Virus record (IMG/VR): IMGVR_UViG_3300025669_002088
Coordinates: 61,742 to 125,741 of that record
Length of the DNA stretch: 64,000 nucleotides
Strand: one strand, 5' to 3'
From: a virus
Notes under the pieces: model-generated
What the model was told of the DNA's origin: nothing
Database searches by the model: none
Seen by the model: the letters and a program-made list of their open reading frames with translations, nothing else
Position numbers and translations under genes: made by a program
Shown: positions 1 to 64,000 of the stretch, one piece after another
Position numbering within the stretch: the stretch's first letter is position 1
Layout of the letters: each line of letters begins with the position of its first letter

Positions 1-1
1 G

Positions 2-412
2 AGGGAATACAAAAGGGAGCATGGCCACTGTCAGGTGCCGACGTCCTACAAGTGGCCCGAGGACGGATACCATCTGGGGGAACGGGTAAGGGGTGTTCGG
101 TCAGCTAAGAGAGGCAAAGGGACGGTCATCCTGACCGACGAGATGACCAAGGAACTCGATGCCATCGGGTTCGTGTGGGATCCGAAGGAGTGGTTCCCTG
201 AGTTCCTGGTGAGGCTGAAGGAATACAAAAAGGAGCACGGGGACTATCAGGTGCCCACATCCTACAAGTGTCCCGAGGACGGGTACAAGCTCGGGACACG
301 GGTAAAGGGTGTCCGACAAGCTAAGAGAGGCATAGGCAGGATCAAAGTGACTCCCGAGATGATCAAGGAACTCGACGCCATCGGTTTCGTGTGGGAGGTC
401 ATCCGTGCGTAG
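2..412 (+). CDS. HA-repeat protein, C-terminal part (gene runs off the left edge)
   Basis: The frame is open from the window edge, so the true start lies upstream. The visible part holds one nearly complete and one complete helicase-associated (HA, PF03457-type) repeat. Each repeat has the pattern W-F-P-E-F...L-K-E-Y-K...H-G-x-x-x-V-P...D-G-Y-x-L-G...V-R...L-D-A-I-G-F-V-W. HA repeats are known as accessory, probably nucleic-acid-binding units of bacterial helicases, but no helicase motor is visible here. The stop overlaps the GTG start of the next HA gene by 8 nt, which suggests translational coupling. The function of the stand-alone repeats is unknown. Confidence 0.8.
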   Translation, partial: REYKREHGHCQVPTSYKWPEDGYHLGERVRGVRSAKRGKGTVILTDEMTKELDAIGFVWDPKEWFPEFLVRLKEYKKEHGDYQVPTSYKCPEDGYKLGTRVKGVRQAKRGIGRIKVTPEMIKELDAIGFVWEVIRA

Positions 413-1409
413 GAGGAGCAACAAATTCAGACTGCGGCTCGTTGAGCTTGGGCGGATGAAACCTTGGCCAGCGTGGTTCGATGAGTTCCACTCCCACCTT
501 CAGACGTACAAGGCGGAGCACGGGGATTGTGAAGTGCCCCACAACTACAAGTGTGAAGACGGGTACCGCTTAGGGAACAAGGTGGGGCGAATCCGTTCCG
601 CAAGGAAGCGCCCATCAAACCGTGTGTTGACGGAGGAGATGAGTACTGCCCTCGATGCCATCGGTTTTGACTGGCTGGCTCCAAAAGATCGCTGGTTCCA
701 AAAGTTCCGGGTTCGTCTGGTGGAATATATGACCGCTCACGACGGCCAAAACCCACCCGTTCCTTATGAGTGCCCCGATGGATACACCCTGGGTAAAACT
801 GCCGCCGCTGTTCGGGCAGCGAAACGGGCAAGGGCACTGAATAAGAAGGCGTTCCGGCAACTCACGGATGAGATAATTGCTGACCTGGACGCACTTGGAT
901 TTGAATGGGAACCCTCGGAATGGTTCCCCGACTTTGTGCAGCGTTTGCGTGAATACAAGGCGGAACATGGGAACTGTTCGATCCCTGTCAAATTTGAATG
1001 TGCGGATGGACACAAGTTAGGCCTGAGGGTCCAACGCATCCGAACGAGCATCCGCCGGTTGGAGGAGGGCAGCGATGAGTCGATGCCCCTCCAGGTCACC
1101 CCAGAGATGGTCTTAAAACTGGATGCCCTCGGGTTCGAGCGGGACCGGAACCTGACGGGCAAATGGTTCCCCAAGTACCTCAGTCACCTGACGAAGTTCT
1201 ACCGGGAGCACGGCGACAGCATGGTGCCCAGGGGATATTGCTGTCGGGATGGGTACAAGTTAGGGGCCATGACGAACAGCGTTAGAGAGGGCCGTAGGGA
1301 CGCAACAGGTCGGAGGAAAATCACCCTGCCCATGGTTGCTGATCTAGCTGCCCTCGACTTTATGTGGGATGTTCGAATAACGGGATCATCTCGGCCACCT
1401 ACAGAGTAG
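405..1409 (+). CDS. Tandem HA-repeat protein (four repeats)
   Basis: This 334-residue protein is made almost wholly of four HA repeats (roughly residues 20-90, 95-165, 168-248 and 254-325) after a basic N-terminal tag. The tag, ending in NKFR...LG...KPWPAWFD, is shared with the genes at 1429 and 2975. GTG is chosen as the start because it follows GGAGG by five bases and the same GGAGGTCRTCC-GTG arrangement precedes both homologues. There are no Walker motifs. The last codons and TAG stop form the downstream half of a promoter-like motif (1382-1409) serving the next gene. HA repeats probably bind DNA or RNA; the role here is not known. Confidence 0.85.
   Translation: MRRRSNKFRLRLVELGRMKPWPAWFDEFHSHLQTYKAEHGDCEVPHNYKCEDGYRLGNKVGRIRSARKRPSNRVLTEEMSTALDAIGFDWLAPKDRWFQKFRVRLVEYMTAHDGQNPPVPYECPDGYTLGKTAAAVRAAKRARALNKKAFRQLTDEIIADLDALGFEWEPSEWFPDFVQRLREYKAEHGNCSIPVKFECADGHKLGLRVQRIRTSIRRLEEGSDESMPLQVTPEMVLKLDALGFERDRNLTGKWFPKYLSHLTKFYREHGDSMVPRGYCCRDGYKLGAMTNSVREGRRDATGRRKITLPMVADLAALDFMWDVRITGSSRPPTE
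1382..1409 (+). promoter_or_regulatory. Bipartite phage promoter-like motif, copy 1
   Basis: GGGATCATC (1382-1390), a 12-nt spacer and AGAGTAG (1403-1409), ending 19 nt before the GTG of the next HA gene. Five other copies in the window have the same spacing. This copy is also coding: it encodes the last residues and the TAG stop of the upstream gene. Confidence 0.55.
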
Positions 1410-1428
1410 TCTTGGTAGGAGGTCGTCC

Positions 1429-2229
1429 GTGGGCAAAAGGAACAACAAATTCCGTGAACGTCTCGCCAAGCTTGGGCTGATGAAACCTTGGCCAGCGTGG
1501 TTCGATGTGTTCCTGGCACATCTGAAGGCGTACAAGGAAGAACACGGGGACTGTAAGGTGCCGCAGCTTTACAAGTGTACTGACGGGTACACATTGGGGA
1601 ACAGGGTCGGGGACATTCGCAGGTTTCGACAAGGGAAAAGTGTTCGGACAGTGACTCCCTCAATGGTGCCTGTACTGGATCAACTCGGTTTCCTTTGGGA
1701 GATCCCCTGTTGGTTCGACGAGTTCCTCCGGCGTCTGAAGGACTATAAAGCCGAGTACGGCCATTGTCAGGTGCCCACCCAGTACAGATGTCAGGACGGG
1801 TATAGACTTGGCCCAAAAGTGAATGCTGTTCGGACAGGCAAAAGGCACAAAGTGGGCGTCCAAATCACCCCGAGCAGGGCGGAGAAACTTGAGCAACTAG
1901 GTTTCCTGTGGGATGTCCCGACAGAGTGGTTCCCGGAGTTCCTGGAACATTTGAAGGCGTACAAGGCCGTGCATGGCCGTTGTCAGGTGCGTGGCACCTA
2001 TGTATGCGATGATGGCTACAAACTAGGCCATCACACAGCGGGGGTACGAAATCACCGGGTCTTGACCCCCACTATGCGGAGCCAACTCGGTGCTCTCGGC
2101 TTTGTCTGGGACGCCACCACGAAAGGGCAGTGGTGGCCGGAGTTCCTTTGTCACCTCAGAGAGTACATGGACGCACACGGGGGACAGACACCCCCCCAAA
2201 AATACGTCTGCCCCGGCGGATGGCCGTAA
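1429..2229 (+). CDS. HA-repeat protein with disrupted fourth repeat
   Basis: This 266-residue protein starts at a GTG behind GGAGG. It has the shared NKFR/KPWPAWFD leader and three full HA repeats. A fourth repeat begins (W-W-P-E-F...H-L-R-E-Y) but reads into a premature stop just after the Y-V-C-P motif. The remainder of the repeat (...L-T-P-T-Q-I-N...L-G-F-V-W-D) continues in the +1 frame to 2314. The G-Y-x-L-G...V-R segment between them is missing, so a small deletion plus frameshift truncated the protein. The next gene overlaps the old stop (ATGA at 2311-2314), consistent with the longer version being ancestral. Confidence 0.8.
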   Translation: MGKRNNKFRERLAKLGLMKPWPAWFDVFLAHLKAYKEEHGDCKVPQLYKCTDGYTLGNRVGDIRRFRQGKSVRTVTPSMVPVLDQLGFLWEIPCWFDEFLRRLKDYKAEYGHCQVPTQYRCQDGYRLGPKVNAVRTGKRHKVGVQITPSRAEKLEQLGFLWDVPTEWFPEFLEHLKAYKAVHGRCQVRGTYVCDDGYKLGHHTAGVRNHRVLTPTMRSQLGALGFVWDATTKGQWWPEFLCHLREYMDAHGGQTPPQKYVCPGGWP

Positions 2230-2314
2230 ACTGACACCCACTCAGATCAACCAGATTGATGTCCTCGGTTTCGTTTGGGATCTCCGCAATCAGAAGAAGG
2301 ACAACACCCCATGA
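2210..2314 (+). pseudogene. Frameshifted C-terminal remnant of the HA-repeat gene at 1429
   Basis: In the +1 frame relative to the upstream HA gene, this stretch encodes the end of an HA repeat (L-T-P-T-Q-I-N-Q-I-D-V-L-G-F-V-W-D). Its TGA overlaps the ATG of the next gene (ATGA). It has no plausible start of its own, so it is read as the severed tail of the preceding gene. Confidence 0.6.
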
Positions 2315-2964
2315 CCACCCCGCAGGCTGACATCCATTCCTTCCCCCCTGAACAACACCCGGAGAAGCACAAGACCAGGACCACGACCCTCGACCTCCTC
2401 CGTGACCCAGAGTGCCCCACGAACCTCTTCTACGACGGGCACCTGACCAGGGACTGGATGGAGTTGTGCGGTGATGCCCCTGACGCTACCTGTGGCCTCC
2501 TCCTGGACGAAGGCGTCCTTGCCCCCGACCATGGCCGATACATCGGCGTCAACACCAACCAGGGGATCCTTGACCGCAACGCCACCCACTACAACGACGA
2601 CCGCACCGAGTGGCGTTGCGGCGACATGTCCCGGCTCCTCCTGGACCTGGACGACCCGACCCTCCGCAACATCGGCGTCCTCGTGTTCGACGGGTTTCGC
2701 AGTCCCAGCAACCTCCACCTGGAGAGCATCCTCCTTCCGATGTTCGCCTTTGCCCAGTCCCAACAGCAGCGCCTGGGACAATTCCTCCTGGTCATCAACC
2801 TAGCCCTCCGGGGCAACGCCAGCGCTCCCTTGGAAAAGGCGAAGCGGCAGTTCGAGGCCATCGTCCACAAACACTGCGGCGTCCAGGTGCCGAAGCAAGC
2901 GTTCACTACGTACCGCAGCCGAGTCATTCCGATGCAACTCCTCCGCCTTTCCTACGGCTGGTAG
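2311..2964 (+). CDS. Unknown protein lodged among HA-repeat genes
   Basis: This 217-residue protein starts at the ATG that overlaps the preceding stop, behind AGAAGAAGG. I do not recognise the family. The middle contains Y-I-G-V-N-T-N-Q-G-I-L-D-R-N and later V-L-V-F-D-G-F, spaced like strands of a Rossmann-type fold, which vaguely resembles a methyltransferase-like domain. No clear SAM-binding glycine motif is present. There is no signal peptide or membrane segment. It lies between two HA genes in the same direction. Confidence 0.7.
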   Translation: MTTPQADIHSFPPEQHPEKHKTRTTTLDLLRDPECPTNLFYDGHLTRDWMELCGDAPDATCGLLLDEGVLAPDHGRYIGVNTNQGILDRNATHYNDDRTEWRCGDMSRLLLDLDDPTLRNIGVLVFDGFRSPSNLHLESILLPMFAFAQSQQQRLGQFLLVINLALRGNASAPLEKAKRQFEAIVHKHCGVQVPKQAFTTYRSRVIPMQLLRLSYGW

Positions 2965-2974
2965 GAGGTCGTCC

Positions 2975-3694
2975 GTGGGCAGGAGTAACAGCAACAAATT
3001 CCGTAAACGCCTCACTGAGCTTGGGCGGATAAAACCTTGGCCAGCGTGGTTCGATGTGTTCCTGGGGGAAATCAAAGCCTATCAGAAATGTCATGGACAT
3101 TGCCGAGTGCCGCAGTCCTACCTGTGTGACGACGGGTACAGGTTGGGTGCCCGTGTAAGTAGTGTCCGGCATAACAAGTCCAGACACCTTCCCGAAATGA
3201 TCGCTGAACTTGATGCCCTGAAGTTCGTTTGGGTTGTGTGCGAATGGTTCCCTGAATTCCTGTCCCACATGAAGGAGTACAAAAAGACCCACGGGCACTG
3301 CCGTGTCCCAAAGTCCTACAAATGTCCCGATGGTTACGCCCTTGGGATGAGGGTATCTGATGTCCGGACAAGAAAAAAGGACAAGAAACGTGTAAGCCCT
3401 ACCTCAGAGATGATAGCGGCGCTGGACCTTCTTGGGTTCGTCTGGAATGGGAACGAGTGGTTTCCCCAATTCCTGAAGAGGCTGAAGGAGTACCATGCCA
3501 AATTCGGGGACTATTCTCCGGCGCAATCCTACAAATGCCCCGATGGCTACCAACTCGGTGTTCGAACAAACAGTATTCGTTCATCCCGTAATGGTGGGGG
3601 TCAGGTCAAGGTGACTCCCGAAATGGTCACCGAACTGGACGCTCTGGGTTTTGTCTGGAGTCTCAGGGGATCATCCAAGCCCACCCCTGAGTAG
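2975..3694 (+). CDS. Tandem HA-repeat protein (three repeats)
   Basis: This 239-residue protein starts at a GTG behind TAGGAGG, as in the two other long HA genes, and carries the same NKFR...KPWPAWFD leader. Three HA repeats follow, each with H-G-x-C/Y-x-V-P...C-P/D-D-G-Y-x-L-G...L-G-F-V-W. The C-terminal G-S-S-K-P-T-P-E resembles the end of the gene at 405 (G-S-S-R-P-P-T-E), because both ends also encode the promoter-like motif. No helicase motor is attached. Confidence 0.85.
   Translation: MGRSNSNKFRKRLTELGRIKPWPAWFDVFLGEIKAYQKCHGHCRVPQSYLCDDGYRLGARVSSVRHNKSRHLPEMIAELDALKFVWVVCEWFPEFLSHMKEYKKTHGHCRVPKSYKCPDGYALGMRVSDVRTRKKDKKRVSPTSEMIAALDLLGFVWNGNEWFPQFLKRLKEYHAKFGDYSPAQSYKCPDGYQLGVRTNSIRSSRNGGGQVKVTPEMVTELDALGFVWSLRGSSKPTPE
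3667..3694 (+). promoter_or_regulatory. Bipartite phage promoter-like motif, copy 2
   Basis: GGGATCATC (3667-3675), 12 nt, TGAGTAG (3688-3694), 23 nt before the ATG at 3718. Like copy 1 it overlaps the last codons and stop of an HA-repeat gene. Confidence 0.5.
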
Positions 3695-3717
3695 TCTCCA
3701 GTACAAGGAGGACGAAC

Positions 3718-4053
3718 ATGAAGAACAAGACACCTGAGACGCCCTGGTTCCCCGAGTTCCTGAGTCGCCTGACGGCCTACCGAAAGGCACACGGTCACTG
3801 TGTGGTGCAACGCCTTGGGAGGACGAACAGGACATCCGAGAAGCCCTGGCTCCCCAACTTCCTTTCCCACCTGACGGCGTTCAAGCGGGCGCACGGCCAC
3901 TGTGCCGTGCCCCACAACTACGTCAGCCCGGACGGCTACAAGCTGGGAAGCCGTGTCGGAACGGTCCAGGAGGGGCAGCACAAGGTCAGGATGACCCCGG
4001 AAAGGATCGCCCAGTTGAACGCTCTCGGATTCACCTGGGACACCAAGGAGTGA
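3718..4053 (+). CDS. Short HA-repeat protein
   Basis: This 111-residue protein starts at an ATG behind AAGGAGG. It has the beginning of one HA repeat (W-F-P-E-F-L...H-G-H-C-V-V) followed by one complete repeat (W-L-P-N-F-L...A-L-G-F-T-W-D). The first repeat looks internally deleted. It lacks the KPWPAWFD leader of the longer relatives and is the last member of the HA run. Confidence 0.8.
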   Translation: MKNKTPETPWFPEFLSRLTAYRKAHGHCVVQRLGRTNRTSEKPWLPNFLSHLTAFKRAHGHCAVPHNYVSPDGYKLGSRVGTVQEGQHKVRMTPERIAQLNALGFTWDTKE

Positions 4054-4055
4054 AA

Positions 4056-4274
4056 ATGGAACACAAAACACCACTCGAACTCGTTCAGCGTATCGTTGCA
4101 CACCACGGACCGATCCTCGGGAAGCAGGTCGTGTCCCTGTGCGCCAGCGTGGGCTACACCAACAAGCGCTCCACGGGAGCGGTCCTGTTCAACGCCCGCA
4201 GAGCGAAGACCCTGACCAAGGACGCCCATGGCCGATGGACCTGTCCTAAGTCGAAAACGACTGGACAAGCCTGA
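4056..4274 (+). CDS. Small protein, possible winged-helix fold
   Basis: This 72-residue protein starts at ATG 4056 behind AAGGAG; an in-frame GTG at 4050 is less well placed. The segment E-L-V-Q-R-I-V...L-C-A-S-V-G-Y...V-L-F-N-A-R-R-A followed by H-G-R-W-T-C has the helix-helix-wing spacing of small winged-helix DNA-binding proteins. That is only a structural guess. It closely follows the last HA gene. Confidence 0.6.
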   Translation: MEHKTPLELVQRIVAHHGPILGKQVVSLCASVGYTNKRSTGAVLFNARRAKTLTKDAHGRWTCPKSKTTGQA

Positions 4275-4367
4275 CACGACAGAGGTATCCTTCAGCAATG
4301 GACACGAGGAACCACATCGATAGTGCCTTCATATCCGAGCGGGTGACGCCCGCTGGAGGAGGATGCT

Positions 4368-4676
4368 ATGGACCGTGGAACCCGCCGCCAGAGGACAGCA
4401 AATGTCATCCGTTCACGTCTTGAAATCTACAGCGCTCCCGAGGATGTGGAGCCACATCGGTACGCCAAGACCCCATCGTTAGCCTGCCACTGCCGCAAGC
4501 GCACTTTCGGTCGTCCTCGTATGAGCCGGGGCATCTGTGACATCGGGTGCCGTGACCGGATCTATCGGTGGCGACGAGAAACACGAGAGTTTAGGACATG
4601 GGCACGATGCCAGGGTGTGGATTGGGAGGACGACAGCGTCACCCTGATCTTTGTCCCCCGGAACAAGTGGGTGTGA
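4368..4676 (+). CDS. Small basic Cys-containing protein, unknown
   Basis: This 102-residue, very Arg-rich protein starts at an ATG behind GGAGGAGG. The cysteines C-H-C and C-D-I-G-C-R could bind zinc, but no known family is evident. Just upstream (4339-4354) the leader can fold into a short hairpin (AGCGGG/CCCGCT). It may bind nucleic acid given its charge; the function is unknown. Confidence 0.55.
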   Translation: MDRGTRRQRTANVIRSRLEIYSAPEDVEPHRYAKTPSLACHCRKRTFGRPRMSRGICDIGCRDRIYRWRRETREFRTWARCQGVDWEDDSVTLIFVPRNKWV

Positions 4677-4732
4677 AAGTCCTTGCCGGTCAGAGATCGT
4701 CGTGTAGAGTGGGGCTGTCAGAGGAGGACGTT

Positions 4733-5848
4733 ATGCCCAAAAGACTCACGTTGGATGACGCAGACATTGTTCGTCGGTACCAAGCGGGGGAACTGGAGTT
4801 GCACATTGCTAAGGCACTAGGTGTTTCAGCACCTGTGATTCATCGACGGTTGGCTAAAGCAGATGTTTCTTTCCGCACCCACAGTGAGGCTGCAACAATC
4901 GCTCAAGGCAAACGAGATGCAAAAACAACGGAAAGCCTTCCCGCTGAGTATCTGTCAGGACGTTCTGTCTCTGAGTTAGCGAAGGCAACGGGTTTCAGTC
5001 GCAACTGGGTGCGTATCCGTTTAGAGCGGGCTGGTGTTCCTCTACGGGGGGTACAGGAGGCACATACTCTGATTTGTCACAAGACCTTCCCTACCACAGA
5101 GGAGTCCCTTGAATTAATCGATGGTTTACTTCTTGGTGACGCCTGGTTGGAAAAAACAGGTGGCAGTGAGGGTCGTCTGGGACTAGCACAAAGAGCAGAC
5201 CGAAAGGAATGGCTTGAACAGGTTCAAAGGGAACTTAGGGCCGGGGGTGTTAAAAGCAACATAAAACCACGTCCGGCAAGAATCGGTCACATTGGGAAAC
5301 AGGTTCTCCGAGGTAACCCGAGTTTACAGTTAAGGACACTGAAATACAAAACATTTACGGACCAGCGCCTCCGTTGGTACCCAAAGGGTAAAAAAATTAT
5401 TCCTCTGGACATCCGGCTAACCCCCCGAGCGTTAGCGCATTGGTACTGGGGTGATGGTGGGCTGATTAATACAGGGTATGGGGTAGCCTTTTGCACGGAC
5501 GGTTTCACCTGGGAGGATGTCGAGTTTCTAGCCTCTAGACTGCGGCTACTTTATGGTTGGTCTCCTCGTGTGCAGAGCCACAGAGGGAATCCTAGACTGG
5601 TCCTAAGCCAACGAAAACACCGACTGGAACTGGTGGCCCTAACGGAACCTTTTTGTCCTGATTGCTTCCGATACAAGCTTCAGGTGAGGGGTAAAGCTCC
5701 CGCAAAAATTGATCAAGTCGAAAAGGAACTCCGTCAACTGAGGGGGCAAGGCTGGACACAAAAACGCATTGCGGAACATTTTCAAATGACCCCGGCATGG
5801 GCTGGGTGGGCCTGCCGACGACTAGGGCTAGAGAAGGAGTCAAACTAA
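4733..5848 (+). CDS. LAGLIDADG homing endonuclease with helix-turn-helix segments
   Basis: This 371-residue protein starts at an ATG behind GAGGAGG. Two helix-turn-helix-like segments (about residues 5-35 and 70-100) precede the core. The core has two LAGLIDADG-type motifs, D-G-L-L-L-G-D-A-W-L (about 132) and Y-W-G-D-G-G-L (about 237). A third helix-turn-helix lies at the C terminus. Such enzymes cut a specific site and spread their own gene. It is free-standing, not in an intein. Its TAA shares two bases with the release-factor ATG (TAATG), so the release-factor locus is the likely homing site. The -10-like TAGAGT lies at 4705-4710. Confidence 0.8.
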   Translation: MPKRLTLDDADIVRRYQAGELELHIAKALGVSAPVIHRRLAKADVSFRTHSEAATIAQGKRDAKTTESLPAEYLSGRSVSELAKATGFSRNWVRIRLERAGVPLRGVQEAHTLICHKTFPTTEESLELIDGLLLGDAWLEKTGGSEGRLGLAQRADRKEWLEQVQRELRAGGVKSNIKPRPARIGHIGKQVLRGNPSLQLRTLKYKTFTDQRLRWYPKGKKIIPLDIRLTPRALAHWYWGDGGLINTGYGVAFCTDGFTWEDVEFLASRLRLLYGWSPRVQSHRGNPRLVLSQRKHRLELVALTEPFCPDCFRYKLQVRGKAPAKIDQVEKELRQLRGQGWTQKRIAEHFQMTPAWAGWACRRLGLEKESN

Positions 5849-6532
5849 TGGAAACTGTCATAATAGAAATAAGAGCAGGTGAGGGAGGTCGGGATGCCTC
5901 CTTATTGGTTCATGAACAGTACGGTGTTTATGTGCGATGGGCACAGAGGAGGTCCCTTTGACGTGGTGTTGCTGGAGGACCGTCCCGGTTTCCTTGCCTT
6001 CCAGGCGGTCGGGAAGGGGGCTGTAAGGGCTTTTCGGCATGAAGCCGGTGGTATGAGATGGCAGCGGGTACCCCCCACGGAGAAACGGGGCAGGACACAC
6101 ACGTCAACAGTTACTATCGCTATACTCTCTCTCGTGGACGAGCAGACCGTCAAACTGAACGAGCGAGACCTGGAGTGGCAGGCGACCCGTGGCTCAGGTC
6201 CTGGAGGCCAACATCGGAATAAAACCTCGTCTGCAGTAATCCTCACACACAAACCCACGGGTCTGGTTGTCCGAGTAGAGAACGAACGATCACAGTACCG
6301 GAATTTACAAACGGCGAAGGCAATCCTGTCTGCCCGATTACAGGAGGCAGAGGCATCCTCTCAGTTGGACCAACGTAACCAGCAACGGAAAGCTCAGGTG
6401 GGGAGAGGCATGATGTCCGACAAGGTACGAACTATCGCTCTCCAGAGGGATCAGGTCACAGATCATCGACTGGGGAAACGTATCTCAGCCGTGAAGTATC
6501 TGAGGGGTGAGTTGGACAAACTGGTGGGCTAG
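5848..6532 (+). CDS. Class I release factor expressed by programmed +1 frameshift
   Basis: Two frames join to give 227 residues: 5848-5958 in the first, 5960-6532 in the second. The first part starts behind AAGGAG and encodes the PCRF-like E-I-R-A-G-E-G-G-R-D-A before an in-frame TGA. The second part has R-V-P-P-T-E (a P-x-T element at residues 75-77, as in RF1), then the catalytic G-P-G-G-Q (GGQ at 119-121) and the C-terminal V-T-D-H-R segment typical of RF1. The N-terminal domain 1 of normal release factors is absent. The junction is AGG AGG TCC CTT TGA C, laid out as in bacterial RF2 genes. RF2-type control with an RF1-type tripeptide is odd. It may release peptides at stop codons or rescue ribosomes. 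Confidence 0.88.
5947..5962 (+). promoter_or_regulatory. Programmed +1 frameshift site of the release factor
   Basis: A Shine-Dalgarno-like AGGAGG (5947-5952), three spacer bases and the slippery CTT TGA C (5956-5962). In Escherichia coli prfB the internal SD, 3-nt spacer and CUUUGAC drive about half of ribosomes into +1 when release at UGA is slow. The geometry here is identical, and the downstream +1 frame completes a conserved release factor. Confidence 0.88.
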
Positions 6533-6876
6533 TTGGATGCGACCTCGGGGAGTACGTCCACCGGGGTGTGCGTTTCCTCCAGGTTGTCGTACATCGGAGG
6601 CGCATCCCCAACGGCGTCCATTGGGGTGTGCTCGTCCTGGATCACGTCCACCGGGGTGGGCATCTCTTCCAGAAGGGTGTCTTCGGTGGGGACGGTGTCC
6701 AGGGCTGCGACAGTCTCGACGGTTCCGTCCGTCAGGGGCACGTCGCCCTCGATGAGGTCTGCCAGGGTGTCCTCGGCAACAGTCACGTCCTCGGCATTCT
6801 CTTCCGTGGTGTTACAGGACAAGACGAATGCTGCCGCCAAGATCAGTGTCAACAGTGCAATCAGAATCCTTTTCAT
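6529..6876 (-). CDS. Small acidic lipoprotein
   Basis: This 115-residue protein has a type II signal peptide (basic start, hydrophobic stretch, lipobox ending L-S-C at Cys21). The rest is acidic and Thr/Asp/Glu/Val-rich, with repeated T-P-V-D-V and T-P-M-D-A units and no recognisable domain. It is probably anchored in the host envelope. It converges on the release-factor gene; the palindrome CTAG at 6529-6532 gives both genes their TAG stop. The same acidic style recurs in the lipoprotein at 58840. Confidence 0.8.
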   Translation of the reverse strand: MKRILIALLTLILAAAFVLSCNTTEENAEDVTVAEDTLADLIEGDVPLTDGTVETVAALDTVPTEDTLLEEMPTPVDVIQDEHTPMDAVGDAPPMYDNLEETHTPVDVLPEVASN

Positions 6877-6952
6877 GTCTTTCTCCTTTGCCCACTTTCG
6901 CTGTGGGAGTCAATGCTGTGGGATGTCAGATAGGCGTTCTACCGAGGAGAGG

Positions 6953-7163
6953 CTATTTGAGTTCGATGTAGGCGTGAATCCAGGACTTTTCTTCGCCCCC
7001 GAACTGGACCTCTTTGATGTGCTTCCGGTAGGACTTCAACAATGGGTCCAGCTTCTTACGGAAGCGACTGATTTCTTCGCCCACCATCTCGTCGTATTTG
7101 TACTCTCCGACATCGCTGGCCCCCCCTTCGGGAGGTCACTACGGTACCATTCCTTAAAACCTG
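6953..7163 (-). pseudogene. Remnant of a gene interrupted by the TnpB element
   Basis: On the minus strand this stretch reads like coding sequence: residues such as G-G-A-S-D-V-G-E-Y-K-Y-D-E-M, then I-S-R-F-R-K-K-L-D-P and a final W-I-H-A-Y-I-E-L-K before TAG at 6953-6955. The upstream part reads F-K-E-W-Y-R-S-D-L-P-K, but a one-base shift at a run of six C (7121-7126) is needed to join them. There is no good start. On the far side of TnpB, 8631-8654 encodes T-V-S-D-L-L-A behind a GGAGAAGGGG. I infer a small gene split by the element and then frameshifted. Confidence 0.4.
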
Positions 7164-8585
7164 CTAGAATGTAACAGGCATCAAGTTTGAGGCTGTGCCG
7201 ATCCTTGGTAACCCAAGTGCCTCGGTAGTAAGCTCCCGGCCCAACGGTAAGGGCTCGGATGACGGTTGCTCTTGCCGTCCGAATCCCAAGGAACTGGTCC
7301 GCTTAATACGGAATCGCTCTCTTAGCACTCGTTTTACGCCTCGTGGGTGATCATTAGCTTTGATGTGTTCGTCTCCAGAACGTCTGAGCACACCAGCGCT
7401 TCCTACCCAATCAGCATGAGCTTTCCTGCCGCACGAGCGGCAACGGAACCTTATTGAACTTCGGTTTCCTCGATGAACATAACCACAAGAAGGACACTCC
7501 TGCGACGTGTAAGCAGGGTTCACTTTCTTTGTTGGAGCTTTCCTTTCCAAGTTGATCTGTAACGCCCTGTAAGCAAACCTTTTTTGACCCCTACAACCTC
7601 GAAGATCGAGATCTTCGACCACGAACACCGTCTCGGGATGACGAACGATAAGGGTGTTTACCACACGACCCGTCTCTGTCTTGATCAACCCACTCAATTT
7701 GCTCTCAAGGTGATCCAACTTTGGGCTGTTATCCTTCAAATCCTGCCGTTGGCGATTTGCTCGAAGATTTCTGACACGAGCGTAGAGTTTGTCGAACTTA
7801 GGTTTGACGTGTTCACCGTAAATCACTCCATCTGATGTAGCTGCAAGGACGTTCAGACCAACGTCAACGCCCAACTTAGGCCAACCTTCCTGTGCTTCGG
7901 GAACAACCCATTCAGCCTTACTGACCGCCTCAAAGCGCCAAAAGCCTCGCTTGGTTTTGCGGGCTGAGATCCCTTTGCTGACCTGATCAGCTTGTTGAAT
8001 GTAAAGATTCCCAACGAGAGGCAACCAGACGGACTTACGAGCTTCTAACGAAGACACCCTCAACCAGAAGTCCCCGAGAGGGGCTTTAGATGCGTCCTCC
8101 AACCGAGCCGTCATCTCCGACAACCGCATGGGCAGGTTGTCCCTTACGATAGGCTTATTACCTCCGTAGGTGTCCAACAGGGTGTGGTAGGCGTCGAGAT
8201 GGTCTTGGGTGATAAACTTCCAGGGCTTACTGATGGCTTTTAATCCGATGACACAGAGTGCTTTGGCGTCCTGTTCGGTGAGGGTACCCTCGTGCTTGAG
8301 GTTGGTGATAGTCGGTTTCAACTTGCGGGCGTAAGTGGCTTTGGCCCAAGCGCTCACAATTTGGATAGCGTGGTCTCGTGCGATCTTTTCGATTTGGGAC
8401 GTAAGGTTGGTGGCCCGTGGGAAGAACGTTTGTTTGGCGGCTTTCGGGAGATTATAGACCTGCTGGTCAAGCATCGTTTGTACGCAAATGCGGACGTACT
8501 TGACGTATGCTTTGTGTAGGGCTTCCAACTTATCGATCTTGGACTGATTGGTATCCTTGTGAAGTCGGAAGATGCGACACTTCAT
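7164..8585 (-). CDS. tnpB: TnpB, RNA-guided nuclease of an IS605-type element (copy 1)
   Basis: This 473-residue OrfB/TnpB protein has a split RuvC nuclease: Asp241 (G-V-D-V-G), Glu324 (V-V-E-D-L-D) and Asp392 (H-A-D-W). A four-Cys zinc ribbon (Cys364, 367, 382, 385) lies before the last motif, so it looks catalytically complete. In known TnpB systems the guide RNA comes from the 3' end of the gene and adjoining flank. Here the C-terminal tail after about residue 430 is low in structure, as expected where coding sequence overlaps that RNA. No TnpA transposase is present. It appears to interrupt a small phage gene whose pieces flank it. Confidence 0.9.
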   Translation of the reverse strand: MKCRIFRLHKDTNQSKIDKLEALHKAYVKYVRICVQTMLDQQVYNLPKAAKQTFFPRATNLTSQIEKIARDHAIQIVSAWAKATYARKLKPTITNLKHEGTLTEQDAKALCVIGLKAISKPWKFITQDHLDAYHTLLDTYGGNKPIVRDNLPMRLSEMTARLEDASKAPLGDFWLRVSSLEARKSVWLPLVGNLYIQQADQVSKGISARKTKRGFWRFEAVSKAEWVVPEAQEGWPKLGVDVGLNVLAATSDGVIYGEHVKPKFDKLYARVRNLRANRQRQDLKDNSPKLDHLESKLSGLIKTETGRVVNTLIVRHPETVFVVEDLDLRGCRGQKRFAYRALQINLERKAPTKKVNPAYTSQECPSCGYVHRGNRSSIRFRCRSCGRKAHADWVGSAGVLRRSGDEHIKANDHPRGVKRVLRERFRIKRTSSLGFGRQEQPSSEPLPLGRELTTEALGLPRIGTASNLMPVTF

Positions 8586-8692
8586 TTGCTAACCTCTGCT
8601 TCCTGATTCAAGCAGGAATAATTAATCTCTAGCAAGTAAGTCGGATACTGTCAAGTACCCCTTCTCCCCGAGATGAAGACACCTCACAGTAC

Positions 8693-9718
8693 TCACCTGT
8701 ACCTGCGGATGTGCTCCCCGTGTTCTCTTGCCATGATCTTTGCATACTTTTTCGCTATGCTGATGGGACTTCCAATAACGTCAGTCCCCCCAATTGAAAC
8801 ATCTACGGTGTTTTCACCGTTATATCCTGATAACATTATTGTGGGTGTTATATACCCACGCCCACTTTCTGCAAGCACCACATCTGCTCTCCACGCCTGA
8901 CCTCGTTGCAAGAAGTGGATGTGAACGCTTAGACTGACTAGTTTGTCCAGCTCCTTGGCGATCTTACTTGCTAATGAACGGAGGGGCTTCGGAAGATCAG
9001 GATCATTAGTACTGACTCCGATCCAAGGTTTGGATGCTTGCCGTGTCCCTCTACTGGAGGAGTTTCGTGACAACACCCCTAAGTACCTGAGTGCAATTCT
9101 ATGGCTACTTTTGCGTGAAAGCATCCCCTTCTCCTCAACGTGCAAGCCCTTGCTGGATTCGGCCATTGGTTTGTCATCTATGTCGAAGACCTTCATCTCC
9201 CACACGCCGTCCGCCCCGGTGTTGAACACAGCACCACCGTGCTGCCTGATGATCTTGTCCATGGCCCGGACGTGAGCCGTCGTGTCGCCCTTGTGATCTT
9301 TCCAGAGCGCCTTGGCGTGCTCCGTCCATTTGCCGTCCTCAAAGACGGTGGCGAGTTGCTCCGGGGCAATGGTGTAGAAGCTGGCCGTGTCCGTAGCCAC
9401 TTCGGCGGCTTCTTTCGGGTAGGCTGCCTGGGCCTTCATCTGAGTCTCGAACTCATCGGCTTCGGCCTCACCCCCTGAAGGGAAGGTGGCGAAATACTCA
9501 CGGGGAAGCGTCATCGGGTTGAGGATGTTCCGAGAGCCCGGAAGGGTGTCAAGGAAGGCCATCCCCAGCAGGATGTTACCGGCTGCGATGAGAACGTGTC
9601 GGTCGGACCCGGAGGGTAACTCCCAGATCCCATGGTGGTGGGCCTGGTGCCCTTTGACCCACCAGTAGATCTCTTCCAGGGCCTTCCAGTCGAAGGAATT
9701 TGCGTCCCAGGTGTTCAT
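8693..9718 (-). CDS. Unknown protein with RIALRYL motif
   Basis: This 341-residue protein does not match a family I recognise. The N-terminal part (1-210) is mixed alpha/beta with several Trp and His residues. Around residue 215 lies S-S-H-R-I-A-L-R-Y-L, a motif shared with four neighbours. The C-terminal part (about 240-341) looks like a separate globular domain ending in K-Y-A-K-I-M-A-R-E-H. The ATG overlaps the stop of the next upstream gene by four bases, so it belongs to the 11722-8693 operon. A virion-associated role is possible but unproven. Confidence 0.7.
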   Translation of the reverse strand: MNTWDANSFDWKALEEIYWWVKGHQAHHHGIWELPSGSDRHVLIAAGNILLGMAFLDTLPGSRNILNPMTLPREYFATFPSGGEAEADEFETQMKAQAAYPKEAAEVATDTASFYTIAPEQLATVFEDGKWTEHAKALWKDHKGDTTAHVRAMDKIIRQHGGAVFNTGADGVWEMKVFDIDDKPMAESSKGLHVEEKGMLSRKSSHRIALRYLGVLSRNSSSRGTRQASKPWIGVSTNDPDLPKPLRSLASKIAKELDKLVSLSVHIHFLQRGQAWRADVVLAESGRGYITPTIMLSGYNGENTVDVSIGGTDVIGSPISIAKKYAKIMAREHGEHIRRYR

Positions 9719-10458
9719 TTAATGGTCACGATGAGACTGACCCACTCGTCAACCACATCTACTTCACCTTTGATTACGTGGTTGAAGGCCAGATGCAACG
9801 CCCGGTAGAGACTGCGGGCCTCCCGAAGATCTCGTCCCCCTGGTTCTCCATCGGCCACATCCCCATGATCTCGGGTGGTGAAAATGATAGTGTTGTGAAC
9901 GTCATCTTCAAACTCGAACCATGTCCGGTCCTTCCGAACGTGGTCTTTGACCGCTTGCCGTCTTTCCTCCAGTGTGCCCCTGACAGCCTCCAGGTAACGT
10001 GATGCCAGGCGACCCGCTGCGGTGGGGGCCATGCGTTGCTTGAGGAGGTAGATCGCTGTTTCGTGCTTGTCAGCCAAATCACCCAGGAAACTCTCCATCC
10101 CGGTGGTCAGAGCACCCGTGGCCAAAGACTGAAGGGTCGTGTCCAGGAACTTCTGAAACTCCTGCTCCGCCTTCAGGGACCGTGTGACCGGACCCTTTTC
10201 CTTCGCCCACTTCTTGAGGTACTTCAGTTCGGCTTCGGTCACCTTAATGGCGTCAACGGGGCTGCCCCCGTAGGAAGCTACAATCTTCTCAGCCAGCGTA
10301 TCGATCTCGTCAGGAAGGTTCTCGTACAACCGCTCGAACAGGAGATGGTCCCCATAGTCAGCAACCACCTGCCAGTGCGCTGACTGGTGCTGCTGGTAGA
10401 GGGCCTTTAGAAAACCCAGCAAAGATCCCAGTTTACTCGCAGATGCTTGCCTATCCAT
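9715..10458 (-). CDS. Dps/ferritin-like protein with C-terminal extension
   Basis: Residues 1-140 of 247 resemble the four-helix Dps/ferritin fold: L-K-A-L-Y-Q-Q-H-Q-S-A-H-W-Q-V near the start, F-E-R-L-Y-E-N-L-P-D-E-I-D-T-L-A-E-K-I in the second helix, and L-A-D-K-H-E-T-A later. The His and acidic positions are similar to Dps metal sites, but I cannot confirm ferroxidase activity. A G-R-L-A-S-R-Y-L-E-A motif at about 148-157 joins it to a C-terminal domain of unknown function. Canonical Dps proteins protect DNA from oxidants and are about 160-180 residues. It overlaps the next gene by 4 nt. Confidence 0.6.
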   Translation of the reverse strand: MDRQASASKLGSLLGFLKALYQQHQSAHWQVVADYGDHLLFERLYENLPDEIDTLAEKIVASYGGSPVDAIKVTEAELKYLKKWAKEKGPVTRSLKAEQEFQKFLDTTLQSLATGALTTGMESFLGDLADKHETAIYLLKQRMAPTAAGRLASRYLEAVRGTLEERRQAVKDHVRKDRTWFEFEDDVHNTIIFTTRDHGDVADGEPGGRDLREARSLYRALHLAFNHVIKGEVDVVDEWVSLIVTIK

Positions 10459-10461
10459 CGG

Positions 10462-11283
10462 TTAGTCCTCTAGGGCCTGAAAGTATCGTTGCGCCAGCTT
10501 CGTGGTTCCTGAAGCCCTCTTGTTCCGCTGGAAAGACTTCAGCAACTCGGTCTGAGCACGAGGGCTCATCGCACGCCACCGTTTCCGGTACATTGCATAA
10601 ACAGCCAGGCGGCTCATCCGAAGCTCTCCGTCCATCCAGAAGTTCTCGGGAGCCTGGCCCTCATAGAAGGCGACCCATTCGTTCAGTTCCCTGTCCGACA
10701 TATTGGAGAAGGGCCTGTCCGTCACAGCATCCAAGGGCACTGCATTGATGGTGGCCCCGACGACGACCTTGAGCTTGAGCTTGTCCCGGATCGACAGAAT
10801 ACCACCAGGAGGGGTCTCGAAGTCAATGCCCTGGAAGCTAACTAACGTTGGGGTTTCCCATTCTGCGGACCCATGGACCCCCTTCAGATCACTAAAAGGC
10901 TTCCAAGTTTGGGTCTGAAAGAACTTTTTTATCTCCTGAGTCAATTTCGCTTGCCGAGATTCGGCAATGTCGTAGAAAGCCGACTCCAACGTGGTGTCAT
11001 ACGCAGGGTGGGCTGTTCGGAAGCGTTGGATCAGTCGAAAGTCGTCGCAGTAGTAGCCGTCACTGAAGCGGTTGTACCCGTACACCCACGTCGTCCTGAA
11101 GGTGACACTGCCATCCTTCGGGTGAACCGTTTCCTTGGGTGGTCGCACGGCGGGATTGACGTAGCTCATCCCAATCCGGGGAGCGCCCCCGTTCCACGGC
11201 TTACCATCGGGGGACTGCCCTTTCAGGAGCATGGCCTTGGCGACGTCGTAGACCTCGCCAATCGTGTTGTTCCGCCTACTCAT
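10462..11283 (-). CDS. Unknown protein ending in a LAQRYF motif
   Basis: This 273-residue soluble-looking protein belongs to no family I recognise. It is rich in aromatic residues (V-Y-G-Y-N-R-F-S-D-G-Y-Y near 70) and ends with T-T-K-L-A-Q-R-Y-F-Q-A-L-E-D, a form of the motif found in its neighbours. It overlaps the upstream gene by 8 nt and is followed 3 nt later by the Dps-like gene, so these are cotranscribed. Confidence 0.7.
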   Translation of the reverse strand: MSRRNNTIGEVYDVAKAMLLKGQSPDGKPWNGGAPRIGMSYVNPAVRPPKETVHPKDGSVTFRTTWVYGYNRFSDGYYCDDFRLIQRFRTAHPAYDTTLESAFYDIAESRQAKLTQEIKKFFQTQTWKPFSDLKGVHGSAEWETPTLVSFQGIDFETPPGGILSIRDKLKLKVVVGATINAVPLDAVTDRPFSNMSDRELNEWVAFYEGQAPENFWMDGELRMSRLAVYAMYRKRWRAMSPRAQTELLKSFQRNKRASGTTKLAQRYFQALED

Positions 11284-11722
11284 CCCACCCTTCCATCACA
11301 TGCCCCAGTTGCTCGATGATATACCCGAGGTCACCGACGTAGCCCCAGTCGGTCTCTCCCTGGGTTTTGAACTCCTGGGCGTTCTTCTTCATACGGCGCT
11401 CAATCTTCGCCCACATCGTGTTGACTTCACGAGTCCGTTTGGCGAAGGCTTGCTTCGCAGACTCGGCTGCTCTGCGCTCTTGGAAATACCGGGTGGCGAT
11501 TCTGTGGGCTGCATTTTTCTGACTTTCCATAACTTCCAACTTTTTGTAATAGTCGGGGTCTTCGGTGAGGTGATCCATTGCAATTTCACGAGCGAGGTCG
11601 GGGTCGGTGGTGTGTTCCATTTCCACCTTCCGACCCTTCCCCAATTGCTTGGGGTTGAAATCGGAGGGCTTTTTGCCGACAGCCAGTCCGCCGGGCACCT
11701 TCTCTTCCGTTCCTCTCCTCAT
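11276..11722 (-). CDS. Small helical protein with RIATRYF motif
   Basis: This 148-residue, highly charged and probably helical protein has A-A-H-R-I-A-T-R-Y-F at about residue 72 and a coiled-coil-like stretch after it. The ATG follows a weak AACATGAGGAG-type site and it is the first gene of the 11722-8693 operon. Its function is unknown. The motif matches those of the three following genes. Confidence 0.65.
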   Translation of the reverse strand: MRRGTEEKVPGGLAVGKKPSDFNPKQLGKGRKVEMEHTTDPDLAREIAMDHLTEDPDYYKKLEVMESQKNAAHRIATRYFQERRAAESAKQAFAKRTREVNTMWAKIERRMKKNAQEFKTQGETDWGYVGDLGYIIEQLGHVMEGWDE

Positions 11723-11777
11723 GTTGAGCCTCCACCCTGGGGCAACCCCTGGTCGACAAGGCTACTGTATAGGGAGG

Positions 11778-12080
11778 CTAACGGGGGAGATCCGCAGGGA
11801 ATCGCCCCGAACCGGGACAGGGTACTCCTGGTTCAACAACATGACGGCGAAAACGTCCATTGGGATAGGTCGAGGTTGTGCGGCCACAATAGGGACAGGT
11901 GGCCGGAACACCCCCCGTGTGGGAGCTTTTCCTGGAGCGTGAAACTATCAACACACCATCCAAGAAAATGCGTTCACCGGCCTCTGTGACCCAGAGGCCC
12001 CGCTTCCCCTCATGCAGTGCCAACTCATAGCTGGAGAAGTTCCCTCTGCCAGGGATGTTGTAGCGAGCTTTGGGTGTCAC
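11778..12080 (-). CDS. Small protein with C-terminal Cys zinc site
   Basis: This protein has about 100 residues. I place the start at the GTG that overlaps the preceding TGA (GTGA); an ATG nine bases upstream is also possible. The N-terminal half is beta-rich (G-L-W-V-T-E-A-G-E-R-I-F-L-D-G). The C-terminal half has C-P-Y-C-G...C-P-G-S-G, a likely zinc-binding pair with an intervening R-R-H. The function is unknown. Confidence 0.6.
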   Translation of the reverse strand: MTPKARYNIPGRGNFSSYELALHEGKRGLWVTEAGERIFLDGVLIVSRSRKSSHTGGVPATCPYCGRTTSTYPNGRFRRHVVEPGVPCPGSGRFPADLPR

Positions 12081-12382
12081 CGGACCCATCGGCCCCGAGC
12101 CCTATCCCGTATCATCCGTTTCGGGTTGCGAGGATCATTGTCACGAACGAGACCCTCTAGATCCTGGATCGTTCGCAGAGCCACCCGGTACTCCTGCATC
12201 GTGAGACTAGCCCCCTCGGGGGAACCCCGGTGGGACTCTGGAAGGCTCTCCTTCAGGGTTTCCAAGGGCCTCAGTTTACGTCTGAACTCCATCTCATCGC
12301 CGGGGTGCCACCCGTGGGTGCTGGTTCGCATCAGGTTGTCGATCTGAACAGCCAAACGGCGAAGGTCTAATGGACTAGGCAT
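12077..12382 (-). CDS. Small helical protein, unknown
   Basis: This 101-residue protein starts at the ATG that overlaps the end of the ADP-ribosylglycohydrolase gene. It is Arg-rich and mostly helical, with M-Q-E-Y-R-V-A-L-R-T-I-Q-D-L-E near the middle. No domain is recognised. It is translationally coupled to its neighbours. Confidence 0.55.
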   Translation of the reverse strand: MPSPLDLRRLAVQIDNLMRTSTHGWHPGDEMEFRRKLRPLETLKESLPESHRGSPEGASLTMQEYRVALRTIQDLEGLVRDNDPRNPKRMIRDRARGRWVR

Positions 12383-13286
12383 AAAACAAACCCTCCTCAT
12401 CCGGTGGGTCTTCCTCGGGCACGGGTGGAACCACATGAAAGGACTGGAGAAGTTGTGCGTCCAGCTTTCGCAGGTAGTCCCGCCCGTAGGGACCGTTCTC
12501 CAGCTTGTCCCACAACACGTCGGGCAGATCGCAGGGGATGTCCGGGTGCATCGCCGCTGCGCCCATTGCCAGGGCGGCGACCGTGTCGGTGTCCCCGGTG
12601 AAGGCGACGCTGGCCTTGAGGATCCCCTTCATCGTCTTGTGACCGGCGAGCGCCGTGACCACCGCACGGAGCACCGGGATTCCCCTGTTGGAGACTGGCC
12701 CCTCCCAGGGTGTCGCCCAGGAGTACCCCGGCACCACATCGTTCAGGTAGTGGGGGAGATCTTTCTGGTCATGACCCTCACGGCAAGCAAACACCAGGGC
12801 CGCAGCGGCAGCGGCTGCATTCATTCCATCTACCGTTGCATGGGTTATGCTGGCCTGCCACACGGCCAAATTCATCGCTTCCCACACGGTTGGGTACAGC
12901 CCACAAGGACCAGCCCGCATTGCACCTCCTGACCTGTCGCTCTGAGGGGTCAGTTTTTGTACCAACTCCGTGCCATTCTGACACTCCAGCAGGACGTTGT
13001 AGAAGCCCGAAGCGTATCCCGGTCGGGGGTCACGCTTGAAAGCGATGAGAAGGCGACGAGCGAGGTACACGGTCGTCCAGGGATCATCCGAGAGCATGAA
13101 CTCGGCCACCCCGCAACTCAACTGAGTATCGTCGGTGTACCGTCCCGGCTTGATCCCGCCCTTGGGGTGCGGGCGATAACCCTGCACCGTGTTGGTCTTG
13201 GCGACCATCTCAGGTGGGGCAAATTCAAAACCGGCACCGTAAGCATCCCCGATAGCTAGGGCCACCATGAGTCCTGGTTTATCCAT
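12375..13286 (-). CDS. ADP-ribosylglycohydrolase (DraG family)
   Basis: This 303-residue protein shows the family hallmarks: G-D-A-Y-G-A near residue 13, T-D-D-T-Q-L-S at about 51-57 and G-D-T-D-T-V-A-A-L near residue 231. These acidic and Thr residues bind the two magnesium ions. Family enzymes remove ADP-ribose from modified proteins (or DNA or small molecules). Its length is normal for the family. The ATG overlaps the preceding stop (TGATG). The same phage encodes a PARP-like transferase (35380) and a WGR-like protein (59758), so it may reverse phage or host ADP-ribosylation. Confidence 0.88.
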   Translation of the reverse strand: MDKPGLMVALAIGDAYGAGFEFAPPEMVAKTNTVQGYRPHPKGGIKPGRYTDDTQLSCGVAEFMLSDDPWTTVYLARRLLIAFKRDPRPGYASGFYNVLLECQNGTELVQKLTPQSDRSGGAMRAGPCGLYPTVWEAMNLAVWQASITHATVDGMNAAAAAAALVFACREGHDQKDLPHYLNDVVPGYSWATPWEGPVSNRGIPVLRAVVTALAGHKTMKGILKASVAFTGDTDTVAALAMGAAAMHPDIPCDLPDVLWDKLENGPYGRDYLRKLDAQLLQSFHVVPPVPEEDPPDEEGLFYA

Positions 13287-13513
13287 CAGTGCTCCAGCAT
13301 CTCAGCGACCTGAACTTCGGTGAGGATCTCCCACTCTCCAGTAATGTAGCGGACCTCGGAGAGGGCGCAGATTTCGTGTCCTACGGGAGAATTGTACCGT
13401 CGCAACCCACCCTCGATACACCGGATGGCTGAAAACTTGGCCCGCCACTCAACGGGGCGAACCCACTTGGTGGGGTCTTCCCTGATTGCCCAGATAGCGT
13501 CTCGGATGAGCAT
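13286..13513 (-). CDS. Small phage protein, possibly DUF2829/Tad2-like
   Basis: This 75-residue protein starts at an ATG behind GGAGG. The plan is an N-terminal helix (L-I-R-D-A-I-W-A-I-R), then V-R-P-V-E-W-R and a late T-G-E-W-E-I-L. It is reminiscent of DUF2829/Tad2 proteins, which sequester Thoeris signalling nucleotides. The resemblance is by eye and weak. It is the first gene behind promoter-like copy 3 and is coupled to the ADP-ribosylglycohydrolase. Confidence 0.65.
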   Translation of the reverse strand: MLIRDAIWAIREDPTKWVRPVEWRAKFSAIRCIEGGLRRYNSPVGHEICALSEVRYITGEWEILTEVQVAEMLEH

Positions 13514-13548
13514 TGTTTCCTCCAGGGGTCATTTGCTCCTCACTTACC

Positions 13549-13576
13549 CTACTCTGCGGGTCGGGGAGATGATCCC
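13549..13576 (-). promoter_or_regulatory. Bipartite phage promoter-like motif, copy 3
   Basis: On the minus strand: GGGATCATC (13576-13568), 12 nt, AGAGTAG (13555-13549), 35 nt before the ATG at 13513. The spacing matches all other copies. Confidence 0.6.
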
Positions 13577-13582
13577 ACAGAT

Positions 13583-13966
13583 TTAGGTTCGATGGAAGTG
13601 TCGGGTCGGACAGTGACGTGCGTTGTAACGTCCTCTCTGACGCCGCTGAACGGTCCGTGGCGGCGGTTTCAACGTCGGGCGGGGGCTTCCCCGAGGATGA
13701 GGATAAACGAGTTTGCGACGGGCTGGTGCGTCAACCTCGGAAACGGGGTCGCCTATCTCGTAATGGGTGCTACCGCTACTCGTGCTGGAGATGGTGATGG
13801 TTGCCCCGCACGTCAGGGTGCTCCCGTGTGCGGTATAGCTCGTCGTGGACGTCATGTCCCCGGTGTTGACGTACAGCGTGAGGGCGACGGTAGAGGTCGG
13901 GTGTACGTCGCAGTGGGTGCCCCCGCAATGAGGACAACGCCACGGAAGGGGCCAAAGTTTAACCAC
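13583..13966 (-). CDS. Small zinc-site protein, Ser/Thr-rich
   Basis: The 127-residue frame starts at a GTG just after the previous stop, behind GAGGAGAAG. It has an N-terminal W-R-C-P-H-C-G-G-T-H-C likely zinc site, then a Ser/Thr-rich beta-like stretch and a basic, Pro-rich tail. I do not recognise it. The tail may be out of the ancestral frame, so the end is less certain than the start. Confidence 0.45.
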   Translation of the reverse strand: MVKLWPLPWRCPHCGGTHCDVHPTSTVALTLYVNTGDMTSTTSYTAHGSTLTCGATITISSTSSGSTHYEIGDPVSEVDAPARRKLVYPHPRGSPRPTLKPPPRTVQRRQRGRYNARHCPTRHFHRT

Positions 13967-13967
13967 G

Positions 13968-14192
13968 TTACTTCTCCTCTACCCAGTCCGGTTTCTCCTC
14001 ACGGAACCGATACTGACGGCCCTTGTCCGCAGCGGTAAGGGCGTGACAGCCTGAAGGGATGCCCCCGTCGTGAAGCGCCTGCAACTCGGCTTCAAGTGGT
14101 TTCGTGTTCCCCAGAAGCGCCGCCTCAATACAAACACGCCACTGATGGATGATCCCGTAAACACGATCTAAATGGATGTCGGGGCGTTTCAT
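13968..14192 (-). CDS. Small unknown protein
   Basis: This 74-residue protein starts at an ATG behind GGGAGGTG. Nothing in it identifies a function. A lone -10-like AGAGTAG lies about 15 nt upstream, but the GGGATCATC half is missing because the TnpB element at 14225 ends there. Confidence 0.6.
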   Translation of the reverse strand: MKRPDIHLDRVYGIIHQWRVCIEAALLGNTKPLEAELQALHDGGIPSGCHALTAADKGRQYRFREEKPDWVEEK

Positions 14193-14224
14193 TCACACCT
14201 CCCTTGCACCATCTACTCTGATAG

Positions 14225-15496
14225 TCAACAATGTTGTAGCAATTTCTTACTTTCATTGTCTTTTATGGTGGCGGGGACTATAGACTCCCGCCCTTCGTCA
14301 AACAAACCATCAGAAGTCCAAAAGAACCCTTTACGATTTATTTGACTTAGCCGTACCCACCATTGGATCTCAAAGAGATCGAGCTTCAAGTTGGAAGCCG
14401 CATTCAAATCAGCATCTATGGTAAAGCCACATTTGCCACATTTGAACGTCTTACCTTTCCTGTTACTCTTACGGACCCAGCCACACTCGCTACACCTCTG
14501 AGACCTAAACTCGTTCGCAACCTCCCGAAAAAGGAAACCTTCCTCCTCAGAGAGACGAACAAGTTTGTCTTTGATCAAAGTATAGCGCCAATGTGACATA
14601 TAGCGTGAACTCCGCTTTGATAAGCGGAGATGCTTGATTTTCTCAAAACGAACTTCTTTCACGTCCTTGAAGTTGAGTTGATTCAAGGACCAATGGATGT
14701 AGTTCTTGCGATGCTCTTGGGTACGACGAAAACCATTCGACCCCTTTTGCTTACGAGCAAGTTTTGCTTGGATCGTTTGGAGGGTATGCCCATGAGGACA
14801 ACGTTTGGTTGCTTCTCCATTTGAGAGAGTCAACGCAGTTGTGATACCTTGGTCTGCACCAACTATCTGACTTCCTGAGGCGCTTTTGTTTGGCACTTCG
14901 TAAATTAGATGTAGTGTGTCCTCAGAGATCCTAACACATACTTTCAGGAGTCCCCTAGTCTGCCACTTGTTAGAGCAACGGGTCTTTTTGATAGGAATTC
15001 TAATGTGTGGGATTCCAAGGGATGAGAGTTGAACAAACAAAAAGATGTCTGTCTCTTGGAAACCCACAAAACGAGAATCTAGTTCCAGATTGATTCCTGA
15101 AGCGTCCGGTTTCACAAGAGGTTGCCGGTCAACCCTTGACTGGAGGTACTGGTACTTCTTACCTTCTCGCTGAAGGTTAGCCAGCACGAAAAGTTGTTTC
15201 CGTCGTTTCTCCGTGGCTGCCTTGAGCATCATAACGGCTTGTTTACCAGCAGCTTGTTGAAGCCTTGCTGATATCTCTGTTGGGAACTGCTTGAGGTACT
15301 TTGTGGGTAGAAGGCTCTTGCCTTTGAAATCCAGTCTGTTTGAGCTTGGGAAAAAGTCCCACGTTGGAAAGCCATTCTCCCATATGTCGTTTAGAATGCG
15401 TTGGACAAAAAGGCGATACTCTCCGATAAGTTCCCCTACCAATCTCACCTTACCTGGGTTTGCAAACCGCAAGCTATGAGCAGAAGACCGAATCAT
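14225..15496 (-). CDS. tnpB: TnpB, RNA-guided nuclease of an IS605-type element (copy 2)
   Basis: This 423-residue protein differs strongly from the copy at 7164. RuvC residues are Asp215 (G-A-D-Q-G), Glu285 (E-V-R-F-E-K) and Asp361/363 (D-A-D-L-N-A-A). The zinc ribbon is Cys335, 338, 353 and 356. All catalytic positions are present. Past residue 375 the reading frame runs through a probable guide-RNA end with a hairpin (GGCGGG/CCCGCC at 14270-14292). The right end abuts the phage promoter of the gene at 14192. No transposase gene accompanies it. Confidence 0.9.
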   Translation of the reverse strand: MIRSSAHSLRFANPGKVRLVGELIGEYRLFVQRILNDIWENGFPTWDFFPSSNRLDFKGKSLLPTKYLKQFPTEISARLQQAAGKQAVMMLKAATEKRRKQLFVLANLQREGKKYQYLQSRVDRQPLVKPDASGINLELDSRFVGFQETDIFLFVQLSSLGIPHIRIPIKKTRCSNKWQTRGLLKVCVRISEDTLHLIYEVPNKSASGSQIVGADQGITTALTLSNGEATKRCPHGHTLQTIQAKLARKQKGSNGFRRTQEHRKNYIHWSLNQLNFKDVKEVRFEKIKHLRLSKRSSRYMSHWRYTLIKDKLVRLSEEEGFLFREVANEFRSQRCSECGWVRKSNRKGKTFKCGKCGFTIDADLNAASNLKLDLFEIQWWVRLSQINRKGFFWTSDGLFDEGRESIVPATIKDNESKKLLQHC

Positions 15497-15608
15497 TTCG
15501 CTACCTTAAGTTCTCAATCCCATGGTTGCAGTTTACTAAAGAAAAACAAAAAACACAAGCCTTCTTATCAAGGTAAGCTGTACGGGGTAGGATGATCCAG
15601 GAGGCGCA

Positions 15609-16505
15609 ATGGCTGGACTACGTGTGATCACCGGGAGGGAGGACCAGCGTCTCGGGGTTGCCGATTACGTTTGGATAGATGAAAAAGGTACCTCCAGGGT
15701 CAAAACCCGCACGATCCCGGTCGCCTCAGGGAAAGGGGCTGACGTTCCGATCCTGGAACCCTGGACTACCTCAAGTAGCGCCTCAGACGAGCAGACCATC
15801 CTGTCCGTCTGCCACTACCTCCCGGACCCGGTACGCCCACAGCCCAGCTTCATCGCCCTGTGTGAGGTTCGGGATCCCCAGAACGTTCCAACAGACGACA
15901 ACAAACGAGCAGCCCTCAGGAAACACACCGCTGCGGAGGACTCCAGATTCTGGTGGGGCCTTTGCCAGCCCTACTGTCTGGAACCTCAGAGTAAGGTGGG
16001 CTGCCAAACCGTTGCCGAAAGGCATCTGGCGATGTGCGTGGACGCCGGGATCATGATCCACAGTGCCCAACATGATGACATCCTCGGCCATTGGGACTTC
16101 AAAGTGGGGTACCGGAGTTTGCCGACAAACATCGACCCGGAGCCTCCTGTCGCCCTGGTGGTTGCCGACCACCTCTGGATCGCCCGGTATCTTCTCAGTC
16201 GAGCTGCCCGAGAAATGGGTCTGACGGTGGTGTACCCGCACGGGTCCGTTGGTTCCGTGTTCTTCTCCTCGGAGGACATGCGGAACAAGGTAGTCTCCAC
16301 GCCCGACGTGGTCACAGAGGTGCGGAAGTACGCCAAGGGCCTCACCGTCCGGTCCCGTTTGTCCCTGGCCTTCGGAGGCCGTGTTTGTATCGAGATCAGG
16401 GGCTTCAAGGTCGACGCCGACCCCTACGTCACACTCAACCAGAGCATCCAAATGATCCTCATAGACACGGGAGATACGAATGGCAAAGAAGGTCGTGATA
16501 GTTGA
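15609..16505 (+). CDS. Degenerate glutamine synthetase homologue (probable pseudoenzyme)
   Basis: This 298-residue protein starts at an ATG behind AGGAGG. It follows the GSII layout: V-W-I-D-E-K-G-T-S-R-V-K-T-R-T, I-L-E-P-W-T, F-I-A-L-C-E-V, A-E-R-H-L-A-M-C-V-D-A-G, H-W-D-F-K-V-G, D-H-L-W-I-A-R-Y-L-L and S-S-E-D-M-R. Key catalytic positions are changed: the metal-binding E-Q-E-Y is C-Q-P-Y, the G-x-H-x-N-x-S histidine is lost, and the substrate-binding Arg region reads V-C-I-E-I-R. Normal GSII is about 350 residues, so the C terminus is also shortened. Classical glutamine synthesis is unlikely. It overlaps the deoxynucleoside kinase gene, hinting at a nucleotide-related or decoy role. Confidence 0.75.
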   Translation: MAGLRVITGREDQRLGVADYVWIDEKGTSRVKTRTIPVASGKGADVPILEPWTTSSSASDEQTILSVCHYLPDPVRPQPSFIALCEVRDPQNVPTDDNKRAALRKHTAAEDSRFWWGLCQPYCLEPQSKVGCQTVAERHLAMCVDAGIMIHSAQHDDILGHWDFKVGYRSLPTNIDPEPPVALVVADHLWIARYLLSRAAREMGLTVVYPHGSVGSVFFSSEDMRNKVVSTPDVVTEVRKYAKGLTVRSRLSLAFGGRVCIEIRGFKVDADPYVTLNQSIQMILIDTGDTNGKEGRDS

Positions 16506-17181
16506 AGGACTGATCAGCGCTGGAAAAACCACGCTGGCTCAAGAACTGGGTGTGGCGCTGGGCGAGGGCACCCTCACCCTGATCGAGCCGGATGAGAAGG
16601 ACAACGCCAATCCTTACCTGGCGGACTACTACTCGGATCCCAAGGCTTGGGCCTTCCCGATGCAAATTCACCTGTTGGCGATGAGGTACCGGATGCACCT
16701 TCACGCCCAGTGGCACGCCATGCAGGGCCACGGGCACGCCGTGCTGGATCGGAGTTACCAGGGCGACACAGCTTTCGCCAGGCTTCAACTCAAGAATGGG
16801 ATGATGAGTGACCGGGAGTTCAAAACCTATCAGACCCTGTACCACGGGATGACAGCATCAGTACTTCTCCCGACCGTGTGCCTCCACATCCTGGTGTCCC
16901 CAGAGGTCGCCCAAGAGCGCATAGCCAAGCGGATGAGGACTGAGCTGGGACGGGATTGTGAAAGCGGGATCAGCCTGGAGTACCTCCGGGATCTCGATCA
17001 GGAGATCAGCCACATGATCAGTGTTCTCCAACAACAAGGCGTCACAGTGTATCAGATCCCCTGGGAGGACGACCGGGCAACCCCTGAATCGAGGGCGAGT
17101 GCCGTTGACAGTATTGCCTCCCGGATCAAGAATCTCACCCCACCTGATCTGTTCCTGGACATGCACCGTCGTACTCTCTGA
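16480..17181 (+). CDS. Deoxynucleoside kinase
   Basis: This 233-residue protein carries the P-loop G-L-I-S-A-G-K-T-T-L at residues 9-18, the D-R-S-Y motif (about 90) and a lid region with R-I-A-K-R-M-R. Deoxynucleoside kinases phosphorylate deoxynucleosides to monophosphates, here probably supplying phage DNA synthesis together with the thymidine kinase at 20227. The ATG follows GGGAGA and overlaps the glutamine-synthetase-like gene by 26 nt. Substrate preference cannot be read from the sequence. Confidence 0.88.
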   Translation: MAKKVVIVEGLISAGKTTLAQELGVALGEGTLTLIEPDEKDNANPYLADYYSDPKAWAFPMQIHLLAMRYRMHLHAQWHAMQGHGHAVLDRSYQGDTAFARLQLKNGMMSDREFKTYQTLYHGMTASVLLPTVCLHILVSPEVAQERIAKRMRTELGRDCESGISLEYLRDLDQEISHMISVLQQQGVTVYQIPWEDDRATPESRASAVDSIASRIKNLTPPDLFLDMHRRTL

Positions 17182-17483
17182 ATCCTCCCAAAAGCCCCCG
17201 TTAAAGGGGTCGCCGGATGTGTCTGATAAGTTGGGGCCTTTTCAAAACTTTTCTGCCCCCTTGTCTAGTTTCAGGGTGAGAAACCGAAATCTGCGTCACC
17301 AGAGGTCAAACTTCAACCGGGGTTCTCATCTGAGGTGGGCAAGTTGGGGCTGGGTGAGGGCAAACTCGTAGCAGAGGCGGGACTTCCCCCTCTCATCCTA
17401 ATCATCTCCCGCTCATCCCCGGAAACATCTGAAGGGGCATCAGCCGGGATGTCCGTGCCCACCTGGGTCTTCGTAACGGGGTA
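17182..17483. other. Intergenic region between convergent genes
   Basis: I see no convincing gene here. CCCC/GGGG inverted repeats at both ends (about 17195-17210 and 17478-17498) could stop transcription from either side, but neither has a clear T-run. There are no repeats or RNA motifs I recognise. Confidence 0.4.
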
Positions 17484-18824
17484 TCATCCCCCCTTTTTGG
17501 GGTCCGTTATGAAGCGGATTTCTAACCCGTGGATATGTTTGAATAAATCCAGGACCCCGGCAACGGGGGACTCGGGTGGCAGAGTGACAGGTGCCTCGGG
17601 AGAGACCGACTCAACCTCCTCGACCCGGTGCCTCAAGGCTATCACCTCATCGATCAAGGGGCGTATCAACCCTGCCAGCTTCTCCTCCACCAGGGATGCC
17701 AGGGTCATCAGGTCATCGTTGGGGGCAGGGGTGGGAGCCGGGGCAGAGGTGGGAGCTTCCTCCGTCCCCTGAGCCTCCACTTGCTCAGGGTTGGTCTCAT
17801 CCAGGTACTCGGTGATGGCCATCACCGAGGTCACGTATCGTGTGCCAATGTGAAGGTGCTTGACGTGACCCGTTTTGCAGAGGGTGATCAGGTCCAACTC
17901 GGGAGCGTGCTGCTTCAGATAGGCACTGGCCTTATTAGCGTCCAGGTGTCGTGCCCATTCCCCCAACACGTCTGCCCGAACATCCACGGCAAGGGTATGG
18001 GGTAGCATCAACCCGAAAAGCGCCCTGGATTGTGCGTACAACTGCTTGAGGTTTGGCCAGGGGAGATCCTCGGCCTGTACCTTGATCAGGACTCGTCGCA
18101 GCCAGTTCCCCTGGCATTTGTGTCGCCATGCCTTGTCCTTGAGCCAACGGGCACGGAGACGATCGATCTCGTCTCCAGCCATCTCCTTGGTAGGGAGAGA
18201 GGCACCCTTCATCAGGTCAGGCACCCGCAGCGCTGCAGCGGGATTGTCCTCTGCGAAAAGGTCCACCATGACGGTGGCATCCTTGAGGCCCTGCTTGAGA
18301 TCCTCTGCGATCTTCTCCGGTTGCACGGGCAGCCCCTGGCGCACCCAGGAGATGATGCCATGTACGGATTTGGCAGAGACGGTGACCTTCGGTCCCAGGG
18401 CCGTTTGCACGGCGGCTTCGACCTCGGCTGCTTTGGGAACCCTGCCCCCGAGCATCTCCATGTGGACGTAGTCCTTGGCGGTCTCCGTAACCCTCCCCTT
18501 GGGCACCCCCTTCGACGGTTGTCGGGCCGGGGGTAGTATCCCGTGCATCCGTAGGAGGGGTTCGGCTTTGCTCCACTTCCGTGGGATGACGGCAATGGGG
18601 ACGGGCTTCTCCTTCGCAGCCTTGTTGACCTCATGGTAGAGGCTGTGACTGATGATATCTCGGATGACCAGGACTGCATCGCAGTCCGAGGGGATTCCCC
18701 TGAAAGGGTCACCATCCAAATCCGAGATGTACCACCCGACCGTGAGGTCGTTCTTTTCGAGCTTCCTGGAGAGATTACCGTACACGAGGGAACGGGCACC
18801 TCCGGCGACAAGTATCTTTTTCAT
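17484..18824 (-). CDS. DUF2325-like N-terminal domain protein
   Basis: This 446-residue protein starts at an ATG behind CGGAGG. Residues 1-90 form a nucleotide-fold-like domain: I-L-V-A-G-G-A...D-A-V-L-V-I-R-D-I-I-S-H and later P-I-A-V-I. This resembles DUF2325. The middle (100-300) is helical and basic without recognised motifs. Residues 340-370 are Thr/Pro/Ala-rich linker, followed by a predicted coiled coil (L-I-D-E-V-I-A-L-R-H-R-V-E-E-V-E). It may be a DNA-binding or scaffolding protein; the function is unknown. Confidence 0.65.
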   Translation of the reverse strand: MKKILVAGGARSLVYGNLSRKLEKNDLTVGWYISDLDGDPFRGIPSDCDAVLVIRDIISHSLYHEVNKAAKEKPVPIAVIPRKWSKAEPLLRMHGILPPARQPSKGVPKGRVTETAKDYVHMEMLGGRVPKAAEVEAAVQTALGPKVTVSAKSVHGIISWVRQGLPVQPEKIAEDLKQGLKDATVMVDLFAEDNPAAALRVPDLMKGASLPTKEMAGDEIDRLRARWLKDKAWRHKCQGNWLRRVLIKVQAEDLPWPNLKQLYAQSRALFGLMLPHTLAVDVRADVLGEWARHLDANKASAYLKQHAPELDLITLCKTGHVKHLHIGTRYVTSVMAITEYLDETNPEQVEAQGTEEAPTSAPAPTPAPNDDLMTLASLVEEKLAGLIRPLIDEVIALRHRVEEVESVSPEAPVTLPPESPVAGVLDLFKHIHGLEIRFITDPKKGG

Positions 18825-18886
18825 GAGCACCTCCGTACCCTTAACTACTCCAAGGGGCCGGAAGATGATCTCTTAGGGGTTCGGGC

Positions 18887-20227
18887 TTACTCCCCGAACA
18901 GGTCTAGGATGAGGTTGCTCTCATCAGTTTCAGTACTCTTCTGTGAGGAGGAGGGCGCACCCCCTAAACGGGTCAGGGCGAGATCCAGATAATCTTCTTG
19001 AAGATCAATCCCTATGTAGTCCCTGCCGAAACGCATTGTTACGACTCCCGTGGTTGCCGAACCCGAAAAAGGATCAAGTACAGTACAAGGGATAGGTTTT
19101 TCAAGGGCACAGGCACAGGAAGCCTGCCATCCAACAGTTCGTTTTTGGATTGTGTCCGTTAGGGGTGACGACGATTGTCCTCTTTTGTAACTACCCTCCC
19201 CAGCAAGTTCTCCGGGTATACCCTTGGGGATCATTTTGTCCTTGCGCCAGTCACGCCCCCCTTCCTTTTCTATCACCCGTTCCCACTGTGCCCCACAGGC
19301 CGGACAGCAACCCTTTTCGCTCGTTCCCGCTTTGATCATAGGTTCAACCAGGGCTTCCGGCCATACGGCGAAATGAGCACCTCTATAAGGCTGTGTACTG
19401 ATTGTCCAAACAGAACGCCTATTTCGTTTCCCATCAGGGGTATCCTGAGCACTTACCTCACGAGATACCGTTGACCAAGCTTGACGCAACTGTCCCTGAC
19501 GAGAAATAACATCTTTAGGACGCCCAACAGGTCTCCTTAATGGTTTCATTACCGCAGGCTCTCGAAGTGCCTCATTGTCGTAGAAATACCGTTTCGATTT
19601 CGACAACATGAAAATGTATTCATGTTGTCGGGTGCAGCGATCCCGCACGGGTTCTGGCATGGGGTTAGGTTTACAAAAAATGATATCCTGACGTAACCAC
19701 CACCCATCCGCTTGAAGTGCAAAGGCCACCCTCCAGGGAGTGCCAACCAGATCCTTAGGCTTTAAACCAGAGGTTGTTTTGCCCCTACCAATCCCACTCT
19801 TTCCATGAAGCCCTGAGGCATGCTTACCCCCTGTTGATCCCCCCCACTTCCCGTCATTCGCATAACTGTCCCCAAGATTCAGCCACGCTGTCCCGTCTTT
19901 GCGGAGTATCCGATGTAACTCGCGAAACACCAATATAATGTGGATGACATAGAGCGCAGGGGTCGGCTCTGCACCTAATTCCCCTAGCCATGCCCCACAC
20001 TTAACACATGATGCGTCCTTCCACAGATGGTCACATCCGGGTTCTCCGCCCCACACCTGAGGAGGCGTTCCATAGTCACGAAGACCCCAAAAAGGAGGAC
20101 TGGTGCAAATGGTGTGGACACTCTCAGCGGGTAATTGCCGAAGCGTGTCTATGACGTTAGCACCGTAGTAAAGATCCGCTTTCGGGGGGTCGTCCCCAAG
20201 AGGAGCAAATACAGTGACAGGATCCAT
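18887..20227 (-). CDS. DNA methyltransferase, beta class, probably N4-cytosine
   Basis: This complete 446-residue enzyme has motif IV T-S-P-P-F-W (about residue 49) near the N terminus and the SAM-binding D-P-F-S-G-S-A-T-T-G near the C terminus, which is the beta-class order. The S-P-P-F/W form is usual for N4-cytosine methyltransferases. The middle, with a four-Cys cluster and a W-T-I-S-T-Q-P-Y segment, likely recognises the target. The start is the ATG overlapping the thymidine kinase stop by one base. In contrast to the split array at 36-45 kb, this is a normal one-piece enzyme. A role in hiding phage DNA from restriction is likely. Confidence 0.88.
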   Translation of the reverse strand: MDPVTVFAPLGDDPPKADLYYGANVIDTLRQLPAESVHTICTSPPFWGLRDYGTPPQVWGGEPGCDHLWKDASCVKCGAWLGELGAEPTPALYVIHIILVFRELHRILRKDGTAWLNLGDSYANDGKWGGSTGGKHASGLHGKSGIGRGKTTSGLKPKDLVGTPWRVAFALQADGWWLRQDIIFCKPNPMPEPVRDRCTRQHEYIFMLSKSKRYFYDNEALREPAVMKPLRRPVGRPKDVISRQGQLRQAWSTVSREVSAQDTPDGKRNRRSVWTISTQPYRGAHFAVWPEALVEPMIKAGTSEKGCCPACGAQWERVIEKEGGRDWRKDKMIPKGIPGELAGEGSYKRGQSSSPLTDTIQKRTVGWQASCACALEKPIPCTVLDPFSGSATTGVVTMRFGRDYIGIDLQEDYLDLALTRLGGAPSSSQKSTETDESNLILDLFGE

Positions 20228-20781
20228 CAGGACTCCTTTGGGGGTGTGAAGTGTTCGTGGCACCGGGCTGCGTATTCGGCCTTAGCCCCGCACTCTATCT
20301 GTTCCGTTGACTCGGTCAAACGCTGGGATCTAGTCGCCTCACCACCACACACGGTGCAGATGGCAGTGAGCTTGAGAAATTTGTCAGCCAGGGCGAGCAG
20401 TTGAGGCATCGAGCCAAAAGGCACCCCACGGTAATCCAGATCCAACCCTGCCACAATGACCCGGATACCTCGGTCAACCATGGACTGACACACGGGCACA
20501 ATGTCGGAATCGAAAAACTGAGCCTCGTCTATCCCCACAACATCCACGTGAGGTTCCCGATGAACAAGGCTAAGGATTTCCGCAGCGCACCCCACCTCCG
20601 TTGCAGGAAATTCGGATTGCACATGAGAAGCTAATCGCCCCCCTGAACGGGTGTCCGTTTGGGGCTTTACTGCTAGTGTGTGCTGTTGATCGTTCTGTGC
20701 ATTTTGTAAACGGTGTATCAACTTCACCGTTTTTCCCGAAAACATGCAGCCGCAGATCAACTCTAACTGACCTAATCGCAT
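20227..20781 (-). CDS. tdk: Thymidine kinase
   Basis: This 184-residue type II thymidine kinase has the P-loop G-C-M-F-S-G-K-T (residues 11-18), the D-E-A-Q-F-F Walker B/active-site motif and a zinc site formed by C-T-V-C and a late C-H-E-H. It phosphorylates thymidine to dTMP for phage DNA synthesis. Its length is normal for the family. A -10-like GTAGAGTAAG lies about 20 nt upstream of the ATG. It is translationally coupled to the methyltransferase that follows. Confidence 0.93.
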   Translation of the reverse strand: MRLGQLELICGCMFSGKTVKLIHRLQNAQNDQQHTLAVKPQTDTRSGGRLASHVQSEFPATEVGCAAEILSLVHREPHVDVVGIDEAQFFDSDIVPVCQSMVDRGIRVIVAGLDLDYRGVPFGSMPQLLALADKFLKLTAICTVCGGEATRSQRLTESTEQIECGAKAEYAARCHEHFTPPKES

Positions 20782-20818
20782 CGACCCCTCCCGTTCCTCT
20801 TACTCTACCCGGAAAAGG

Positions 20819-21265
20819 CTAATGAGGGTGGGCTTCCTGCATCATTAAATAAACGGAAGCAATACGATTGATGGTGCTACGGGGGTCGCAGGCAACGGGT
20901 GTGAGGATTTTGCGTAGCTGGCGTACCTGTTGAGCGATCTCGGCAGGTGACTCCCCGTCATGGAAGTTTTCCATTGTCCCCCGAGCGAACTCGGCTACAC
21001 CCTCCAAGGCATCGGTGTAAACACCGTTTGGAGTGTCCAGGGTCACGCCCTCGTCCCCGAGGGCCTCTATGGTCAGTAGATGCTTGTGAATGCAGTCGGG
21101 ACAGAGCTTGTAGGGATGGAGGAGGTGGTCCTCTAACAGGACACACTGCTTCAGGATCTCTCGGACGTTGAACAGGGGGTCCATCAGTGTCAGCCGCTCT
21201 TGCTGATACTTGACCGCCAGCCTACGGACGGCTGCTGCATGACGGCGTGCTGCGATTCTACCCAT
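20819..21265 (-). CDS. Helical protein with RIASVYL and RLAVKYQ motifs
   Basis: This 148-residue protein carries two copies of the recurring motif: V-R-R-L-A-V-K-Y near the N terminus and I-N-R-I-A-S-V-Y-L near the C terminus. The centre has C-P-D-C-I-H and acidic helices. It starts at an ATG behind ACTCC; the ribosome site is weak. The function is unknown, but the motif links it to the 8693-11722 cluster. Confidence 0.65.
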   Translation of the reverse strand: MGRIAARRHAAAVRRLAVKYQQERLTLMDPLFNVREILKQCVLLEDHLLHPYKLCPDCIHKHLLTIEALGDEGVTLDTPNGVYTDALEGVAEFARGTMENFHDGESPAEIAQQVRQLRKILTPVACDPRSTINRIASVYLMMQEAHPH

Positions 21266-21303
21266 GGAGTCGTTCCCCCTATCCGGGGTAGAGGATAGAG
21301 CAG

Positions 21304-21885
21304 CTATTGACCTTCAAGCTTCCTGACCTTCTCGGCGTCGCTCCGTCGCATTTTCTCGTCAGCGGCGTCAACCACACGAAGCTTGGCCCTCTTTTCCCCC
21401 TTGTACCGCAGGTTCCCCTCAGGTGTCCGTTCCTTCGTGTCAGGATCGATCCGCCGTGAAGTGAGTCCCTTTGCCCCAGGCTTGACAGCTTTGACGAGCC
21501 TGGGATCGATATGGTCGATGGCGATGTCCCATTGAAGCTCTACGGACAGGCCAGCACCGATCAACATGGGGGACCCATCGGGCATGATCGTGGGGTAGGG
21601 TCTGCGAAGGAGCGTAACGCCACCATATGCCTGGAGTTCTATGTCTAGGGACTTCACAGGGATCAGCGTTTCCGGGGCCGTGAATGCCAGTCCGAACTTC
21701 ACGGCGACCCGCTTGTCACCCACACCGATCCAGGATGGCGTGACGACCATGTTCCAGGGGTGGACCACGATCCGTATGGTCTGGGAGTCGATGATACGCT
21801 GGATGGTTTCCTGTTCATCCTCTGACATCGGAACGTACAGACCGTGCGGATTTCCGCCCCCGAAAATGTTTTTATCCTTGGCCAT
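21304..21885 (-). CDS. Unknown beta-rich protein with basic tail
   Basis: This 193-residue protein uses the ATG that overlaps the stop of the cold-shock gene. The central 120 residues look beta-rich (I-R-I-V-V-H-P-W-N-M-V-V...V-A-V-K-F-G-L-A-F). The last 45 residues are strongly charged, Lys/Arg/Asp-rich and probably helical. No family was recognised. Confidence 0.65.
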   Translation of the reverse strand: MAKDKNIFGGGNPHGLYVPMSEDEQETIQRIIDSQTIRIVVHPWNMVVTPSWIGVGDKRVAVKFGLAFTAPETLIPVKSLDIELQAYGGVTLLRRPYPTIMPDGSPMLIGAGLSVELQWDIAIDHIDPRLVKAVKPGAKGLTSRRIDPDTKERTPEGNLRYKGEKRAKLRVVDAADEKMRRSDAEKVRKLEGQ

Positions 21886-22379
21886 CACACATCTCCACAA
21901 ATCCGAATGTGACAAGCTCTAGGCTTGCCCTGCCTGACGCCCGCAAAAAACATCACGGACTGACTTGGGATGGGGAGTCTCCCCTCCACCACTTCACTAC
22001 GATGGAGATGGTAGACAACATCGTCCTCACCCCGGATAAAACCGTACCCTCGTGTGACATCAAAGGTGTCGACTTTTCCGGCGACAGGAAGGGGTGATTT
22101 CAGCCTGGTGACCGTTTTCGCCCGTGACTGCAAAGAGGACGTGTCCATTTCCACCTCTACCTCCTCCCCAAGGATCGGAGGCGGCGGAGCTTCGGCCCAC
22201 TGACAGGACAACGCACACGCTGCACATACCGGGTTGACAGTCCATTCCGTTGGCGGGTGGAACACCCGTAGATGGAAAAAGACCTCGTCGCCCGAGTCCG
22301 GTTGCAGGAAGCCATACATCCTTTCGGGGATGTACTTTGCGACCCGCATCAGAGATGTTGGTGCGGTAACCTTACTCAT
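21885..22379 (-). CDS. Double cold-shock-domain protein
   Basis: This 164-residue protein contains two cold-shock-type beta barrels. The first (about 10-45) has Y-G-F-L and V-F-F-H; the second (about 100-150) has G-Y-G-F-I and V-V-Y-H-L-H, the positions of the RNP1 and RNP2 nucleic-acid-binding motifs. The linker holds C-A-A-C...C. Cold-shock domains bind single-stranded RNA or DNA. Single-domain proteins of about 70 residues are usual, so a doubled version with a linker is less common. Confidence 0.75.
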   Translation of the reverse strand: MSKVTAPTSLMRVAKYIPERMYGFLQPDSGDEVFFHLRVFHPPTEWTVNPVCAACALSCQWAEAPPPPILGEEVEVEMDTSSLQSRAKTVTRLKSPLPVAGKVDTFDVTRGYGFIRGEDDVVYHLHRSEVVEGRLPIPSQSVMFFAGVRQGKPRACHIRICGDV

Positions 22380-22382
22380 GGA

Positions 22383-22910
22383 TCAGGCCAGGGCCTTCTC
22401 CAGAGCCTTCAGGATCTCTTTCTTGGTGTCGTCCATGGTCACATGGACCGCCAGGGCATCTGCGATCTCCAAGAGCCTCGTCTTGTTCGTCTTGGACGAG
22501 AACTCGGGAACCACGTACTCGGGCTTGGCCTCAGGGTCCGCCTCTACCTCAGGCTCCTGTTCCTCTTTGACCTCTGGCTTGGCATCCAGAGCCGCCTCGA
22601 CCGCTTCCTCGTCCTCTAGGATGAGGTCGTCCACGTTCTCAGGTTCGTCTTCCAGCTTGTCCTCAGGCACCGCTTCGACCTCGGGCTCTTCCTCGGCCAA
22701 TGCCGGGTCGGGTTCCGCAGGAGGCACGACCTCAGGTTCGGCCTCGATGACAGGCTCCGGCTCCACCACGGGGACCTCTACCTCGGGAAGCGCCTGGGTG
22801 GGGATAGGGATGCCCCGCTTACGGAACAGGGCCTCGGCCTCCAACTGCTCCCTTGCGTTGGCGGCGATTGAACGTCCCCGTGCAGATGGGGGTGTAAACA
22901 AATTAGACAT
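22383..22910 (-). CDS. Acidic Pro/Glu/Val-rich protein with C-terminal SAP/LEM-like helix pair
   Basis: This 175-residue protein has a basic N terminus (1-35), a long acidic low-complexity region of Pro-Glu-Val repeats (40-135) and a C-terminal L-L-E-I-A-D-A-L...T-K-K-E-I-L-K-A-L-E segment. That segment resembles the HeH/LEM or SAP helix-extension-helix used for DNA binding. The ATG is four bases after the next upstream stop on the other side of an AGGAGGACG site. Similar acidic linkers occur in proteins at 44125, 58186 and 61964. Confidence 0.65.
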   Translation of the reverse strand: MSNLFTPPSARGRSIAANAREQLEAEALFRKRGIPIPTQALPEVEVPVVEPEPVIEAEPEVVPPAEPDPALAEEEPEVEAVPEDKLEDEPENVDDLILEDEEAVEAALDAKPEVKEEQEPEVEADPEAKPEYVVPEFSSKTNKTRLLEIADALAVHVTMDDTKKEILKALEKALA

Positions 22911-22926
22911 GACGTCCTCCTCTTCC

Positions 22927-23295
22927 TCAAATCAGTTTGAACAAACCACCCAGGATCAATCCGAATACCCTCGAGATTTTCACCAGGAAGTCATGAGCAG
23001 CAGTTTTCTTGTCCGCCTCGGCGTTCTGGAGTTCCGCCAGTATATCACTGGACACCCGCAGATTTGCCCAGGGCATATCCGGCACCTTGTTTTTCTTCAG
23101 ATCTTTGACCACATTGATGGCCATGACGATCCCCTCGGGACCAAACTTCTCGATTGCATCGGCGGCCAACGCCAGGACTGACTTCTGCCAGCCCTTGGAC
23201 TTGTCAATGACACCGTCCAATTCGTCCGTGATCTTGTCGATGACCTTCTGTCCAAGAATAGGAAGCAACTTCTCTAGCAGCTTGTCAAAATCCAT
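22927..23295 (-). CDS. Small helical protein with hydrophobic C terminus
   Basis: This 122-residue helical protein ends in the hydrophobic V-F-G-L-I-L-G-G-L-F-K-L-I. It might associate with membrane, as some small lysis proteins do, but it is too polar elsewhere for a typical holin. It lies 2 nt after the lipoprotein gene and upstream of the acidic protein in one operon. Confidence 0.6.
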   Translation of the reverse strand: MDFDKLLEKLLPILGQKVIDKITDELDGVIDKSKGWQKSVLALAADAIEKFGPEGIVMAINVVKDLKKNKVPDMPWANLRVSSDILAELQNAEADKKTAAHDFLVKISRVFGLILGGLFKLI

Positions 23296-23297
23296 GA

Positions 23298-23654
23298 TCA
23301 GTTACCTCTCTTCAGGCACAGTGACTCAGGCAACGGAATGACAGGCGGCTCTTTCGGGGGCCGTTTTTTCGACAACCCACCCAGGTACAATGACATCGCT
23401 TTATGCCAGGGTACCCTCGCCTGTACCGTCACGACCTTGTCCGCAGCATCCCGGCAAACATCAGTCGTAAACTGACCAGCCACGCACACACAATGCTGCT
23501 GGATGAAGATCTCCAGGGAAGCTGCAGGTTGTAGAGCCGCCTGCTCCATGAAGTCCATCTCGGTGCGGTAGACAGCCTCGTCCCGCACGAGACATGTGGA
23601 GGAGCACCCCCACAACAGAGCCGCAGAAATCACGAAGACCACAAAAGTACGCAT
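23298..23654 (-). CDS. Small lipoprotein
   Basis: This 118-residue protein has a short signal sequence with lipobox (L-L-W-G-C, Cys17) and several further Cys residues (C-V-C, C-R-D, C-L). A Pro/Lys-rich segment near residue 100 could span periplasm. An outer-membrane spanin-type lysis role is possible but not shown. Its start lies inside the tail of the IscB reading frame, so the IscB element inserted just upstream of it. Confidence 0.7.
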   Translation of the reverse strand: MRTFVVFVISAALLWGCSSTCLVRDEAVYRTEMDFMEQAALQPAASLEIFIQQHCVCVAGQFTTDVCRDAADKVVTVQARVPWHKAMSLYLGGLSKKRPPKEPPVIPLPESLCLKRGN

Positions 23655-24892
23655 CTGACTTCCTCCTGTAAGGCACTAGGACAAAAAAGCCCAAGCACAC
23701 CTATATACACTAGACCTTTTGGTCGCCATAGCAACTGGGTTTTACTATATGACACAGGGAAGTTACTATCCCCATGTGTTCGTAAGGTTAGGCCACGCTC
23801 CTTTAAGCTCCGTACCGACCCTACAACCACTCCCCGACTACGATGTCTTGCTCGTACCAAGTCCCAATGCCGAAACCCCATACGTTCATGACATTTCTTC
23901 GTTGGGTTGTCCTCCCACACCTTAGTTCGACGGGGGATTATAGTGAACATCCTTTCCGTGATTGTCGGTCTGTATGCTCGGCACACCATCGCTACAGCAT
24001 CGAGATCGTGCGCCTTGGGCAACTTTAAGGTGTCACGCCACAACTTAGTCATCCACCCACAACAAGTGTTCACAGCGAGACCGCATGAACGCAACCCTTC
24101 ACGCAGGTACTTCTTTCCTGCTTGTAAATGAGCAGGGTAGAGGAACCGCTTGGGTCTGGCAGTTAGCACCCACAGCCCATCGTGAAGTTCCTTGTGGCAA
24201 GTTCTACACAGGGTAAGGCCGTTGCTCGGGGAGTTCCCACCACCCACACTCTTTGGCTTGATGTGATGTGCTTGGAGCCACTCAGTAGAGCTGCAACGTG
24301 TGCATTTGTAACGATCCCGCCAGAGTACCTTGGCACGGAAGTTCCGACCCTCGTATTCCGACTGTTGGAACTCTGCACCAACCAACTTCCTGCCTGCCGC
24401 CATACTGCTAATGTCAAACTGCCCCTCTTCAACAACAGCCTTGGTGATGTGAAGAACCTTCCCAAGATCTCTAATCACTCGAAGTATGCTATCCTTCTTC
24501 TGTCGAATAGTCGGGGACAAAAAACCCTTCCTTCCTCGGTTCAGGAATCGAGCTGGGCGATGTCGGAGCTTCCGATTTCTTCTTGTTCGTCGATACGCTG
24601 CCCGTTGCGTCATCTTCCTTGTAACATCCTGACGTAACCGGACAGTACCTCGGAAAACTACTTCCTTGGTATGCTCGTTTACCATCGCTATGCCAACGTG
24701 TTTTGCCCCATCATCGATGCCAACAGTAAAAGTTCCAACAGGATTCTCAACAACACGGGCCAATTGGATTGTAAAGGGTACCACTTGGTGTACCTGGGCA
24801 CGACCAGCTTGCACTAACTTTCTAGCCCGTGCCGGATGAGTGGGAAGTAACTGCTTCCCGTCAGCGTCTATCACAAAGACTTTCTGTGTCAT
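23630..24892 (-). CDS. iscB: IscB, RNA-guided HNH/RuvC nuclease, copy 1
   Basis: This 420-residue protein has the IscB order. The N-terminal PLMP-like part reads L-L-P-T-H-P-A-R-A-R. RuvC-I Asp60 lies in G-I-D-D-G-A. An Arg-rich bridge helix follows (R-R-T-R-R-N-R-K-L-R-H-R). RuvC-II Glu lies in V-V-E-E-G-Q-F-D. The HNH has H209/H210, N224 and H237. RuvC-III is A-H-D-L-D-A. All catalytic residues are present. IscB, the presumed ancestor of Cas9, cuts DNA using an omegaRNA encoded upstream, and such a conserved 240-nt segment lies directly upstream. The last 23 or so residues, after G-L-V-Y, are not shared with the other copies; they come from flanking phage DNA. Confidence 0.93.
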   Translation of the reverse strand: MTQKVFVIDADGKQLLPTHPARARKLVQAGRAQVHQVVPFTIQLARVVENPVGTFTVGIDDGAKHVGIAMVNEHTKEVVFRGTVRLRQDVTRKMTQRAAYRRTRRNRKLRHRPARFLNRGRKGFLSPTIRQKKDSILRVIRDLGKVLHITKAVVEEGQFDISSMAAGRKLVGAEFQQSEYEGRNFRAKVLWRDRYKCTRCSSTEWLQAHHIKPKSVGGGNSPSNGLTLCRTCHKELHDGLWVLTARPKRFLYPAHLQAGKKYLREGLRSCGLAVNTCCGWMTKLWRDTLKLPKAHDLDAVAMVCRAYRPTITERMFTIIPRRTKVWEDNPTKKCHERMGFRHWDLVRARHRSRGVVVGSVRSLKERGLTLRTHGDSNFPVSYSKTQLLWRPKGLVYIGVLGLFCPSALQEEVRCVLLWSS

Positions 24893-25132
24893 TTAAGACA
24901 CCTCCCGAAGGGAAATTGTTGTCCTCGGCAAAGTTTCCGGGCCTCTGGTTGTATCGAAGATGTTACCAACCATTTCAGGTCTTGTTTCGTCCTTTGATAC
25001 CGCTAGAGCCTGGAACTGGACACATTCCAGGGTAGCTGTCCTTAAGGACAACCCGGAGAACGTAGGAGTCTCACCCTTAGTTCCACCATTTTTATTCTGG
25101 TGGTTCACCTTAACACTCCTCCTTAGCCTCAA
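24893..25132 (-). ncRNA. IscB omegaRNA, copy 1
   Basis: This is the 240 nt between iscB and the point where similarity to copy 2 stops (25132). Stems include CCTGGAA/TTCCAGG (25009-25015 with 25025-25031, 9-nt loop), CCACCA/TGGTGG (about 25083-25104) and a TGTCC/GGACA stem (about 25037-25050). The first stem is CCTGAGA/TCTCAGG in copy 2, a compensatory change. The guide should be the unique sequence just upstream of the boundary (25133 onward, read on the minus strand). Confidence 0.8.
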
Positions 25133-25191
25133 AGCCGCATGTCCAGTTTTGTCTACCTTTCACGAAGCTCCTGTCCGTTGTACCATACCCA

Positions 25192-25515
25192 TCAAGGTGC
25201 CTTGTAGGGGGGTGGTTTCCACCGGCCCCCACGTTGAACACCAGCCGTATTCATTACGTTTTGTAGACGGTCGGCTGCGACCACGTCATCCAGGATCATT
25301 TCCGAAGCCGCAGTCTCTGTGAGCCTGTCTAATCGGGCCTGCTCTTCCGGTAACAAACTGGGGTAAAGACGATTGTAGGAGGCTCGGGCACTGGGGATGT
25401 GCAATAGAAACTGATTGATGTAGTGGTCGCTCAGTCTCAACGGGTTGGTGACGTCGCCATCAACCCCTTTAAGCATGTTCTGCCCTACATTGTCTATCCA
25501 GAAGTCCTCTGCCAT
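25192..25515 (-). CDS. Unknown small protein next to IscB element
   Basis: This 107-residue soluble protein has helices around S-A-R-A-S-Y-N-R-L-Y and L-L-P-E-E-Q-A-R-L-D-R-L. It is not recognised. Its stop is about 60 bp from the edge of the omegaRNA, so the element did not truncate it visibly. A ribosome site is not obvious. Confidence 0.55.
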   Translation of the reverse strand: MAEDFWIDNVGQNMLKGVDGDVTNPLRLSDHYINQFLLHIPSARASYNRLYPSLLPEEQARLDRLTETAASEMILDDVVAADRLQNVMNTAGVQRGGRWKPPPYKAP

Positions 25516-25564
25516 TCTAGTCCCCCATCCTGCTGACAGGATCTATAAAGGCAGATCAACGAGA

Positions 25565-26158
25565 TTAGGAGTTGTTCCCGTGAGGATCACGAAGGATGTC
25601 GTTCCGACCATCTGCAGTAGGATCGGCCTCAAGTCTTCCCACGATGTCGGAGGTGTTGGACTCGGGGAGAGTGACGATGATAGCCTGACCAAGTGCTGGG
25701 GCCGTTTTAACCATCCGACGTTTCGGGGTGGGCTTCGCAGTCGCCTCCTGAATCGCCTCCATCAGGGCACGTTTGCCTCTACCAAAGGGTTCAGGATCGA
25801 TCCCAGCTTCCTTCGCAGCTTTCCGAAGAGCATCCAACGACGGGAGGGTGCTCGTCCAGTTCTTGTCCCCATCCGTGTTCGCCGCAACCTCCAACTGAAC
25901 GATCCCGAGGGCGTCAACCTTGATGGTACAGACGCCTTTCCTGTTGGACTTCTGGGCTGCTGCTTTCGCCACCGTTTCAGTCAGGGGGTTGGCTGCCAGA
26001 GCTTCATTGGCCTCGTCCACAACTGTTTCAAGATGTTCACGAGCAGCCAACAAACGCTGATACAAAGGACCGTCCGACCCTTCCGTTGTAGCAGCCAGTA
26101 GTGCTTCCGCCCAACGACCGTCCAGGGATTCCCTGTATGTTTTTCGATCCATCTGCAT
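25565..26158 (-). CDS. Unknown protein with SAP-like helices
   Basis: This 197-residue protein starts at an ATG behind AGGAGATGCAG. Helices in the first 60 residues are followed by a small beta segment (V-C-T-I-K-V-D-A-L-G-I-V-Q-L-E-V) and then L-D-A-L-R-K-A-A-K-E-A-G-I-D, which recalls SAP-type DNA-binding helices. A -10-like GATGAGTAG lies just upstream. The function is unknown. Confidence 0.6.
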   Translation of the reverse strand: MQMDRKTYRESLDGRWAEALLAATTEGSDGPLYQRLLAAREHLETVVDEANEALAANPLTETVAKAAAQKSNRKGVCTIKVDALGIVQLEVAANTDGDKNWTSTLPSLDALRKAAKEAGIDPEPFGRGKRALMEAIQEATAKPTPKRRMVKTAPALGQAIIVTLPESNTSDIVGRLEADPTADGRNDILRDPHGNNS

Positions 26159-26274
26159 CTCCTTTCCGGTACCTTACCTTCATCTACTCATCAGGGCGGG
26201 GAAAGGGCATTAGTTTCCCTTCCTTTCAGAAAGTTTCAAGGGATTTGGGGTAGAGTCAGAGGACGGAGGTACCA

Positions 26275-26841
26275 ATGAAACTGAAAGATCGCAGACTTTG
26301 CTTTATCGACACGGAAACAACTGGGCTCGATCCTTTTGTTCACGAGATGATCGAGTTTGCAGCAGTGTTTCAGGATGGGACCGTTGGCCAAGGGTTCAGG
26401 ATCAAACCACAGCACATAGAGACGGCCAGTCCCAAGGCTCTGGAAGTCAACGGCTACAAACCGGAGGACTGGAAAGACGCTTTAGCCCCTCTGGATGCTG
26501 CTGAGAGGATCGGCAAGTTGCTGGACAACTGCATCCTGGTGGGACACAACGTCGGCTTCGACATCGGCTTCATCAAGGCCCTCCTGAAACGGGAAGAGAT
26601 CGATGCCTGGATCGACCACCGACACATCGACACCTCAGTGCTGGCCATGGAGCACCTGCCCCTCTGCGGGTTAGAGAGTGCCTCCCTTCACAACGTCTGC
26701 GTTTTCCTGGGCATCGAACCTGAGCAGGCTACACACAGGGCCGAGAACGGCGCTATCAGGGCTTTACGAGTCTACAACGCACTGTGCCGGGCTGGATGGT
26801 GGAAACGGCTGTGGTGGCGCTGGAGGAACCGGAAGGGCTAA
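26275..26841 (+). CDS. DnaQ-like DEDDh 3'-5' exonuclease
   Basis: This 188-residue protein has Exo I F-I-D-T-E-T-T-G (residues 9-16), Exo II G-H-N-V-G-F-D and an Exo III-like T-H-R-A-E-N-G. Relatives have an Asp two positions after the Glu (H-R-A-E-x-D-A); here it is Gly, so a metal ligand may be missing and activity reduced. DnaQ-type enzymes proofread or process DNA/RNA ends. The C terminus is short, Trp/Arg-rich and basic. A -10-like GTAGAGT lies about 20 nt upstream and the ribosome site is GGAGGT. Confidence 0.8.
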   Translation: MKLKDRRLCFIDTETTGLDPFVHEMIEFAAVFQDGTVGQGFRIKPQHIETASPKALEVNGYKPEDWKDALAPLDAAERIGKLLDNCILVGHNVGFDIGFIKALLKREEIDAWIDHRHIDTSVLAMEHLPLCGLESASLHNVCVFLGIEPEQATHRAENGAIRALRVYNALCRAGWWKRLWWRWRNRKG

Positions 26842-26876
26842 GAGGGGGTTGCTAACAGTGGGTTAAAACAGCCTTT

Positions 26877-27186
26877 AATAGGACATTAGTCCTTGCGAGG
26901 TCAAGAATCCTTGACTTCTTTTCTCTTTCTTCTTATCGTGATTGGCGTAAGGGCGATAGCCAAGCTCTTCAAAGTGTTCTTTGGAATTTTGGATTCGGTG
27001 GTTGGTGAGAAAAGATCTCACCGTAAAATCCAAATCGTTGAGAGACTTAATGTCTTTTGCGATTGTTTTTTGACCGTCAGTTCGACGGTGACAGCCTGTG
27101 GAGAGGGGAGCGCTGGCTTGGTCCTAGATCAAGTGAAACTGTCTTCTGTGAAGCAGGAACCTAACACCAATCGGGTGTGTCCTTGA
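26877..27186 (+). mobile_element. tnpB-less IS605-type relic with preserved 3' guide-RNA end
   Basis: No intact gene lies here, but the region is full of hairpins. AGGAC/GTCCT is at 26880-26893. A long one has outer arms TTTGGATT/AATCCAAA (26988-27034) and inner arms GGTGAGA/TCTCACC. ACCGTC/GACGGT is at 27073-27089 and ACACC/GGTGT at 27164-27178. The + frame across 27080-27185 reads T-V-T-A-C-G-E-G...V-K-L-S-S-V-K-Q-E-P, the tail seen in many TnpB proteins where the gene overlaps the guide RNA. I read it as a deleted IS605/IS200 element that kept its ends and RNA scaffold. Confidence 0.5.
26900..26925 (+). terminator. Hairpin with T-rich tail after the exonuclease gene
   Basis: GTCAAG (26900-26905) pairs with CTTGAC (26910-26915) and is followed by TTCTTTTCT. 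It could terminate the exonuclease transcript. It may equally be part of the left end of the IS605 relic that starts here. Confidence 0.45.
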
Positions 27187-27191
27187 TTGGG

Positions 27192-27497
27192 TCAGTTTAG
27201 GAGAACGGTGTCCTCGTTCAGGCCCAGCAACCCCATGCGCTCACGCTTCTGAGATGCCGACTGGATCTCGGTGAGCCTTTCCACTCGGACGCCCGCCCGT
27301 TCCTTGATCAACTCCTCCACGGCCATCACAGCCTCCTCCGTTCCGTGCATCTTCCACACAGTACGCCCCCCGTCATGATGGAGGGTCGGTGTCATGGTCA
27401 TCTCGATGATGAAGGAGTTACCGCCAGTTATCACCAGCGTCCAAACACGGGAAGGCTCTACCCTTAGGGGAGCCACCCTGCTGATCTCGTTTGCCAT
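27192..27497 (-). CDS. Small unknown protein
   Basis: This 101-residue protein starts at an ATG behind GGAGGAGAC. It looks like a compact beta-sheet domain (W-T-L-V-I-T-G-G-N-S-F-I-I-E-M) with a C-terminal helix. No family was recognised. The IS605 relic ends only a few bases beyond its stop. Confidence 0.65.
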   Translation of the reverse strand: MANEISRVAPLRVEPSRVWTLVITGGNSFIIEMTMTPTLHHDGGRTVWKMHGTEEAVMAVEELIKERAGVRVERLTEIQSASQKRERMGLLGLNEDTVLLN

Positions 27498-27772
27498 TCC
27501 GTTGTCTCCTCCGCAGAGGTTTGGTCCCAACCGAACAACTTCAGAAGGAAGGGGCTCGCTGGGGGAACAAAGACCTCCTCGGAGACAGCAGCCACCGAGA
27601 TCCTGTGGGATCTCAACACCGCCGTCCGCCCTGAGAACTTTGCATCCTTAGGTAACAGTACCGCTAGCATCCGACTATGTTGGAGGGCGGACTCAACTGT
27701 GGGGCACAGAAAAACGATCCAGTCGGGCTTGGCAGGGAGACTCTGGATGGCTGCGATCAGTTCTACGATCAT
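27464..27772 (-). CDS. Small unknown protein
   Basis: This 102-residue protein uses the ATG that overlaps the previous TGA (ATGA). It has a central strand-like D-W-I-V-F-L-C-P and overlaps the next gene by 34 nt. No domain was recognised. The overlap is long for this genome, so the C-terminal end is less certain. Confidence 0.5.
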   Translation of the reverse strand: MIVELIAAIQSLPAKPDWIVFLCPTVESALQHSRMLAVLLPKDAKFSGRTAVLRSHRISVAAVSEEVFVPPASPFLLKLFGWDQTSAEETTEWQTRSAGWLP

Positions 27773-28800
27773 GGTGAGGACTCGTACAAGCGCCCGCACC
27801 AACCCACCGTCCTCTCATTGATCTGGTGCATCGGTGCAACCTCAAGGATCAGGGGTCTAGGTGTTTTGTCCTGGAGCTTGTCCACAAGGTCAGAGGCCAA
27901 GGCCATCGCTGCTATGTCAAAAAAAGAAAAGTTCGGGGACAAGGATTCCCGACCTGAGATGTCCACTGCCCACGTTGCAAGGGCGCAGGGGGTCTCATTT
28001 CCCTCCACAGGATCTCGGGGTGTCACATCGAACCTCAACCGGGCCAGAGCCTGGATGATCCCATCCCTGATCACGGGCGACACAGAACGCCGCCCCTGGG
28101 ATGTTGCCACCGCTGCCCAGGTGGCCTCCAGGGTTTCCTTCTTTTTGAGCACAGCCAACTCCGCCCCAGTAGGTTTGGCCGTTTTTGCCAGGGCCGGGAG
28201 TTGCCCCCGGCGATACCCTGACAGATCCGTTCCCGCAGACCCGAACTTGGCGATGTCTAGGGCTACGTCCGGTTTGACAACAGCCCTCCCATGGTCGGCT
28301 ATAACTTTGAGGACTGCGGGATCGGCTGTAATACCTTGAAGCCGTTTCTTCTCGTGGGTGTCCAACTGTGTCTGGGTTTCCAATGCGGCAGCGGCAAGCA
28401 TCCGACCTACCATCACAGAGTTCCTAGCAGTGGTGTCCACAGGGACAGAAGGGAGTTGCCCCTTGAGGATCGGTCCTGACCGTAACTCAGGCATGTCACC
28501 ATCCAACTGGGCACGCTCAATCAGTCCGGCTTCTACCAGAGGATTGATCCGAGGGAGCTTGTTGGTCGGGTTATGTGTCTCAAGCTGAGGTTCAGGCAGC
28601 TTCTCAGCGGCCTTCTCCAGTGCCTCTCGGGCCTTCGGATCCTCCTCGCTGATCTGCATGATCCAACGAACGGCTTCCGTTACCTCAATCTTTTTGTCAC
28701 GAGCGTCAGCCAGGATCTGCCCCAACGCAGGGGACTCCTCCGTGACTTCCTTCTCCAGAGAGGCCAGGGCGTCCAGAAGGGTCCTTGGATCTTCGGTCAT
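27769..28800 (-). CDS. Unknown helical protein
   Basis: This 343-residue, mostly helical, charged protein has no motif I recognise. The N-terminal 80 residues are acidic helices. The C-terminal part (S-P-N-F-S-F-F-D-I-A-A-M-A-L-A) looks globular. It overlaps both neighbours by four bases and belongs to the 29866-27192 operon. Confidence 0.7.
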   Translation of the reverse strand: MTEDPRTLLDALASLEKEVTEESPALGQILADARDKKIEVTEAVRWIMQISEEDPKAREALEKAAEKLPEPQLETHNPTNKLPRINPLVEAGLIERAQLDGDMPELRSGPILKGQLPSVPVDTTARNSVMVGRMLAAAALETQTQLDTHEKKRLQGITADPAVLKVIADHGRAVVKPDVALDIAKFGSAGTDLSGYRRGQLPALAKTAKPTGAELAVLKKKETLEATWAAVATSQGRRSVSPVIRDGIIQALARLRFDVTPRDPVEGNETPCALATWAVDISGRESLSPNFSFFDIAAMALASDLVDKLQDKTPRPLILEVAPMHQINERTVGWCGRLYESSP

Positions 28801-29492
28801 TTCTTCCCCCCTAACTGGATGCGTGCCCCTGGCTTGACCAAGTTGTCTACCACGGGACTCGCTGTCCAGGGATCCCCCTGCGGGATGTGCGGCGACGCTG
28901 GGGGAGGTCCCTCATCTATCATCAACCCACCGGAGGGGGCCTCAGTGTTCCCCGTTGGGGGATGAGGCGACGGAGCTTCCTTCTTTGACGGTGCCGGGGG
29001 TTCCGGCTCGGGGACTGGTTCCGGGACAGGCGTGCCCCCCATCAACGCTTCAGTGTCCTCAGGGAATTCGGTGGGGACGGGAGTCTGTTCAGGCGGGTCC
29101 AGGTTCATCTCCTGACCCCGACTCCGGGCCAGCACCTGGGCAGCGGCATCTACCGCTGAGGTGGTAGTCAGAGTGGCGGTCTCGGTGTTTCCATCCCTGA
29201 TTGGGATTTCCGGTACAGACCAATCCCCCTTCTGTTCCGCCGCTGCAATTGCTTCGGCGTACTCGGACATATCAGGAAAGTCTGCCAGTGCAGCATAGTC
29301 CCGAGCATCAACCCTGAGGGGGTTGAGCATCCGGTCCACCTGGACTGCAACCCTGGCCCCGAACCTGTCCACCCCCCACTTTGCCAATCGGCACCCTGGG
29401 TTTCGGCAATGAGCACAGAATATCTCCTGAAAACTCTTAGCGTCAAGGCCCCGATCCTCTGCCATGCACCCCTGTAACAAGTCCTGCATCAT
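28797..29492 (-). CDS. Cys-motif protein with Pro/Glu-rich tail
   Basis: This 231-residue protein has F-C-A-H-C-R-N-P-G-C-R-L-A-K-W near residue 25, followed by a G-V-D-R-F-G-A-R-V-A-V-Q region, which looks like a small zinc-binding domain. Residues 130-210 are Pro/Glu/Thr-rich and probably unstructured. The function is unknown. It is coupled to both neighbours by ATGA overlaps. Confidence 0.7.
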   Translation of the reverse strand: MMQDLLQGCMAEDRGLDAKSFQEIFCAHCRNPGCRLAKWGVDRFGARVAVQVDRMLNPLRVDARDYAALADFPDMSEYAEAIAAAEQKGDWSVPEIPIRDGNTETATLTTTSAVDAAAQVLARSRGQEMNLDPPEQTPVPTEFPEDTEALMGGTPVPEPVPEPEPPAPSKKEAPSPHPPTGNTEAPSGGLMIDEGPPPASPHIPQGDPWTASPVVDNLVKPGARIQLGGKK

Positions 29493-29866
29493 CTCCCTCC
29501 GCCTGGAGGGGTAATCATCTCCAGGAATTTACGATGCCGGGCGGAACTTTCCAAAGAAGGCAGATCCAAAGTGGGGGTGACGATTTTTCCGTCTAGGCTA
29601 ACAAGCGAAGGAAGTTGTTTATGGAACATGGCTTTACGGACATGGGGGCATTTGAGACACTTGTCTGGGTCCATTGTGATGAGGCCACAAATCTTCTCCC
29701 AGATCTGGAAACGTTGATACTCGGCGTCATCGATGATGCCTTCGGAACGTAGCTCGTCGGAGGACTTCTTTCGGCCCGCTGCCAAAGGCGGAAAACTCCG
29801 CCAATGAGCACAGGCTAATTGTACCTTTTTCCCATCCAACTCGGCACGTAATATTCTCATCGGCAC
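29489..29866 (-). CDS. Small Cys-containing protein
   Basis: This 125-residue protein has A-C-A-H-W near residue 19 and C-L-K-C-P-H-V near residue 72, which may jointly bind zinc. The spacing echoes the Cys motif of the gene that follows it. It starts an operon just downstream of the DNA polymerase gene. The function is unknown. Confidence 0.65.
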   Translation of the reverse strand: MPMRILRAELDGKKVQLACAHWRSFPPLAAGRKKSSDELRSEGIIDDAEYQRFQIWEKICGLITMDPDKCLKCPHVRKAMFHKQLPSLVSLDGKIVTPTLDLPSLESSARHRKFLEMITPPGGGR

Positions 29867-29892
29867 ACCCCCGAGAACACCCTACCCACCAT

Positions 29893-32800
29893 CTACCGGA
29901 AAACGTACTGGATCAGGGTTTCTAATTGTACAGGGCTCACCCGGATCGTCGTGAGGTTCAATCCCTCCAACCAACCTTCTACCTCTATACCCTCAACTGT
30001 CCTGAGGCGCAATGGACTTGATCCTTTTCCGTGACACTCGGCAATGATCTCTGCAAGCTGACCCGCCAGTTTGTACGTCATCGGACCAGGAAGCTGAAAG
30101 AAGTAGTCCTCCCCAGGAACCGCTGTGGGGGCGAGAGACGTCACTGGGACGACACTGGGCACCTCGGGGGCCTCTCCCTTCGGGAACGCCACAGAAAGCG
30201 ACGTAGACACCCCAGCGGCTGGTGCGCCCTGGGCCTCCTTGAACCAGGGGGCCAACTCCTCAGGCCAAGACGGGAGATCATCCCAAACAACACCTTCCGG
30301 GAGATCCTTCTTTTTGCCATACTTTTTGCCTTCGTGGAACCGCACCTCCCCATACCTCATCGCATTGAGGTCCCAGGGAACTGTCCAGTCAGTACCGATC
30401 TCGACATCGGTGGTGAACGGTACAGGCCAGTTCTTGACCAAAATGTAATCGTTGGCCACCATTAAATCGACCAGGACAGGAACAGCCTCTTCCAGCACGT
30501 CAGCATCTACCTCAAAGACAAGCTCATCATGCATAGTGATGTTCATGGCCACCTTGTCCAACCAACCCCGACGCTTACATTCCTTGTAAATCAGAGCCAT
30601 CGCAGTTTTGGTGACGTCAGCGGAACTGTTGTGAACGATGATATTGTTGCAAACGAAGGCATGGTCTTCATCAAAGATCTCAACATCGTACATTGGGACG
30701 GTTCGTTCCGACTGTTCCGTAAGAACTGCTTTTTCATAGTCATACTGCAACAACCGCCGCAACTCCTCCGGTTGTTCCTCTATCGGAAGTTGATTGAAAT
30801 AAACAAGACACTGTTCTTTACTTGCTGCTCCTGCGACCATTCTTAGCACCGCAGACTTTTTAGCTCTAGGCAAAGGAGCGTAAACACTAGAGGTTTTGAC
30901 TAGTCTCCCGATCTTTTTCACCAGGAAAGGCGGAAGACAATGTCGCTGGTTATGGTAGTAACCCACACGCATATCGTCGAGCCTTTTCCGTTTGTAGTCT
31001 AAAGACGATCCGACCAAATCCCGAAAACGTGTTCTGTCAAGCACACGTACCCACATTCCCCGTCGTCGCAGGGACGCCCGGATACCTAACGAATGGAGTA
31101 ATTTTTGGGTGTCTGAAAGAAGTTCAAAATTGGCACTACGAAAAGCAGGCGCTGCATCCGCTTTTTTGGGGGTTCGAGGTGACACTGTGCCGTCAGTATC
31201 AAAATAACCTCGCAAAAAAGCCGCCCTGTTTTCAGATGTTTCGCTCCACAAAGCAACAGGAAATCTTTTTGTGTGTGTTGTTTGATCTAACACACCGAGC
31301 ACGTCACGACAAAACGTCCTGAAATCTTTGTTCAGTACTTTAACCTGCCACATGTCCTGTCTGTTGTCGTCTTCTCGTCGTCGTTGCTTCCTTGTTATTG
31401 CTTCCACCTGCAAATGGGTGTTGAGTTTCAGCATCCATTCTGAAGACCGCTGCCCCGCTGGGATTTTTGAAAGGTTGGACTCACCAATGTGCAAGATGAA
31501 GGCGTTCTGTTGGATTGAACCGTCCCCGTAGATAGCACCCAAAAACTCCCATAGTACGGCGGAATTACCAGCAAACAGAAAACGTTTGGCATTGTGCGAC
31601 GTCATTCCTTTCGAAAACAGGTGTCCTCGTTGAGGATCTCTTGCTCTATCCCATTGGTAATGGGGAACATCCGTCGTTGTTACAGATGTTGCATTGGTAA
31701 CTACCCAAGTTTCGGAACACAGTTCTTTCTGTGCCACCCACCCCAGCCCCTGTTCCGTCAGTACTCGAAACTGATGATCTGGACTAGTGTGTAACGTATT
31801 GCCATTGCTTAGTTCCGTACAACAATCGAGCTTTTCCCCTGAAGCCAGCACACGCCCAGCCACCCATTTTACACCAGTCCAAAACAGAAGACCTGGAAAT
31901 TGCCTCTGGAACAACGTCTGGATGTCTAGCAACCCTATACTACTAGCTACCCTTTCATCAAATCGAATACAACCTTGAATGGGTCCGTTCACACTATTCC
32001 TCTCTGCCTTGGACCGGAAACCCCCGTCTTCGTTGTAGATGTCCGGTACAGGATACTTCCGACCGAAGGCTGTCCGCACGTAACCGTATGTTTTGGCGTA
32101 TTTATGCTGACTGTTCCACCACCGCTTCAGGCCGTAGTAGGTGTTGTCGAACTGGTTCTTAATCCGCTGACCCTCGTTCCGATCCACTCCCGTAGCCCGA
32201 CACACAGCGCTCCCTCCGCCACCGTAGGACAATGCAAAGTTGGTTGCTTTCGAATGACCACGAAGGTTCTTCCAATCGGGCCTGCTCGTAGCGTCAGCCC
32301 CATAAATGGAGAGTCCTGTCAGGGTGTGCAAGTCCCCTATCTTGTCACTACCACAGTTCGGGCACCGTGCAGGAGGAGGTACGGGGGTTATAGTGGCTAT
32401 TATGTCAGCACCTGTGCGAGGTGTTCGTTCGAAGGTTCGGTCACAGGAAGAACAATGGAAAAACTCAGCCAACCATTTAGGCTCACCCGAAATATTGGTA
32501 GCCAACCGTAATTCCACGCCAGCATAATCTATTGCCACTAGGAAACGGGGTGGTGCATCCTTGGGCACAGTCCTGACACCGAAACATTCCCGCAATCTGT
32601 TCATGCACTCCGGGCGGTCAGGATCGTAACGGTTCGGCATTGACTGGACGTTCAACTCTGGCCAACCGATCATCCGACCTTTGCGCCTGTCGCCTGCGGA
32701 CTCCTTCGCAGGGGTGCTGAAGCGGCCCGTATCCACTTTGTGCCCGTTGAAGTTGATCCGCATGGAGTCATCTTCAGGGTCACTCGCCAGCAACATCGAC

Positions 32801-34248
32801 TCCAGGTAGGTAGACAGCGCCTTGGCCACCTCCCGGAAGCGTTTGATCTTCGCCATGAACGGGAACTTCTGGCCCGCTTCCTCAATGATCCTGTTCAACT
32901 CGTCCTTGGACGTTTTGACCTGACCGGACTTCTCCGTGAACTTGAGGCCCGGCACCTCCATCTCATTGAACATCGTCCCAAGCTGCTTCTGGGAGTTCAC
33001 GTCGTAGACTGCAGGCCAGGACTCCTCCCCCTTCAACACGGGGGGCATGCCAGGATTGCGCTTCGTGAGGCTGTCCGCCTTCTCAAGCTGCGTTCGCAGG
33101 AGGTTGTCAGGGTCATTGGCCACAAAGTTCCGCTGGACCTCCTTGTAGAGATCAGGCATCACGTCCCGGCCCAAGATCTTGGACGCCTCCGTGTAGACCT
33201 CTACGATGGAGTCGAACCATTCCTGCTGGCCCAACGAAACCAACTCTTGGACCTTGTCTCGGTTGATGTGGATGAGATTGCGCTCCATCCAACGAGTGGC
33301 TGCTACGCAGACCTTCTCGATCTTGTAGATCGCCGCCTGGCTGATCCCATCCGTGTCCTTTTCCTTGGCAGAGGGCATCAGGACCGGGTCGAGCAGCCAG
33401 GTGCAGATGGCGTCGCTGCATCCGTACCACAGGGCAGGCCCCTCGGTCGGGTCAAGGACCGAGAAGTCATAGTTGAAACCTCGCTGCTCCTTCTTGTGCC
33501 CCCACAACTCGTAGAGGTCGATCATCTCCATGCCCAGACCCGGACCACCCACGGTGTTCTCCGGGGGAGAATCCACGGGAGCTTCGGACAATGCCTTAAG
33601 ACCCCGGCGTCTGGCTCGGGTGTTCCGCATGTAGGCGGCGATGAGGGTGTCGTCCCACATTGCGGGGCGGTCCCATTCACCCCAGGGGATTCCTGTCTCA
33701 TTGAACTGGAGGAACTCCTGGTCAAATTTACCGTTGTGGAAGTCTGCGACGGTGAGACCATCCTCGGTCGCTTTGATGAGCCGCCGGAATTCCCGGTCGA
33801 AGATGCCTATCGGGATGTTGCAGGCTCGGTCTTCCCTGAGTCCGTCCTCCCCCACCTTCACATGATGAATCGGAATGTAATACCCTGTGACACCATCGGC
33901 GCTCAGACAAACGCCAGCAATGTGGTCAACGGTGCAGTAGTGCCCGCTGGCCGTCTTCTTGAGCCGATTGTCCAAACCCGTGGTCTCAAGATCAAGGGCA
34001 TACCGCCCTGATTCGATGCACTCGTCCATGATCTGAGTGATGTTGTCCACGGTCCCGAGGACGAACTTCTTTTCGTCCATCCAGGGTTTCCAGAGCCGCT
34101 GCGGGTTCAACTCGTCGTTGTCCGCAAAAAAGTTGAAGACGTCAATGGCCTCCGGGTCCTCCGTCACGGGTTCTTCGGTCTTTGGGGTGACCTTGGGGGA
34201 TTCCTCTCCGGGAATGAGCATTACCAGACCGTCGTTGTCTTTATCCAT
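29893..34248 (-). CDS. polA: Family A DNA polymerase interrupted by an intein
   Basis: The 1451-residue precursor starts at an ATG behind GGAGG. The 3'-5' exonuclease part shows D-L-E-T-T-G (85-90), H-N-G-K-F-D (171-176) and D-D-T-L-I-A-A-Y. The polymerase part has motif A D-Y-A-G-V-E-L-R (574-581), the O-helix F-A-L-S-Y-G-G, P-I-Q-G, and motif C M-H-D-E-L-V after the intein. Between motif A and the O-helix there is an insert with two Cys pairs (599-632), a probable zinc ribbon not usual in Pol I. An intein (760-1207) sits after P-I-Q-G. The spliced protein would be about 1003 residues and act as replicative polymerase with proofreading. Confidence 0.94.
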   Translation of the reverse strand: MDKDNDGLVMLIPGEESPKVTPKTEEPVTEDPEAIDVFNFFADNDELNPQRLWKPWMDEKKFVLGTVDNITQIMDECIESGRYALDLETTGLDNRLKKTASGHYCTVDHIAGVCLSADGVTGYYIPIHHVKVGEDGLREDRACNIPIGIFDREFRRLIKATEDGLTVADFHNGKFDQEFLQFNETGIPWGEWDRPAMWDDTLIAAYMRNTRARRRGLKALSEAPVDSPPENTVGGPGLGMEMIDLYELWGHKKEQRGFNYDFSVLDPTEGPALWYGCSDAICTWLLDPVLMPSAKEKDTDGISQAAIYKIEKVCVAATRWMERNLIHINRDKVQELVSLGQQEWFDSIVEVYTEASKILGRDVMPDLYKEVQRNFVANDPDNLLRTQLEKADSLTKRNPGMPPVLKGEESWPAVYDVNSQKQLGTMFNEMEVPGLKFTEKSGQVKTSKDELNRIIEEAGQKFPFMAKIKRFREVAKALSTYLESMLLASDPEDDSMRINFNGHKVDTGRFSTPAKESAGDRRKGRMIGWPELNVQSMPNRYDPDRPECMNRLRECFGVRTVPKDAPPRFLVAIDYAGVELRLATNISGEPKWLAEFFHCSSCDRTFERTPRTGADIIATITPVPPPARCPNCGSDKIGDLHTLTGLSIYGADATSRPDWKNLRGHSKATNFALSYGGGGSAVCRATGVDRNEGQRIKNQFDNTYYGLKRWWNSQHKYAKTYGYVRTAFGRKYPVPDIYNEDGGFRSKAERNSVNGPIQGCIRFDERVASSIGLLDIQTLFQRQFPGLLFWTGVKWVAGRVLASGEKLDCCTELSNGNTLHTSPDHQFRVLTEQGLGWVAQKELCSETWVVTNATSVTTTDVPHYQWDRARDPQRGHLFSKGMTSHNAKRFLFAGNSAVLWEFLGAIYGDGSIQQNAFILHIGESNLSKIPAGQRSSEWMLKLNTHLQVEAITRKQRRREDDNRQDMWQVKVLNKDFRTFCRDVLGVLDQTTHTKRFPVALWSETSENRAAFLRGYFDTDGTVSPRTPKKADAAPAFRSANFELLSDTQKLLHSLGIRASLRRRGMWVRVLDRTRFRDLVGSSLDYKRKRLDDMRVGYYHNQRHCLPPFLVKKIGRLVKTSSVYAPLPRAKKSAVLRMVAGAASKEQCLVYFNQLPIEEQPEELRRLLQYDYEKAVLTEQSERTVPMYDVEIFDEDHAFVCNNIIVHNSSADVTKTAMALIYKECKRRGWLDKVAMNITMHDELVFEVDADVLEEAVPVLVDLMVANDYILVKNWPVPFTTDVEIGTDWTVPWDLNAMRYGEVRFHEGKKYGKKKDLPEGVVWDDLPSWPEELAPWFKEAQGAPAAGVSTSLSVAFPKGEAPEVPSVVPVTSLAPTAVPGEDYFFQLPGPMTYKLAGQLAEIIAECHGKGSSPLRLRTVEGIEVEGWLEGLNLTTIRVSPVQLETLIQYVFR
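30628..31971 (-). other. Intein with LAGLIDADG endonuclease in DNA polymerase
   Basis: This 448-residue intein starts at Cys760 (after P-I-Q-G) and ends in V-H-N before Ser1208. It has the splicing block S-P-D-H-Q-F, endonuclease motifs L-G-A-I-Y-G-D-G-S and L-R-G-Y-F-D-T-D-G, and the terminal V-Y-D/M-Y-D-V-E-I block. Removing it restores G-P-I-Q-G-S-S-A-D, the conserved polymerase sequence. Confidence 0.92.
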
Positions 34249-34271
34249 CTTTCCTCCACCCTTGTCCTACT

Positions 34272-34715
34272 CTACAGCGTGAACTCTCCGCCCTTCACAA
34301 CAACCACATGAAATCCGTCCCTCCAGGCGAGGACAACGTGGGTTGCCAACGCCAGGGCGTCCGAGGACACCTGAGGAGGAACGTAACAGTCCGGGAGATC
34401 CTTGCAGGGGTGGCAGTTTTCTGGCTTGTACGAGATGCACCCATTCGACATGTCACAGGTGCGCCATCCCTCGGGGATACGGCGCAACCTGACTGCCGGA
34501 GGGGTACCCAGCGAACGAACCAACGGCACGACGTGTCCGTGCAGGGCATTGGAGAAATCCTCGCCGGACACGGTTTGGATCCCACCCCCCCACGGCGTGT
34601 CCCGCAGCGGTGCCGCTCGGCCCCACAGCGGTTCATCTGGGGTAGGGAGGATCCTGGAAACTGGCACCTCACCCCACTCAGCGGTTTGCAGCTTGAACTC
34701 CAGGAAGATCCTCAT
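34272..34715 (-). CDS. Unknown small protein
   Basis: This 147-residue protein starts at the ATG overlapping the primase-fragment stop (ATGA). A Cys cluster (C-D-M, C-I-S, C-H-P-C-K, C-Y) near the middle could bind metal. The C terminus is a strand-helix-strand segment (A-T-H-V-V-L-A-W-R-D-G-F-H-V-V-V-V). It was not recognised. Confidence 0.6.
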   Translation of the reverse strand: MRIFLEFKLQTAEWGEVPVSRILPTPDEPLWGRAAPLRDTPWGGGIQTVSGEDFSNALHGHVVPLVRSLGTPPAVRLRRIPEGWRTCDMSNGCISYKPENCHPCKDLPDCYVPPQVSSDALALATHVVLAWRDGFHVVVVKGGEFTL

Positions 34716-35311
34716 CCTTCGCCCCCCTGAATAGCCCCATCCAACCGCTCTTGGAAAACCGTCAGAACCTGACGGCCCATCTGTTCCGGCATCAACTCGT
34801 TCTCTACCTTGTAAGCCACCTGATCTACGGCCTCCCAAAACGTAAGCGTTCTGTCCATCCCCAACAACCGTTCTTCAGTGATCCAACCTAACGTGGACCG
34901 GATCGTTTTCAGGTCATCTGCCAACGTCCTGGTAGGATCCACGGAAGCTTTAACAGTCCCCCGTAGCGTTTCCGAAGGGGGAAGGGGGCGATCATCGTCC
35001 CAGGGAAGCGACGGGAGATTGTAGTCTGCCTCCAGTTTGCGGATGGCTTCATGGAAGGTGATTCCCTCCTTAGCCTGTATTGTATCAATAGCGTCTCTTG
35101 CCTTAGAGCAGCCAAAACAGTACCAAGAAGATGACTCAGGATACACCCGAGCCGAAGGTTTGTTGTCGTGCCCATCACCGTGCAAGTCACACGGGAACTG
35201 CTGCTCCCGATAGCCCCCTCCCATATGTACTGGATACCCCAGATCCGACAACACCTGAGTGATGTCAATCTCTTTATGAATCCGGTCGATGCGTTCTCTC
35301 AACGTCGCCAT
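34712..35311 (-). CDS. DNA primase CHC2 zinc-finger protein (primase fragment)
   Basis: This 199-residue protein begins like DnaG: D-I-T-Q-V-L-S-D-L-G-Y, then the CHC2 zinc site F-P-C-D-L-H...Y-C-F-G-C, which in primases recognises template. The catalytic TOPRIM domain is absent; the remaining 120 residues are helical and unlike DnaG. It could supply only template recognition, with catalysis elsewhere, or be a truncated primase. It lies upstream of the DNA polymerase gene in the same direction. Confidence 0.82.
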   Translation of the reverse strand: MATLRERIDRIHKEIDITQVLSDLGYPVHMGGGYREQQFPCDLHGDGHDNKPSARVYPESSSWYCFGCSKARDAIDTIQAKEGITFHEAIRKLEADYNLPSLPWDDDRPLPPSETLRGTVKASVDPTRTLADDLKTIRSTLGWITEERLLGMDRTLTFWEAVDQVAYKVENELMPEQMGRQVLTVFQERLDGAIQGGEG

Positions 35312-35331
35312 GTGTTATCCTACTCCATCAC

Positions 35332-35359
35332 GGGATCATCCGCCCTCTAGTTAGAGTAG
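35332..35359 (+). promoter_or_regulatory. Bipartite phage promoter-like motif, copy 4
   Basis: GGGATCATC (35332-35340), 12 nt, AGAGTAG (35353-35359), 20 nt before the ATG of the ADP-ribosyltransferase. The oppositely oriented primase-fragment gene starts on the other side with its own GGAGTAG at 35321-35327. Confidence 0.65.
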
Positions 35360-35379
35360 AAAAGGTGTAGGAGAGGTGC

Positions 35380-36339
35380 ATGGGCAAACGAAAGAACAGG
35401 AGCAGCGGGAAGAGCCGACCCCAGAGCAAAAGGATCGATCCTCGTACTGTCCCGCCGGACCCACCACCGCCCAAACCCATCCCACTGGGGAAGATCCGGG
35501 TCTTGGCCGAGTTCAAAGAGAAGGGCAAACCTCTGGCCATCGGGAAGGCACGACGGAGTCTGGCTCCTCGGTACCGGGGCTACATTTGTTCCGCAGCCTG
35601 GGTGGTCAAGAACACCGAGGAACAGGAGGCCCTCTTTGCGGAGGTGACACAGGAAGTCGGGAACGTCCGATCCCTTTACCACGGGACCACCTCGCGCAAC
35701 ATCGGGGACATCACCCGAAAGGGCTTGCAGACGGGCCGAGGCGGTTGCCTGTTCGGTTCCGGCATCTACATGGGATCCCCCACCAAGGCCTTCGGATACA
35801 CGGGCTGGGGCTGGCGATACCGTGGCGGAGATGCCTGCTATATCCTCCAGGTGGATGCGGCCCTGGGAAAAGTGCTGGAGTGCCCGTCCCCGACAAAGTA
35901 CACCCTGGACAAGGTACAAGCCGAAGGGTTCCACTCGGTAGCCGGGGTGGCGGGCCATACCTCAAGCTGGGGTGGGAAGCTCAAACACGATGAGAATGTC
36001 GTCTACTCACCCGATCAGGTGATCGTGCGGTACATCTTCGAGTACCAAAGGACCGAAGAATATGCTCCTCCGAAACCGCATAAGGGCAAATGCGGGGTGG
36101 TGCGAAAAAAGGACGTCGCCACGAACAAAAGGAACAGGGCCTTCGCAGATATCATCAGCGCCCAAGCCTGTGGGAATGTCGCTTCGATTAAGGTGTGGCT
36201 GGATGATGGAACAACCCGGTGGATCTGCAACACCTGTCTCAGGGAACTCCGGTTGAAAATCGGGACTAAAGTTCTGGTGGAACCAGGGACGTTGGACAAG
36301 GGTCGCCACGTCAAACGGATCATCAGGAAGGTTTCCTAG
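35380..36339 (+). CDS. PARP-like ADP-ribosyltransferase
   Basis: This 319-residue protein starts at an ATG behind AGGAGAGG. Residues 95-220 match the PARP catalytic fold: L-Y-H-G-T (His101, NAD binding), F-G-S-G-I-Y-M (Tyr130) and D-E-N-V-V-Y-S-P-D-Q-V (Glu205, catalytic). The H-Y-E triad is therefore complete, as in eukaryotic PARPs and some bacterial ARTs. It would transfer ADP-ribose from NAD. The basic N terminus and a C-terminal domain with a C-x-x-C (C-N-T-C-L-R) may bind nucleic acid. Phages are known to use ARTs to reprogram host proteins, though PARP-type ones are rare. Copy 4 of the phage promoter motif drives it. Confidence 0.85.
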   Translation: MGKRKNRSSGKSRPQSKRIDPRTVPPDPPPPKPIPLGKIRVLAEFKEKGKPLAIGKARRSLAPRYRGYICSAAWVVKNTEEQEALFAEVTQEVGNVRSLYHGTTSRNIGDITRKGLQTGRGGCLFGSGIYMGSPTKAFGYTGWGWRYRGGDACYILQVDAALGKVLECPSPTKYTLDKVQAEGFHSVAGVAGHTSSWGGKLKHDENVVYSPDQVIVRYIFEYQRTEEYAPPKPHKGKCGVVRKKDVATNKRNRAFADIISAQACGNVASIKVWLDDGTTRWICNTCLRELRLKIGTKVLVEPGTLDKGRHVKRIIRKVS

Positions 36340-36887
36340 AGTTTCACCAGCGACCCATCACACAATACGTTCAGCCAGTCATAACGGGCATCCAGGGGAT
36401 GCTCGCTGTAGGGCTTCCCACACGTTTGACAGACGACATCCCCAGCGGCGTGGCTGTACTCCGGCGGGTCTTCAATACCCTGGACCTGGAAGAAGAAGTC
36501 GGAACTGCCACCTTGTGTGACGGTCTCCTTGGCGGGACACCCCTCCACACAATCCCAGATCTCCACATAACCTGCACTATCCACGATGGTGCCCTGTTCT
36601 ACAACGTCAAGGGTAGACATCGGACGACGCCCCTTCAGTTTGCACTGTGGGGTGTGCTCCAACACAAGGTTGGCGGGCCAACGTCCAACGACGGGACGAG
36701 CAGCACCCTCCTTCATTCCGACCCCCTTGTCGTTCCAGTTCTTGAGGCCACCCCCACGTCCACCCCAGCCCGCTTCGTCTGAACCGATCCGACAACCGTC
36801 GATGTTCAGACCTCCTGTGCCATGTGCCAGAACGTTCTTGGCCACGGACCCGATGAGGGGCTTTCTTGCAACATGGATAACGATCAT
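36336..36887 (-). CDS. Split methyltransferase array: recognition module B6
   Basis: This 183-residue protein begins M-I-V-I-H-V-A-R-K-P-L-I-G-S-V and continues G-T-G-G-L-N-I-D-G-C-R and G-R-W-P-A-N-L-V-L, the part that follows the DPPY half in one-piece beta-class methyltransferases. The DPPY motif and the SAM-binding motif are absent. Unlike other B modules it has a C-terminal four-Cys/His site (C-Q-T-C...C-D) instead of the usual S-R-F-F-K end. It probably contributes to target recognition in a complex with A and C proteins. It is the last gene of the operon and overlaps B5 by ATGA. Confidence 0.75.
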   Translation of the reverse strand: MIVIHVARKPLIGSVAKNVLAHGTGGLNIDGCRIGSDEAGWGGRGGGLKNWNDKGVGMKEGAARPVVGRWPANLVLEHTPQCKLKGRRPMSTLDVVEQGTIVDSAGYVEIWDCVEGCPAKETVTQGGSSDFFFQVQGIEDPPEYSHAAGDVVCQTCGKPYSEHPLDARYDWLNVLCDGSLVKL

Positions 36888-37483
36888 GATCGACCTCCGA
36901 TCCTTTTGAAGTATCTCGATGCTCCCCCGGTATCCACATAACCGCCAGGGACTCTCTTGAAGCGCCAGTCCTCTCGGGAGGGATCAAGATGCTCCCCTGC
37001 CCCCTCTTCTACTCTAACCTGGCTCGTGGAAACACCACTCTGTCCATCCAGGGCCTGAACGGGGCAACCCGGAGCACAATGCCACGTCTCCACCGGCTCC
37101 TTCCCATCCGCATCCGTGTGGTTCACCTTCTCGTAACCAGGAGGTTTGTGGTTGAACTGGATGTGACCATCCGCTTGTTCCTTGACCGTGTGCCCCTTGA
37201 AACCATCCACCATCACCGTCCCCAACCGAACGCAGTCAGGGTGATGCTGGAGGATCAGGTTAGCAGGCCAACGTCCCGCAGAGGATGTCGCCCCACTCCC
37301 CGTGGAGCCTCCAGTGATCCGCCAGTTCTCTCGATCTTCCCGGTCCTTGTACTCCCGCTCCTTCCCCACCTCAGTGGTTCGGAGGCGACAGGCACCAATG
37401 TTCAGACCACCCGTTCCGTATCCCATCACAGTTTGGGCCACAGTGCCCTCCAAGGGCTTCCTGGCAACGGTGATCACGATCAT
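36884..37483 (-). CDS. Split methyltransferase array: recognition module B5
   Basis: This 199-residue protein opens with M-I-V-I-T-V-A-R-K-P-L-E-G-T-V and G-T-G-G-L-N-I-G-A-C-R, then has G-R-W-P-A-N-L-I-L, a variable Asp/Lys-rich middle, C-A-P-G-C-P and the end G-G-A-S-R-Y-F-K-R. In fused enzymes this last motif (S-R-F-F-Y-C-A-K) leads into the SAM-binding part; here the gene stops. It is probably a target-recognition subunit. It overlaps both neighbours by four bases. Confidence 0.78.
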   Translation of the reverse strand: MIVITVARKPLEGTVAQTVMGYGTGGLNIGACRLRTTEVGKEREYKDREDRENWRITGGSTGSGATSSAGRWPANLILQHHPDCVRLGTVMVDGFKGHTVKEQADGHIQFNHKPPGYEKVNHTDADGKEPVETWHCAPGCPVQALDGQSGVSTSQVRVEEGAGEHLDPSREDWRFKRVPGGYVDTGGASRYFKRIGGRS

Positions 37484-38136
37484 CGCTTCACCTGTTTGAA
37501 GAACCTGGATGCCCCACCGACGTCACCATACCCTGGGGACTGTCCAGCGAAGCAGTAGCAGGCACCCGTGCCCCCTGAGATCTTGTCCCGATCCGCCCCA
37601 CGATCTACAGGAGGAGACTTGTGAACACCGCTCTGGGCATCCAACATCAAAACGGGGCACCCTAGATCACAATGCCAGTCAGGAACCGTCTCCATGCCCT
37701 CTGCGTCGGAATACCCATAGATTCCGGGAGCGTCTCTTTTCAATCCTACTGCCCCCACCTTCGTTGGGAGAGATCCGGCGACCGTATTGACGAGAGAAGC
37801 ATTGTTGGTCCCCTTTACCCTCTTTTGGCCCCGGCAAGTACAATCCACTGAATGTTGGATGATCAGGTTGGCGGGCCACCGACCCAGTGAACGAGTCCGC
37901 TCGATGCTCTCCCGCTGGGCTTGTTTAAACCTCTCATCATTGGACCGACTCCAGAAGGTCAGGTCTCGGTCTCCTCCCGTCCGGTTGTCCACAGAGGAGA
38001 TCAACGGGGTCACGAATGACTCGCCCTCGGTAGAGATGCGGCAACCGTCAATGTTCAGTGCGCCCGTTCCATGCTCCTGCACAGTTTGGGCTACAGTACC
38101 ACTCAGAGGTTTACGGGCTACGGTGATGATAATCAT
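37480..38136 (-). CDS. Split methyltransferase array: recognition module B4
   Basis: This 218-residue protein begins M-I-I-I-T-V-A-R-K-P-L-S-G-T-V...G-T-G-A-L-N-I-D-G-C-R. G-R-W-P-A-N-L-I-I follows and the end is G-G-A-S-R-F-F-K-Q-V-K-R. The insert between G-R-W-P-A-N and the C-terminal end differs from the other B modules, as expected if it sets sequence specificity. There is no catalytic or SAM motif. It is preceded by a small unrelated gene that separates it from A6. Confidence 0.78.
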   Translation of the reverse strand: MIIITVARKPLSGTVAQTVQEHGTGALNIDGCRISTEGESFVTPLISSVDNRTGGDRDLTFWSRSNDERFKQAQRESIERTRSLGRWPANLIIQHSVDCTCRGQKRVKGTNNASLVNTVAGSLPTKVGAVGLKRDAPGIYGYSDAEGMETVPDWHCDLGCPVLMLDAQSGVHKSPPVDRGADRDKISGGTGACYCFAGQSPGYGDVGGASRFFKQVKR

Positions 38137-38423
38137 CGGTGTTTGTACTCCATCTGACCTTCTTGCCAGTAGACTCCCGCCCGGATTAGCTCCACCAAGG
38201 CGTTGAGTTCCTTTCCGTCCAACCCGATGCTGGCCTTCTTCAAAATGTCAACCATGTCCGGTCGTCCGAGTCGTCCTAACTCGGCGTAGATGTCGTCTAG
38301 TGGGGCAAAGGTTGGGAGCGATTTGATCTGCTGGTCCCATTCCGCAGCCGTCTCGTGGACGAGTTCTGAACCTCGGGACGTATAGGAAACGACCCACTCC
38401 ATGTCACTAAGATCTGGCATCAT
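38133..38423 (-). CDS. Small unknown protein inside the methyltransferase array
   Basis: This 96-residue, acidic, helical protein starts at an ATG behind GGAGG and overlaps A6 and B4 by four bases each. It has no resemblance to the A or B modules and no recognised motif. It may be a passenger or an accessory subunit. Confidence 0.65.
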   Translation of the reverse strand: MMPDLSDMEWVVSYTSRGSELVHETAAEWDQQIKSLPTFAPLDDIYAELGRLGRPDMVDILKKASIGLDGKELNALVELIRAGVYWQEGQMEYKHR

Positions 38424-39229
38424 GGCCTCCTTGCAACCAGGAAGGGCTCCCAGGCGGGTTTTAGGGCTGTACCCCTACCCACCCATCGGATGGCGTCAGA
38501 AGTCACAGGGACGCCACCCTCTTTGTCATAGTACCCCTGCTCCCGAGCGAGCCTCATCCAGGGTCGATCCCCACCCTCTATGTCCTCGCCCCCGGCGATA
38601 CTCTTCGGGTTCCGACCGGCACCACTACCCACGATCCGAACCATCGCTCGTGTCGCTCCGTGGTGTTTGTCCAAGGCCCGTGAGACGTCGTGGGACTTCG
38701 GGAAGCCGGATCCATAAACCCACGCTTCGATCCGCAGCATCTCGAATCCCACGGCAACCATCGCTGCGGCCAACCGATGGAACGTCCGAGACCCACTGAA
38801 GATCTTAGCGATCCCGCCGGGATGAAGGATTCTGTAGACCTCCTGAAGCCACTCCTCGTGCCACGCTTGCATTGCGGCGACGTGCTCTAGCGTCCGGTTC
38901 TCCCACTCGGGCGTGGGACACACGCAGGGGTTCCCGCTGAACTTGTAGTGTCCGCACTTGGTGCAGTGATCATTCCGCTTCGGGATGTAGGAGGGTAGCT
39001 CACCCATCCTGGCCCCGAAGTCACCGCCGACGCCGGACCCGTCCCCGATGAGTTTCCGTTCCGTGCCTTTCCAGCGCTGCTGATTGCGGCGGGGTTCGAG
39101 CTTGTCCCACTCCCGACCCATGAACTCCAAGCCATAGGGGGGGTCACTGACGAGCGTCCCGATGGAACAATCAGGAAGAGCCCTCATCCTCTCTACACAG
39201 TCCCCGAGTTGAAGTTGCACTAGAGACAT
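38420..39229 (-). CDS. Split methyltransferase array: catalytic module A6
   Basis: This 269-residue protein starts at an ATG behind AAGGAG. It has L-G-D-C-V near the start, motif IV S-D-P-P-Y-G-L-E-F-M, a four-Cys zinc-like insert (C-T-K-C...C-V-C), L-H-P-G-G, a F-H-R-L-A helix and Y-G-S-G-F-P-K. It ends G-T-A-L-K-P-A-W-E-P-F-L-V-A-R-R-P. This is the N-terminal half of an N6-adenine methyltransferase (D-P-P-Y flips and holds the base). The SAM-binding motif I is missing. It must work with other subunits. Confidence 0.82.
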   Translation of the reverse strand: MSLVQLQLGDCVERMRALPDCSIGTLVSDPPYGLEFMGREWDKLEPRRNQQRWKGTERKLIGDGSGVGGDFGARMGELPSYIPKRNDHCTKCGHYKFSGNPCVCPTPEWENRTLEHVAAMQAWHEEWLQEVYRILHPGGIAKIFSGSRTFHRLAAAMVAVGFEMLRIEAWVYGSGFPKSHDVSRALDKHHGATRAMVRIVGSGAGRNPKSIAGGEDIEGGDRPWMRLAREQGYYDKEGGVPVTSDAIRWVGRGTALKPAWEPFLVARRP

Positions 39230-39849
39230 GCCTGTCTCCTTGCTACAACCAACGACTCCCAGGCCGGACGAAGAGATGTACCGTAACCGTCAAAGGTCCG
39301 GGCTATATCGCTCCGAGCAACCGTGACTGGAACGTCCCCCTGGTGGTAGTTGTTCCAACGCTCCCAATAGGCTGCTCCCCCGTGTAATCCCTCATTCTCT
39401 TTCGTCCGACCCGCAGAAATGACCCGACGGTTGTGGCCTACGACAGGACGAGTTTTTTCGCTGACAGCCAGAGCCACCGAGTTGCTTTTTCCCGTCAACA
39501 CCTCTGAGTCTACAGCCTTGGAGACACTCAGTGATTTGGGGAAACCGCTACCATATAGCCAGGCCTCCACATGTAGGATCTCAAAGGACTGAAAGGACAT
39601 CGCAACTATCAAATGATGCATCAGCTTAGGGGCAGTGAACACCTTGATGAGACCCCCCGGTTGGAGCACCCTAAATGCCTCCCCTAACCACTGTGAGTGC
39701 CATCCCTGTGTCCCGTCTCGGAAGTGATCCCACTCCTGATTCAAAAAACCAAGGCCGTAAGGTGGATCACAGACCACAACCCCCACAGACTCGTCAGGAA
39801 GCTCCTGCATCAGAGTAACGCAGTCCCCGAGTTGGTATTGGATGATCAC
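39220..39849 (-). CDS. Split methyltransferase array: catalytic module A5
   Basis: This 209-residue protein uses a GTG overlapping the A4 stop (GTGA), behind AGGGAG. It has V-C-D-P-P-Y-G-L-G-F-L, L-Q-P-G-G-L-I-K-V-F and Y-G-S-G-F-P-K, and ends L-R-P-A-W-E-S-L-V-V-A-R-R. It lacks the Cys insert of A1, A3 and A6 and is the most diverged A module (G-F-L-N-Q instead of E-F-M-G). No motif I is present. It overlaps A6 by ten bases. Confidence 0.8.
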   Translation of the reverse strand: MIIQYQLGDCVTLMQELPDESVGVVVCDPPYGLGFLNQEWDHFRDGTQGWHSQWLGEAFRVLQPGGLIKVFTAPKLMHHLIVAMSFQSFEILHVEAWLYGSGFPKSLSVSKAVDSEVLTGKSNSVALAVSEKTRPVVGHNRRVISAGRTKENEGLHGGAAYWERWNNYHQGDVPVTVARSDIARTFDGYGTSLRPAWESLVVARRQACL

Positions 39850-40517
39850 AGCGGTTTTCTCCCTACCAGGAAGGGTTCCCACGCAGGCTTGAGCGCTGTG
39901 TTGTACCCAGCATAGCTCTGGGCCTGGGGGGAGGTCGGGGCCGTGATGTCCCACTGCTGACCGACAGTGTCTTCCTGCTCCCACCACATCGGCTGGGGAC
40001 AGCGACCTTTGCGTTGCCCTACCGCCACTACAGTGCGCTCAACCCCAAGATGCTTATCCAAGGCACGGGGCACGTCGAGGCCCTTCGGGAAACCTGAACC
40101 ATAGTCCCAGATCTCCAGACGGAGGATCTCCAATCCAGCCTCGGTCATCGCTCCAGCGAGCCTGTGGAAGGTCCGGGTGGCACTGAATATCTTGGCGATC
40201 CCTCCTGGCTGAAGGATGCGGTGGACTTGCTGGAGCCACTGAAGGTGCCACGCCTGCATCGCCCGCTGGGAATCCAACGTCAGATCCAACGCAGGTTTGC
40301 CCGCATGGATGCCGTGATTCATCCCCCTCGTAGAACGAGAGGTGGAGGACTCGGATGTGTTCGGACGGGAAGCGCTCCCCCGCATGTCTAACTTGTCCCA
40401 GTCCTCACCCATGAACTCCAGCCCATAAGGAGGATCGCTGACCACCGCCCCGATGGAGCAATCTGGGAGGGTCTTCATCCGCTCTACACAGTCCCCCAGT
40501 TGAAGCTGTACGATCAT
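39846..40517 (-). CDS. Split methyltransferase array: catalytic module A4
   Basis: This 223-residue protein starts at the ATG overlapping the FmdB-like stop (ATGA). It shows S-D-P-P-Y-G-L-E-F-M-G, L-Q-P-G-G-I-A-K-I-F, F-H-R-L-A-G-A-M and Y-G-S-G-F-P-K, and ends L-K-P-A-W-E-P-F-L-V-G-R-K-P-L. The final G-R-K-P-L duplicates the A-R-K-P-L with which B modules begin, marking where the ancestral gene was cut. No motif I or HPTVKP is present. Confidence 0.82.
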   Translation of the reverse strand: MIVQLQLGDCVERMKTLPDCSIGAVVSDPPYGLEFMGEDWDKLDMRGSASRPNTSESSTSRSTRGMNHGIHAGKPALDLTLDSQRAMQAWHLQWLQQVHRILQPGGIAKIFSATRTFHRLAGAMTEAGLEILRLEIWDYGSGFPKGLDVPRALDKHLGVERTVVAVGQRKGRCPQPMWWEQEDTVGQQWDITAPTSPQAQSYAGYNTALKPAWEPFLVGRKPL

Positions 40518-40693
40518 GAGGAGTATCCGTCGTTTGCCCAGCCGCCGCCTGCCAGCTTGAAGGTGGACTGGGAGACCTTCTTCTGGACCTGGTCCCCCCC
40601 GCACTTGGGACAGGGAAGGGTCGGGTCGTCTACTTTGACAAGCTGTTCAAAATCATGCTCGCAATCAGGGCAGCTATATTCGTACATTGGCAT
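40514..40693 (-). CDS. FmdB-family zinc-ribbon protein
   Basis: This 59-residue protein matches the FmdB family end to end: M-P-M-Y-E-Y-S-C-P-D-C near the start, L-P-C-P-K-C-G-G and the C-terminal F-K-L-A-G-G-G-W. Four Cys form a zinc ribbon. FmdB proteins were named as putative regulators but their role is unclear. It sits between modules B3 and A4 of the methyltransferase array and overlaps both, so it may belong to the complex. Confidence 0.85.
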   Translation of the reverse strand: MPMYEYSCPDCEHDFEQLVKVDDPTLPCPKCGGDQVQKKVSQSTFKLAGGGWANDGYSS

Positions 40694-41138
40694 GGGAATC
40701 ACTCACCTGTTTGAAAAACCGAGCCACCGAGCCTGTGTCCCCTACTCGGGCGTTTGCGCCGAAACCATTGAACAACCAATCGGGATGCTGACTCAAACCG
40801 TACTGAGGTGCCCTTTGGCTTCCTGCACTGTGAGCACCCACAAGCGCCCCCTGGTGGGACATCTCAGGCACGGGACAATCCCCCTCACAGTCTACTCCGC
40901 AGCCAGGTGCATGGGAGAGGATCAGGTTAGCAGGCCAGCGGCCCGTGAAGGTCTCGGGGTGGTAGGAGTGCCCGGCACCCCCGCCGAAGGGCTTAGAGCC
41001 GTCATCCCACCTGTTGACCGTAATCGGTTCCGAGCCGACCCGACAAGCATCGATGTTCAAAGCGCCTGTGCCCCATCGTTGCACGTTGGTGGCAACGGAA
41101 CCTTCTAAAGGCTTCCTGGCGACGGTGATCACGATCAT
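40674..41138 (-). CDS. Split methyltransferase array: recognition module B3
   Basis: This 154-residue protein begins M-I-V-I-T-V-A-R-K-P-L-E-G-S-V...G-T-G-A-L-N-I-D-A-C-R and has G-R-W-P-A-N-L-I-L and C-G-V-D-C-E-G-D-C, ending near A-R-F-F-K-Q-V plus a short extra tail. Its second half is nearly identical to that of B2, while the stretch between C-R and G-R-W-P differs completely. This is the pattern expected if that stretch sets specificity after duplication. Confidence 0.8.
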   Translation of the reverse strand: MIVITVARKPLEGSVATNVQRWGTGALNIDACRVGSEPITVNRWDDGSKPFGGGAGHSYHPETFTGRWPANLILSHAPGCGVDCEGDCPVPEMSHQGALVGAHSAGSQRAPQYGLSQHPDWLFNGFGANARVGDTGSVARFFKQVSDSHANVRI

Positions 41139-41587
41139 CGCTTCACCTGTTTGAAGAACCGAGCCGCAGAGCCTGTATCCCCTATGCGGGCATTTGCACC
41201 GAAACCATTGAACAACCAATCGGGATGCTGACTCGGACCATATTGCGGAGCCTTCTGACTTCCTGCACTGTGGCTTCCCACAAGGTCTCCCTGGCGAGCC
41301 ATCTCGGACACGGGACAACCTCCTTCACAGTCTACTCCGCAACCGGGTGCATGGGAGAGGATCAAGTTAGAAGGCCAACGTCCCAACTGTGATGGTTGAG
41401 ACATCCTGCCGTTTCTACCGTCTGCGTCAAAGGGAGCATTTCCAGCCGCTCTGTTCCATTGTGGGACGGAGGGTGGAACACCAGTAACTCGACAACCGTC
41501 GATGTTCAGCCCCCCGGCACTCCATGTGAGAACCGTAGCAACAACTGTCCCGTCCAGGGGCTTCCTGGCGACTGTGATGATGATCAC
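41135..41587 (-). CDS. Split methyltransferase array: recognition module B2
   Basis: This 150-residue protein starts at a GTG overlapping the A3 stop (GTGA). It begins with I-I-I-T-V-A-R-K-P-L-D-G-T-V and G-G-L-N-I-D-G-C-R, has G-R-W-P-S-N-L-I-L and ends A-R-F-F-K-Q-V-K-R. The C-terminal half is a near copy of B3. There are no catalytic motifs. Confidence 0.8.
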   Translation of the reverse strand: MIIITVARKPLDGTVVATVLTWSAGGLNIDGCRVTGVPPSVPQWNRAAGNAPFDADGRNGRMSQPSQLGRWPSNLILSHAPGCGVDCEGGCPVSEMARQGDLVGSHSAGSQKAPQYGPSQHPDWLFNGFGANARIGDTGSAARFFKQVKR

Positions 41588-42351
41588 GCCCGCCTCCCCA
41601 CCACGAAAGGCTCCCAACAGGACTTGAGGGCAGTTCCGTAGCCCCAGAAGCGGAGACCCTCAGGAGACGCTGGGACCGTCACGGGCACGTCAGTGGCCTT
41701 TTGGTGCGCCCCTACCACCCCCCGTGCGATCCCACCGAAACCGAGACTGTCTAGTGCCATGACGCCCCTTTTGTGCCCTATGACCTTCCGCTGGTCAAAG
41801 ACCCCCTTGGTCATGTCAATGGCCCTGGAAATGTTGTGGTTCTTGGGGAACCCTGAGCCATACACCCAAGCCTCCAAGCGGAGCACCTCGAACCCGGCAT
41901 TGGTCATCGCTGTCGCCAGCCTGTGGAACAGCCGGGGGCTGCTGAATGCCTTAATGAGCCCACCGGGCCGCAGGACACGAAGAGCCTCAGACAACCAGCC
42001 CTCATGCCACTGTTGGATGGTCCTGTTCTGGATCGCTTTGAAGTTAGGAAGGTCGGGAATGGCACACTGGCACTTCCGCTTCTCCTGATCCCAAAGCCAG
42101 CGGTTACAGGTCCGACACTTGAGGTTGGCGCTGGCCCCATAGTTGGGTCGCCCAGCGTTGGGTCCGGTGCCGGTGGAGAACCCGCTGTTGCTCATCTGCC
42201 CAACGTGGCTGTCGCCCGTGTCGAGCTTGTCCCACTGCATCCCCATGAACTCCAGCCCATAGGGAGGATCACTGACGATGGAGCCTACGGACCCCTCGGA
42301 CATTGACTTCATCAGGGCAACACAGTCCCCAAGTTGAAACTGGGTTATCAT
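41584..42351 (-). CDS. Split methyltransferase array: catalytic module A3
   Basis: This 255-residue protein starts at the ATG overlapping B1 (ATGA). It has S-D-P-P-Y-G-L-E-F-M-G, a four-Cys insert (C-R-T-C...C-Q-C), L-R-P-G-G-L-I-K-A-F, F-H-R-L-A-T-A-M and Y-G-S-G-F-P-K, and ends L-K-S-C-W-E-P-F-V-V-G-R-R-A. This is the catalytic half of an adenine methyltransferase without motif I. Confidence 0.82.
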   Translation of the reverse strand: MITQFQLGDCVALMKSMSEGSVGSIVSDPPYGLEFMGMQWDKLDTGDSHVGQMSNSGFSTGTGPNAGRPNYGASANLKCRTCNRWLWDQEKRKCQCAIPDLPNFKAIQNRTIQQWHEGWLSEALRVLRPGGLIKAFSSPRLFHRLATAMTNAGFEVLRLEAWVYGSGFPKNHNISRAIDMTKGVFDQRKVIGHKRGVMALDSLGFGGIARGVVGAHQKATDVPVTVPASPEGLRFWGYGTALKSCWEPFVVGRRA

Positions 42352-42779
42352 CTCGTTACCTGTTTGAAGAACCTGGATGCCCCACCGACGTCACCCGCAT
42401 AGTTCGTGGCACTCCCGGTACACCAGCCAACGACCCCCAGCCCAACGACCAACTTGTTGGCGTTTGACCCGCCGTTCTTCGTAACGCCACTCTGATTGTT
42501 TAACTCCCTGACGGAGCAATCTCCCTGGAGGATGAAGTTAGAGGGCCACCTTCCGGCAACATGTGAGGTGTACCGTTCCCCAACCGATCTCATCACCACT
42601 GGACCCTGCCAGTCATAGTCAACAGAGGTACCTCCGCTACGACTGTCTATAACTGCCCGTTCTGTGTCCCCAATTTCCAGTCTACAAGCATCGATGTTCA
42701 AAGCGCCTGTGCCCCATCGTTGCACGTTAGTGGCAACGGAACCTTCTAAAGGCTTCCTGGCGACGGTGATCACGATCAT
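42348..42779 (-). CDS. Split methyltransferase array: recognition module B1
   Basis: This 143-residue protein starts at the ATG overlapping A2. It begins M-I-V-I-T-V-A-R-K-P-L-E-G-S-V...G-T-G-A-L-N-I-D-A-C-R, has G-R-W-P-S-N-F-I-L and ends G-G-A-S-R-F-F-K-Q-V-T-R. The first 32 residues are nearly identical to those of B3, but the rest differs, evidence of shuffling among modules. Confidence 0.8.
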   Translation of the reverse strand: MIVITVARKPLEGSVATNVQRWGTGALNIDACRLEIGDTERAVIDSRSGGTSVDYDWQGPVVMRSVGERYTSHVAGRWPSNFILQGDCSVRELNNQSGVTKNGGSNANKLVVGLGVVGWCTGSATNYAGDVGGASRFFKQVTR

Positions 42780-43396
42780 TTTCGCCCCACCAGGAAGGGC
42801 TCCCACGCTGGTTTCAGCGTTGTTCCATATCCCTTATATTTCTTGGCGCTGTCCGAGGCAGGCTCCGTGATAGGGACCACAGAACGATCAGTCAGGTCAT
42901 CCGGGTTGTTCCAGTTGTAACACCCGGAGCCGGTGTTCCCATGACCCTTGCGGGTGGAGAGAACCTCCCGTTCAGCACCAAGCGACTTGTCCAGGGCCTT
43001 GGCGACATCCAGGCTCTTCGGGAAACCCGAACCATAAACCCAGGCTTCCAGGCGTTCGATCTCGAACCCTGCCTGAACCATCGCCGCACCCATCCGGTGG
43101 TATTTTCGTGTGCCACCGAAAACCTTGATGAGGCCCCCTGGTTGCAAGACACGATGGCACTCACGCAACCAGATCGTTGCCCACTCCTGAAAGGCACGGC
43201 TGTCGGAGGCACACCCCGTGTATTCCTCAGTGTTCTCCGGTTCCATGCCCACTTCTTTCCAGGGGGCATCCCAGCTCTTCCCCATGAATTCCAGTCCGTA
43301 GGGAGGATCGCAGATGACGGCTCCGATGCACCCCTCCGGGAGATCCCGCATCAATCGGGCGCTGTCTCCGAGTTGTAACTGAAGGAGTTTTCTCAT
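42776..43396 (-). CDS. Split methyltransferase array: catalytic module A2
   Basis: This 206-residue protein starts at the ATG overlapping A1. It shows I-C-D-P-P-Y-G-L-E-F-M-G, L-Q-P-G-G-L-I-K-V-F, Y-H-R-M-G-A-A-M and Y-G-S-G-F-P-K, and ends L-K-P-A-W-E-P-F-L-V-G-R-K. There is no Cys insert and no SAM-binding motif. It is directly followed by B1, so an A-B order like that of the ancestral fused enzyme is kept here. Confidence 0.82.
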   Translation of the reverse strand: MRKLLQLQLGDSARLMRDLPEGCIGAVICDPPYGLEFMGKSWDAPWKEVGMEPENTEEYTGCASDSRAFQEWATIWLRECHRVLQPGGLIKVFGGTRKYHRMGAAMVQAGFEIERLEAWVYGSGFPKSLDVAKALDKSLGAEREVLSTRKGHGNTGSGCYNWNNPDDLTDRSVVPITEPASDSAKKYKGYGTTLKPAWEPFLVGRK

Positions 43397-44115
43397 ACCA
43401 ATGCCTTCCTCCCTACTAGGAAAGGTTCCCAGCAGGACTTCAATGCTGTGCCATATCCGTCGCACAGGACGGGACTGTCATCAGGGAGACCCAACCGTTT
43501 CCGCATGGACCGCCCAACATCCAGGGACTTGGGCCAGCCTGAACCATAGGTCCAGGCATCGATCCGTAGGATCTCAAACCCGGCCTCTCCCATCGCCCAA
43601 GCCAGCCTGTGGAACGTTCTCGTTCCGCTGAAAATCTTAGCAATCCCACCTGGCTGGAGTACTCGCAGGGCGCTCTTCAACCAGAGAGTGTGCCACAGAC
43701 CAATGGCCAGGAGATGATCCTGCATCCCACCACCTGTCACACCATCTGGGGTGTCCTCAGGCAGCTTGCGCCGCTTCCCAATAGGCTTCCAATGATCGTG
43801 GGGTCTCTCACAGGGACATTTGCGCCGTGTCCCCCGCTCCATCCCACCACACACTGAACACGTTCTGTTGGGAGTGCTGTACCGAGAGGTGGATGAATAC
43901 TTGGGTAACCGAAGGGCACCATCGCCTTCTTTGAACCCCTTGAAGTTCCTGATGGACTTGGGGACTTTGTCTCCAAGTTTCTCCCAGTCAAGGGCCATGA
44001 ACTCCAAGCCGTAAGGTGGGTCACAAACGATGGCCCCCACGGAACCCTCCGGGAGAGCATCCATCAGCACTGTGCAGTCCCCAAGTTGAAGCTGTGTGCA
44101 ACTGTAAGCGCCCAC
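43393..44115 (-). CDS. Split methyltransferase array: catalytic module A1
   Basis: This 240-residue protein has a GTG start behind AGGGGG. It has V-C-D-P-P-Y-G-L-E-F-M, a four-Cys insert (C-S-V-C...C-P-C), L-Q-P-G-G-I-A-K-I-F, F-H-R-L-A-W-A-M and Y-G-S-G-W-P-K, and ends L-K-S-C-W-E-P-F-L-V-G-R-K. It is the first A module after the SAM-binding gene, from which it is separated by nine bases. Confidence 0.82.
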   Translation of the reverse strand: MGAYSCTQLQLGDCTVLMDALPEGSVGAIVCDPPYGLEFMALDWEKLGDKVPKSIRNFKGFKEGDGALRLPKYSSTSRYSTPNRTCSVCGGMERGTRRKCPCERPHDHWKPIGKRRKLPEDTPDGVTGGGMQDHLLAIGLWHTLWLKSALRVLQPGGIAKIFSGTRTFHRLAWAMGEAGFEILRIDAWTYGSGWPKSLDVGRSMRKRLGLPDDSPVLCDGYGTALKSCWEPFLVGRKALV

Positions 44116-44124
44116 AATGTCCCC

Positions 44125-45474
44125 CTAGAAAAACACATCGAGTTCAGGCTCTTCCTGAGGCTCTTCCGTGACCAACAGGGTGGTGCCCACGTCCGAAATG
44201 ATGATGGGACGACTTCCCTCGTCACCGAGAAGGGTTGCGGAACCCTTCTTCGCTCCGAGCCTGCTGCGCCACAGTTCGGCCCGAGCGGTGGCGATCTCCA
44301 AATAGGGTTCCTCCCGCTCCATCCCCCTGAAATTGTGGCCTGTCTCCATGCACGCCAGCCCTGTGGACCCGGAACCCAGGAAGGGATCGAGGACCATATA
44401 GGGGTCCAGCACGTCCGACGCCTTAGTGTCCACCGTGGGGGTAGGCACCTCGAAATCCTCAGGGGTCTTGGGCACGTCATGGAGGATTTTTACCATTAAA
44501 TCAACGGGTTTTACCGTTGGATGAAAGTTCCGAATTCTGCTGTTACCGTGCCCGGCCCCCGCCGCACCGTGAGCGGTTCCAGCGTCCCCCTCCTTCCGAC
44601 CTACGGCCTCCGCTCCGCTCTTCCCACCCAGGGCATCACAGCCCAGTTCCCGCTCGCCCCTGTCGGCCTTGGGAACGTAGTGGAAAGGATGACAAGGTGG
44701 TGTGCTCGCTGAGGGAAGCTTCGCCAACTCATCCAACGGCAGGGCAATGGCAATGGCGTCCCTGATCTCGAACCCGGAATCCTCTACACTGCAAGCACCC
44801 GTCGATCCCCACGGTTCTGCATCAGGAGCGATAAGCAGGAGATGTGCCCCAGGTTTCAAGACTCGGTGCAACTCCTTCGACTGCTCATCGGTGGGCGTCC
44901 CCCGTGTGATCAACCCGCACAGCGAGTTGTCTGGGCGCTTGGCCCATTCAGCCCACTTGATAAGCGCTAAGTCCTCAAGATAAAGGGCCTTCTCGTCCGG
45001 CGGGGAGATCAAGGTCAACAAATAGCTGATCAGATCATCCGGGGGTGTCCACCCTTCCGAAGCATATGGGGGGAGTTCTACTTCTGCGGTGGACTCAGGA
45101 GTAGACCAATCGAAGTCCCGCTTCTCCTCTGGAGGCGTCCAACCCGTTGCCTGAACGGGAGGTACAGGGTCGATCAAGTCCTCGATACCCCATGGCTCCG
45201 TCTGCGGCGGCAAACAGGTACCCAGCAGATCCTCCTTGGATTCGTATCCTGTTGCAACAGCAGGAGTCGGAGCCTTTACTGGAGTCTCCTCCAGGATCTC
45301 AACAGGAGTTTCCACAGGAGTCTCGATCGGGGTCTCCTCAGGGGGGAGTTCTACTTCTGCGGTGGACTCAGGGGTAACTAACAGACACTCCTGTGATGTT
45401 TCCACCGAGGTCTTGACCGAAGTCTCCGCTGGGGTGTCCGTCTCGGGGGTAAGGAAGTCAAAAAGGTCTTTCAT
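44125..45474 (-). CDS. Split methyltransferase array: shared SAM-binding subunit C
   Basis: This 449-residue protein has residues 1-140 acidic and Thr/Pro/Glu/Val-rich, with an internal duplicated T-P-E-S-T-A-E-V-E-L-P-P. Residues 145-245 resemble a worn A module (L-H-R-V-L-K-P-G-A-H-L-L, G-F-E-I-R-D-A), but motif IV reads S-P-P-D, without the aromatic residue. At 264-277 comes F-H-Y-V-P-K-A-D-R-G-E-R-E-L, exactly where the B modules stop, then N-F-H-P-T-V-K-P (316-323) and the SAM-binding motif I D-P-F-L-G-S-G-S-T-G (363-372). This is the only such C-terminal part in the array. It probably serves all A and B modules. Confidence 0.85.
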   Translation of the reverse strand: MKDLFDFLTPETDTPAETSVKTSVETSQECLLVTPESTAEVELPPEETPIETPVETPVEILEETPVKAPTPAVATGYESKEDLLGTCLPPQTEPWGIEDLIDPVPPVQATGWTPPEEKRDFDWSTPESTAEVELPPYASEGWTPPDDLISYLLTLISPPDEKALYLEDLALIKWAEWAKRPDNSLCGLITRGTPTDEQSKELHRVLKPGAHLLLIAPDAEPWGSTGACSVEDSGFEIRDAIAIALPLDELAKLPSASTPPCHPFHYVPKADRGERELGCDALGGKSGAEAVGRKEGDAGTAHGAAGAGHGNSRIRNFHPTVKPVDLMVKILHDVPKTPEDFEVPTPTVDTKASDVLDPYMVLDPFLGSGSTGLACMETGHNFRGMEREEPYLEIATARAELWRSRLGAKKGSATLLGDEGSRPIIISDVGTTLLVTEEPQEEPELDVFF

Positions 45475-45485
45475 TGTAGTCCTCG

Positions 45486-48400
45486 TCAGTCCAGTTTCTT
45501 AATCTTGTCCAATTGATTCCCTACCGATTCCTGCTGCTGCGCTGACATAACCGGATCGCTGCTTGTGAGAAGTCTCCGGCATGGCCACTCTACCCGTGCG
45601 TTGAACATCTCGAAGGGCTTTTGGTCACGAGATTTGAGGCATTGGAACTGCACCCGGTTAGCCTTTGACAGTTCCTCATCGATCCAAGATGCCGTCACCA
45701 CATCAGCGGAACGCTCACAGTTGTGGGAGAGCAACGGCCCCGTCTGGTACTCGTGATCCCCCCCTACCTCCAGGTCATACACAGGGGCAATCTCCCCCGT
45801 AGGATCACACGCAACAACCTGTAGCACATGCCAGTTGTCCAACATCTGTTGGAGGAAGGTTGCATCCTCATCCTGAACACCTCTACGGTGTAACACGTCC
45901 AGGACGTACCGCACGGTGTCCTCAGGAACGACACCCCTTTGTTTCACACGATGCACCTGATTGTATAAGGACCGTCGAACAGTCCCATCCTTAACCAAGC
46001 GATACGGAAGATGCCTTTTTACGAGTGCCCGGAACATCTTCGGGAAGGGGTAGACCTGATCCGAACGTTTCCTCTTCGGCACGGTATTCAACCGCTTCAT
46101 CGCTCGTTCCTGTTTCCAGGGCTCACTGAAACCCACCAATCGAACGAAGGAGCAACAAGATTCCCAACCCCTTATCCGCAAAGTCCATACAGTGTAAGAT
46201 TTATTCGTTACCTCCAGCTTCTGTTGCCGTGACGACAAATGCGAATCTATCCCCATGGCCTGGAACAACAGTTGGACCTGTCGCAAGAGAGAATCCGTTT
46301 TGGAGGAGACTCCGATAATACCCCGATTGTTTATCCAACCATCAGTATCGAAAAGACCTTTCAGGAAAAAAATGACAGACTGTTGGGATGCTTCTCGCAC
46401 TATCCGAGGTACTGCAACACATCTTTTTTCCGCCAAGTCCTCGAACCAACGTTTAAAGGATGCGTCGTACAACTCCATGTCAAAGGACCCTGGCCGACTG
46501 GCATAATGGTAACAGGCGACCTTTTTTGCCCCATGCACCCTTTCCAGCGAGTTTATGAGCAACCTTTCAATTGTGACTTCCTTTCGATTCTCCGTGAAGG
46601 CAACACCATGGGGTCTCACAGAACCATCCCCATGCCAAGCCCCAAGCAGATATGCCAGGTCATCACTCAGAGATACGGTATTACCCCAAGACTCAGGAAG
46701 TACAGGAGTCACCTCTGGGAAGGATCCCCCACGAGAACCAAGCAACCAGTCTCCTGGTTTCAGGTTTTCCACCTGTTCCCATTCGAGTTGCTCTTCACGG
46801 AACACCCGCACACGATGGTCAGCGGTACATTCTAATTTAGAACCTCTGTCGGTTTGAACACACCAGATGGGCCGATCTCCCTGAGGATAGACCCCCAACA
46901 CATCCTTCCACCCGGTATTGGACCAGACCCGGTCTCCCACCACAGCTTCACGGATAGGAAAGGCCCCACGGGCAAAGCGTAGTAATGTCAGGGACTTACA
47001 ACACTCATTGCTATATGACAAATGAGTCAGATCATAGCGGGCCACACCACCCTTATCCTTGGATTTCATCGCAGAACGATAGCCCTCACGATTGATCTGG
47101 AACAGGGCCACTACGGGCAGACCCTGACCCTTGTTAAAGGACATTGCCATCCGCTTGAGATCCCGGATCACCTCGTTCAGCCGGTCGGTGGTGCTGGAAA
47201 CCCACTTGCGTGGGGCCATCAGTCCGGCGTGGTCTACAAAAACAAGGCTGAAGGGATCTTGGCTGAACAGCAGTTCCGCTTTCTGCCGCATGTCGATCAC
47301 GGTGAAGTCGCTTTTTTCCGGGTCCGCCACCTCGATGTGGATCCTCCCGTAGTCACAAAACCAGGGCTGCCCCGTTTCGGGGTCTTTGGTCTTGATCACG
47401 GGGATCCCGTTCATGTCCGGGATCACAAAGTCCTCTAAGAATTTCTCAGCCTCAGGGTGCCACTCGGCCAGTGTGCCATCTCGAATGTTGACGTAGGGGA
47501 GGCCCACGGCGGAGGTGGGATCCTTTTGCAACCCCATCTTGTGTCTGATTGCATCGAACTTCCTGTGGAAGGAATGCATCGAGTACAAGAGACGTCGACA
47601 CTGCTGATAGGGCATCTCCAAGGAGAAGATCAGAGAGTTCCATTTGTACCAGATTGCCTGATTGTATGCCCAGTTCAACATCAGGGTCGAGTTGTGCACA
47701 ATGAAGCCGTTAGCCACAAAGTTTGCGGTACCAGGTACGGAGAGGTCATACGTCATCTCCCCCCCATCAGGAACAATCTCCACCAAACGATCCCAATGGA
47801 TAGTGCTTTGAACTTTTTTAAGCGCTATCGGATTTGCTGACGCCAAAGCTAAACGAACAGCGGTGTCACGTTGAATCGCTCCTTTGCGTTTAGCATGTCG
47901 AGCATAGTGCCACCCCCCTTGGCGGGTTTTAGCTCTTACCGAGTCATCTATCTCAGAGAGCAATGCAGGGGGTACCCAATCTGTCCCCTCATTGGAAGAA
48001 ACTGCTGCAAGAGCTTCTTTAACAAAAGCTCCCTTCCCTGCTATCCTGACATGAGACAGAAATTGTCTCTTACCCTCATTGGTAGTCACTAACAGAGTCC
48101 AATATCTTCGGTACTCCCCCTGATAGAGAACATTGATCGGAGCGATGGTCGAGGACACACCCACTCGTTGCAAAAGAGCTTGGATGTCCCAGGCGAGTCG
48201 TCTGCTTTTTGTCGTGTAATGTGCTTTCGGTCTAGGACGCCTTCCTCTGCCGGATGTCTCAGTCCTAACTGTCCCGTCTGCAGCCCATAAAGCAGCTAAA
48301 AGCACCCACACCTGTTTGTCCGTCATCTGCCACATTTCGAGGGGGATATGTTTGTCCCCTGATGTGCAACCCCATAACCCCAATCTTTCTAGTGTCAGTC

Positions 48401-49643
48401 TAAGAGGAGACGTCCAAGGATGTCTGGGACTGTTACCGGTAGACTTTGAAACCCGGATCATCCGACTACTCGGACGATCAGCCATGAAACGGAAACTAGC
48501 AGTCCTAGACTTTACAGTCCCAGCATACTCCTTGTAACCAAGTGCCTTTAGACACCGAACAAAGTCATCCAGTATCTCAGGGTTCCCATTAGTAAAGGAA
48601 ATGTCATCCTTGATGTGCCCATCCCCTAACAAATAACCAATGAGTGCGATCTCTTCATCCGAGAAGGGTGACAGCAGAGTGCACCCCGGCATCCCCCCCG
48701 GCATTGCAACCCAAGAACCCGGTTGGAGATCCTCAGCGTTAATCCAACCCTCAGGTGTCAGGAACGGGTGATTCCCGGAAACCCTGATTTGCCTACCCGA
48801 TTTGGATGTGATCCGAAAAATGGGTCGCACACCACTTTGAACAACGGTACTTGCTTGTCCTCGTGTTATTTCCCAGCTTTTCTCATCCAGAGTATGCACA
48901 AGGGGGGCGTGTCCCAAGGTATACAGATCAAAAACGGTATGAAGTTTTCCTGTGGCAAGATCAAAAATACGGGTGTCTCCCGCTACACACTTGAGCCCGC
49001 CTGTAAAAGCGGCGTGAACCCACAACTCGTGCCGCTTGGCTCCATTCAGTGCCGTATCCATCTGGAAGATGCCTGTATGCTGGCCAACTCCCGCACGAGG
49101 ATTCTCAGCGATCTTTTTGTACTCGGCCTGGAAATCTGTACCGTCCCTGGTGACCTCCCCGCTGAGTTTCCCACCCAACGTGGGGGCCACGATGTCGTGG
49201 CTCTTGTCCAGGATGTACTTGATGGCAGCGGCGGGGCCTTTGAGCTTGAGGACTTCTTTACCAGAACGAAACTCCCGTCCTACACGGACAATATCCGCAG
49301 CATCCTGGAGCACTTCTCCGACCAAACGGATCCGACGTTCCTCGGCCAGATCCGTCACCCTGGTGATGAAATCCCCTCGGGTGATCACCTGGAGACTGCT
49401 CAGGTGAGCCAGCCTCTTGACGATCTCGTCCTCCCGAAGCTGTTCAAAGTGATGGCGGACTGAAAGGTTGTCCGGTACGTGGTTGTGCATCCTGACAAAG
49501 TCTTGGACGTGCCGCCACAGCACCTGATCTTCGTTGGTATTGAATTCCAACCCTGAGGAGCGGAGTACGAAGTAGTTATCGTACAATTCTTTTCTAGGGT
49601 CGCCAGAACCGACCATAAAACAGGAACGGAGAAGAACCTTCAT
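45486..49643 (-). CDS. DnaB-type replicative helicase with two inteins
   Basis: The 1385-residue precursor keeps a DnaB-like N-terminal helical domain and RecA motor. The P-loop is F-T-G-G-L-K-S-T (split by intein 1), Walker B is L-V-F-V-D-H-A-G, motif H3 includes V-V-A-L-F-Q-I-N, and motif H4 is N-E-C-E-R-S-A-D-V-V (split by intein 2). The spliced protein would have about 524 residues, close to normal DnaB. It unwinds DNA ahead of the polymerase. It overlaps the loader-like gene by ATGA, and the methyltransferase array begins 11 nt after its stop. Confidence 0.9.
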   Translation of the reverse strand: MKVLLRSCFMVGSGDPRKELYDNYFVLRSSGLEFNTNEDQVLWRHVQDFVRMHNHVPDNLSVRHHFEQLREDEIVKRLAHLSSLQVITRGDFITRVTDLAEERRIRLVGEVLQDAADIVRVGREFRSGKEVLKLKGPAAAIKYILDKSHDIVAPTLGGKLSGEVTRDGTDFQAEYKKIAENPRAGVGQHTGIFQMDTALNGAKRHELWVHAAFTGGLKCVAGDTRIFDLATGKLHTVFDLYTLGHAPLVHTLDEKSWEITRGQASTVVQSGVRPIFRITSKSGRQIRVSGNHPFLTPEGWINAEDLQPGSWVAMPGGMPGCTLLSPFSDEEIALIGYLLGDGHIKDDISFTNGNPEILDDFVRCLKALGYKEYAGTVKSRTASFRFMADRPSSRMIRVSKSTGNSPRHPWTSPLRLTLERLGLWGCTSGDKHIPLEMWQMTDKQVWVLLAALWAADGTVRTETSGRGRRPRPKAHYTTKSRRLAWDIQALLQRVGVSSTIAPINVLYQGEYRRYWTLLVTTNEGKRQFLSHVRIAGKGAFVKEALAAVSSNEGTDWVPPALLSEIDDSVRAKTRQGGWHYARHAKRKGAIQRDTAVRLALASANPIALKKVQSTIHWDRLVEIVPDGGEMTYDLSVPGTANFVANGFIVHNSTLMLNWAYNQAIWYKWNSLIFSLEMPYQQCRRLLYSMHSFHRKFDAIRHKMGLQKDPTSAVGLPYVNIRDGTLAEWHPEAEKFLEDFVIPDMNGIPVIKTKDPETGQPWFCDYGRIHIEVADPEKSDFTVIDMRQKAELLFSQDPFSLVFVDHAGLMAPRKWVSSTTDRLNEVIRDLKRMAMSFNKGQGLPVVALFQINREGYRSAMKSKDKGGVARYDLTHLSYSNECCKSLTLLRFARGAFPIREAVVGDRVWSNTGWKDVLGVYPQGDRPIWCVQTDRGSKLECTADHRVRVFREEQLEWEQVENLKPGDWLLGSRGGSFPEVTPVLPESWGNTVSLSDDLAYLLGAWHGDGSVRPHGVAFTENRKEVTIERLLINSLERVHGAKKVACYHYASRPGSFDMELYDASFKRWFEDLAEKRCVAVPRIVREASQQSVIFFLKGLFDTDGWINNRGIIGVSSKTDSLLRQVQLLFQAMGIDSHLSSRQQKLEVTNKSYTVWTLRIRGWESCCSFVRLVGFSEPWKQERAMKRLNTVPKRKRSDQVYPFPKMFRALVKRHLPYRLVKDGTVRRSLYNQVHRVKQRGVVPEDTVRYVLDVLHRRGVQDEDATFLQQMLDNWHVLQVVACDPTGEIAPVYDLEVGGDHEYQTGPLLSHNCERSADVVTASWIDEELSKANRVQFQCLKSRDQKPFEMFNARVEWPCRRLLTSSDPVMSAQQQESVGNQLDKIKKLD
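45720..47003 (-). other. Intein 2 of the DnaB-type helicase (H4 site)
   Basis: This 428-residue intein begins at Cys881 after Y-S-N-E and ends L-L-S-H-N before C-E-R-S-A-D. It contains T-A-D-H-R-V, L-L-G-A-W-H-G-D-G and L-K-G-L-F-D-T-D-G endonuclease motifs, and V-Y-D-L-E-V. Excision restores motif H4. Confidence 0.92.
47691..48989 (-). other. Intein 1 of the DnaB-type helicase (P-loop site)
   Basis: This 433-residue intein begins at Cys219 after G-G-L-K and ends V-H-N before S-T-L. It contains G-N-H-P-F-L (splicing block), the endonuclease motifs L-I-G-Y-L-L-G-D-G and A-L-W-A-A-D-G, and Y-D-L-S-V-P near the end. Excision restores the ATP-binding loop. Confidence 0.92.
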
Positions 49644-50560
49644 CGCTTTTTACCCCACTTGTTCTTCTTCTCCGGGGCATCCCCCTCCGTACCATCCAGC
49701 ATACTGAACGTCCCATTTGCTAAGGGGCTGGGACCAACCACCTTAACAGGTGACCCCCCCGCAACTTCCTCCTCAAAGGCTGCTGCCGTCTCGTCTGCCA
49801 CCTCCTGCATGGGTGGGCGTTTCGTCCGGGATGGGGACCTCGTCGTTGGTACTACCCCAGAGGGGACGCCGGGAACCACAGGGAAGGCCGCATCCGTCTT
49901 CTCAGGCAATGTCAGATTGTCCCACTCGCTCAGGAATTCCCCCACTGAATGACTGTACGAAATGTGCCCTTCCTGCAGGGGATACGAGGGCGAGTCAACC
50001 ACCCAGGTCACCTTGTTGAGGTGCTCCCGGTGCCGCAGGGCCTCCAACAACACCTCGGGCATCGCCTCGTTCCGAGCAGCCTTGACCCCGCACACAAGGA
50101 CCAGAAGGACCGGGGGTTCCACAAGATCTACCAAGGCATCATATCGTTGGATATCAGCCCGCTGTCGCATCTGATCCACGTCAGCGTCCTTGACATCCAG
50201 CTTGTAGGACAACCAGGCATCCATCAGATCCGCATCGGACACCACGAGAAAACCCCAGGTCGGGGGCATTCGAGCAGCGACATGTTTCATGTGACTGCGG
50301 AAAGTAGGGCGAGATCCTGTGATCTTGAGGTTGCTTTCGGTAAGGTCGTCACCTCGAAGAGGGGACTGGTCTACGGGGTCAGCGGACAGGAGGCCCTTCC
50401 ACCCCCTGTTAATGTTCCGAGCTACATCCCGCACCATCACGCAGGGGCACGGTTGTGTCCTGTCTATGGGATGATCCAATCCCATAGACAGAGGGATTAC
50501 TCCACGCCCTTTGCAAATTGGGCAATCAGGAGTTCCATCCCCCTGTGGGTAATCCGTCAT
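49640..50560 (-). CDS. Helicase-loader-like protein with zinc motif
   Basis: This 306-residue protein starts at an ATG behind GGAGG. Residues 10-40 hold C-P-I-C-K-G-R-G...C-P-C, a DnaJ-like zinc-binding pair. Residues 95-205 look like an AAA+/DnaC-related loader core (L-V-V-S-D-A-D-L-M-D-A-W, P-P-V-L-L-V-L-V-C-G, T-W-V-V-D-S-P), but I see no P-loop. The C terminus is a disordered, charged tail. Its position between two helicases in one operon fits a role in loading DnaB. The assignment rests mainly on layout. Confidence 0.65.
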   Translation of the reverse strand: MTDYPQGDGTPDCPICKGRGVIPLSMGLDHPIDRTQPCPCVMVRDVARNINRGWKGLLSADPVDQSPLRGDDLTESNLKITGSRPTFRSHMKHVAARMPPTWGFLVVSDADLMDAWLSYKLDVKDADVDQMRQRADIQRYDALVDLVEPPVLLVLVCGVKAARNEAMPEVLLEALRHREHLNKVTWVVDSPSYPLQEGHISYSHSVGEFLSEWDNLTLPEKTDAAFPVVPGVPSGVVPTTRSPSRTKRPPMQEVADETAAAFEEEVAGGSPVKVVGPSPLANGTFSMLDGTEGDAPEKKNKWGKKR

Positions 50561-53500
50561 GCAGGTCCTCCGCCACCCTGAAGAGTAGACTTCAACTCTG
50601 TGAAAAGGTCCGAGATGTCGTTGTCCGCCGAGATCACGAACTCGTCATCATCTACTCCCTTCAGCCGCTTCCCGAGCACCGCTTCGATGAGAACCATTTT
50701 CCGGTGGAGTGTTTTCATCACGGCGTGGTCAATAGTATCGGTTTCCCCGAAGCCTTTTGCACGGGCCAGCATGTGGATCACATAACAACGGTCGTGGGTC
50801 GATCCGATACGGATCATCCGTCCGATAAGCTGGAGGAAATCGCCCGCTGACCAGGGCGTATCCATACAAATAAGGGCCTTGGCTGCCTGAAGGTTGATCG
50901 ATTCCGCCCCCGCAGCCGTCAAACACACCACACGCACATCCGAGTCGGGGTTCTGGAACTCCTGCATAGCGTCATCACGCTGGGCGGTGTTCTCGTCCCC
51001 TGTGATCCGCACCGTGTTGATTTTGTGCTTCCTGAGACGGGCAACGATGATGTCCACGAACTTTTTGAAGCGGCTGTAAACGATCACCTTCTCGTCTGCA
51101 AGGTCCCCCTCGATCAGGAGGTCCACAAGGGCATCCAGCTTCGGGGACTCGCCCGTGATGCCGATGAGGCCCAGGTCGTTCACGATCTCCTGGTGGTAGA
51201 TCAGGGCCGTGAGCTTGGACGTCTCTTTCTCGGTGACCTTGGTGCCCTCCCCAATCAGAAGAAGATCTCCCTTTGCCTCTATATATTTGTCCTCTTGGGC
51301 CGTTGTTAGATCGACCTCAATGTTACGCATCACCACAACCGGGAGATCCTTGGCCACGGCATGTTTCGGACGCCCCAGGAACACGGGATCAATGAGATCC
51401 CGGAACTCCTTGATCTTGTCCTTGTGGTACCCCACGATAACGGGGATTTGTCGGTTGGACCGGGGGATCTGTTGCATCCGGGTAATGCAGAAATAGAGCA
51501 TGAACTGATTTTTGCTCATCATCCTGCCCCCGGACTGAAACAAACCGGGAGCCACAATCTGATAGATGCCATAGCCCTCCATCAGATTGTTTTTGATCAG
51601 GGTTGCTGTAAGAGCCCAGATCCTGGCTGACTTTGTGGACAGATGACGGCACATCCGATGAACCTGGGTGGCCGGGTTTTTAAACACCGTACAATTCGAA
51701 ACTAACACACCCCCACCAGCAAAGTATCGGTGGTGGTCCTCTACCTCAATATCATAAACGTATTTAATGTGTGGGTTTTTAGGAGACCAACTTTCTTTGG
51801 CTGTAATCCAGTCAGTCACGACACTCTTAGTTGGAGTTAATTCCGTTTCTGCCCACTGTAAAGGACTTTTTCCTGGGAACTTGTACTCCACATCAGGTAA
51901 GGAACCGGGTAGTAGATCCAAGAATTTCTGTGCCTCGTCTTTTGGCAGATACAGATAGGGGTAACTTTTACGAATCCCCGACTTACGGTCAGAGCGTTCC
52001 TTTGTTGTTTTAATCTCAGCCTTCACACCCCATCGCCAATATAACCACCCAGCCAGAAGTTCCTGTTCGTCCCTAGAAAAACCTTGTGTGTGTAAGGTGA
52101 TCGTGTGGGTCGTCTGTCCGTCCTTACACAGATAGGTCTGAATACTTCCGTCATCAGCATACCAAACAGCTAAACCCAAAGGACCAACATGAGTCAACCA
52201 ATCCTTGGTAACTCGTTTCTTTCCCTCTCTCCAAACCCGACCTTGTACCAGGAGAGATGTGACTGCTGCATTCCCATTGACACGAAAGCGCTCAACAGGA
52301 GTTTTTACTCCTGTTTTGGGCTGATACCCAGCGGTGGTGTCATCAATCTTAGAAACCCCTAATGAGGAAAGCACATCTCTTTTAAATCGCAGATACCTTC
52401 CTCTAGACGCTGACTGAACGAAAACCACACCCCACAATTTTCTTTTCGGGAATGAAATACTAGCGTCACCTAACAGGCCACCTAAAATCACCTGCTTCTG
52501 GAACTCCGTGGGTGTCTTACAACAGAGATGTCTAACGGAATGACCCACCCTTAAGTGCTGTACTGATCTCGTGTGCCCCCCAGGAATATACACTTCATGG
52601 TTTGGGGTTACCCGAACACTTTTGGAAAACCGAAATTGTAATTTGACGAGAGCTTTCCGTTTTCCCTTGCAGATGGGAACTTGATGCCAAGCTACAACTC
52701 GTTTCGGTTCTACCTCCCCTGTGTCGGGGTTCTCAGAAAGAACAGTCACTGGCATCCTTTTGGTGACGACTCTACCTATCAGTTCAGTGGTCCCATCCGC
52801 CAACTGTATTGGGGTGAAATAGTCAAAACACTCGTCCGCAATTAGGATGTATTTCTCCCAATCCTGGATGTGCCGAAAATCCTGTAAGGCACTCCGGTAA
52901 CCCATCACGATCACGGTGGGACCATCGGACTCCTCGAACGTCTTCCGAGCCTTTTCCCGTTGCGCCGGGGTGCCCTGACACAAGACAACCTTGATTCCCG
53001 TGGTGAACTTTGAGAACTCCCGGACCCACTGTGGGGCGGAACTCTTCGTAGTTAACACCATTGACTTGAGATTAGGGTCTGACCCCCAAAGGTAACAAAG
53101 AGCACCTATTGCCTCTATTGTGTTGTGATTAATAAAGCCATCTGCCACAAAGGCGTGACTCGGATCATCTACAGCAATGTCCGCCACCATCTGAACGTCT
53201 TCCTCAATGGTTTCCACCGGGTCGTAAAACAGATGCCGGTCACAAACTGCCTTTGTTTGATGATGCGCTTTGGTGGTCTTGGCACCCACCTGGCGGGACA
53301 CCTCCAACAGTCGGCCCATGAATTCGTAAGTAGGACTCCGTCCCCCATTGCGTATGTTGTTCAGGGTTTTTTCGAAAGACACTCCAAACTGTCTGATCCC
53401 ACTGCCCCGTCGAGAGGCATTGCTTCCTGACACAGTCACACGAGCTAGGATCTCTTGCTTGAGTTCCTCTATCAGCTTCCGAGCATGGGGAACAACATCA

Positions 53501-54732
53501 AGATTGACGTTGGGGGAAACATCCGACTGCCCTTTCAACGCTGCTTGTTTTCGAGGGGTCAGGAATCCAATGGCGGTCCCAAACAATTGGGCATCCTTCC
53601 CACAGAGAGTCAATCGCCAATAGGTGTGCTCGTAACCTTTGACTCGTTTTGGACACCGGGAGGCTAGAATTCCGAAACGGAGAAGGAGGAGTTGGACATC
53701 TTGAAGTAACTTTTGAGAAGCACTACTAACTTCAATGACCCCCTCCTTTGAAACAAAACCCTCACTGTCAAAATAGGCTCTGAGGAAGGCACACACGGAA
53801 CTTTGGGTTCCCTGAAAGATCGGCCAGGGCACCTGTTTTACTGCCGACCGACCCTGTACAACCCCTACCCCCTCCAGGTATGCCCGCAAATAAACACTAC
53901 TAATTTGAATCTCCCTATCCTTGTTCTTGGCCCCCCCATTGCCGTCCCAACCCAGAACATCCCGGCAAAGCTGTCGGATGTGCTCATGAGTTTCTGGATT
54001 TAACATCCTATTCTGCGATACATTGAAACCCATTCTAGAGTTAGTCCACCCCTCAGCTACTATGTAGGCTAACAAACAGGCCAGTTCAGGTGAGAGCCTA
54101 TCAGGTACAGTATAGACTGTCGTGTTTGAAGTAAACTGATCTGCTGTCGGTACTGGCACTGACGGTTCAGATGAAGGGAACTCAGAAGAGGACCTGTCTA
54201 AACAGCACTGGTCCCCTACCTGAAGGTGCCTCATCTCAACGAAACCCTCCGTCCCATCAGGATGCCGGACCCACACCGGATGTACTAGCGAACCTGTTGT
54301 TTCATATCCTCGACGGGTTTTAATCCGTTTGATTGGTTTGATCCCCCCGCAATAGAACTTTGACACGGGTGCCCATGCACGTCCAGTCCAAACTCTTGTG
54401 GGTTGGTCCAACGGGTAAAAGCTGTCCGGCAGAAGGTCCCCCTTAGGAGCAAGAGCACCCAACTCTAACAACCCCCTGTTCGTGAGCACCCTGGAGTCTA
54501 GCGTTTTACACTTGCCCAAGCCCGTGTCGTCACCAAGCAGGAATTGCCTCATAGCAACAAGATGTGCGATTCCTTGTATTTGATAATACCGGACAACTAA
54601 GGGCCGTTCCTGCCCATTGAAGTCCGTGAAAGTAGGCTTCAGATGTTTCAGAGGTTTGAGCTTCAGATCCGTCCGGGTGCGAATCTTCTGGAGCAACTGG
54701 TACGGGGATTTTTTTGCCACAGACGTCGCCAT
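50557..54732 (-). CDS. SNF2-family helicase with two inteins
   Basis: The 1391-residue precursor uses an ATG behind AGGAGGG (an in-frame GTG lies two codons upstream). After splicing it has the SF2/SNF2 motifs: Q-x-x-G-I-A-H-L region, P-loop D-D-T-G-L-G-K-T (split by intein 1), L-T-T-K-S-S, D-E-C-T (DEAH-box position, split by intein 2), L-T-A-T, and the C-terminal V-I-V-Y-S-R-F, A-A-G-A-E-S-I-N-L-Q and Q-L-I-G-R-M-I-R-I-G motifs. The spliced length is about 549 residues. Phage SNF2 helicases are implicated in replication or repair. It is the first gene of the long operon. Confidence 0.9.
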   Translation of the reverse strand: MATSVAKKSPYQLLQKIRTRTDLKLKPLKHLKPTFTDFNGQERPLVVRYYQIQGIAHLVAMRQFLLGDDTGLGKCKTLDSRVLTNRGLLELGALAPKGDLLPDSFYPLDQPTRVWTGRAWAPVSKFYCGGIKPIKRIKTRRGYETTGSLVHPVWVRHPDGTEGFVEMRHLQVGDQCCLDRSSSEFPSSEPSVPVPTADQFTSNTTVYTVPDRLSPELACLLAYIVAEGWTNSRMGFNVSQNRMLNPETHEHIRQLCRDVLGWDGNGGAKNKDREIQISSVYLRAYLEGVGVVQGRSAVKQVPWPIFQGTQSSVCAFLRAYFDSEGFVSKEGVIEVSSASQKLLQDVQLLLLRFGILASRCPKRVKGYEHTYWRLTLCGKDAQLFGTAIGFLTPRKQAALKGQSDVSPNVNLDVVPHARKLIEELKQEILARVTVSGSNASRRGSGIRQFGVSFEKTLNNIRNGGRSPTYEFMGRLLEVSRQVGAKTTKAHHQTKAVCDRHLFYDPVETIEEDVQMVADIAVDDPSHAFVADGFINHNTIEAIGALCYLWGSDPNLKSMVLTTKSSAPQWVREFSKFTTGIKVVLCQGTPAQREKARKTFEESDGPTVIVMGYRSALQDFRHIQDWEKYILIADECFDYFTPIQLADGTTELIGRVVTKRMPVTVLSENPDTGEVEPKRVVAWHQVPICKGKRKALVKLQFRFSKSVRVTPNHEVYIPGGHTRSVQHLRVGHSVRHLCCKTPTEFQKQVILGGLLGDASISFPKRKLWGVVFVQSASRGRYLRFKRDVLSSLGVSKIDDTTAGYQPKTGVKTPVERFRVNGNAAVTSLLVQGRVWREGKKRVTKDWLTHVGPLGLAVWYADDGSIQTYLCKDGQTTHTITLHTQGFSRDEQELLAGWLYWRWGVKAEIKTTKERSDRKSGIRKSYPYLYLPKDEAQKFLDLLPGSLPDVEYKFPGKSPLQWAETELTPTKSVVTDWITAKESWSPKNPHIKYVYDIEVEDHHRYFAGGGVLVSNCTVFKNPATQVHRMCRHLSTKSARIWALTATLIKNNLMEGYGIYQIVAPGLFQSGGRMMSKNQFMLYFCITRMQQIPRSNRQIPVIVGYHKDKIKEFRDLIDPVFLGRPKHAVAKDLPVVVMRNIEVDLTTAQEDKYIEAKGDLLLIGEGTKVTEKETSKLTALIYHQEIVNDLGLIGITGESPKLDALVDLLIEGDLADEKVIVYSRFKKFVDIIVARLRKHKINTVRITGDENTAQRDDAMQEFQNPDSDVRVVCLTAAGAESINLQAAKALICMDTPWSAGDFLQLIGRMIRIGSTHDRCYVIHMLARAKGFGETDTIDHAVMKTLHRKMVLIEAVLGKRLKGVDDDEFVISADNDISDLFTELKSTLQGGGGPA
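51694..52830 (-). other. Intein 2 of the SNF2 helicase (Walker B site)
   Basis: This 379-residue intein begins with Cys after I-A-D-E and ends V-L-V-S-N before C-T-V-F. It contains T-P-N-H-E-V (splicing block), L-G-G-L-L-G-D-A-S and V-W-Y-A-D-D-G (endonuclease), and Y-D-I-E-V near the end. It uses a terminal S-N instead of the common H-N. Confidence 0.9.
53122..54510 (-). other. Intein 1 of the SNF2 helicase (P-loop site)
   Basis: This 463-residue intein begins at Cys after D-T-G-L-G-K and ends I-N-H-N before T-I-E-A. Endonuclease motifs are L-L-A-Y-I-V-A-E-G (first, weak) and L-R-A-Y-F-D-S-E-G. The first LAGLIDADG has lost its Asp (A-E-G), so cutting activity may be altered. Confidence 0.9.
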
Positions 54733-54776
54733 CGGCACCTCCCTCCTGTACTACTCAACCGGGAACGAAAAAGGAG

Positions 54777-55376
54777 CTAGAGGAGGGTAGAAAACACCTG
54801 TAAAAGGAAATGACCATCGGGGAAAGCGTTTGGGTACTTACGGATCGCCATTTCAAAGACCGCACTGACCATCCGTTCATCCAATCCCGGTGTTGCCCTG
54901 AGAACTGCCGCCGTGTGATTCTGTACCAACTTGAGGTACTCCTTCTTCAGGGATGTCCGGAAAACCGTGCTCCCCCAGGTAGCCAACTGAAGGAGCAACT
55001 TGTCCAGGTTCTGTTCCGCAGGCGAGGGGGGCGTTTTTAGACCATCAGTGTAGGTCGGTGTGTTCCCTGATCGGGAAAGGATGCTGCGGAGCACCTCCAG
55101 CGCTTCCCTTTTGTCACGGGACATTGATGGCCATTCCCGTGACCGTTCCATTAGGATAAAAAACACGTACTGCAAATAGGGAATGAGTCCTACTTTGCCT
55201 GCCTCTAGTGTCACCTGACGAATGATCTCTTTGCTTCGGTGTAGCAATGCCTTGTTGATGTCCTTGGCCAGGCCCGACATGGTATCCAGGTACTTGGGCC
55301 TTGGCTTGTCTGCCGGGTGCCCATACAAAAGCTCATACACTCTATCCCAGTTTACCGATGCGTTTCGCTCAGTCAT
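54777..55376 (-). CDS. Unknown helical protein
   Basis: This 199-residue protein starts at the ATG overlapping the end of the next upstream gene, behind GGAGAA. It is almost entirely helical and charged. No motif or family was recognised. A -10-like GAGTAG lies between it and the SNF2 gene, suggesting a new transcript begins after it. Confidence 0.65.
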   Translation of the reverse strand: MTERNASVNWDRVYELLYGHPADKPRPKYLDTMSGLAKDINKALLHRSKEIIRQVTLEAGKVGLIPYLQYVFFILMERSREWPSMSRDKREALEVLRSILSRSGNTPTYTDGLKTPPSPAEQNLDKLLLQLATWGSTVFRTSLKKEYLKLVQNHTAAVLRATPGLDERMVSAVFEMAIRKYPNAFPDGHFLLQVFSTLL

Positions 55377-56130
55377 TACGTTCTCCGATCTCAACGATAA
55401 GTTGGCCTGCACCATCCACAGCCAGGGAGGCCCCCTGCGTTGTTTGTGTGGCCTTGACGCTCCCGGTGGTGTGGATGACCAGCTTACGACCTGGAAGGGC
55501 CAGGTGGCCTATCTGACGGGCTTGACGGGGTGCCTGGGGTGGCTCCATTCGACTGAGATGTTCAAGCATCTGTTGGGAGGACATTGACTTCAACCCCGCA
55601 GCGGTGACCGCCCGGAGCGTCATCGGTCCCACTACCCCGTCTACAGGTCCGCACGAGAAGCCTACTCGGTGAAGCTGGGCCTGAAGGAACCTGTTGTCAG
55701 CCTTGTCCCCTTTCCACGTCCCAATGTCGCACTGTGCGGCTGCACAAAGAGAGGGCCATGCCAGGTGTCCACGTCCCGCTTCCAGGAGGTTATCAAAGAG
55801 AACCTGCCAGGGTCCAAAGTAGTGGAACACAGCGGCACCTTCCCCTTGTTGGGGGTACCGAAGCCAGGGGGTAAAACCCATAGGTACGGCATGACCCCAG
55901 AGGGCCTCCAGGCAGGTCTGATCGTCCGCCTCAGGATGCTCAACCCTGAGTTGCACCTCCCGCCCCGCAGGAGCAAGGGATGCCGCCTCCCAGGGGATGT
56001 CGGCGGACGGACGGATGAGAACAGGTTTCCATTTGTTCTCATCCAGTTGTACGAGAAGCCTTTCCAACGCTTCCACAGTATCCTGGGTTTTCAGGTGACC
56101 CCGGAAATTGACCAGTTTCTTTCGGTACAT
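55369..56130 (-). CDS. Protein with peptidoglycan-binding-like helices
   Basis: In this 253-residue protein, residues 145-180 resemble a PG_binding_1 unit: L-Q-A-Q-L-H-R-V-G-F...G-P-V-D-G-V-V-G-P-M-T-L-R-A-V. This is a three-helix repeat found in cell-wall enzymes. The rest is not recognised; no lytic domain is visible. The C terminus is beta-rich. It may help a virion protein bind the cell wall, or the fold may be used otherwise. Confidence 0.6.
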   Translation of the reverse strand: MYRKKLVNFRGHLKTQDTVEALERLLVQLDENKWKPVLIRPSADIPWEAASLAPAGREVQLRVEHPEADDQTCLEALWGHAVPMGFTPWLRYPQQGEGAAVFHYFGPWQVLFDNLLEAGRGHLAWPSLCAAAQCDIGTWKGDKADNRFLQAQLHRVGFSCGPVDGVVGPMTLRAVTAAGLKSMSSQQMLEHLSRMEPPQAPRQARQIGHLALPGRKLVIHTTGSVKATQTTQGASLAVDGAGQLIVEIGERND

Positions 56131-56207
56131 TAGTGCCCACCTACGTTCACACGGCCTTGGTTATCGTTTCGGCCACAGTCCTAGAGTATCCCCCACGAAA
56201 CACTTGG

Positions 56208-57419
56208 TCAAACGTGTCCAAGTGCGCTTATGTACACCAAACCTTTCGGTCGCCAGAGCAACCGGGTTTTGCTGTAAGCCACAGGGAAAGCGGAATCCCA
56301 TCCTGTACGTAGCGTCAGGCAATGCTCCTTCAGGCTTTGCACGGACCCTATAACAACTCTACGAGTTCGGTGCTTGGCACGCACCAAATCCCAATGTCGA
56401 AATCCCTTACGCTCATTGCACTTCTTCGTCGGATGGTTCTCCCACACCTTGGTTCGACGAGGGATAACTATGTATGCCGTTTTCGTAATTGTCGGTCTGT
56501 AGCTCCGGCACACCATCGCCACAGCATCGAAATCGTGCGCCTTGGGTATGCCTATGGTATTACGCCATAACTTAGTCATCCACCCACAACAGGTGCTCAC
56601 GGCAAGGCCACATGAACGCAGTCCCTCACGCAGGTACTTCTTTCCTGCTTGTAAATGAGCAGGGTAGAGGAACCGCTTGGGTCTGACAATCAGTGCCCAC
56701 AACCCATCGTGAAATTCCTTATGACAAGTTCTACACAAGGTAATACCATTGCTCGGGGAGTTTCCCCCACCCACACTCTTTGGTTTGATGTGATGCGCCT
56801 GGAGCCACTCGGTAAAACCACAACGTGTGCATTTGTAACGGTCCCGCCAGAGTACCTTAGCTCGAAAGTTCCGACCCTCGTACTCTGACTGTTGGAACTC
56901 TATGCCAACCAACTTCCTGCCCGCCGCCATGCTGCTGAGGTCGAATTGCCCCTCTTCAACAACAGCCTTAGTGATGCAGAGAACTTTTCCTAAGTCCTTA
57001 ACTACCCGAAGTATGCTATCCTTCTTCTGTCGAATAGTTGGGGGCAGGAAACCCTTCCTTCCTCGGTTCAAAAACTTGGCTGGGCGATGTCGGAGCTTCC
57101 GATTTCTTCTTGTTCGTCGATACGCTGCCCGTTGTGTCATTTTTCGCTTAACATCCTGACGTAACCGAACAGTACCCCTGAAGACTACTTCCTTGGTGTG
57201 CTCGTTTACCATCGCTATGCCAACGTGTTTCGCTCCATCATCGATACCAACAGTGAAGGCTCCAACCGGATTCTCAACAACACGGACCAGTTGGATCGTA
57301 AAGGGCACCACTTGATGTACCTGGGCACGACCAGCTCGTAGTAGTTTTCTAGAGCGTGCTGGGTGAGTGGGGAGTAACTGCTTCCCGTCAGCGTCAATCA
57401 CAAAGATTTTCTGTGTCAT
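56208..57419 (-). CDS. iscB: IscB, RNA-guided HNH/RuvC nuclease, copy 2
   Basis: This 403-residue protein is very close to copy 1 throughout. The RuvC-I Asp (G-I-D-D-G-A), the Arg-rich helix, E-E-G-Q-F-D, the HNH motif (A-H-H-I-K-P-K-S...H-K-E-F-H) and the RuvC-III A-H-D-F-D-A are all intact. After G-L-V-Y the last residues I-S-A-L-G-H-V come from the flank. Joining them to the interrupted gene upstream gives a continuous frame, so they are probably the original C terminus of that gene. The omegaRNA lies directly upstream. Confidence 0.93.
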   Translation of the reverse strand: MTQKIFVIDADGKQLLPTHPARSRKLLRAGRAQVHQVVPFTIQLVRVVENPVGAFTVGIDDGAKHVGIAMVNEHTKEVVFRGTVRLRQDVKRKMTQRAAYRRTRRNRKLRHRPAKFLNRGRKGFLPPTIRQKKDSILRVVKDLGKVLCITKAVVEEGQFDLSSMAAGRKLVGIEFQQSEYEGRNFRAKVLWRDRYKCTRCGFTEWLQAHHIKPKSVGGGNSPSNGITLCRTCHKEFHDGLWALIVRPKRFLYPAHLQAGKKYLREGLRSCGLAVSTCCGWMTKLWRNTIGIPKAHDFDAVAMVCRSYRPTITKTAYIVIPRRTKVWENHPTKKCNERKGFRHWDLVRAKHRTRRVVIGSVQSLKEHCLTLRTGWDSAFPVAYSKTRLLWRPKGLVYISALGHV

Positions 57420-57659
57420 TTAAGACACCTCCCGAAGGGAAATTGTTGTCCTCGGCAAAGTTTCCGGGCCTCTGGTTGTATCGAAGATGTTACCAACCAT
57501 TTCAGGTCTTGTTTCGTCCTTCGATACTGCTAGAGCCTGAGACTGGACCAATCTCAGGGTAGCTGTCCTTAAAGACAACCCGGAGAACATAGGAGTCTCA
57601 CCCTTAGTTCCACCATTTTTATTCTGGTGGTTCACCTTAACACTCCTCCTTAGCCTCAA
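57420..57659 (-). ncRNA. IscB omegaRNA, copy 2
   Basis: This is homologous to 24893-25132 along its full length. The stem CCTGAGA/TCTCAGG (57536-57542 with 57552-57558) keeps the 9-nt loop although four stem bases differ from copy 1. A second stem changes to a pair that is a G-U wobble only if the minus strand is the RNA. Similarity ends at 57659; the guide is expected from the adjacent SLOG-like gene. Confidence 0.8.
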
Positions 57660-58071
57660 CCTCGATCATTGCACCGGCTGTTTGGCCGGAAAGGTGACCG
57701 AGGCCGTTCACACGGATGACCTTTCGGTCTGCCGCAAGGATCTCCAAGACCAGGCTTTTCACGCTGATCGACCCATCCCAAAACACCACCGCAACGTCAC
57801 AAGACTGAATCAGCAATTGCCTGCTGGAGACTCTACCCCAAATCCAATCTCGGATCCGCCCCCCGAAAGTGGGTTCTCCTCTAAGCTCCTCAGAGTCCCA
57901 TACCTCCAGCCCAAGCCGTTTGCCACAACTCCGCACACAGGAGGATTCCGGCATTTTGGCGTCCGTGAGGAGTACCTTGGGGGGGTCTTTACGGACCACT
58001 CGTCGGAGTAGCCTTTCAATAAGGCGTTTGTCGATCACACACCCCTCATGGAACAGGATAGCCATCTTCAT
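57637..58071 (-). CDS. SLOG/DUF2493-like protein, C terminus replaced by the IscB element
   Basis: In this 144-residue protein, the segments K-V-L-L-T-D-A-K...L-G-L-E-V-W and C-D-V-A-V-V-F-W-D-G-S-I-S-V-K-S have the layout of SLOG/DprA-like nucleotide-binding folds (D-A-x-I-x-F-W-D-G-x-S). Its last codons (about E-A-K-E-E-C) are encoded by the omegaRNA segment, so the element inserted at the 3' end. Joining M-I-E-V to the Y-I-S-A-L-G-H-V tail of iscB copy 2 rebuilds a plausible native end. SLOG proteins bind nucleotide-derived ligands. Confidence 0.6.
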   Translation of the reverse strand: MKMAILFHEGCVIDKRLIERLLRRVVRKDPPKVLLTDAKMPESSCVRSCGKRLGLEVWDSEELRGEPTFGGRIRDWIWGRVSSRQLLIQSCDVAVVFWDGSISVKSLVLEILAADRKVIRVNGLGHLSGQTAGAMIEVEAKEEC

Positions 58072-58185
58072 GGGGGAACCCCCTTACAAGGGGCGGGCAA
58101 TAGAGAAGCTATGGAAAACCTGAGTTGAGACGTTGTTAAACTGACAGATCGCTGTGATCAAAGGGGGCTTTCAGAGGTACAGGAT

Positions 58186-58836
58186 CTAGCCTTTTACACC
58201 GAAGAACGATCGTCCGTTGGTGCTGGTGCCCGTGAGGGACTCCGCTACCTTATCCAGGTTCGGATAGGTCACCCCCCTACACTCGAAACCCTCTTCCTTC
58301 ACCAGCACCTTGATCATGCTTCCCCCGTAGCGCCTCTCGATAACGGTGCCCACAGCGATCACCTTGGGGTCTCGCTTCTTCGGCTTGGGTTTCGGGGGTG
58401 CAACTTCGGCGGGAGTACCTTCCTCGGGGAGGATCTCCGGGACAGGCTCTGCAGGGGTCTCTGTAGGGGTAGGGGATGCCTCAGAGGCGTTTTCGTCCGA
58501 GAGCAGCATGGGAGTGGGGGTGGCGTTGATTTCGGCCACGTCGGCGTCCGTGGGGCTGTCCACAGGTACCGGGATGTTGCTGGGTCGTTCCGCCTTGATG
58601 ATTTCCGAGAAGGAGAGCCTTCGGGGAGGGCGAAGTATCACGTCCCCGTACATCAGAGCACCGATACGAAGTACCCCAGCCAGCGTGTTGATCTTTTCGA
58701 CTGTCCCAGCGGAAAAGGCGGACACCGGATCCCAATAGGAGATGGAATCCCCTACCCTGATGTTTGTAGGGTCACCCTCGGCGGGCGCTGGCCGTTTGCC
58801 CTTGCCCTTCCTACGGTAGATCAGTGTGAATGCCAT
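58186..58836 (-). CDS. Protein with DUF2924-like C terminus
   Basis: In this 216-residue protein, residues 20-80 form a small beta domain (I-R-V-G-D-S-I-S-Y-W-D-P). Residues 95-155 are a Pro/Thr/Glu-rich linker. Residues 160-216 resemble DUF2924: G-T-V-I-E-R-R-Y-G-G...V-L-V-K-E-E-G-F...R-G-V-T-Y...L-T-G-T...G-R-S-F-F-G. DUF2924 occurs in phage and mobile-element proteins of unknown role. The start is the ATG behind GGGGGAG, after the lipoprotein stop. Confidence 0.7.
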   Translation of the reverse strand: MAFTLIYRRKGKGKRPAPAEGDPTNIRVGDSISYWDPVSAFSAGTVEKINTLAGVLRIGALMYGDVILRPPRRLSFSEIIKAERPSNIPVPVDSPTDADVAEINATPTPMLLSDENASEASPTPTETPAEPVPEILPEEGTPAEVAPPKPKPKKRDPKVIAVGTVIERRYGGSMIKVLVKEEGFECRGVTYPNLDKVAESLTGTSTNGRSFFGVKG

Positions 58837-58839
58837 CAA

Positions 58840-59748
58840 CTACTCCCCCTCCGACACGTTCTCACAATACGTACCACCGAGACCCCCGTTATTATTACTA
58901 ATTATTTTGGGGTAGCCCGTGTCGTTGTCAACGATCACTTGAAGGGCATAACGTACCCCAGACATATAGCTCTGATCCAAAGTCGTCGTTTGCTTATCCA
59001 TACCGAATGGGACATCGGGAACCTCCACTGTGATCTCGGTCGTCTGGGAGACACCGGCCTCGTATGTTAAAAACACCATTAGAACGTAGGCGAAACCATA
59101 ACCCTGTGGTGGTGGCGGAGGAGGTACCACCTTGGAAATATCCAACGTCACGATCCACGCCCCGTCCTCATCTGTCATTGATGTGATCTCAGGAATGAGT
59201 TCGTCAGCAAGGTTGTAACACAGAGATTCAGCATCTGACGCCACAAAACAACCAGTAGCAAGCGGGTTGAAAAACCAGATGGATGTCTCGTGGTTACATG
59301 CAAACGCTGATATGGGTCCGGGGTATTTCAGAGCCATCGTAAGCCCACCGAATGACCCCACCGTCTTGAAGGTCACTCGAATAAGGGGTTTTTCAGGTTC
59401 CGTCGTATCCGCATCAAAGATGTCGAAATCCGTGTCCTCCCCGACCGGCGTGTCAGAACTCTCTACGTCCAGATCTTCGGTGTCATCCCCGGTCTCGGCA
59501 TCCTGCAAATCAGCATCTCCAGTTTCGTCAGAGACCCTGTCAAACACCGTATCCTCTCCCGGCAGGAAGGTGTCCTCCCCAGGTTCCACATCCTCAATCG
59601 GGACGTCCTCCCTAGTGATGGTGTCCTCACCACCTCCTTGGTACTCGTCGCCTTCTACCCACATGGTAGGATCCTCGATGTCAAAGCCGGTTCCGCAACC
59701 TGTCAACCCTACCGCCAAAGCCACCAGCAACCCGATGATGTGTCTCAT
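58840..59748 (-). CDS. Acidic lipoprotein
   Basis: This 302-residue protein has a clear lipobox signal (L-T-G-C, Cys18). Residues 25-115 are very acidic, with repeated G-E-D-T, D-D-T and E-D-V units. The C-terminal 180 residues look like a beta-sandwich domain with paired Cys (C-N-H, C-F-V, C-Y-N, C-E-N). Such Asp/Thr-rich lipoproteins are common in Myxococcota-like bacteria, a hint at the host. It is probably displayed on the cell envelope. The ATG is followed upstream by GGAGGGAG. Confidence 0.78.
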   Translation of the reverse strand: MRHIIGLLVALAVGLTGCGTGFDIEDPTMWVEGDEYQGGGEDTITREDVPIEDVEPGEDTFLPGEDTVFDRVSDETGDADLQDAETGDDTEDLDVESSDTPVGEDTDFDIFDADTTEPEKPLIRVTFKTVGSFGGLTMALKYPGPISAFACNHETSIWFFNPLATGCFVASDAESLCYNLADELIPEITSMTDEDGAWIVTLDISKVVPPPPPPQGYGFAYVLMVFLTYEAGVSQTTEITVEVPDVPFGMDKQTTTLDQSYMSGVRYALQVIVDNDTGYPKIISNNNGGLGGTYCENVSEGE

Positions 59749-59757
59749 TGCTCCCTC

Positions 59758-60384
59758 CTAGAAAACGATGTCGATGTCATAGTCCCGAGCGAAGTCCACG
59801 GCGTCCGTGGGGTCGAGCACCATCAGCTCGTCATCACTCGCATCCCGAGCCGAGTATCCCGTGATGGTCAGACCCTGTCGCAGGATCTTCATTGTTGCGA
59901 TCAGGCTGTATGGAGCACCCAGGGCCTGCTGTGCCGTGCTGAACACCCTGGGAGCCACCACAGGGGCGGGCGGTGGTGTCACCGGAGCGGGAGCCACCGG
60001 GGGCTGGGTGAGTACCGAGGTCGGAGCCGAACTCACCGCCTTGGCGGTCGGGAACGTTGCTACCGGGTTCCCCGTGACCTTGGCGAAGTTGACTGCGCTC
60101 ATCCGTACATAGGGGGTATGGGCGTAAACGTACCCCTCGGAAGTCTTGTCCGCCACCCGCTGCCGCAACTTGTCCCAGTCGATGAGCCGGTACTGCGGGG
60201 AAGAGCCGATGGCCCCGTACCCGATCTCGACCGCCTCGTTGATGCCCCGCCCCGTGGCGAACCAGTACTTGGAGGATACGCCGCTGGCGTTGGCCAGATT
60301 TGCCCCGACAAACTCCAGGCGGATTGTCCACGGGCGTCCCCGCCCTGCGATCTGCTCCGCTTCCTGCAACGTCAACTTGGCCAT
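59758..60384 (-). CDS. WGR-like domain protein
   Basis: In this 208-residue protein, residues 18-90 resemble the WGR fold: R-L-E-F-V...S-S-K-Y-W-F-A-T...G-Y-G-A-I-G...L-R-Q-R-V-A-D-K-T-S-E-G-Y-V-Y-A. The W-G-R-x-G core is Y-G-A-I-G here. WGR domains occur in PARPs and some bacterial proteins, where they bind DNA ends or help activation. A Pro/Ala-rich linker (115-145) leads to a C-terminal domain. Since this phage has a PARP-like enzyme, a functional link is plausible but not shown. Promoter-like copy 5 precedes it. Confidence 0.65.
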   Translation of the reverse strand: MAKLTLQEAEQIAGRGRPWTIRLEFVGANLANASGVSSKYWFATGRGINEAVEIGYGAIGSSPQYRLIDWDKLRQRVADKTSEGYVYAHTPYVRMSAVNFAKVTGNPVATFPTAKAVSSAPTSVLTQPPVAPAPVTPPPAPVVAPRVFSTAQQALGAPYSLIATMKILRQGLTITGYSARDASDDELMVLDPTDAVDFARDYDIDIVF

Positions 60385-60422
60385 CACGTTTCTCCTACGG
60401 GGTCATTTGCCCCTCACACTGT

Positions 60423-60450
60423 CTACTCTGGTCCCGGCGACGATGATCCC
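60423..60450 (-). promoter_or_regulatory. Bipartite phage promoter-like motif, copy 5
   Basis: On the minus strand: GGGATCATC (60450-60442), 12 nt, AGAGTAG (60429-60423), 38 nt before the ATG at 60384. It is divergent from copy 6, and the two share further bases after the motif. Confidence 0.65.
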
Positions 60451-60488
60451 ACAATGATCCTACCATCCTTAAAAGAGAGCGCCAGCGT

Positions 60489-60516
60489 GGGATCATCTGA
60501 CCGACCCTCAGAGTAG
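60489..60516 (+). promoter_or_regulatory. Bipartite phage promoter-like motif, copy 6
   Basis: GGGATCATC (60489-60497), 12 nt, AGAGTAG (60510-60516), 39 nt before the ATG at 60556. Both copies 5 and 6 are followed by GTGAGGGG about 6 nt later, so the initially transcribed region is conserved too. Confidence 0.65.
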
Positions 60517-60555
60517 CTAATGTGAGGGGAAAGGACCCTGATCAAGGAGCACCCA

Positions 60556-60894
60556 ATGAGCATCGACACCGCCAACGTCCACAGTATGTACCGGGGAAAC
60601 AACCCAAACCCCAAGATCGGAATGGGGGCCACCATGATCATAGGGTCCGACCGTGAGCCCTACACAGTGGTCGAGGTCAGTCCGAATGGCAGGCGCTGCG
60701 TGGTGCAGGCCGACCGATCCATCCGCACTGACGACAACGGGATGTCCGACTGCCAGGACTACGACTACGAGCCGAATCATGAGGGCCGCAAGGTCACTCT
60801 GAGTCGCCGCAAGAACGGCGACTGGCGACAGGTCGGCGGCACCCAGCTCTTCTACATTGGGTACCGGAGCCGGTTCTTCGACTACAGCTTTTAG
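60556..60894 (+). CDS. Small beta-rich protein, unknown
   Basis: This 112-residue protein starts at an ATG behind AAGGAG. It has a compact beta architecture (Y-T-V-V-E-V...R-R-C-V-V-Q-A-D-R) and a long R-S-R-F-F-D-Y-S-F tail. No family was recognised. It is the first gene downstream of promoter-like copy 6. Confidence 0.7.
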   Translation: MSIDTANVHSMYRGNNPNPKIGMGATMIIGSDREPYTVVEVSPNGRRCVVQADRSIRTDDNGMSDCQDYDYEPNHEGRKVTLSRRKNGDWRQVGGTQLFYIGYRSRFFDYSF

Positions 60895-60904
60895 GAGGTC
60901 TGAG

Positions 60905-61912
60905 ATGGACTCCACCCTTTCCCACCACGTTCTCGCACAGGTCACGGCTTCACACTGCTGCGTGTGCCGTGCCCACCTGACCGACGCTGAATCGGTAGAA
61001 CGGGGCATCGGACCCGTGTGTAGTCGCAGATACTACGACCCCGTTCACGTTCCGACCGAGGCACAGGTGATGGACACTCTCGGCCTGCTCGCCGTGTCCA
61101 ACCTGCCGGACCACCTCATCGATGCCTTCCTGACCCTGGTGAACAACGATCACACCAACGCCCGCAAAGCCAGCAACCTCCTGGTCTACTGGGCGTCAGC
61201 CCACTACGCCGACCGGGACGAGGTCTTCAAGTGCTGCGCCCTGATCCGGTCCCTCGGGTACACGGAACTGGCAGACAAGCTGGAGGTGGATCGTACCGAG
61301 GCGATGATCCTAGACAAAGGGGACCATCTCGAAGCGTTCATCTCGGACAAGGGCAAAATCCGCAGGGATATGAGTTTCATCGAGGGAGCCAAACACCTGA
61401 TCGATGAGGAAATCGGTCTGATCGGGAACGTCACCAAGACCCGGATCAAGCGGGGCCACAAAGTCGGCTGGTGGGTACCCAAATCCGAGGAGGAGCACTT
61501 CCTGTGTGTCCTGGGTGTCAATATGCCCCGGTCCCTGGTGTGCGGAACGAAGGGCCTCTACGAAGTCCCCTACCGCCGCTGGTCCGACCTCATGAAGTTC
61601 CGGCACAAAACCAAACCCGCTGACCCGAAACCCCGCCTACCCGTTCAGTTGGAAATGAATCTGCTCAAGGTCATCCTGGCATGGGATCCGGTCTTCGTAA
61701 CCGAGGGAACGGATGGGAAATTGCGAATAGTGACACCTTACAACGACTCCTTCATTGCCCAGCTCAAACTCCAGGTTCCCTATCGCCATCGGGCTTGGGA
61801 ACGAACACAGCGGTACTGGGAGGTGTCTGCCATCTACAAAGACATTGTGCTAAAGATAATTAAAGAGAGCTACGGGGTGGCCACTCCCGTATCGAGCGCG
61901 ACCACCCCGTAG
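60905..61912 (+). CDS. Zinc-site protein with HARP-like C terminus
   Basis: This 335-residue protein starts at an ATG behind TAGGAGG. The N terminus has C-C-V-C...E-R-G-I-G-P-V-C, a small zinc domain of the type (DUF6011-like) found in phage and SNF2-associated proteins. The C-terminal 60 residues (I-V-T-P-Y-N-D-S-F-I-A-Q-L-K...R-Y-W-E-V) resemble HARP domains that accompany annealing helicases. No motor domain is present. It may bind DNA structures alongside the SNF2 helicase. Confidence 0.65.
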   Translation: MDSTLSHHVLAQVTASHCCVCRAHLTDAESVERGIGPVCSRRYYDPVHVPTEAQVMDTLGLLAVSNLPDHLIDAFLTLVNNDHTNARKASNLLVYWASAHYADRDEVFKCCALIRSLGYTELADKLEVDRTEAMILDKGDHLEAFISDKGKIRRDMSFIEGAKHLIDEEIGLIGNVTKTRIKRGHKVGWWVPKSEEEHFLCVLGVNMPRSLVCGTKGLYEVPYRRWSDLMKFRHKTKPADPKPRLPVQLEMNLLKVILAWDPVFVTEGTDGKLRIVTPYNDSFIAQLKLQVPYRHRAWERTQRYWEVSAIYKDIVLKIIKESYGVATPVSSATTP

Positions 61913-61963
61913 CATATCAAGGAAAAGGACTTACCCGCCTCCAGGTTCGTCCCTGTAGTTCCG

Positions 61964-62689
61964 TCAGGCCGACTCGACCTTAGAGGCCCCCGCAGACAAG
62001 TGTTTGAAACCCAACTCCCACATTGCCGGAGCAGCCAAGCCGCCTCCAATACCCTGCGTGAGAGCCACGACCCAGGACTGGCCACCAGCCAATACCAGTC
62101 CGACCGCTGTCAGGCACCCCAATATAACAGTCACCCACGGGACAGCCTTCTTCGGGATCTTCGCCAGAATCTTGATCCGCCGCAGAAACCAGACGACCAG
62201 CATCAGGATGAAGCCGATAAATGCCGTCCAAGCACCGTGCGCTGCCAAATCAATTGCCGTCCCGATAGCTTCCCCCGCTTCCGCATCGGTCTCGGGAGGT
62301 ACGACGATCTCCGCCGATGCTTCCTTCTCTTCTGCTGCGGGTGCTTCCTCTTCAGCCACAAGGACGATCTCAGAGGTTTCCTCCGCCATTACGGGGGCTT
62401 CCTCCGGGGTCTCCTCTGCGGATGCTTCCTCCTCGGCTACCTGAGCAGCCTCAGGGGTTTCCTCGACCACCACCAAAACCGGAGCCTCCTCTGCAATAGG
62501 AGCCTCCTCAATCACGGGGACATCGACAGGAGCAACCTCATGGGCAGCTTCCGCCGGAGTTGCGGGCGCATTCTCTGCAATCTCCGCCGCCGGAACCGGA
62601 AGTTCCTCAACGGAAGGTGCCTGACCCATGAGTACCATGGAGCCAAAACAGATGAGAGCAAAAAGCGCCAGTTTCCGAACGTTGCTCAT
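61964..62689 (-). CDS. Holin-like membrane protein with signal peptide and acidic linker
   Basis: In this 241-residue protein, residues 1-23 are a signal or membrane segment. Residues 25-135 are Glu/Ala/Pro/Val-rich and acidic. Then come two membrane spans, A-F-I-G-F-I-L-M-L-V-V-W-F-L and V-T-V-I-L-G-C-L-T-A-V-G-L-V-L, separated by a basic loop with I-P-K-K. The last part (G-I-G-G-G-L-A-A) resembles the C terminus of small phage holins. Holins open the inner membrane for lysis. The long acidic insert is unusual. Confidence 0.65.
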   Translation of the reverse strand: MSNVRKLALFALICFGSMVLMGQAPSVEELPVPAAEIAENAPATPAEAAHEVAPVDVPVIEEAPIAEEAPVLVVVEETPEAAQVAEEEASAEETPEEAPVMAEETSEIVLVAEEEAPAAEEKEASAEIVVPPETDAEAGEAIGTAIDLAAHGAWTAFIGFILMLVVWFLRRIKILAKIPKKAVPWVTVILGCLTAVGLVLAGGQSWVVALTQGIGGGLAAPAMWELGFKHLSAGASKVESA

Positions 62690-62724
62690 TTTCTATCCTC
62701 CTTCAAAGACAGTGCTCAACACTG

Positions 62725-63915
62725 TCAGACATAAACAAGACCCCCAAAGCGCCACAAAACTTGGGATTTGTTATACGAAACAGGAAAGTTACTGTCCCAA
62801 TTCGTTCGTAAAGTAAGGGTAGTCTTCTTTAGACTCCTTATGGACCCAACAACTACACCACGAGTACGATGACGAGCCTTCACCAAATCCCAATGTCTAA
62901 AACCCCGAAACTCAAAACGCTTTTTCGTGGGATTGTTTTCCCATACCTTCGTTCTCTTCGGGATAACCAAAAAAGACCTTAGACACAAGTAGGGCTTGCA
63001 GCCCCGACAAACCATAGCAACGGCATCTAAGTCATGTGCTTTCTCCAACTCAAGACATTTCCGCCACTTGGCAGTCATCCACCCGAAACAAACCTCGATT
63101 CTTAAGCCAATCCCATGAAGAAGCTCCCTCAGGTAATTCTTACCTGCTTGTAGATGAGCAGGATACCTAAAAGGACGAGGCTTCTTTGTCAGCACCCACA
63201 ATCCTTCATGAAGATCCGCATGACATGTCCCACAAAGAGTAAGCCCATTTTGAGGGGAATCCCCACCACCTCGACTCTTAAACTGAATGTGGTGGGCTTG
63301 AAGGCGATCAGAGGTACCACAATGTTGACACTTGTATTTGTCTCGCCACAGCACCTTAGCTCGAAAACCCCCCTTACTGTATTCAGATTTCTGAAATTCT
63401 GCCCCTGTCAATTTTCGTCCTGCAACCAAACTACTTGTGTCAAACTGACCTTCTTCAATCGTAGCCTCGATGATGTTCAACCTCTTTTTGAGATCGACAA
63501 GCACTCTCAAAATGGATTCTTTCTTCTGTCGGATCGTTGGGGGCAGAAAGCCCCTTCTACCCCTGTTCCTGAATCTCGGTGCCCGAAAGCGTAACCGACT
63601 TCTCCTCGTTCGTCGATACGCTGCCCGTTGTGTCATTTTCCTCGAAACGTCTTGTCTCAAACGAATTGTGCCTCGGAAAACAACTTCTTTCTGATGCCTG
63701 TTTACAACTGCAATACCAACGTGTTTCGCTCCATCATCGATACCAACAGTGAAGGCTCCAACAGGATTCTCAACAACACGGCTCAATTGAATCGTAAACG
63801 GCACCACTTGGTGTACCTGGGCACGACCAGCTCGCAACAATTTTCTAGAGCGTGCTGGGTGAGTGGGAAGTAGCTGCTTCCCGTCAGCGTCAATCACAAA
63901 GATTTTCTGTGTCAT
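62725..63915 (-). CDS. iscB: IscB, RNA-guided HNH/RuvC nuclease, copy 3
   Basis: This 396-residue protein has all catalytic motifs (G-I-D-D-G-A; E-E-G-Q-F-D; A-H-H-I-Q-F-K-S...C-H-A-D-L-H; A-H-D-L-D-A). The first 70 residues are nearly identical to copies 1 and 2, but from about residue 70 on it is clearly diverged. That is a mosaic, as if the 5' part had been homogenised by recombination. It ends G-L-V-Y-V, just upstream of the holin-like gene. Its omegaRNA runs off the right edge. Confidence 0.92.
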   Translation of the reverse strand: MTQKIFVIDADGKQLLPTHPARSRKLLRAGRAQVHQVVPFTIQLSRVVENPVGAFTVGIDDGAKHVGIAVVNRHQKEVVFRGTIRLRQDVSRKMTQRAAYRRTRRSRLRFRAPRFRNRGRRGFLPPTIRQKKESILRVLVDLKKRLNIIEATIEEGQFDTSSLVAGRKLTGAEFQKSEYSKGGFRAKVLWRDKYKCQHCGTSDRLQAHHIQFKSRGGGDSPQNGLTLCGTCHADLHEGLWVLTKKPRPFRYPAHLQAGKNYLRELLHGIGLRIEVCFGWMTAKWRKCLELEKAHDLDAVAMVCRGCKPYLCLRSFLVIPKRTKVWENNPTKKRFEFRGFRHWDLVKARHRTRGVVVGSIRSLKKTTLTLRTNWDSNFPVSYNKSQVLWRFGGLVYV

Positions 63916-64000
63916 TTAAGACACCTCCCGAAGGGAAATTGTTGTCCTCGGCAAAGTTTCCGGGCCTCTGGTTGTATCGAAGATGTTACCAACCATTTCA
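63916..64000 (-). ncRNA. IscB omegaRNA, copy 3 (cut by window end)
   Basis: The 85 bases upstream of iscB copy 3 appear identical to the matching part of copies 1 and 2, although the protein has diverged. The rest of the RNA and its guide lie outside the window. Confidence 0.75.

What the first reader, a model, noticed from the sequence alone, without database searches (positions are those of the whole stretch)
23630..25132. Phage-borne IscB-omegaRNA systems with compensatory base changes in the RNA
Three intact IscB genes each have the same RNA-like segment upstream. Between copies 1 and 2 the stem CCTGGAA/TTCCAGG becomes CCTGAGA/TCTCAGG, with the pairing kept, and another stem changes to a G-U pair valid only on the iscB strand. 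This is direct sequence evidence for a selected RNA structure and its orientation. The sequences next to the RNA boundary differ, so each copy would have its own guide.
Basis: partly seen in the sequence, partly recalled or inferred. Interest (0 to 1): 0.8.

Follow-up and report, generated by a model that had tools for sequence, protein, structure and literature searches.

The report
Three phage-borne IscB–ωRNA elements
A huge bacterial virus carries three copies of a known kind of small RNA-guided DNA-cutting enzyme (IscB, a Cas9 ancestor), each behind its own guide RNA; the RNA's folded shape is clearly preserved by selection, but the system itself is of a known type.

Summary
All three ORFs pass NCBI's curated IscB cut-off (266-281 bits against 175). 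The segment upstream matches the Rfam ωRNA family HEARO as a divergent member (40-42 bits, E 2e-7 and 6e-7, below the gathering score of 83). The compensatory stem change and the G-U pair are real. In 7 of 7 further homologues, found with a pattern that left those positions free, the stem still pairs. The known ωRNA pseudoknot is present and co-varies.

Three corrections. Copy 3's RNA is cut by the contig end, but an overlapping contig shows it whole. Copies 2 and 3 have almost identical RNA beside diverged proteins (recombination), so the compensatory change is one event, not several. The guides lie upstream of it and do differ.

Removing each element between its predicted ends gives plausible gene junctions and implies insertion at Shine-Dalgarno-like GGRGG. 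No TnpA or serine recombinase was found in either contig. IscB/HEARO in viral genomes was already reported in 2022. New member of a known kind.

The parts
23667..25171 (-). IscB element copy 1 (omegaRNA scaffold + iscB + right end), 1505 bp, ends inferred
   Evidence: alignment of copies and junction analysis
25172..25187 (-). predicted 16-nt guide of copy 1 (TATGGTACAACGGACA)
   Evidence: inferred: sequence directly 5' of the element; unique in the contigs examined
25131..25171 (-). guide-adaptor hairpin of copy 1, homologous to copy 3 and L017
24913..25128 (-). omegaRNA scaffold of copy 1, nexus stem to pseudoknot tail (HEARO RF02033 match 24913-25219, 41.9 bits)
24921..24924 (-). GGAC tail that pairs with the hairpin loop GUCC (pseudoknot)
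23630..24892 (-). iscB copy 1, 420 aa; its last codons run into the downstream flank
   Evidence: dN/dS 0.11 against copy 2
56195..57705 (-). IscB element copy 2, 1511 bp, ends inferred
57706..57721 (-). predicted 16-nt guide of copy 2 (GGTCATCCGTGTGAAC), inside a phage gene
   Evidence: inferred
57658..57705 (-). guide-adaptor hairpin of copy 2, unrelated in sequence to that of copies 1 and 3 (-25.0 kcal/mol; 0.7% of random ends do as well)
57440..57655 (-). omegaRNA scaffold of copy 2 (HEARO match 57440-57705, 39.9 bits)
57536..57558 (-). nexus-pseudoknot hairpin of copy 2 (CCUGAGA/UCUCAGG)
56208..57419 (-). iscB copy 2, 403 aa
62702..64000 (-). IscB element copy 3, cut by the contig end; complete as L009:5722-7214 (1493 bp)
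62725..63915 (-). iscB copy 3, 396 aa

Best explanation
These are three IscB-omegaRNA (OMEGA/HEARO) elements in a huge tailed phage. Each is about 1.5 kb: guide-adaptor hairpin, omegaRNA scaffold with a nexus pseudoknot, iscB ORF, short right end. The RNA made from the iscB strand should start in the flanking phage sequence, so its 5' end (about 16 nt) is the guide. IscB should bind the scaffold and cut DNA that carries the guide sequence next to a target-adjacent motif. In the occupied phage the element separates guide sequence and motif, so self-cutting is avoided; in a co-infecting phage without the element the site would be cut and repaired from the element-bearing copy (homing-like spread or retention). 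Shown: gene identity, conserved catalytic residues, purifying selection, selected RNA fold, different upstream flanks, no transposase found in the two contigs. Inferred: transcription, guide use, the GGRGG-like motif, cleavage, homing.
For: NCBIfam IscB equivalog, 266-281 bits against a cut-off of 175. RRXRR and HNH domains. Residues aligned with the catalytic RuvC D, E and H/D and the HNH H of known IscBs are invariant in all copies (PMC9640706). dN/dS 0.06-0.14. HEARO matches at E 2e-7 and 6e-7 in the right place and on the right strand. Six pairs changed on both sides, 0 in slid controls. Stem kept in 7 of 7 free-pattern homologues and a co-varying pseudoknot. No Y1 TnpA and no serine resolvase in either contig. 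Taking out the inferred elements gives plausible gene junctions. Copy 1 is absent from its syntenic place in huge phage LR745208.1.
Against: HEARO scores are below Rfam's gathering threshold. No closely related empty site was found, so guide plus motif at an uninserted allele was never seen. No expression or cleavage data. Copy 2's adaptor hairpin rests on one sequence.
Confidence: 0.85

Rival explanations
1. IscB domesticated by the phage as a weapon or regulator: the guides target host or rival-phage DNA rather than the element's own empty site.
For: No transposase in the contigs; three copies kept under purifying selection with different upstream sequences.
Against: The predicted guides are continuous with the neighbouring phage genes (in copy 2 the guide is inside a phage ORF), and joined flanks look like native gene junctions, as expected of insertion-derived guides.
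Confidence: 0.1
2. Passive remnants: non-autonomous IS200/IS605-type elements moved by a host TnpA, whose RNA and nuclease no longer matter to the phage.
For: Multi-copy, no TnpA in the two contigs, inverted repeats near the right ends of copies 2 and 3 (sequence).
Against: Purifying selection on all three ORFs and co-variation in the RNA argue against decay.
Confidence: 0.12
3. The upstream segment is only a leader or a protein-coding tail, and its stems are chance.
For: In copy 2 the 5' part is read in frame by the 144-aa ORF 57637-58071.
Against: Covariance-model match, compensatory pairs, co-varying pseudoknot, homologues.
Confidence: 0.02

Closest known systems
IscB-omegaRNA (OMEGA) systems, e.g. 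OgeuIscB (PMC9640706)
   Same: RuvC and HNH nuclease of about 400-500 aa, omegaRNA directly upstream on the same strand, guide-adaptor hairpin, nexus stem, central stem, nexus pseudoknot.
   Different: Divergent RNA subfamily (about 40 bits against a gathering score of 83); predicted motif GGRGG-like; three copies in one phage; two unrelated adaptor hairpins.
HEARO nucleases in viral genomes (PMC9755519)
   Same: Same family, already reported from viral genomes, mostly without TnpA nearby.
   Different: The passages of that paper read here do not describe co-resident copies with recombining scaffolds.
HfmIscB (PDB 9k2z)
   Same: Best solved relative, 178.5 bits over residues 5-391.
   Different: Longer chain (540 residues); sequence well diverged.
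Free-standing phage homing endonucleases (LAGLIDADG, HNH)
   Same: Intergenic or gene-end insertion with no transposase; expected to convert empty alleles.
   Different: Target set by an RNA guide, not by the protein.

Membership tests
IscB | Passes the curated IscB family model | tested here: met
   NF040563 at 280.6, 278.3 and 266.7 bits, cut-off 175
IscB | RuvC split by an HNH domain, with catalytic residues | tested here: met
   Pfam RRXRR and HNH; D60/D61, E155/E156, H209/H210, H295 and D298 invariant in the three copies; aligned with HfmIscB
IscB | RNA-guided DNA cleavage | not testable with these tools
   needs biochemistry
HEARO / omegaRNA (RF02033) | Covariance-model match at the gathering score | tested here: not met
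   41.9 and 39.9 bits against 83; E-values of 2e-7 and 6e-7 nevertheless mark a divergent homologue
HEARO / omegaRNA (RF02033) | Position directly upstream of iscB, same strand | tested here: met
HEARO / omegaRNA (RF02033) | Nexus pseudoknot between hairpin loop and 3' tail | tested here: met
   UGUCC/GGACA (c1), GUCC/GGAC (c2, c3), UUGUCC/GGACAA (L017), UGCUCC/GGAGCA (L011)
HEARO / omegaRNA (RF02033) | Guide-adaptor hairpin between guide and nexus | tested here: met
   c1, c3 and L017 homologous, weak energies; c2 unrelated, strong
IS200/IS605 transposon | TnpA (Y1 transposase) with the element | tested here: not met
   no PF01797 match in either contig; absence of TnpA is usual for IscB according to PMC9755519

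The most novel reading that the evidence does not exclude
An RNA-guided homing family adapted to phage genomes: the elements insert at Shine-Dalgarno-like GGRGG motifs between genes, co-resident copies swap the 5' guide-adaptor module and homogenise the common scaffold by recombination, so that one phage holds several guides served by nearly interchangeable scaffolds.
Probability: 0.25. Interest if true: 0.6.

Novelty: new member of a known kind. Interest (0 to 1): 0.36.

Why it matters
It gives a natural case in which several IscB copies with different predicted guides share one genome with no transposase found in the available contigs, so retention by RNA-guided homing in phages becomes testable. 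The GGRGG motif and the replaced adaptor hairpin are concrete predictions that may also interest people who engineer IscB.

Tried and rejected
Rfam at gathering scores gave nothing for the window; the permissive search found HEARO. Protein scans with the iscB genes found no relatives in GTDB genomes and, in IMG/VR, only two contigs carrying copy 3 of what looks like the same phage; a DNA pattern of the pseudoknot hairpin worked better. A pattern on the CCACC hairpin added only chance matches without IscB. Empty-site search: genes next to copies 1 and 2, L017's neighbour (54 loci, none but L017's own with IscB there, too diverged to test the guide), L011's neighbour. Guides against the held contigs and LR745208.1: no exact match other than self; two-mismatch hits are about what chance gives. 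The joined copy-2 gene has no informative relatives, so its restored end is unproven. The idea that copy 2's 5' hairpin is native host-gene sequence is disfavoured, not excluded, by the junction analysis. A first attempt at the hairpin null model failed technically and was redone. An automated pseudoknot-hairpin search had a faulty expression and was replaced.

Full report
What the window is. The window is the last 64,000 bases of a 125,741-bp IMG/VR virus record. DNA polymerase, primase-helicase and helicase genes are present; the polymerase resembles that of the 485-kb uncultured phage LR745208.1 (48% identity over 88% of its length), and gene order is shared over roughly window 25-55 kb. 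A second contig (3300023257_000013, 109 kb) overlaps the last 6,525 bp at 100% identity and continues past the window end. The phage therefore is a jumbo or huge phage of which at least about 228 kb is seen (arithmetic, if both contigs are the same phage).

The proteins. ORFs at 23630-24892, 56208-57419 and 62725-63915, all on the - strand, carry RRXRR and HNH domains and pass NCBI's IscB equivalog model with 280.6, 278.3 and 266.7 bits against a cut-off of 175. The closest solved relative is HfmIscB. The residues in the places of the catalytic D, E and H/D of RuvC and H of HNH (PMC9640706) are invariant in the three copies. dN/dS between copies and with the nearest outside homologue L017 is 0.06-0.14 where it could be computed, so all three are under purifying selection; some dS values are saturated.

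The RNA. A permissive Rfam search finds HEARO (RF02033), the family of omegaRNAs, on the - strand at 24913-25219 (41.9 bits, E 2e-7) and 57440-57705 (39.9 bits, E 6e-7), both under the gathering score of 83. The model's first helix fits badly in copy 1, but nexus stem, central stem, pseudoknot hairpin and 3' tail align. On an alignment of c1, c2, c3 and L017, 98.4% of 256 cells pair, six pairs change on both sides, and no slid version has any such pair. The structure was derived from c2's fold, so the percentage leans towards it; the double changes are less open to that objection.

The compensatory stem. A cleaner test: the pattern used for the collection scan left two positions on each side free. 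In seven homologues outside this phage (L010, L011, L012, L013, L014, L016, L017) both free positions pair in every case, once through G-U. With random letters this has a probability of about 1e-6 (0.375 to the 14th power, my arithmetic, equal base use and independence assumed). HEAROs found independently of the pattern also keep the stem, with arms such as CGTGGGA/TTCCACG, TTCAGGA/TCCTGAA and TCTGAAA/TTTCAGA; two (L004, L007) have one mismatch, and my simple search found no stem in L081. The loop pairs with the 3' tail as in the known nexus pseudoknot, and this co-varies: UGUCC/GGACA, UGCUCC/GGAGCA, GAGCC/GGCUC, UCACC/GGUGA, ACAUCCU/AGGAUGU.

How many events. Copies 2 and 3 have 97-100% identical scaffolds but fall to about 60% identity later in the ORF, whereas copy 3 and L017 stay at about 65-88% throughout. 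dS between copies 2 and 3 is 1.84. The simplest reading is recombination between the copies over the RNA and the 5' end of the gene. The compensatory difference inside this phage is therefore one event, not independent events; the wider homologues carry the weight.

The 5' end. Copy 3, complete in L009, matches copy 1 for about 40 nt more, and L017 partly so. This segment folds into a hairpin that ends right before the nexus stem, the place of the guide-adaptor hairpin of OgeuIscB (PMC9640706). Its arms in c1, c3 and L017 keep pairing with changes such as G-U to A-U and U-G to U-A, though the energies alone are unremarkable (25-35% of random ends do as well). Copy 2 has a different sequence there, with an 11-bp plus 5-bp hairpin ending at the same spot; 0.7% of random ends in the window do as well. 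L011, more distant, has yet another hairpin (1.3%).

Ends and target. c1 and c2 show a GG(A/G)G motif 34-35 nt after the last conserved codon, c3 and L017 at 25-26 nt. Cutting there and at the GG that starts the adaptor hairpin gives elements of 1505, 1511, 1493 and 1511 bp. The joined flanks read as plausible gene junctions: upstream of copy 3 ...ATHNGG followed by TAG and ATG 3 nt on, with GGAGG as ribosome-binding site; copy 2's upstream gene continues to ...VIRVNGGYSRTVAETITKAV; copy 1 joins to ACAGGAGGAAGTCAGATG. This is inference: GGAGG is common before phage genes, restored frames have a sizeable chance probability, the first two bases GG make the exact cut ambiguous, and no homologue of copy 2's gene was found. 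In LR745208.1 the homologues of the genes on either side of copy 1 are adjacent, with no IscB between them, so copy 1 is an accessory insertion. The guides occur exactly only at their own loci in the contigs examined.

Mobility. Neither contig has a Y1 TnpA or serine resolvase match; both are possibly incomplete. Among 40 related huge-phage records none has a full-length IscB of this kind (only HNH-stretch matches), and none of 53 other loci has one at the place where L017 has it. The elements are rare passengers in this phage group.

Verdict. The elements are IscB-omegaRNA systems, a known kind, and HEARO nucleases were reported from viral genomes in 2022 (PMC9755519). What is unusual is the arrangement: three copies in one phage, recombining scaffolds, exchanged adaptor hairpins, and a suggested GGRGG target motif. 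Function rests on family knowledge; nothing here shows transcription or cleavage.

Noticed in passing
window 7164-8585 and 14225-15496 (-): Two TnpB-like nucleases, each with a copy about 91% identical elsewhere in the same record; four TnpB-domain matches in this record and two in the overlapping contig.
   Followed up: partly
window 26846-27208 and L025:3773-4138: A 370-nt segment, 78% identical between two places of the phage; a weak sub-threshold RAGATH-18 match (22.8 bits, E 0.1) inside. Perhaps a TnpB guide-RNA remnant or a small mobile element.
   Followed up: partly
LR745208.1:279245-280432 (-): This relative has an IsrB-like 395-aa ORF (RuvC motifs, no HNH) two genes downstream of the place homologous to copy 1; no HEARO match in that record.
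   Followed up: partly
LR756508.1:377116-377337 (+): A second HEARO RNA (68.9 bits) in this 484-kb phage, where the IscB protein search gave only one gene, next to the first RNA: possible orphan omegaRNA.
   Followed up: no
window 36336-45474 (-): Run of related genes with internal repeats, several matching DNA methylase domains in part.
   Followed up: no
window 1-4100 (+): Tandem helicase-associated (HA) domain repeats in several ORFs.
   Followed up: no
window 4598-5848 (+) and 50557-54738 (-): LAGLIDADG homing endonuclease, and a helicase with a LAGLIDADG-like stretch, possibly an intein.
   Followed up: no
window 57476-64000; L008: Contigs from different samples end exactly in the iscB/RNA repeats (L008 is a 6,525-bp contig with copy 3's gene at one end and copy 2's RNA at the other), which looks like assembly breaks at repeated elements.
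   Followed up: yes

Follow-up and report, generated by a model that had tools for sequence, protein, structure and literature searches.

Three kinds of genes, two of them multiplied, make up a probable divided beta-class DNA methyltransferase in viral genomes

Introduction

Why should a virus carry six copies of one part of a DNA methyltransferase, six of another and one of a third, with no gene that encodes the whole? The question is raised by a window of 64,000 nucleotides (positions 61,742 to 125,741 of IMG/VR virus record IMGVR_UViG_3300025669_002088). Within it, 13 coupled methyltransferase genes, all on the (-) strand, occupy positions 36336-45474, with a DnaB-type helicase before them and a DNA polymerase after them on the same strand. 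Six are catalytic halves (A), six are recognition modules (B) and one is a platform subunit (C; Table 1).

An original prediction, made from the window's letters, gave this count and these positions, and every gene was found where it was claimed. The thirteen are indeed all pieces of one array, but they do not form an uninterrupted run, as two unrelated small genes (40514, 38133) are interspersed. In some genes the true start falls within the open reading frame listed (43396, 42779, 41587, 41138, 40517 and 39849). Chance as the source of the split is excluded by profile E-values (down to 7e-77 for A, 3e-56 for B and 1e-83 for C in this record) and by the recurrence of the same cut points in dozens of other viral contigs.

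Table 1. Genes of the methyltransferase array, with positions in the window
Feature	Position	Strand	Basis
C, platform subunit	44125..45474	(-)	PF01555 at residues 312-396; alignments of C modules
A1, catalytic half, GD..DPPY..YGSGWPK..WEPFLVGRK	43393..44115	(-)	motifs, Pfam, A profile
A2, catalytic half; ATGA overlap with A1 stop	42776..43396	(-)	motifs, Pfam, A profile
B1, recognition module	42348..42779	(-)	PHROGs, B profile
A3, catalytic half	41584..42351	(-)	motifs, Pfam, A profile
B2, recognition module	41135..41587	(-)	PHROGs, B profile
B3, recognition module, B1 (5')/B2 (3') mosaic	40674..41138	(-)	sequence comparison
62-aa zinc ribbon (PF09723), inserted gene	40514..40702	(-)	Pfam
A4, catalytic half	39846..40517	(-)	motifs, Pfam, A profile
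A5, catalytic half, most diverged	39220..39849	(-)	motifs, Pfam
A6, catalytic half	38420..39229	(-)	motifs, Pfam, A profile
96-aa gene within array	38133..38423	(-)	no match in PHROGs or Pfam searches
B4, recognition module	37480..38136	(-)	PHROGs, B profile
B5, recognition module	36884..37483	(-)	PHROGs, B profile
B6, recognition module, RFFK end replaced by other tail	36336..36887	(-)	PHROGs, B profile

The pieces and where they are cut

The A genes match only the N-terminal part of PF01555, and all six carry DPPY (motif IV). They had been said to end at WEPF-V-R-K/R. The cut point stands but the exact form is looser, W-E-(P/S)-x-x-V-(G/A)-R-(K/R), with the stop there or a few residues later; the fifth A (39220), for example, ends in WESLVVARRQACL (WESLVVARR). 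Matches of the B genes fall in the N-terminal part of phrog_3008. Their shared start was correctly seen but misplaced, since they begin five residues before VARKPL, as M/V-I-(V/I)-I-(T/H)-VARKPL. GRWP is found in all six, and five end around RFFK (four RFFK, one RYFK), both as foreseen. The exception, B6 (36336), has a substitute tail that matches phrog_11394 and is probably altered or decaying.

Both ends of B are conserved and the middle is variable. The 5' 96 nt of B1 are 99% identical to B3, and the 3' half of B2 is 85% identical to it in DNA. B3 is thus a mosaic of the two, which shows, as judged by sequence comparison, that recognition modules recombine.

HPTVKP and DPFLGSGSTG each occur once in the window, both in gene 44125-45474; motif I is kept by no A or B, as the prediction had it. 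The C-terminal part of PF01555 has its only match here, at residues 312-396 (E=1.4e-11). It is the single shared SAM-binding part that it was taken to be, but there is more to it than a C-terminal third. Residues ~148-250 repeat the catalytic half in a conserved but dead form (A'), in which DPPY has become LITRG, followed by an FHYVPKAD strand, HPTVKP (motif X) and DPFLGSGSTG (motif I). The N-terminal ~145 aa are a low-complexity, TP-rich extension absent from the other C modules aligned, namely that of L154 (its intein removed) and 14 more. Across records the DPPY of the dead half is replaced by LITRG or LLGEP, while HPT-KP and motif I are conserved. The tail of C also holds a possible beta-clamp-binding motif (GQVSLF, SIFDLF).

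CcrM is a dimer with its interface within the MTase domains (PMC6787082). The C family profile matches CcrM residues 76-265, and residues 76-132, where dimer-interface residues lie, are covered by both the A and the C profiles.

The genes had been called consecutive pieces of one enzyme. Parts of one enzyme they are, but not in simple succession: besides the second, dead A half in C, strands are doubled at the cuts. The last strand of A and the first strand of B are homologous copies, as are the RFF end of B and the FHY strand of C. The marks of a beta-class enzyme (DPPY, then a C-terminal HPT(V/Q)KP and motif I as F-x-G-x-G) are all present in the gene set, but no single chain in the window has all of them.

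Fusions and a structure model

Natural fusions of B with C (L201, L212, L230, L259, L260) and one of A, B and C in a single 564-aa chain (L236), the only chain to carry both halves, indicate that the pieces belong to one machine. The claim that all three kinds of gene encode parts of a single beta-class DNA methyltransferase is upheld.

The AlphaFold model of the L236 chain has a pTM of 0.72, with the cores of A and of the C tail at pLDDT ~90-95. Compared by Foldseek with beta-class enzymes, it aligns over ~530 columns with target-normalised TM <=0.70 and rmsd 10-14 A, CcrM being the best match. In this model of a natural fusion chain, A and the tail of C appear to form the canonical beta-class fold; the alignment behind it held five one-piece enzymes, which favours A packed on the C tail. 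When every module was aligned jointly to the fusion, A rows landed wrongly on B or on the dead half of C, and this alignment was discarded for a smaller one. A B-C fusion modelled without A gives a TM of only 0.25-0.30, from a poor model (pTM 0.35), so its lack of a formed domain is weak evidence. As an occupant of the SAM half in place of A, the dead half of C was also considered; the predicted folds lean against it.

The same split in other viruses

The split recurs in ~37 viral contigs, the largest of 536 kb. Cut points are conserved among them, and gene overlaps are mostly of the 4-base ATGA type; at 54 of 81 junctions between neighbouring modules the overlap is 4 or 1 bases. Exactly one C is present in each of the 33 whole records searched, with one to six A and one to seven B. 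Some cassettes are minimal, with one A, one B and one C (e.g. L207, L211), so this set suffices as a unit.

The family was uncovered only by a DNA pattern that combines the start codon of B with its first strand. The whole C protein found no relative when used as query against viral contigs, and the array DNA had no megablast match in phage records. Among isolate phages searched there were one-piece relatives only, and no record covering 80% of C. The enzyme of a 485-kb uncultured phage, LR745208, is one-piece too. Bacterial and archaeal genomes gave 17 matches, all one-piece enzymes or broken copies, and no C with a dead half.

A model for the array

I propose that the array codes for a modular beta-class DNA methyltransferase of three components, whose A and B pieces are swapped on one C to counter host restriction, and I consider this reading probable, if well short of certain. 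C would be the one obligatory platform. Its tail, with motifs X and I (HPTVKP, DPFLGSGSTG), would bind SAM. Its front, a pseudo-catalytic half, would keep the fold and the region that serves as dimer interface in enzymes like CcrM, while DPPY is gone, along with the last core strand and the recognition domain. An A piece, with DPPY, would dock onto the SAM-binding half and create the active site. The absent core strand would come from B, which has its own version of it (MIVITVARKPL) and a target-recognition domain, and which would dock on the pseudo-half. Swapping A and B on the one C would then yield several specificities, and while it replicates the phage would methylate its DNA in defence against several restriction systems of the host. 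The target is probably adenine-N6, which DPPY fits, with cytosine-N4 also possible.

That A, B and C reconstitute a methyltransferase is likely, and plausible too are combinatorial pairing and a use against restriction; the docking of B on the pseudo-half, free exchange, methylation and the anti-restriction role are what I infer. In the model's strongest form any A would work with any B on the single C, 6+6+1 genes giving up to 36 methyltransferases, with recombination renewing the recognition modules: a repeatedly evolved, programmable anti-restriction kit on a pseudo-methyltransferase platform in large phages. This form I offer tentatively, and it may well be too strong.

If A, B and C do reassemble, nature has a methyltransferase that is split in three, its catalytic and recognition parts exchangeable on a catalytically dead platform. 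That would account for how large phages might escape several restriction systems at a small cost in DNA. Targeted DNA methylation would gain a ready-made set of parts, and the way in which beta-class enzymes share out catalysis, recognition and dimerisation could be tested directly. In annotation pipelines the pieces appear as separate or partial 'DNA methyltransferases', and the system is overlooked.

Alternative views

One alternative is that partners are fixed, each A working with one cognate B and C being common to all, so that ordinary specificities merely save on a subunit and nothing recombines freely. A and B are equal in number in the window (6/6) and in several further records, as such pairs would lead one to expect; A-then-B neighbours are common, and certain A subtypes stay together across phages L185, L199 and L211. 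Yet A and B counts are unequal in about half of the 33 records (2/7 in L154's contig, 1/7 in the 536-kb contig, 4/3 in a 290-kb contig), and module order is shuffled between relatives (AABC in L185, ABAC in L199, ABC in L211). I regard fixed pairing as somewhat unlikely.

Or the array might be a fossil, in which each phage has a single A and a single B at work with C, the rest being duplicates on their way out. B6 has lost its conserved end, a frame change has broken one A of L209 in two and some A are very diverged (39220 in the window). Against this, all 12 A and B frames in the window are open, with DPPY in six of six A and GRWP in six of six B, despite differences of roughly 40-60% between paralogues. 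Multiplication has also arisen independently in at least three lineages, and inteins of different phages sit at the same active-site motifs of A and C, which implies that those sites are conserved. A fossil is a distinctly poorer prospect than fixed pairs.

Less probable still is an array that does not methylate at all, its B modules serving as sequence-specific DNA binders or decoys (e.g. of host restriction or BREX enzymes) on a pseudo-methyltransferase platform. C is pseudo-catalytic, and about a dozen records have more B than A. Against it, DPPY, missing from all C, is retained in all intact A, the SAM motif of C is kept in every record examined, and each of the 33 records has at least one A, needless for a pure binder. 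Finally, phages abound in one-piece A-B-C enzymes of this family (about 150 loci), but the notion that such genes were broken by frameshifts or by errors of sequencing or assembly can be dismissed, given a start codon at the same place in each piece (107 ATG, 12 GTG and 2 TTG in 121 modules), strands duplicated across the cuts, a dead half in every C, and repetition of the pattern over independent contigs and lineages.

Comparison with known systems

The modular, three-component methyltransferase proposed here is a multiplied variant on known beta-class enzymes. No description of it was found in literature searches for split or modular phage methyltransferases, in keeping with the prediction, which knew of no such array. 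Closest are the one-piece phage N6/N4 methyltransferases (PF01555, phrog_67; e.g. the mycobacteriophage 'DNA methylase', HindIII-like), to successive parts of which A, B and the C tail align. These share the motif order DPPY - YGSGFPK - WEP..VARKPL - GRWP - ARFF - HPTVKP - DPFxGSGSTG. The array differs in its three kinds of genes, its multiplied A and B, its strands doubled at the cuts and the extra dead half in C. The best profile and fold matches are the solved beta-class enzymes CcrM, M.RsrI, M.MboIIA and M1.HpyAVI; unlike the array, each is a single chain of single specificity, with no split and no pseudo-half.

M.AquI and M.EcoHK31I are cytosine-C5 methyltransferases spread over two polypeptides that must associate (PMC3404938). 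In the array, too, the catalytic core is divided over separately translated genes, but theirs are two pieces in one copy each, with no pseudo-catalytic half and no array, and the families found in the array are PF01555 (N6/N4) and relatives only, not the C5 class. The Bacillus phages SPR, SP-beta, phi3T and H2 have C5 methyltransferases with several recognition domains per catalytic core (cited in PMC8936443). The array likewise has several recognition modules, six B per C. The Bacillus domains stand in tandem in one polypeptide, whereas the array has separate B genes and multiplied catalytic halves as well.

Type I systems (HsdM/HsdS) have a separate specificity subunit, and recombining hsdS genes give rise to new specificities. 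The array resembles them in its separate recognition subunits with recombining modules, but Type I is another class and HsdM, which has a full SAM site of its own and works beside a two-TRD HsdS, is complete alone, while in the array the split runs through the catalytic domain itself and C is common. No array gene matches a Type I family, and DPPY and motif I never occur together on one of its chains. In METTL3-METTL14 and MTA1-MTA9 a catalytic and a pseudo-methyltransferase half form the working unit. Their partners differ from the pieces of the array in being full-length and in single copies, with an unsplit SAM site and RNA or eukaryotic targets; METTL3-METTL14 is among the weak Foldseek fold matches of the A-B-C model.

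A split methyltransferase and its shared subunit

The virus record is 125,741 bases long, and the window is its positions 61742-125741. Fifteen coupled genes run from 45474 to 36336 on the minus strand, in most cases with a start codon inside the stop of the preceding gene (ATGA or GTGA). The original prediction was that thirteen of them carry the pieces of one beta-class methyltransferase: A, the catalytic half; B, a recognition module; and C, a shared subunit with HPTVKP and DPFLGSGSTG. That account stands, small corrections aside, on gene order, family matches and motifs. Of PF01555, the A genes match just the N-terminal part and C just the end; the B genes align to the beginning of phrog_3008. 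Invariant in the window are GD, DPPY, YGSG-P-K and W-E in A, and VARKPL, G-LNI and GRWP in B.

What must be revised is the idea that C is the enzyme's end alone. Aligned with the C of other phages, it proves also to hold a copy of the A half, ahead of HPTVKP, marked by an L-x-PG-H stretch and ED-GFE(V/I)RDAI. In place of DPPY stands LITRG in the window phage, LVTRG in two other viral loci (L154, L197) and, in most of the rest, LLGEP. The copy has neither the last strand of A (WEP..V.RK) nor the recognition domain. This dead half is strongly conserved across C modules and so probably has a function. On CcrM, a solved one-piece enzyme, the A profile covers residues 16-132 and the C profile 76-265, and their common stretch contains Ile110, Asp113 and Phe130, reported among the residues of the CcrM dimer interface (PMC6787082).

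Both cuts show strand duplication. One strand ends A and begins B (WEPFLVGRK / MIVITVARKP), and the RFF end of B resembles the FHY/FYY strand of C. In L183 the tail of one B module is followed by an additional copy of the last segment of A (WDGWGTALKPAWEPVCIGVKK).

Distribution and exchange of modules

The split form was found on about 37 viral contigs, by a DNA pattern (B start codon plus first strand) and later searches, the largest being 290, 312, 376, 402 and 536 kb; the one-piece form was found at about 150 further loci of viruses. Among annotated isolate phages, no record covered 80% of C, and bacterial and archaeal genome contigs held one-piece enzymes or broken copies only. A full C occurs exactly once in all 33 records searched whole, beside one to six A and one to seven B; by tally the two are equal in roughly half, B is the more numerous in about twelve and A in about five. 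The minimal cassette is one of each (L207, L211).

In a tree of A modules, the window's six form one clade (97/98), those of L154 and L197 another (100/100), and a third, large one has A subtypes that different phages share; judging by these clades, A modules probably multiplied at least three times. Relatives with similar C (81-97%) differ in which modules they have and in how these are ordered (L185 AABC, L199 ABAC, L211 ABC). Over its first 96 bases B3 shares 99% identity with B1, and over bases 195-436 it shares 85% with B2, a pattern that marks it as a recombinant of these recognition genes. B modules are conserved at their ends and vary in two stretches, the picture that recognition domains should give. 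In several phages normal A modules have beside them a distinct subtype that reads Y-x-SGMP-x-G-N in place of YGSGFPK, and LKKSWEP; it perhaps serves a different function or target class.

Gene overlaps, fusions and intein sites speak for parts that work jointly. Neighbouring modules overlap by four bases in 48 of 81 pairs and by one base in 6 of 81. B and C are fused in L201, L212, L230, L259 and L260, and A, B and C in L236, as a single 564-aa chain. Since this chain still has both the strand duplications and the dead half, it has the look of split parts that were fused, not of an ancestor. Inteins lie at active-site motifs: in C at the same site, between HP and TVKP, in two distant phages, and in A at YG/SGFPK (L229, L258) or in that region (L182, L212).

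A model of assembly

The L236 chain was predicted with pTM 0.72; pLDDT is about 90-95 in three cores, those of A, pseudo-half and C tail, and low in the recognition domain. Its best PDB match by Foldseek is CcrM (E 1.9e-10). Against small beta-class enzymes the target-normalised TM rises to 0.70 in alignments of about 530 columns, a length within reach only if A (about 1-170) is used together with the C tail (about 470-535) and the remainder is skipped. Matches of about 240-250 columns, which may be read as pseudo-half plus tail, reach only 0.32-0.35, and a B-C fusion modelled poorly without A just 0.25-0.30. These comparisons, read from scores rather than coordinates, with high Foldseek rmsd and five one-piece enzymes in the model's alignment, favour a predicted fold in which A completes the SAM half of C.

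I propose that C is most likely an obligatory platform, that A would supply the catalytic site, and that B would bring the recognition domain, along with a core strand, onto C's pseudo-half. The homodimer of known beta-class enzymes would thus be rearranged into separate, exchangeable parts. What the sequences show directly is the anatomy of the pieces, their conservation, the single C, the fusions and the recombination. Docking of B, free exchange of A and B, methylation and a role against restriction would belong to the same scheme. The array is flanked by a DnaB-type helicase and a DNA polymerase, all on one strand, which fits expression along with replication.

M.AquI and M.EcoHK31I are likewise split, but belong to the C5 class and have each piece once (PMC3404938). 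Phages also have C5 enzymes whose several recognition domains lie within one chain, as cited in PMC8936443. In PHROGs, A-like proteins (phrog_6025) and B-C-like ones (phrog_3008) form families of their own, so pieces are already catalogued. Neither the array nor the shared single C nor its dead half was found described in open-access papers, though other literature may hold an account.

Neighbouring genes

Positions of modules and other features (window coordinates unless a locus is named)
Feature	Position	Strand
Array: C A1 A2 B1 A3 B2 B3 (zinc ribbon) A4 A5 A6 (96-aa gene) B4 B5 B6	36336-45474	-
C	44125-45474	-
DnaB-type helicase	45486-49643	-
Another helicase	50557-54738	-
DNA polymerase	29893-34248	-
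PARP catalytic domain protein	35380-36339	+
One-piece methyltransferase	18887-20263	-
TnpB/IS605 OrfB-like proteins	7164-8585, 14225-15496	-
HNH endonucleases	23630-24892, 56208-57419, 62725-63915	-
SGMP-type A	L177:129-713, L188:1380-1967, L201:6056-6652, L209:4666-5262	
C with intein (NFHP/THP, then TVKP)	L154:8406-10241, L231:5337-7250	
B with extra A segment	L183:2140-2652	

A protein with a PARP (ADP-ribosyltransferase) catalytic domain (PF00644, E=5e-10), unusual for a phage, is encoded opposite to the array and converges on its end. A separate one-piece PF01555 methyltransferase is cytosine-N4-like in its TSPPF motif. It has the C-terminus LILDLFGE, which is similar to the tails of several C modules (SIFDLF, QVSLF) and may be a sliding-clamp-binding motif. 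Both helicases and the polymerase are 1,385-1,451 aa each, and the helicases appear to contain insertions of intein or LAGLIDADG-like type. The two TnpB-like proteins have a Cas12f1-like TNB domain. Three HNH endonucleases of related families, the first RRXRR-HNH by Pfam, are scattered through the window as homing endonucleases would be.

Follow-up and report, generated by a model that had tools for sequence, protein, structure and literature searches.

Known split and multispecific methyltransferases

The described enzymes nearest to the array reported here are the one-piece phage beta-class DNA methyltransferases (MTases; PF01555, PHROG 67, many mycobacteriophage 'DNA methylase' genes), which are found alone in most viral loci and in which a catalytic region (A), a target-recognition region (B) and a SAM-binding region (C) follow each other within a single chain. 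When the separate A, B and C proteins of the array are read in line, the same motifs appear in the same order; however, the one-piece enzymes have DPPY and motif I in one chain and lack the A-like ('pseudo-A') region of C, whereas the array encodes three kinds of protein, with A and B in several copies. The beta-class N6-adenine MTases CcrM, M.BceJIV and M.RsrI resemble in fold a natural A-B-C fusion related to the array (scores are given below) but are single polypeptides, each with one fixed specificity.

Separate specificity subunits, degenerate partners and multiple specificities are each known from other systems. In Type I systems (reviewed in PMC3874165), the specificity subunit HsdS is separate from HsdM and has two exchangeable halves, which is its likeness to the array; there, SAM and catalytic motifs are both in HsdM, which belongs to a different methyltransferase family, whereas within the array the two are found in different proteins. 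METTL3-METTL14 and MTA1-MTA9 resemble the array in having a partner subunit whose catalytic motif is degenerate, but their catalytic subunit also binds SAM; here, the A proteins appear to lack motif I, and the SAM and catalytic motifs are divided between subunits. Bacillus phages SPR and phi3T encode multispecific C5 methyltransferases that derive several specificities from one methylating core, the feature for which they are compared with the array, although their several recognition segments are in one chain and the chemistry is of the C5 type.

Naturally two-piece DNA methyltransferases are known in the C5 class, namely M.AquI and M.EcoHK31I (PMC3404938). These share with the array the split into cooperating polypeptides and differ from it in class, in the number of pieces, in carrying motif I and the catalytic motif both on the larger subunit, and in having no arrays of alternative subunits. 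No three-piece or array-type methyltransferase with one shared SAM half was found in the literature searched, which included few subscription papers and no preprints. PHROGs lists A-like (phrog_6025) and B-C-like (phrog_3008) phage families apart, so that simpler splits may exist in annotated phages. The locus described below would be a split enzyme of a large phage, in which a single cofactor part is shared and the parts for chemistry and for sequence reading are each present six times.

Organization of the array

The window, i.e. the whole 64,000-nucleotide stretch analysed, comprises positions 61742 to 125741 of the 125,741-base IMG/VR virus record IMGVR_UViG_3300025669_002088. An ORF on its minus strand (44125-45474) encodes C, the predicted SAM-binding subunit of 449 aa (assigned from the ORF, Pfam, motifs and alignment), and is followed on its 3' side, on the same strand, by A1, A2, B1, A3, B2, B3, A4, A5, A6, X, B4, B5 and B6, in this order. 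The catalytic-type subunits are encoded by A1 (43393-44115, GTG start), A2 (42776-43396), A3 (41584-42351), A4 (39846-40517), A5 (39220-39849, probable GTG start) and A6 (38420-39229); DPPYG and YGSG(F/W)PK are present in 6 of 6 (YGSGWPK in A1), motif I in none, and in A5 WESLVV replaces WEPFLV. The target-recognition-type subunits are encoded by B1 (42348-42779; VARKPL, GRWPSN and GGASRFFKQ), B2 (41135-41587, GTG start), B3 (40674-41138), B4 (37480-38136), B5 (36884-37483) and B6 (36336-36887). In the B proteins, (M/V)I(V/I)I(T/H)VARKPL forms the N-terminus, GRWP(A/S)N lies further in, and SRFFKQ or a sequence close to it is the usual end, which B6 lacks. X (38133-38423) is a 96-aa ORF coupled within the array, with no Pfam match.

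Most neighbouring genes of the array overlap by 4 nt; C and A1 are 9 nt apart, and a gap of 156 nt precedes A4. Judged from the sequence, the 4-nt overlaps are a pattern of translational coupling. A frameshift joining A to B was considered and rejected. The 4-nt start/stop overlaps occur in the orders A-A, A-B, B-A and B-B, which does not fit a fixed A-B fusion; furthermore, a WEPIVVARKPL-like strand that is present once in the one-piece enzymes is found twice in the split genes, where A ends with it and B starts with it, and a −1 shift joining A to B would duplicate this VARKPL strand, which counts against the frameshift reading.

DnaB-like and SNF2-type helicase genes adjoin the array beside C (45486-49643 and 50557-54738, minus strand), each with intein splicing and LAGLIDADG domains. 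Just past the other end of the array, on the opposite strand, a protein encoded at 35380-36339 (+) has a PARP catalytic domain match (E 5e-10).

Motifs of the C protein

The Pfam N6_N4_Mtase match of C is confined to residues 312-396, and motif X (HPTVKP, residue 318) and motif I (DPFLGSG, residue 363) are both intact, as a preliminary description made from this DNA alone had stated. The A-like segments that it had pointed out are likewise retained, RVLKPG at residue 204 and GFEIRD at residue 234. They are part of the pseudo-A region (residues about 147-260), which is related to A by profile comparison (probability 82) and in which Y151, G187, R204, G209, H211 and EDxGFExRDxI are invariant in nine C proteins. 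The absence of DPPY from C, the central claim of that description, was borne out: DPPY is missing from window C and from all 13 C-type proteins (including that of the window; see below), and its absence from 13 of 13 marks a conserved trait rather than a chance mutation. The catalytic motif IV that a stand-alone DNA methyltransferase has was thus found neither in the window C chain nor in any of its relatives.

The segment SPPD (residue 157), which had been taken for the motif IV position, proved to be misaligned. In an alignment of window C with 18 one-piece relatives that locates the DPPY column, SLPDCSIDSVVTDPPY stands against SPPDEKALYLEDLALI, placing SPPD at the conserved SLPD loop that precedes strand beta-4. 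The equivalent loop reads STP, SPPE or SPPP in the relatives of C, and this lack of conservation, together with the one-piece alignment, rules out SPPD as motif IV. The DPPY column corresponds approximately to EDLA/DLAL of C (residues 167-171); its exact register is uncertain, and DPPY is restored by no reading.

C was further described as carrying an acidic tail with a duplicated segment. An acidic, P/E/T-rich stretch does exist (32 acidic and 6 basic residues), and TPESTAEVELPP is duplicated within it (residues 34 and 125), but it is an N-terminal extension (residues 1-145) and not a tail. The stretch is predicted to be disordered (mostly pLDDT <50) and is absent from every other C-type protein compared; instead, the C proteins of eight other genomes carry a fused B module at the N-terminus. 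The suggestion that it is a docking platform is accordingly without comparative support, and a general platform of this kind was rejected because no other C protein carries the stretch. At the opposite end, the C proteins finish with a short acidic-hydrophobic motif (window 44128-44150 and relatives: ELDVFF, DLFDLFD, FDDFFGLDE, LFDFFGE), possibly a short binding motif; several one-piece enzymes have similar ends.

The same split in other genomes

About 160 viral loci were retrieved with the A or B profiles. Nearly all have one-piece A-B-C genes, and one contig, L081 (IMGVR_UViG_3300037042_003620), has the split layout and encodes a C protein with a degenerate A-like region in common with window C. 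A viral scan with window C alone found no relatives, and the C-type family was reached by viral scan solely through an alignment that included the L081 protein. Scanning with the degenerate A-like region detected C-type genes in L166-L174 (L171 and L172 have an identical gene pair and were counted once), and a scan of genome contigs yielded two more, L248 and L249, each belonging to a metagenome-assembled bacterial genome; no plasmid relatives of the pseudo-A region were found. Altogether, there are 13 C-type proteins in 12 genomes, i.e. 12 proteins in 11 genomes besides the window.

The division of motifs is the same throughout the 12 genomes. DPFxGSG is present in 13 of 13 C-type proteins and DPPY in 0 of 13, whereas none of the separate A ORFs has motif I and every one with a readable motif IV has DPPY. 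Motif X of the C-type proteins is an uninterrupted HPTVK except in L081, where it contains an intein, and in L249 (HPTIK). Thus, of the features of a beta-class (PF01555) enzyme, here distributed over several subunits, motifs I and X are in C, and motif IV, (D/N/S)PP(Y/F/W), is in A only (DPPY in 6/6 window copies, never in C). The order motif IV, recognition region, X, I within one fold is found in the natural A-B-C fusion of L167. The A:B:C gene counts are 6:6:1 in the window, 5:6:1 in L248, 2:7:1 in L081, 3:2:1 in L167, 1:3:1 in L173 and 1:2:1 in L174; the 4.5-kb contig L249 has two C-type genes. The statement that C is the only SAM-binding subunit holds for the A/B/C array but is limited to it, because two more MTases, each with its own motif I, are encoded on the contig (at 18890-20281 of the window and at 14581-16374 of the contig).

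Structure models and origin

Modelled alone, window C reached a pLDDT of 63 and a pTM of 0.47, too poor for placing the pseudo-A region, and its two halves mostly match methyltransferases separately, at low confidence. The model of the L167 A-B-C fusion, in which A extends from residue 1 to about 174 and C starts at 299, has a pLDDT of 81 and a pTM of 0.81. Its best solved match, CcrM (6pbd), covers residues 1-537 (Z 24.2, rmsd 2.8, 219 aligned residues), and M.BceJIV and M.RsrI score Z 23.9 each. Given the boundaries of A and C, the CcrM match suggests that the methyltransferase fold runs from A into C, with the qualification that one-piece enzymes are inside the alignment of the L167 model, which favours the packing of A on C.

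In the C-region tree (midpoint root), a single clade (SH-aLRT 99) amid 59 one-piece enzymes comprises all 13 C-type proteins. In the A tree, which has several long branches, 17 of the 20 separate A proteins fall into one set at 99, and the A proteins of L081 and L174 are grouped apart from these at 100; support for the grouping of the six window copies is 85. RVLKPGGHLL- and EDAGFEIRD-like segments are retained in the pseudo-A region of C, as in the one-piece enzymes, whereas they are changed in the window A proteins. These features would fit an origin in which a one-piece gene was duplicated and the copies then lost complementary parts.

Exchange of halves among B genes

B3 is a mosaic that resembles B1 at its 5' end and B2 further 3': its DNA identity with B1 is 97-100% across the first 90 nt, and that with B2 is 70-95% across the second half. 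In L081, the first variable halves of B2 and B5 are 74% identical, compared to 38% for the second halves, whereas B5 and B6 are 86% identical in the second half and 19% in the first. L081 B3 and L174 B1 similarly share 89% in the first half and 30% in the second, and the C proteins of these two contigs are 93% identical. Read from these comparisons, B consists of two exchangeable halves flanking GRWPAN, as expected for target-recognition modules, and its position and variability suggest that it sets specificity.

Proposed assembly and alternative explanations

We interpret window C, with a probability of about 0.7, as the shared half that binds SAM in a trisected DNA methyltransferase of the beta class (N6-adenine or N4-cytosine type), in which A would provide catalysis and B target recognition. 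This interpretation is based on the complementary loss of motifs, the single C against many A and B genes, conservation in 12 genomes, the shuffling of B halves, and the B-C and A-B-C fusions; the 4-nt gene overlaps along the array and the position of the L081 intein, at a site usually of strong conservation, were also counted in its favour. The preliminary idea of a shared SAM-binding subunit that has lost catalysis is supported by the motif split between A and C, the copy numbers, the monophyly of C, the fusions and the L167 model, while the argument from SPPD drops out. C would bind SAM via motifs X and I, A would complete the Rossmann fold of C in trans, with its DPPY then facing the C-held SAM, and B would dock onto both and set sequence specificity; the fusions argue that B and C physically associate. 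The pseudo-A region may be either a retained, non-catalytic structural surface, as favoured in this scheme, or a METTL14-like pseudo-protomer. Exchange of A and B would alter the methylated sites, and the simplest purpose would be protection of the phage DNA against varied host restriction systems. Phage MTases are described as able to protect against restriction (PMC4190342), and the array may, by analogy, do so for its phage. The presence of the split layout in eleven other genomes indicates that the layout is real, and it could let the phage reshuffle the DNA sites that are marked. If true, many methylation specificities would be obtained from few genes and be changeable through recombination, and a natural three-part scaffold for choosing methylated DNA sites would be at hand; whether one cofactor half serves many catalytic halves becomes a testable question.

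With regard to partner choice, any A might pair with any B on the single C, in which case 13 genes would yield up to 36 specificities, tuned by recombination of B half-modules and with the catalytic subunit also exchangeable; we put forward such a combinatorial counter-restriction enzyme only tentatively. It is plausible, if short of an even chance, that the trisected enzyme instead has fixed partners, each A working with one particular B and C being common to six enzymes rather than 36 combinations. The equal numbers of A and B in the window, and the variability of both over most of their length, would agree with fixed pairs, but the counts differ in other genomes (L081 has 2 A and 7 B, L173 has 1 A and 3 B), gene order gives no A-B pairing, and the turnover of B modules contrasts with the 93% identity retained by the C proteins of L081 and L174.

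Against the trisected enzyme as such, the A-like region of C might in principle complete C's own fold and leave no room for A, and the two C-type genes in L249 and the two self-contained MTases elsewhere on the contig also count against it. If C folded in cis as a complete pseudo-methyltransferase, it would be a non-catalytic partner of A, somewhat like METTL14 or MTA9, as the conservation of the pseudo-A region and its profile relation to A would allow. We consider this unlikely: a C that was complete in cis would deprive the A proteins, which lack motif I, of SAM; in the model of the natural fusion, the methyltransferase fold extends across both A and C; and the halves of the window C model match methyltransferases separately, albeit at low confidence. 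The missing end of B6, WESLVV in A5 and a frameshifted B gene in L166 could be signs of an array in decay, made up of remnants of duplicated one-piece methyltransferase genes and largely or wholly inactive. However, the thirteen ORFs are open, overlap and have conserved motifs; 12 genomes have the split in common, with C as one clade; and the differences between B2 and B3 after GRW are mostly synonymous (21 synonymous vs 13 other codon changes in 82 codons). These findings make such decay improbable. Least of all do we expect the A and B proteins to act by binding and masking DNA sites instead of methylating them, with C playing no part in this, given that every A protein with a readable motif IV retains DPPY and that C is fused to B.

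Interrupted A genes, inteins and an additional fusion

In three relatives, an A gene is interrupted inside the catalytic motif (L166:12780-12929, L169:11575-11724 and L173:12410-12559, plus strand), a pattern found in IMG/VR only in these contigs. The DPPYG codons, ending in GGT, are immediately followed by a stop (TAG in L166, TGA in L169 and TAG in L173), and after a gap of 11-12 nt G(L/I)EFMG begins at GGA, GGA and GGT, respectively. The first ~100 nt of these A genes can form a very stable hairpin (z = −6.15, −4.55 and −5.77; 0/200 shuffles each), the closing arms of which are CCGUAGGGC and the DPPYG codons, so that the interruption sits at the hairpin base; 5 of the 37 pairs are changed on both sides among the three sequences. 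The arrangement of a Gly codon, a stop and a second Gly codon resembles translational bypassing in T4 gene 60, where UAG comes after a Gly take-off codon and the landing codon likewise encodes Gly (PMC11194080). By this analogy, the three A genes are candidates for programmed bypassing; alternatively, the interruption is a small gene-breaking insertion.

The A genes of six phages, L166, L167 (6145-8064), L169, L170, L171 and L173, have an intein-like insert at one common position (YG^C...GN^SGFPK). In the C-type gene of L081 (8160-9992, +), the intein is inside HPTVKP (FHP, intein, TVKP). One B gene of L166 (7806-8311, +) is spread over two reading frames and is either broken or affected by a sequencing error. 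In L168 (17036-18628, +), a B-type module is in frame with an apparent C5 methyltransferase (LSLFDGLSCGQIAL, GGSPCQGFSFAG), which reads as a recognition module joined to a different chemistry.
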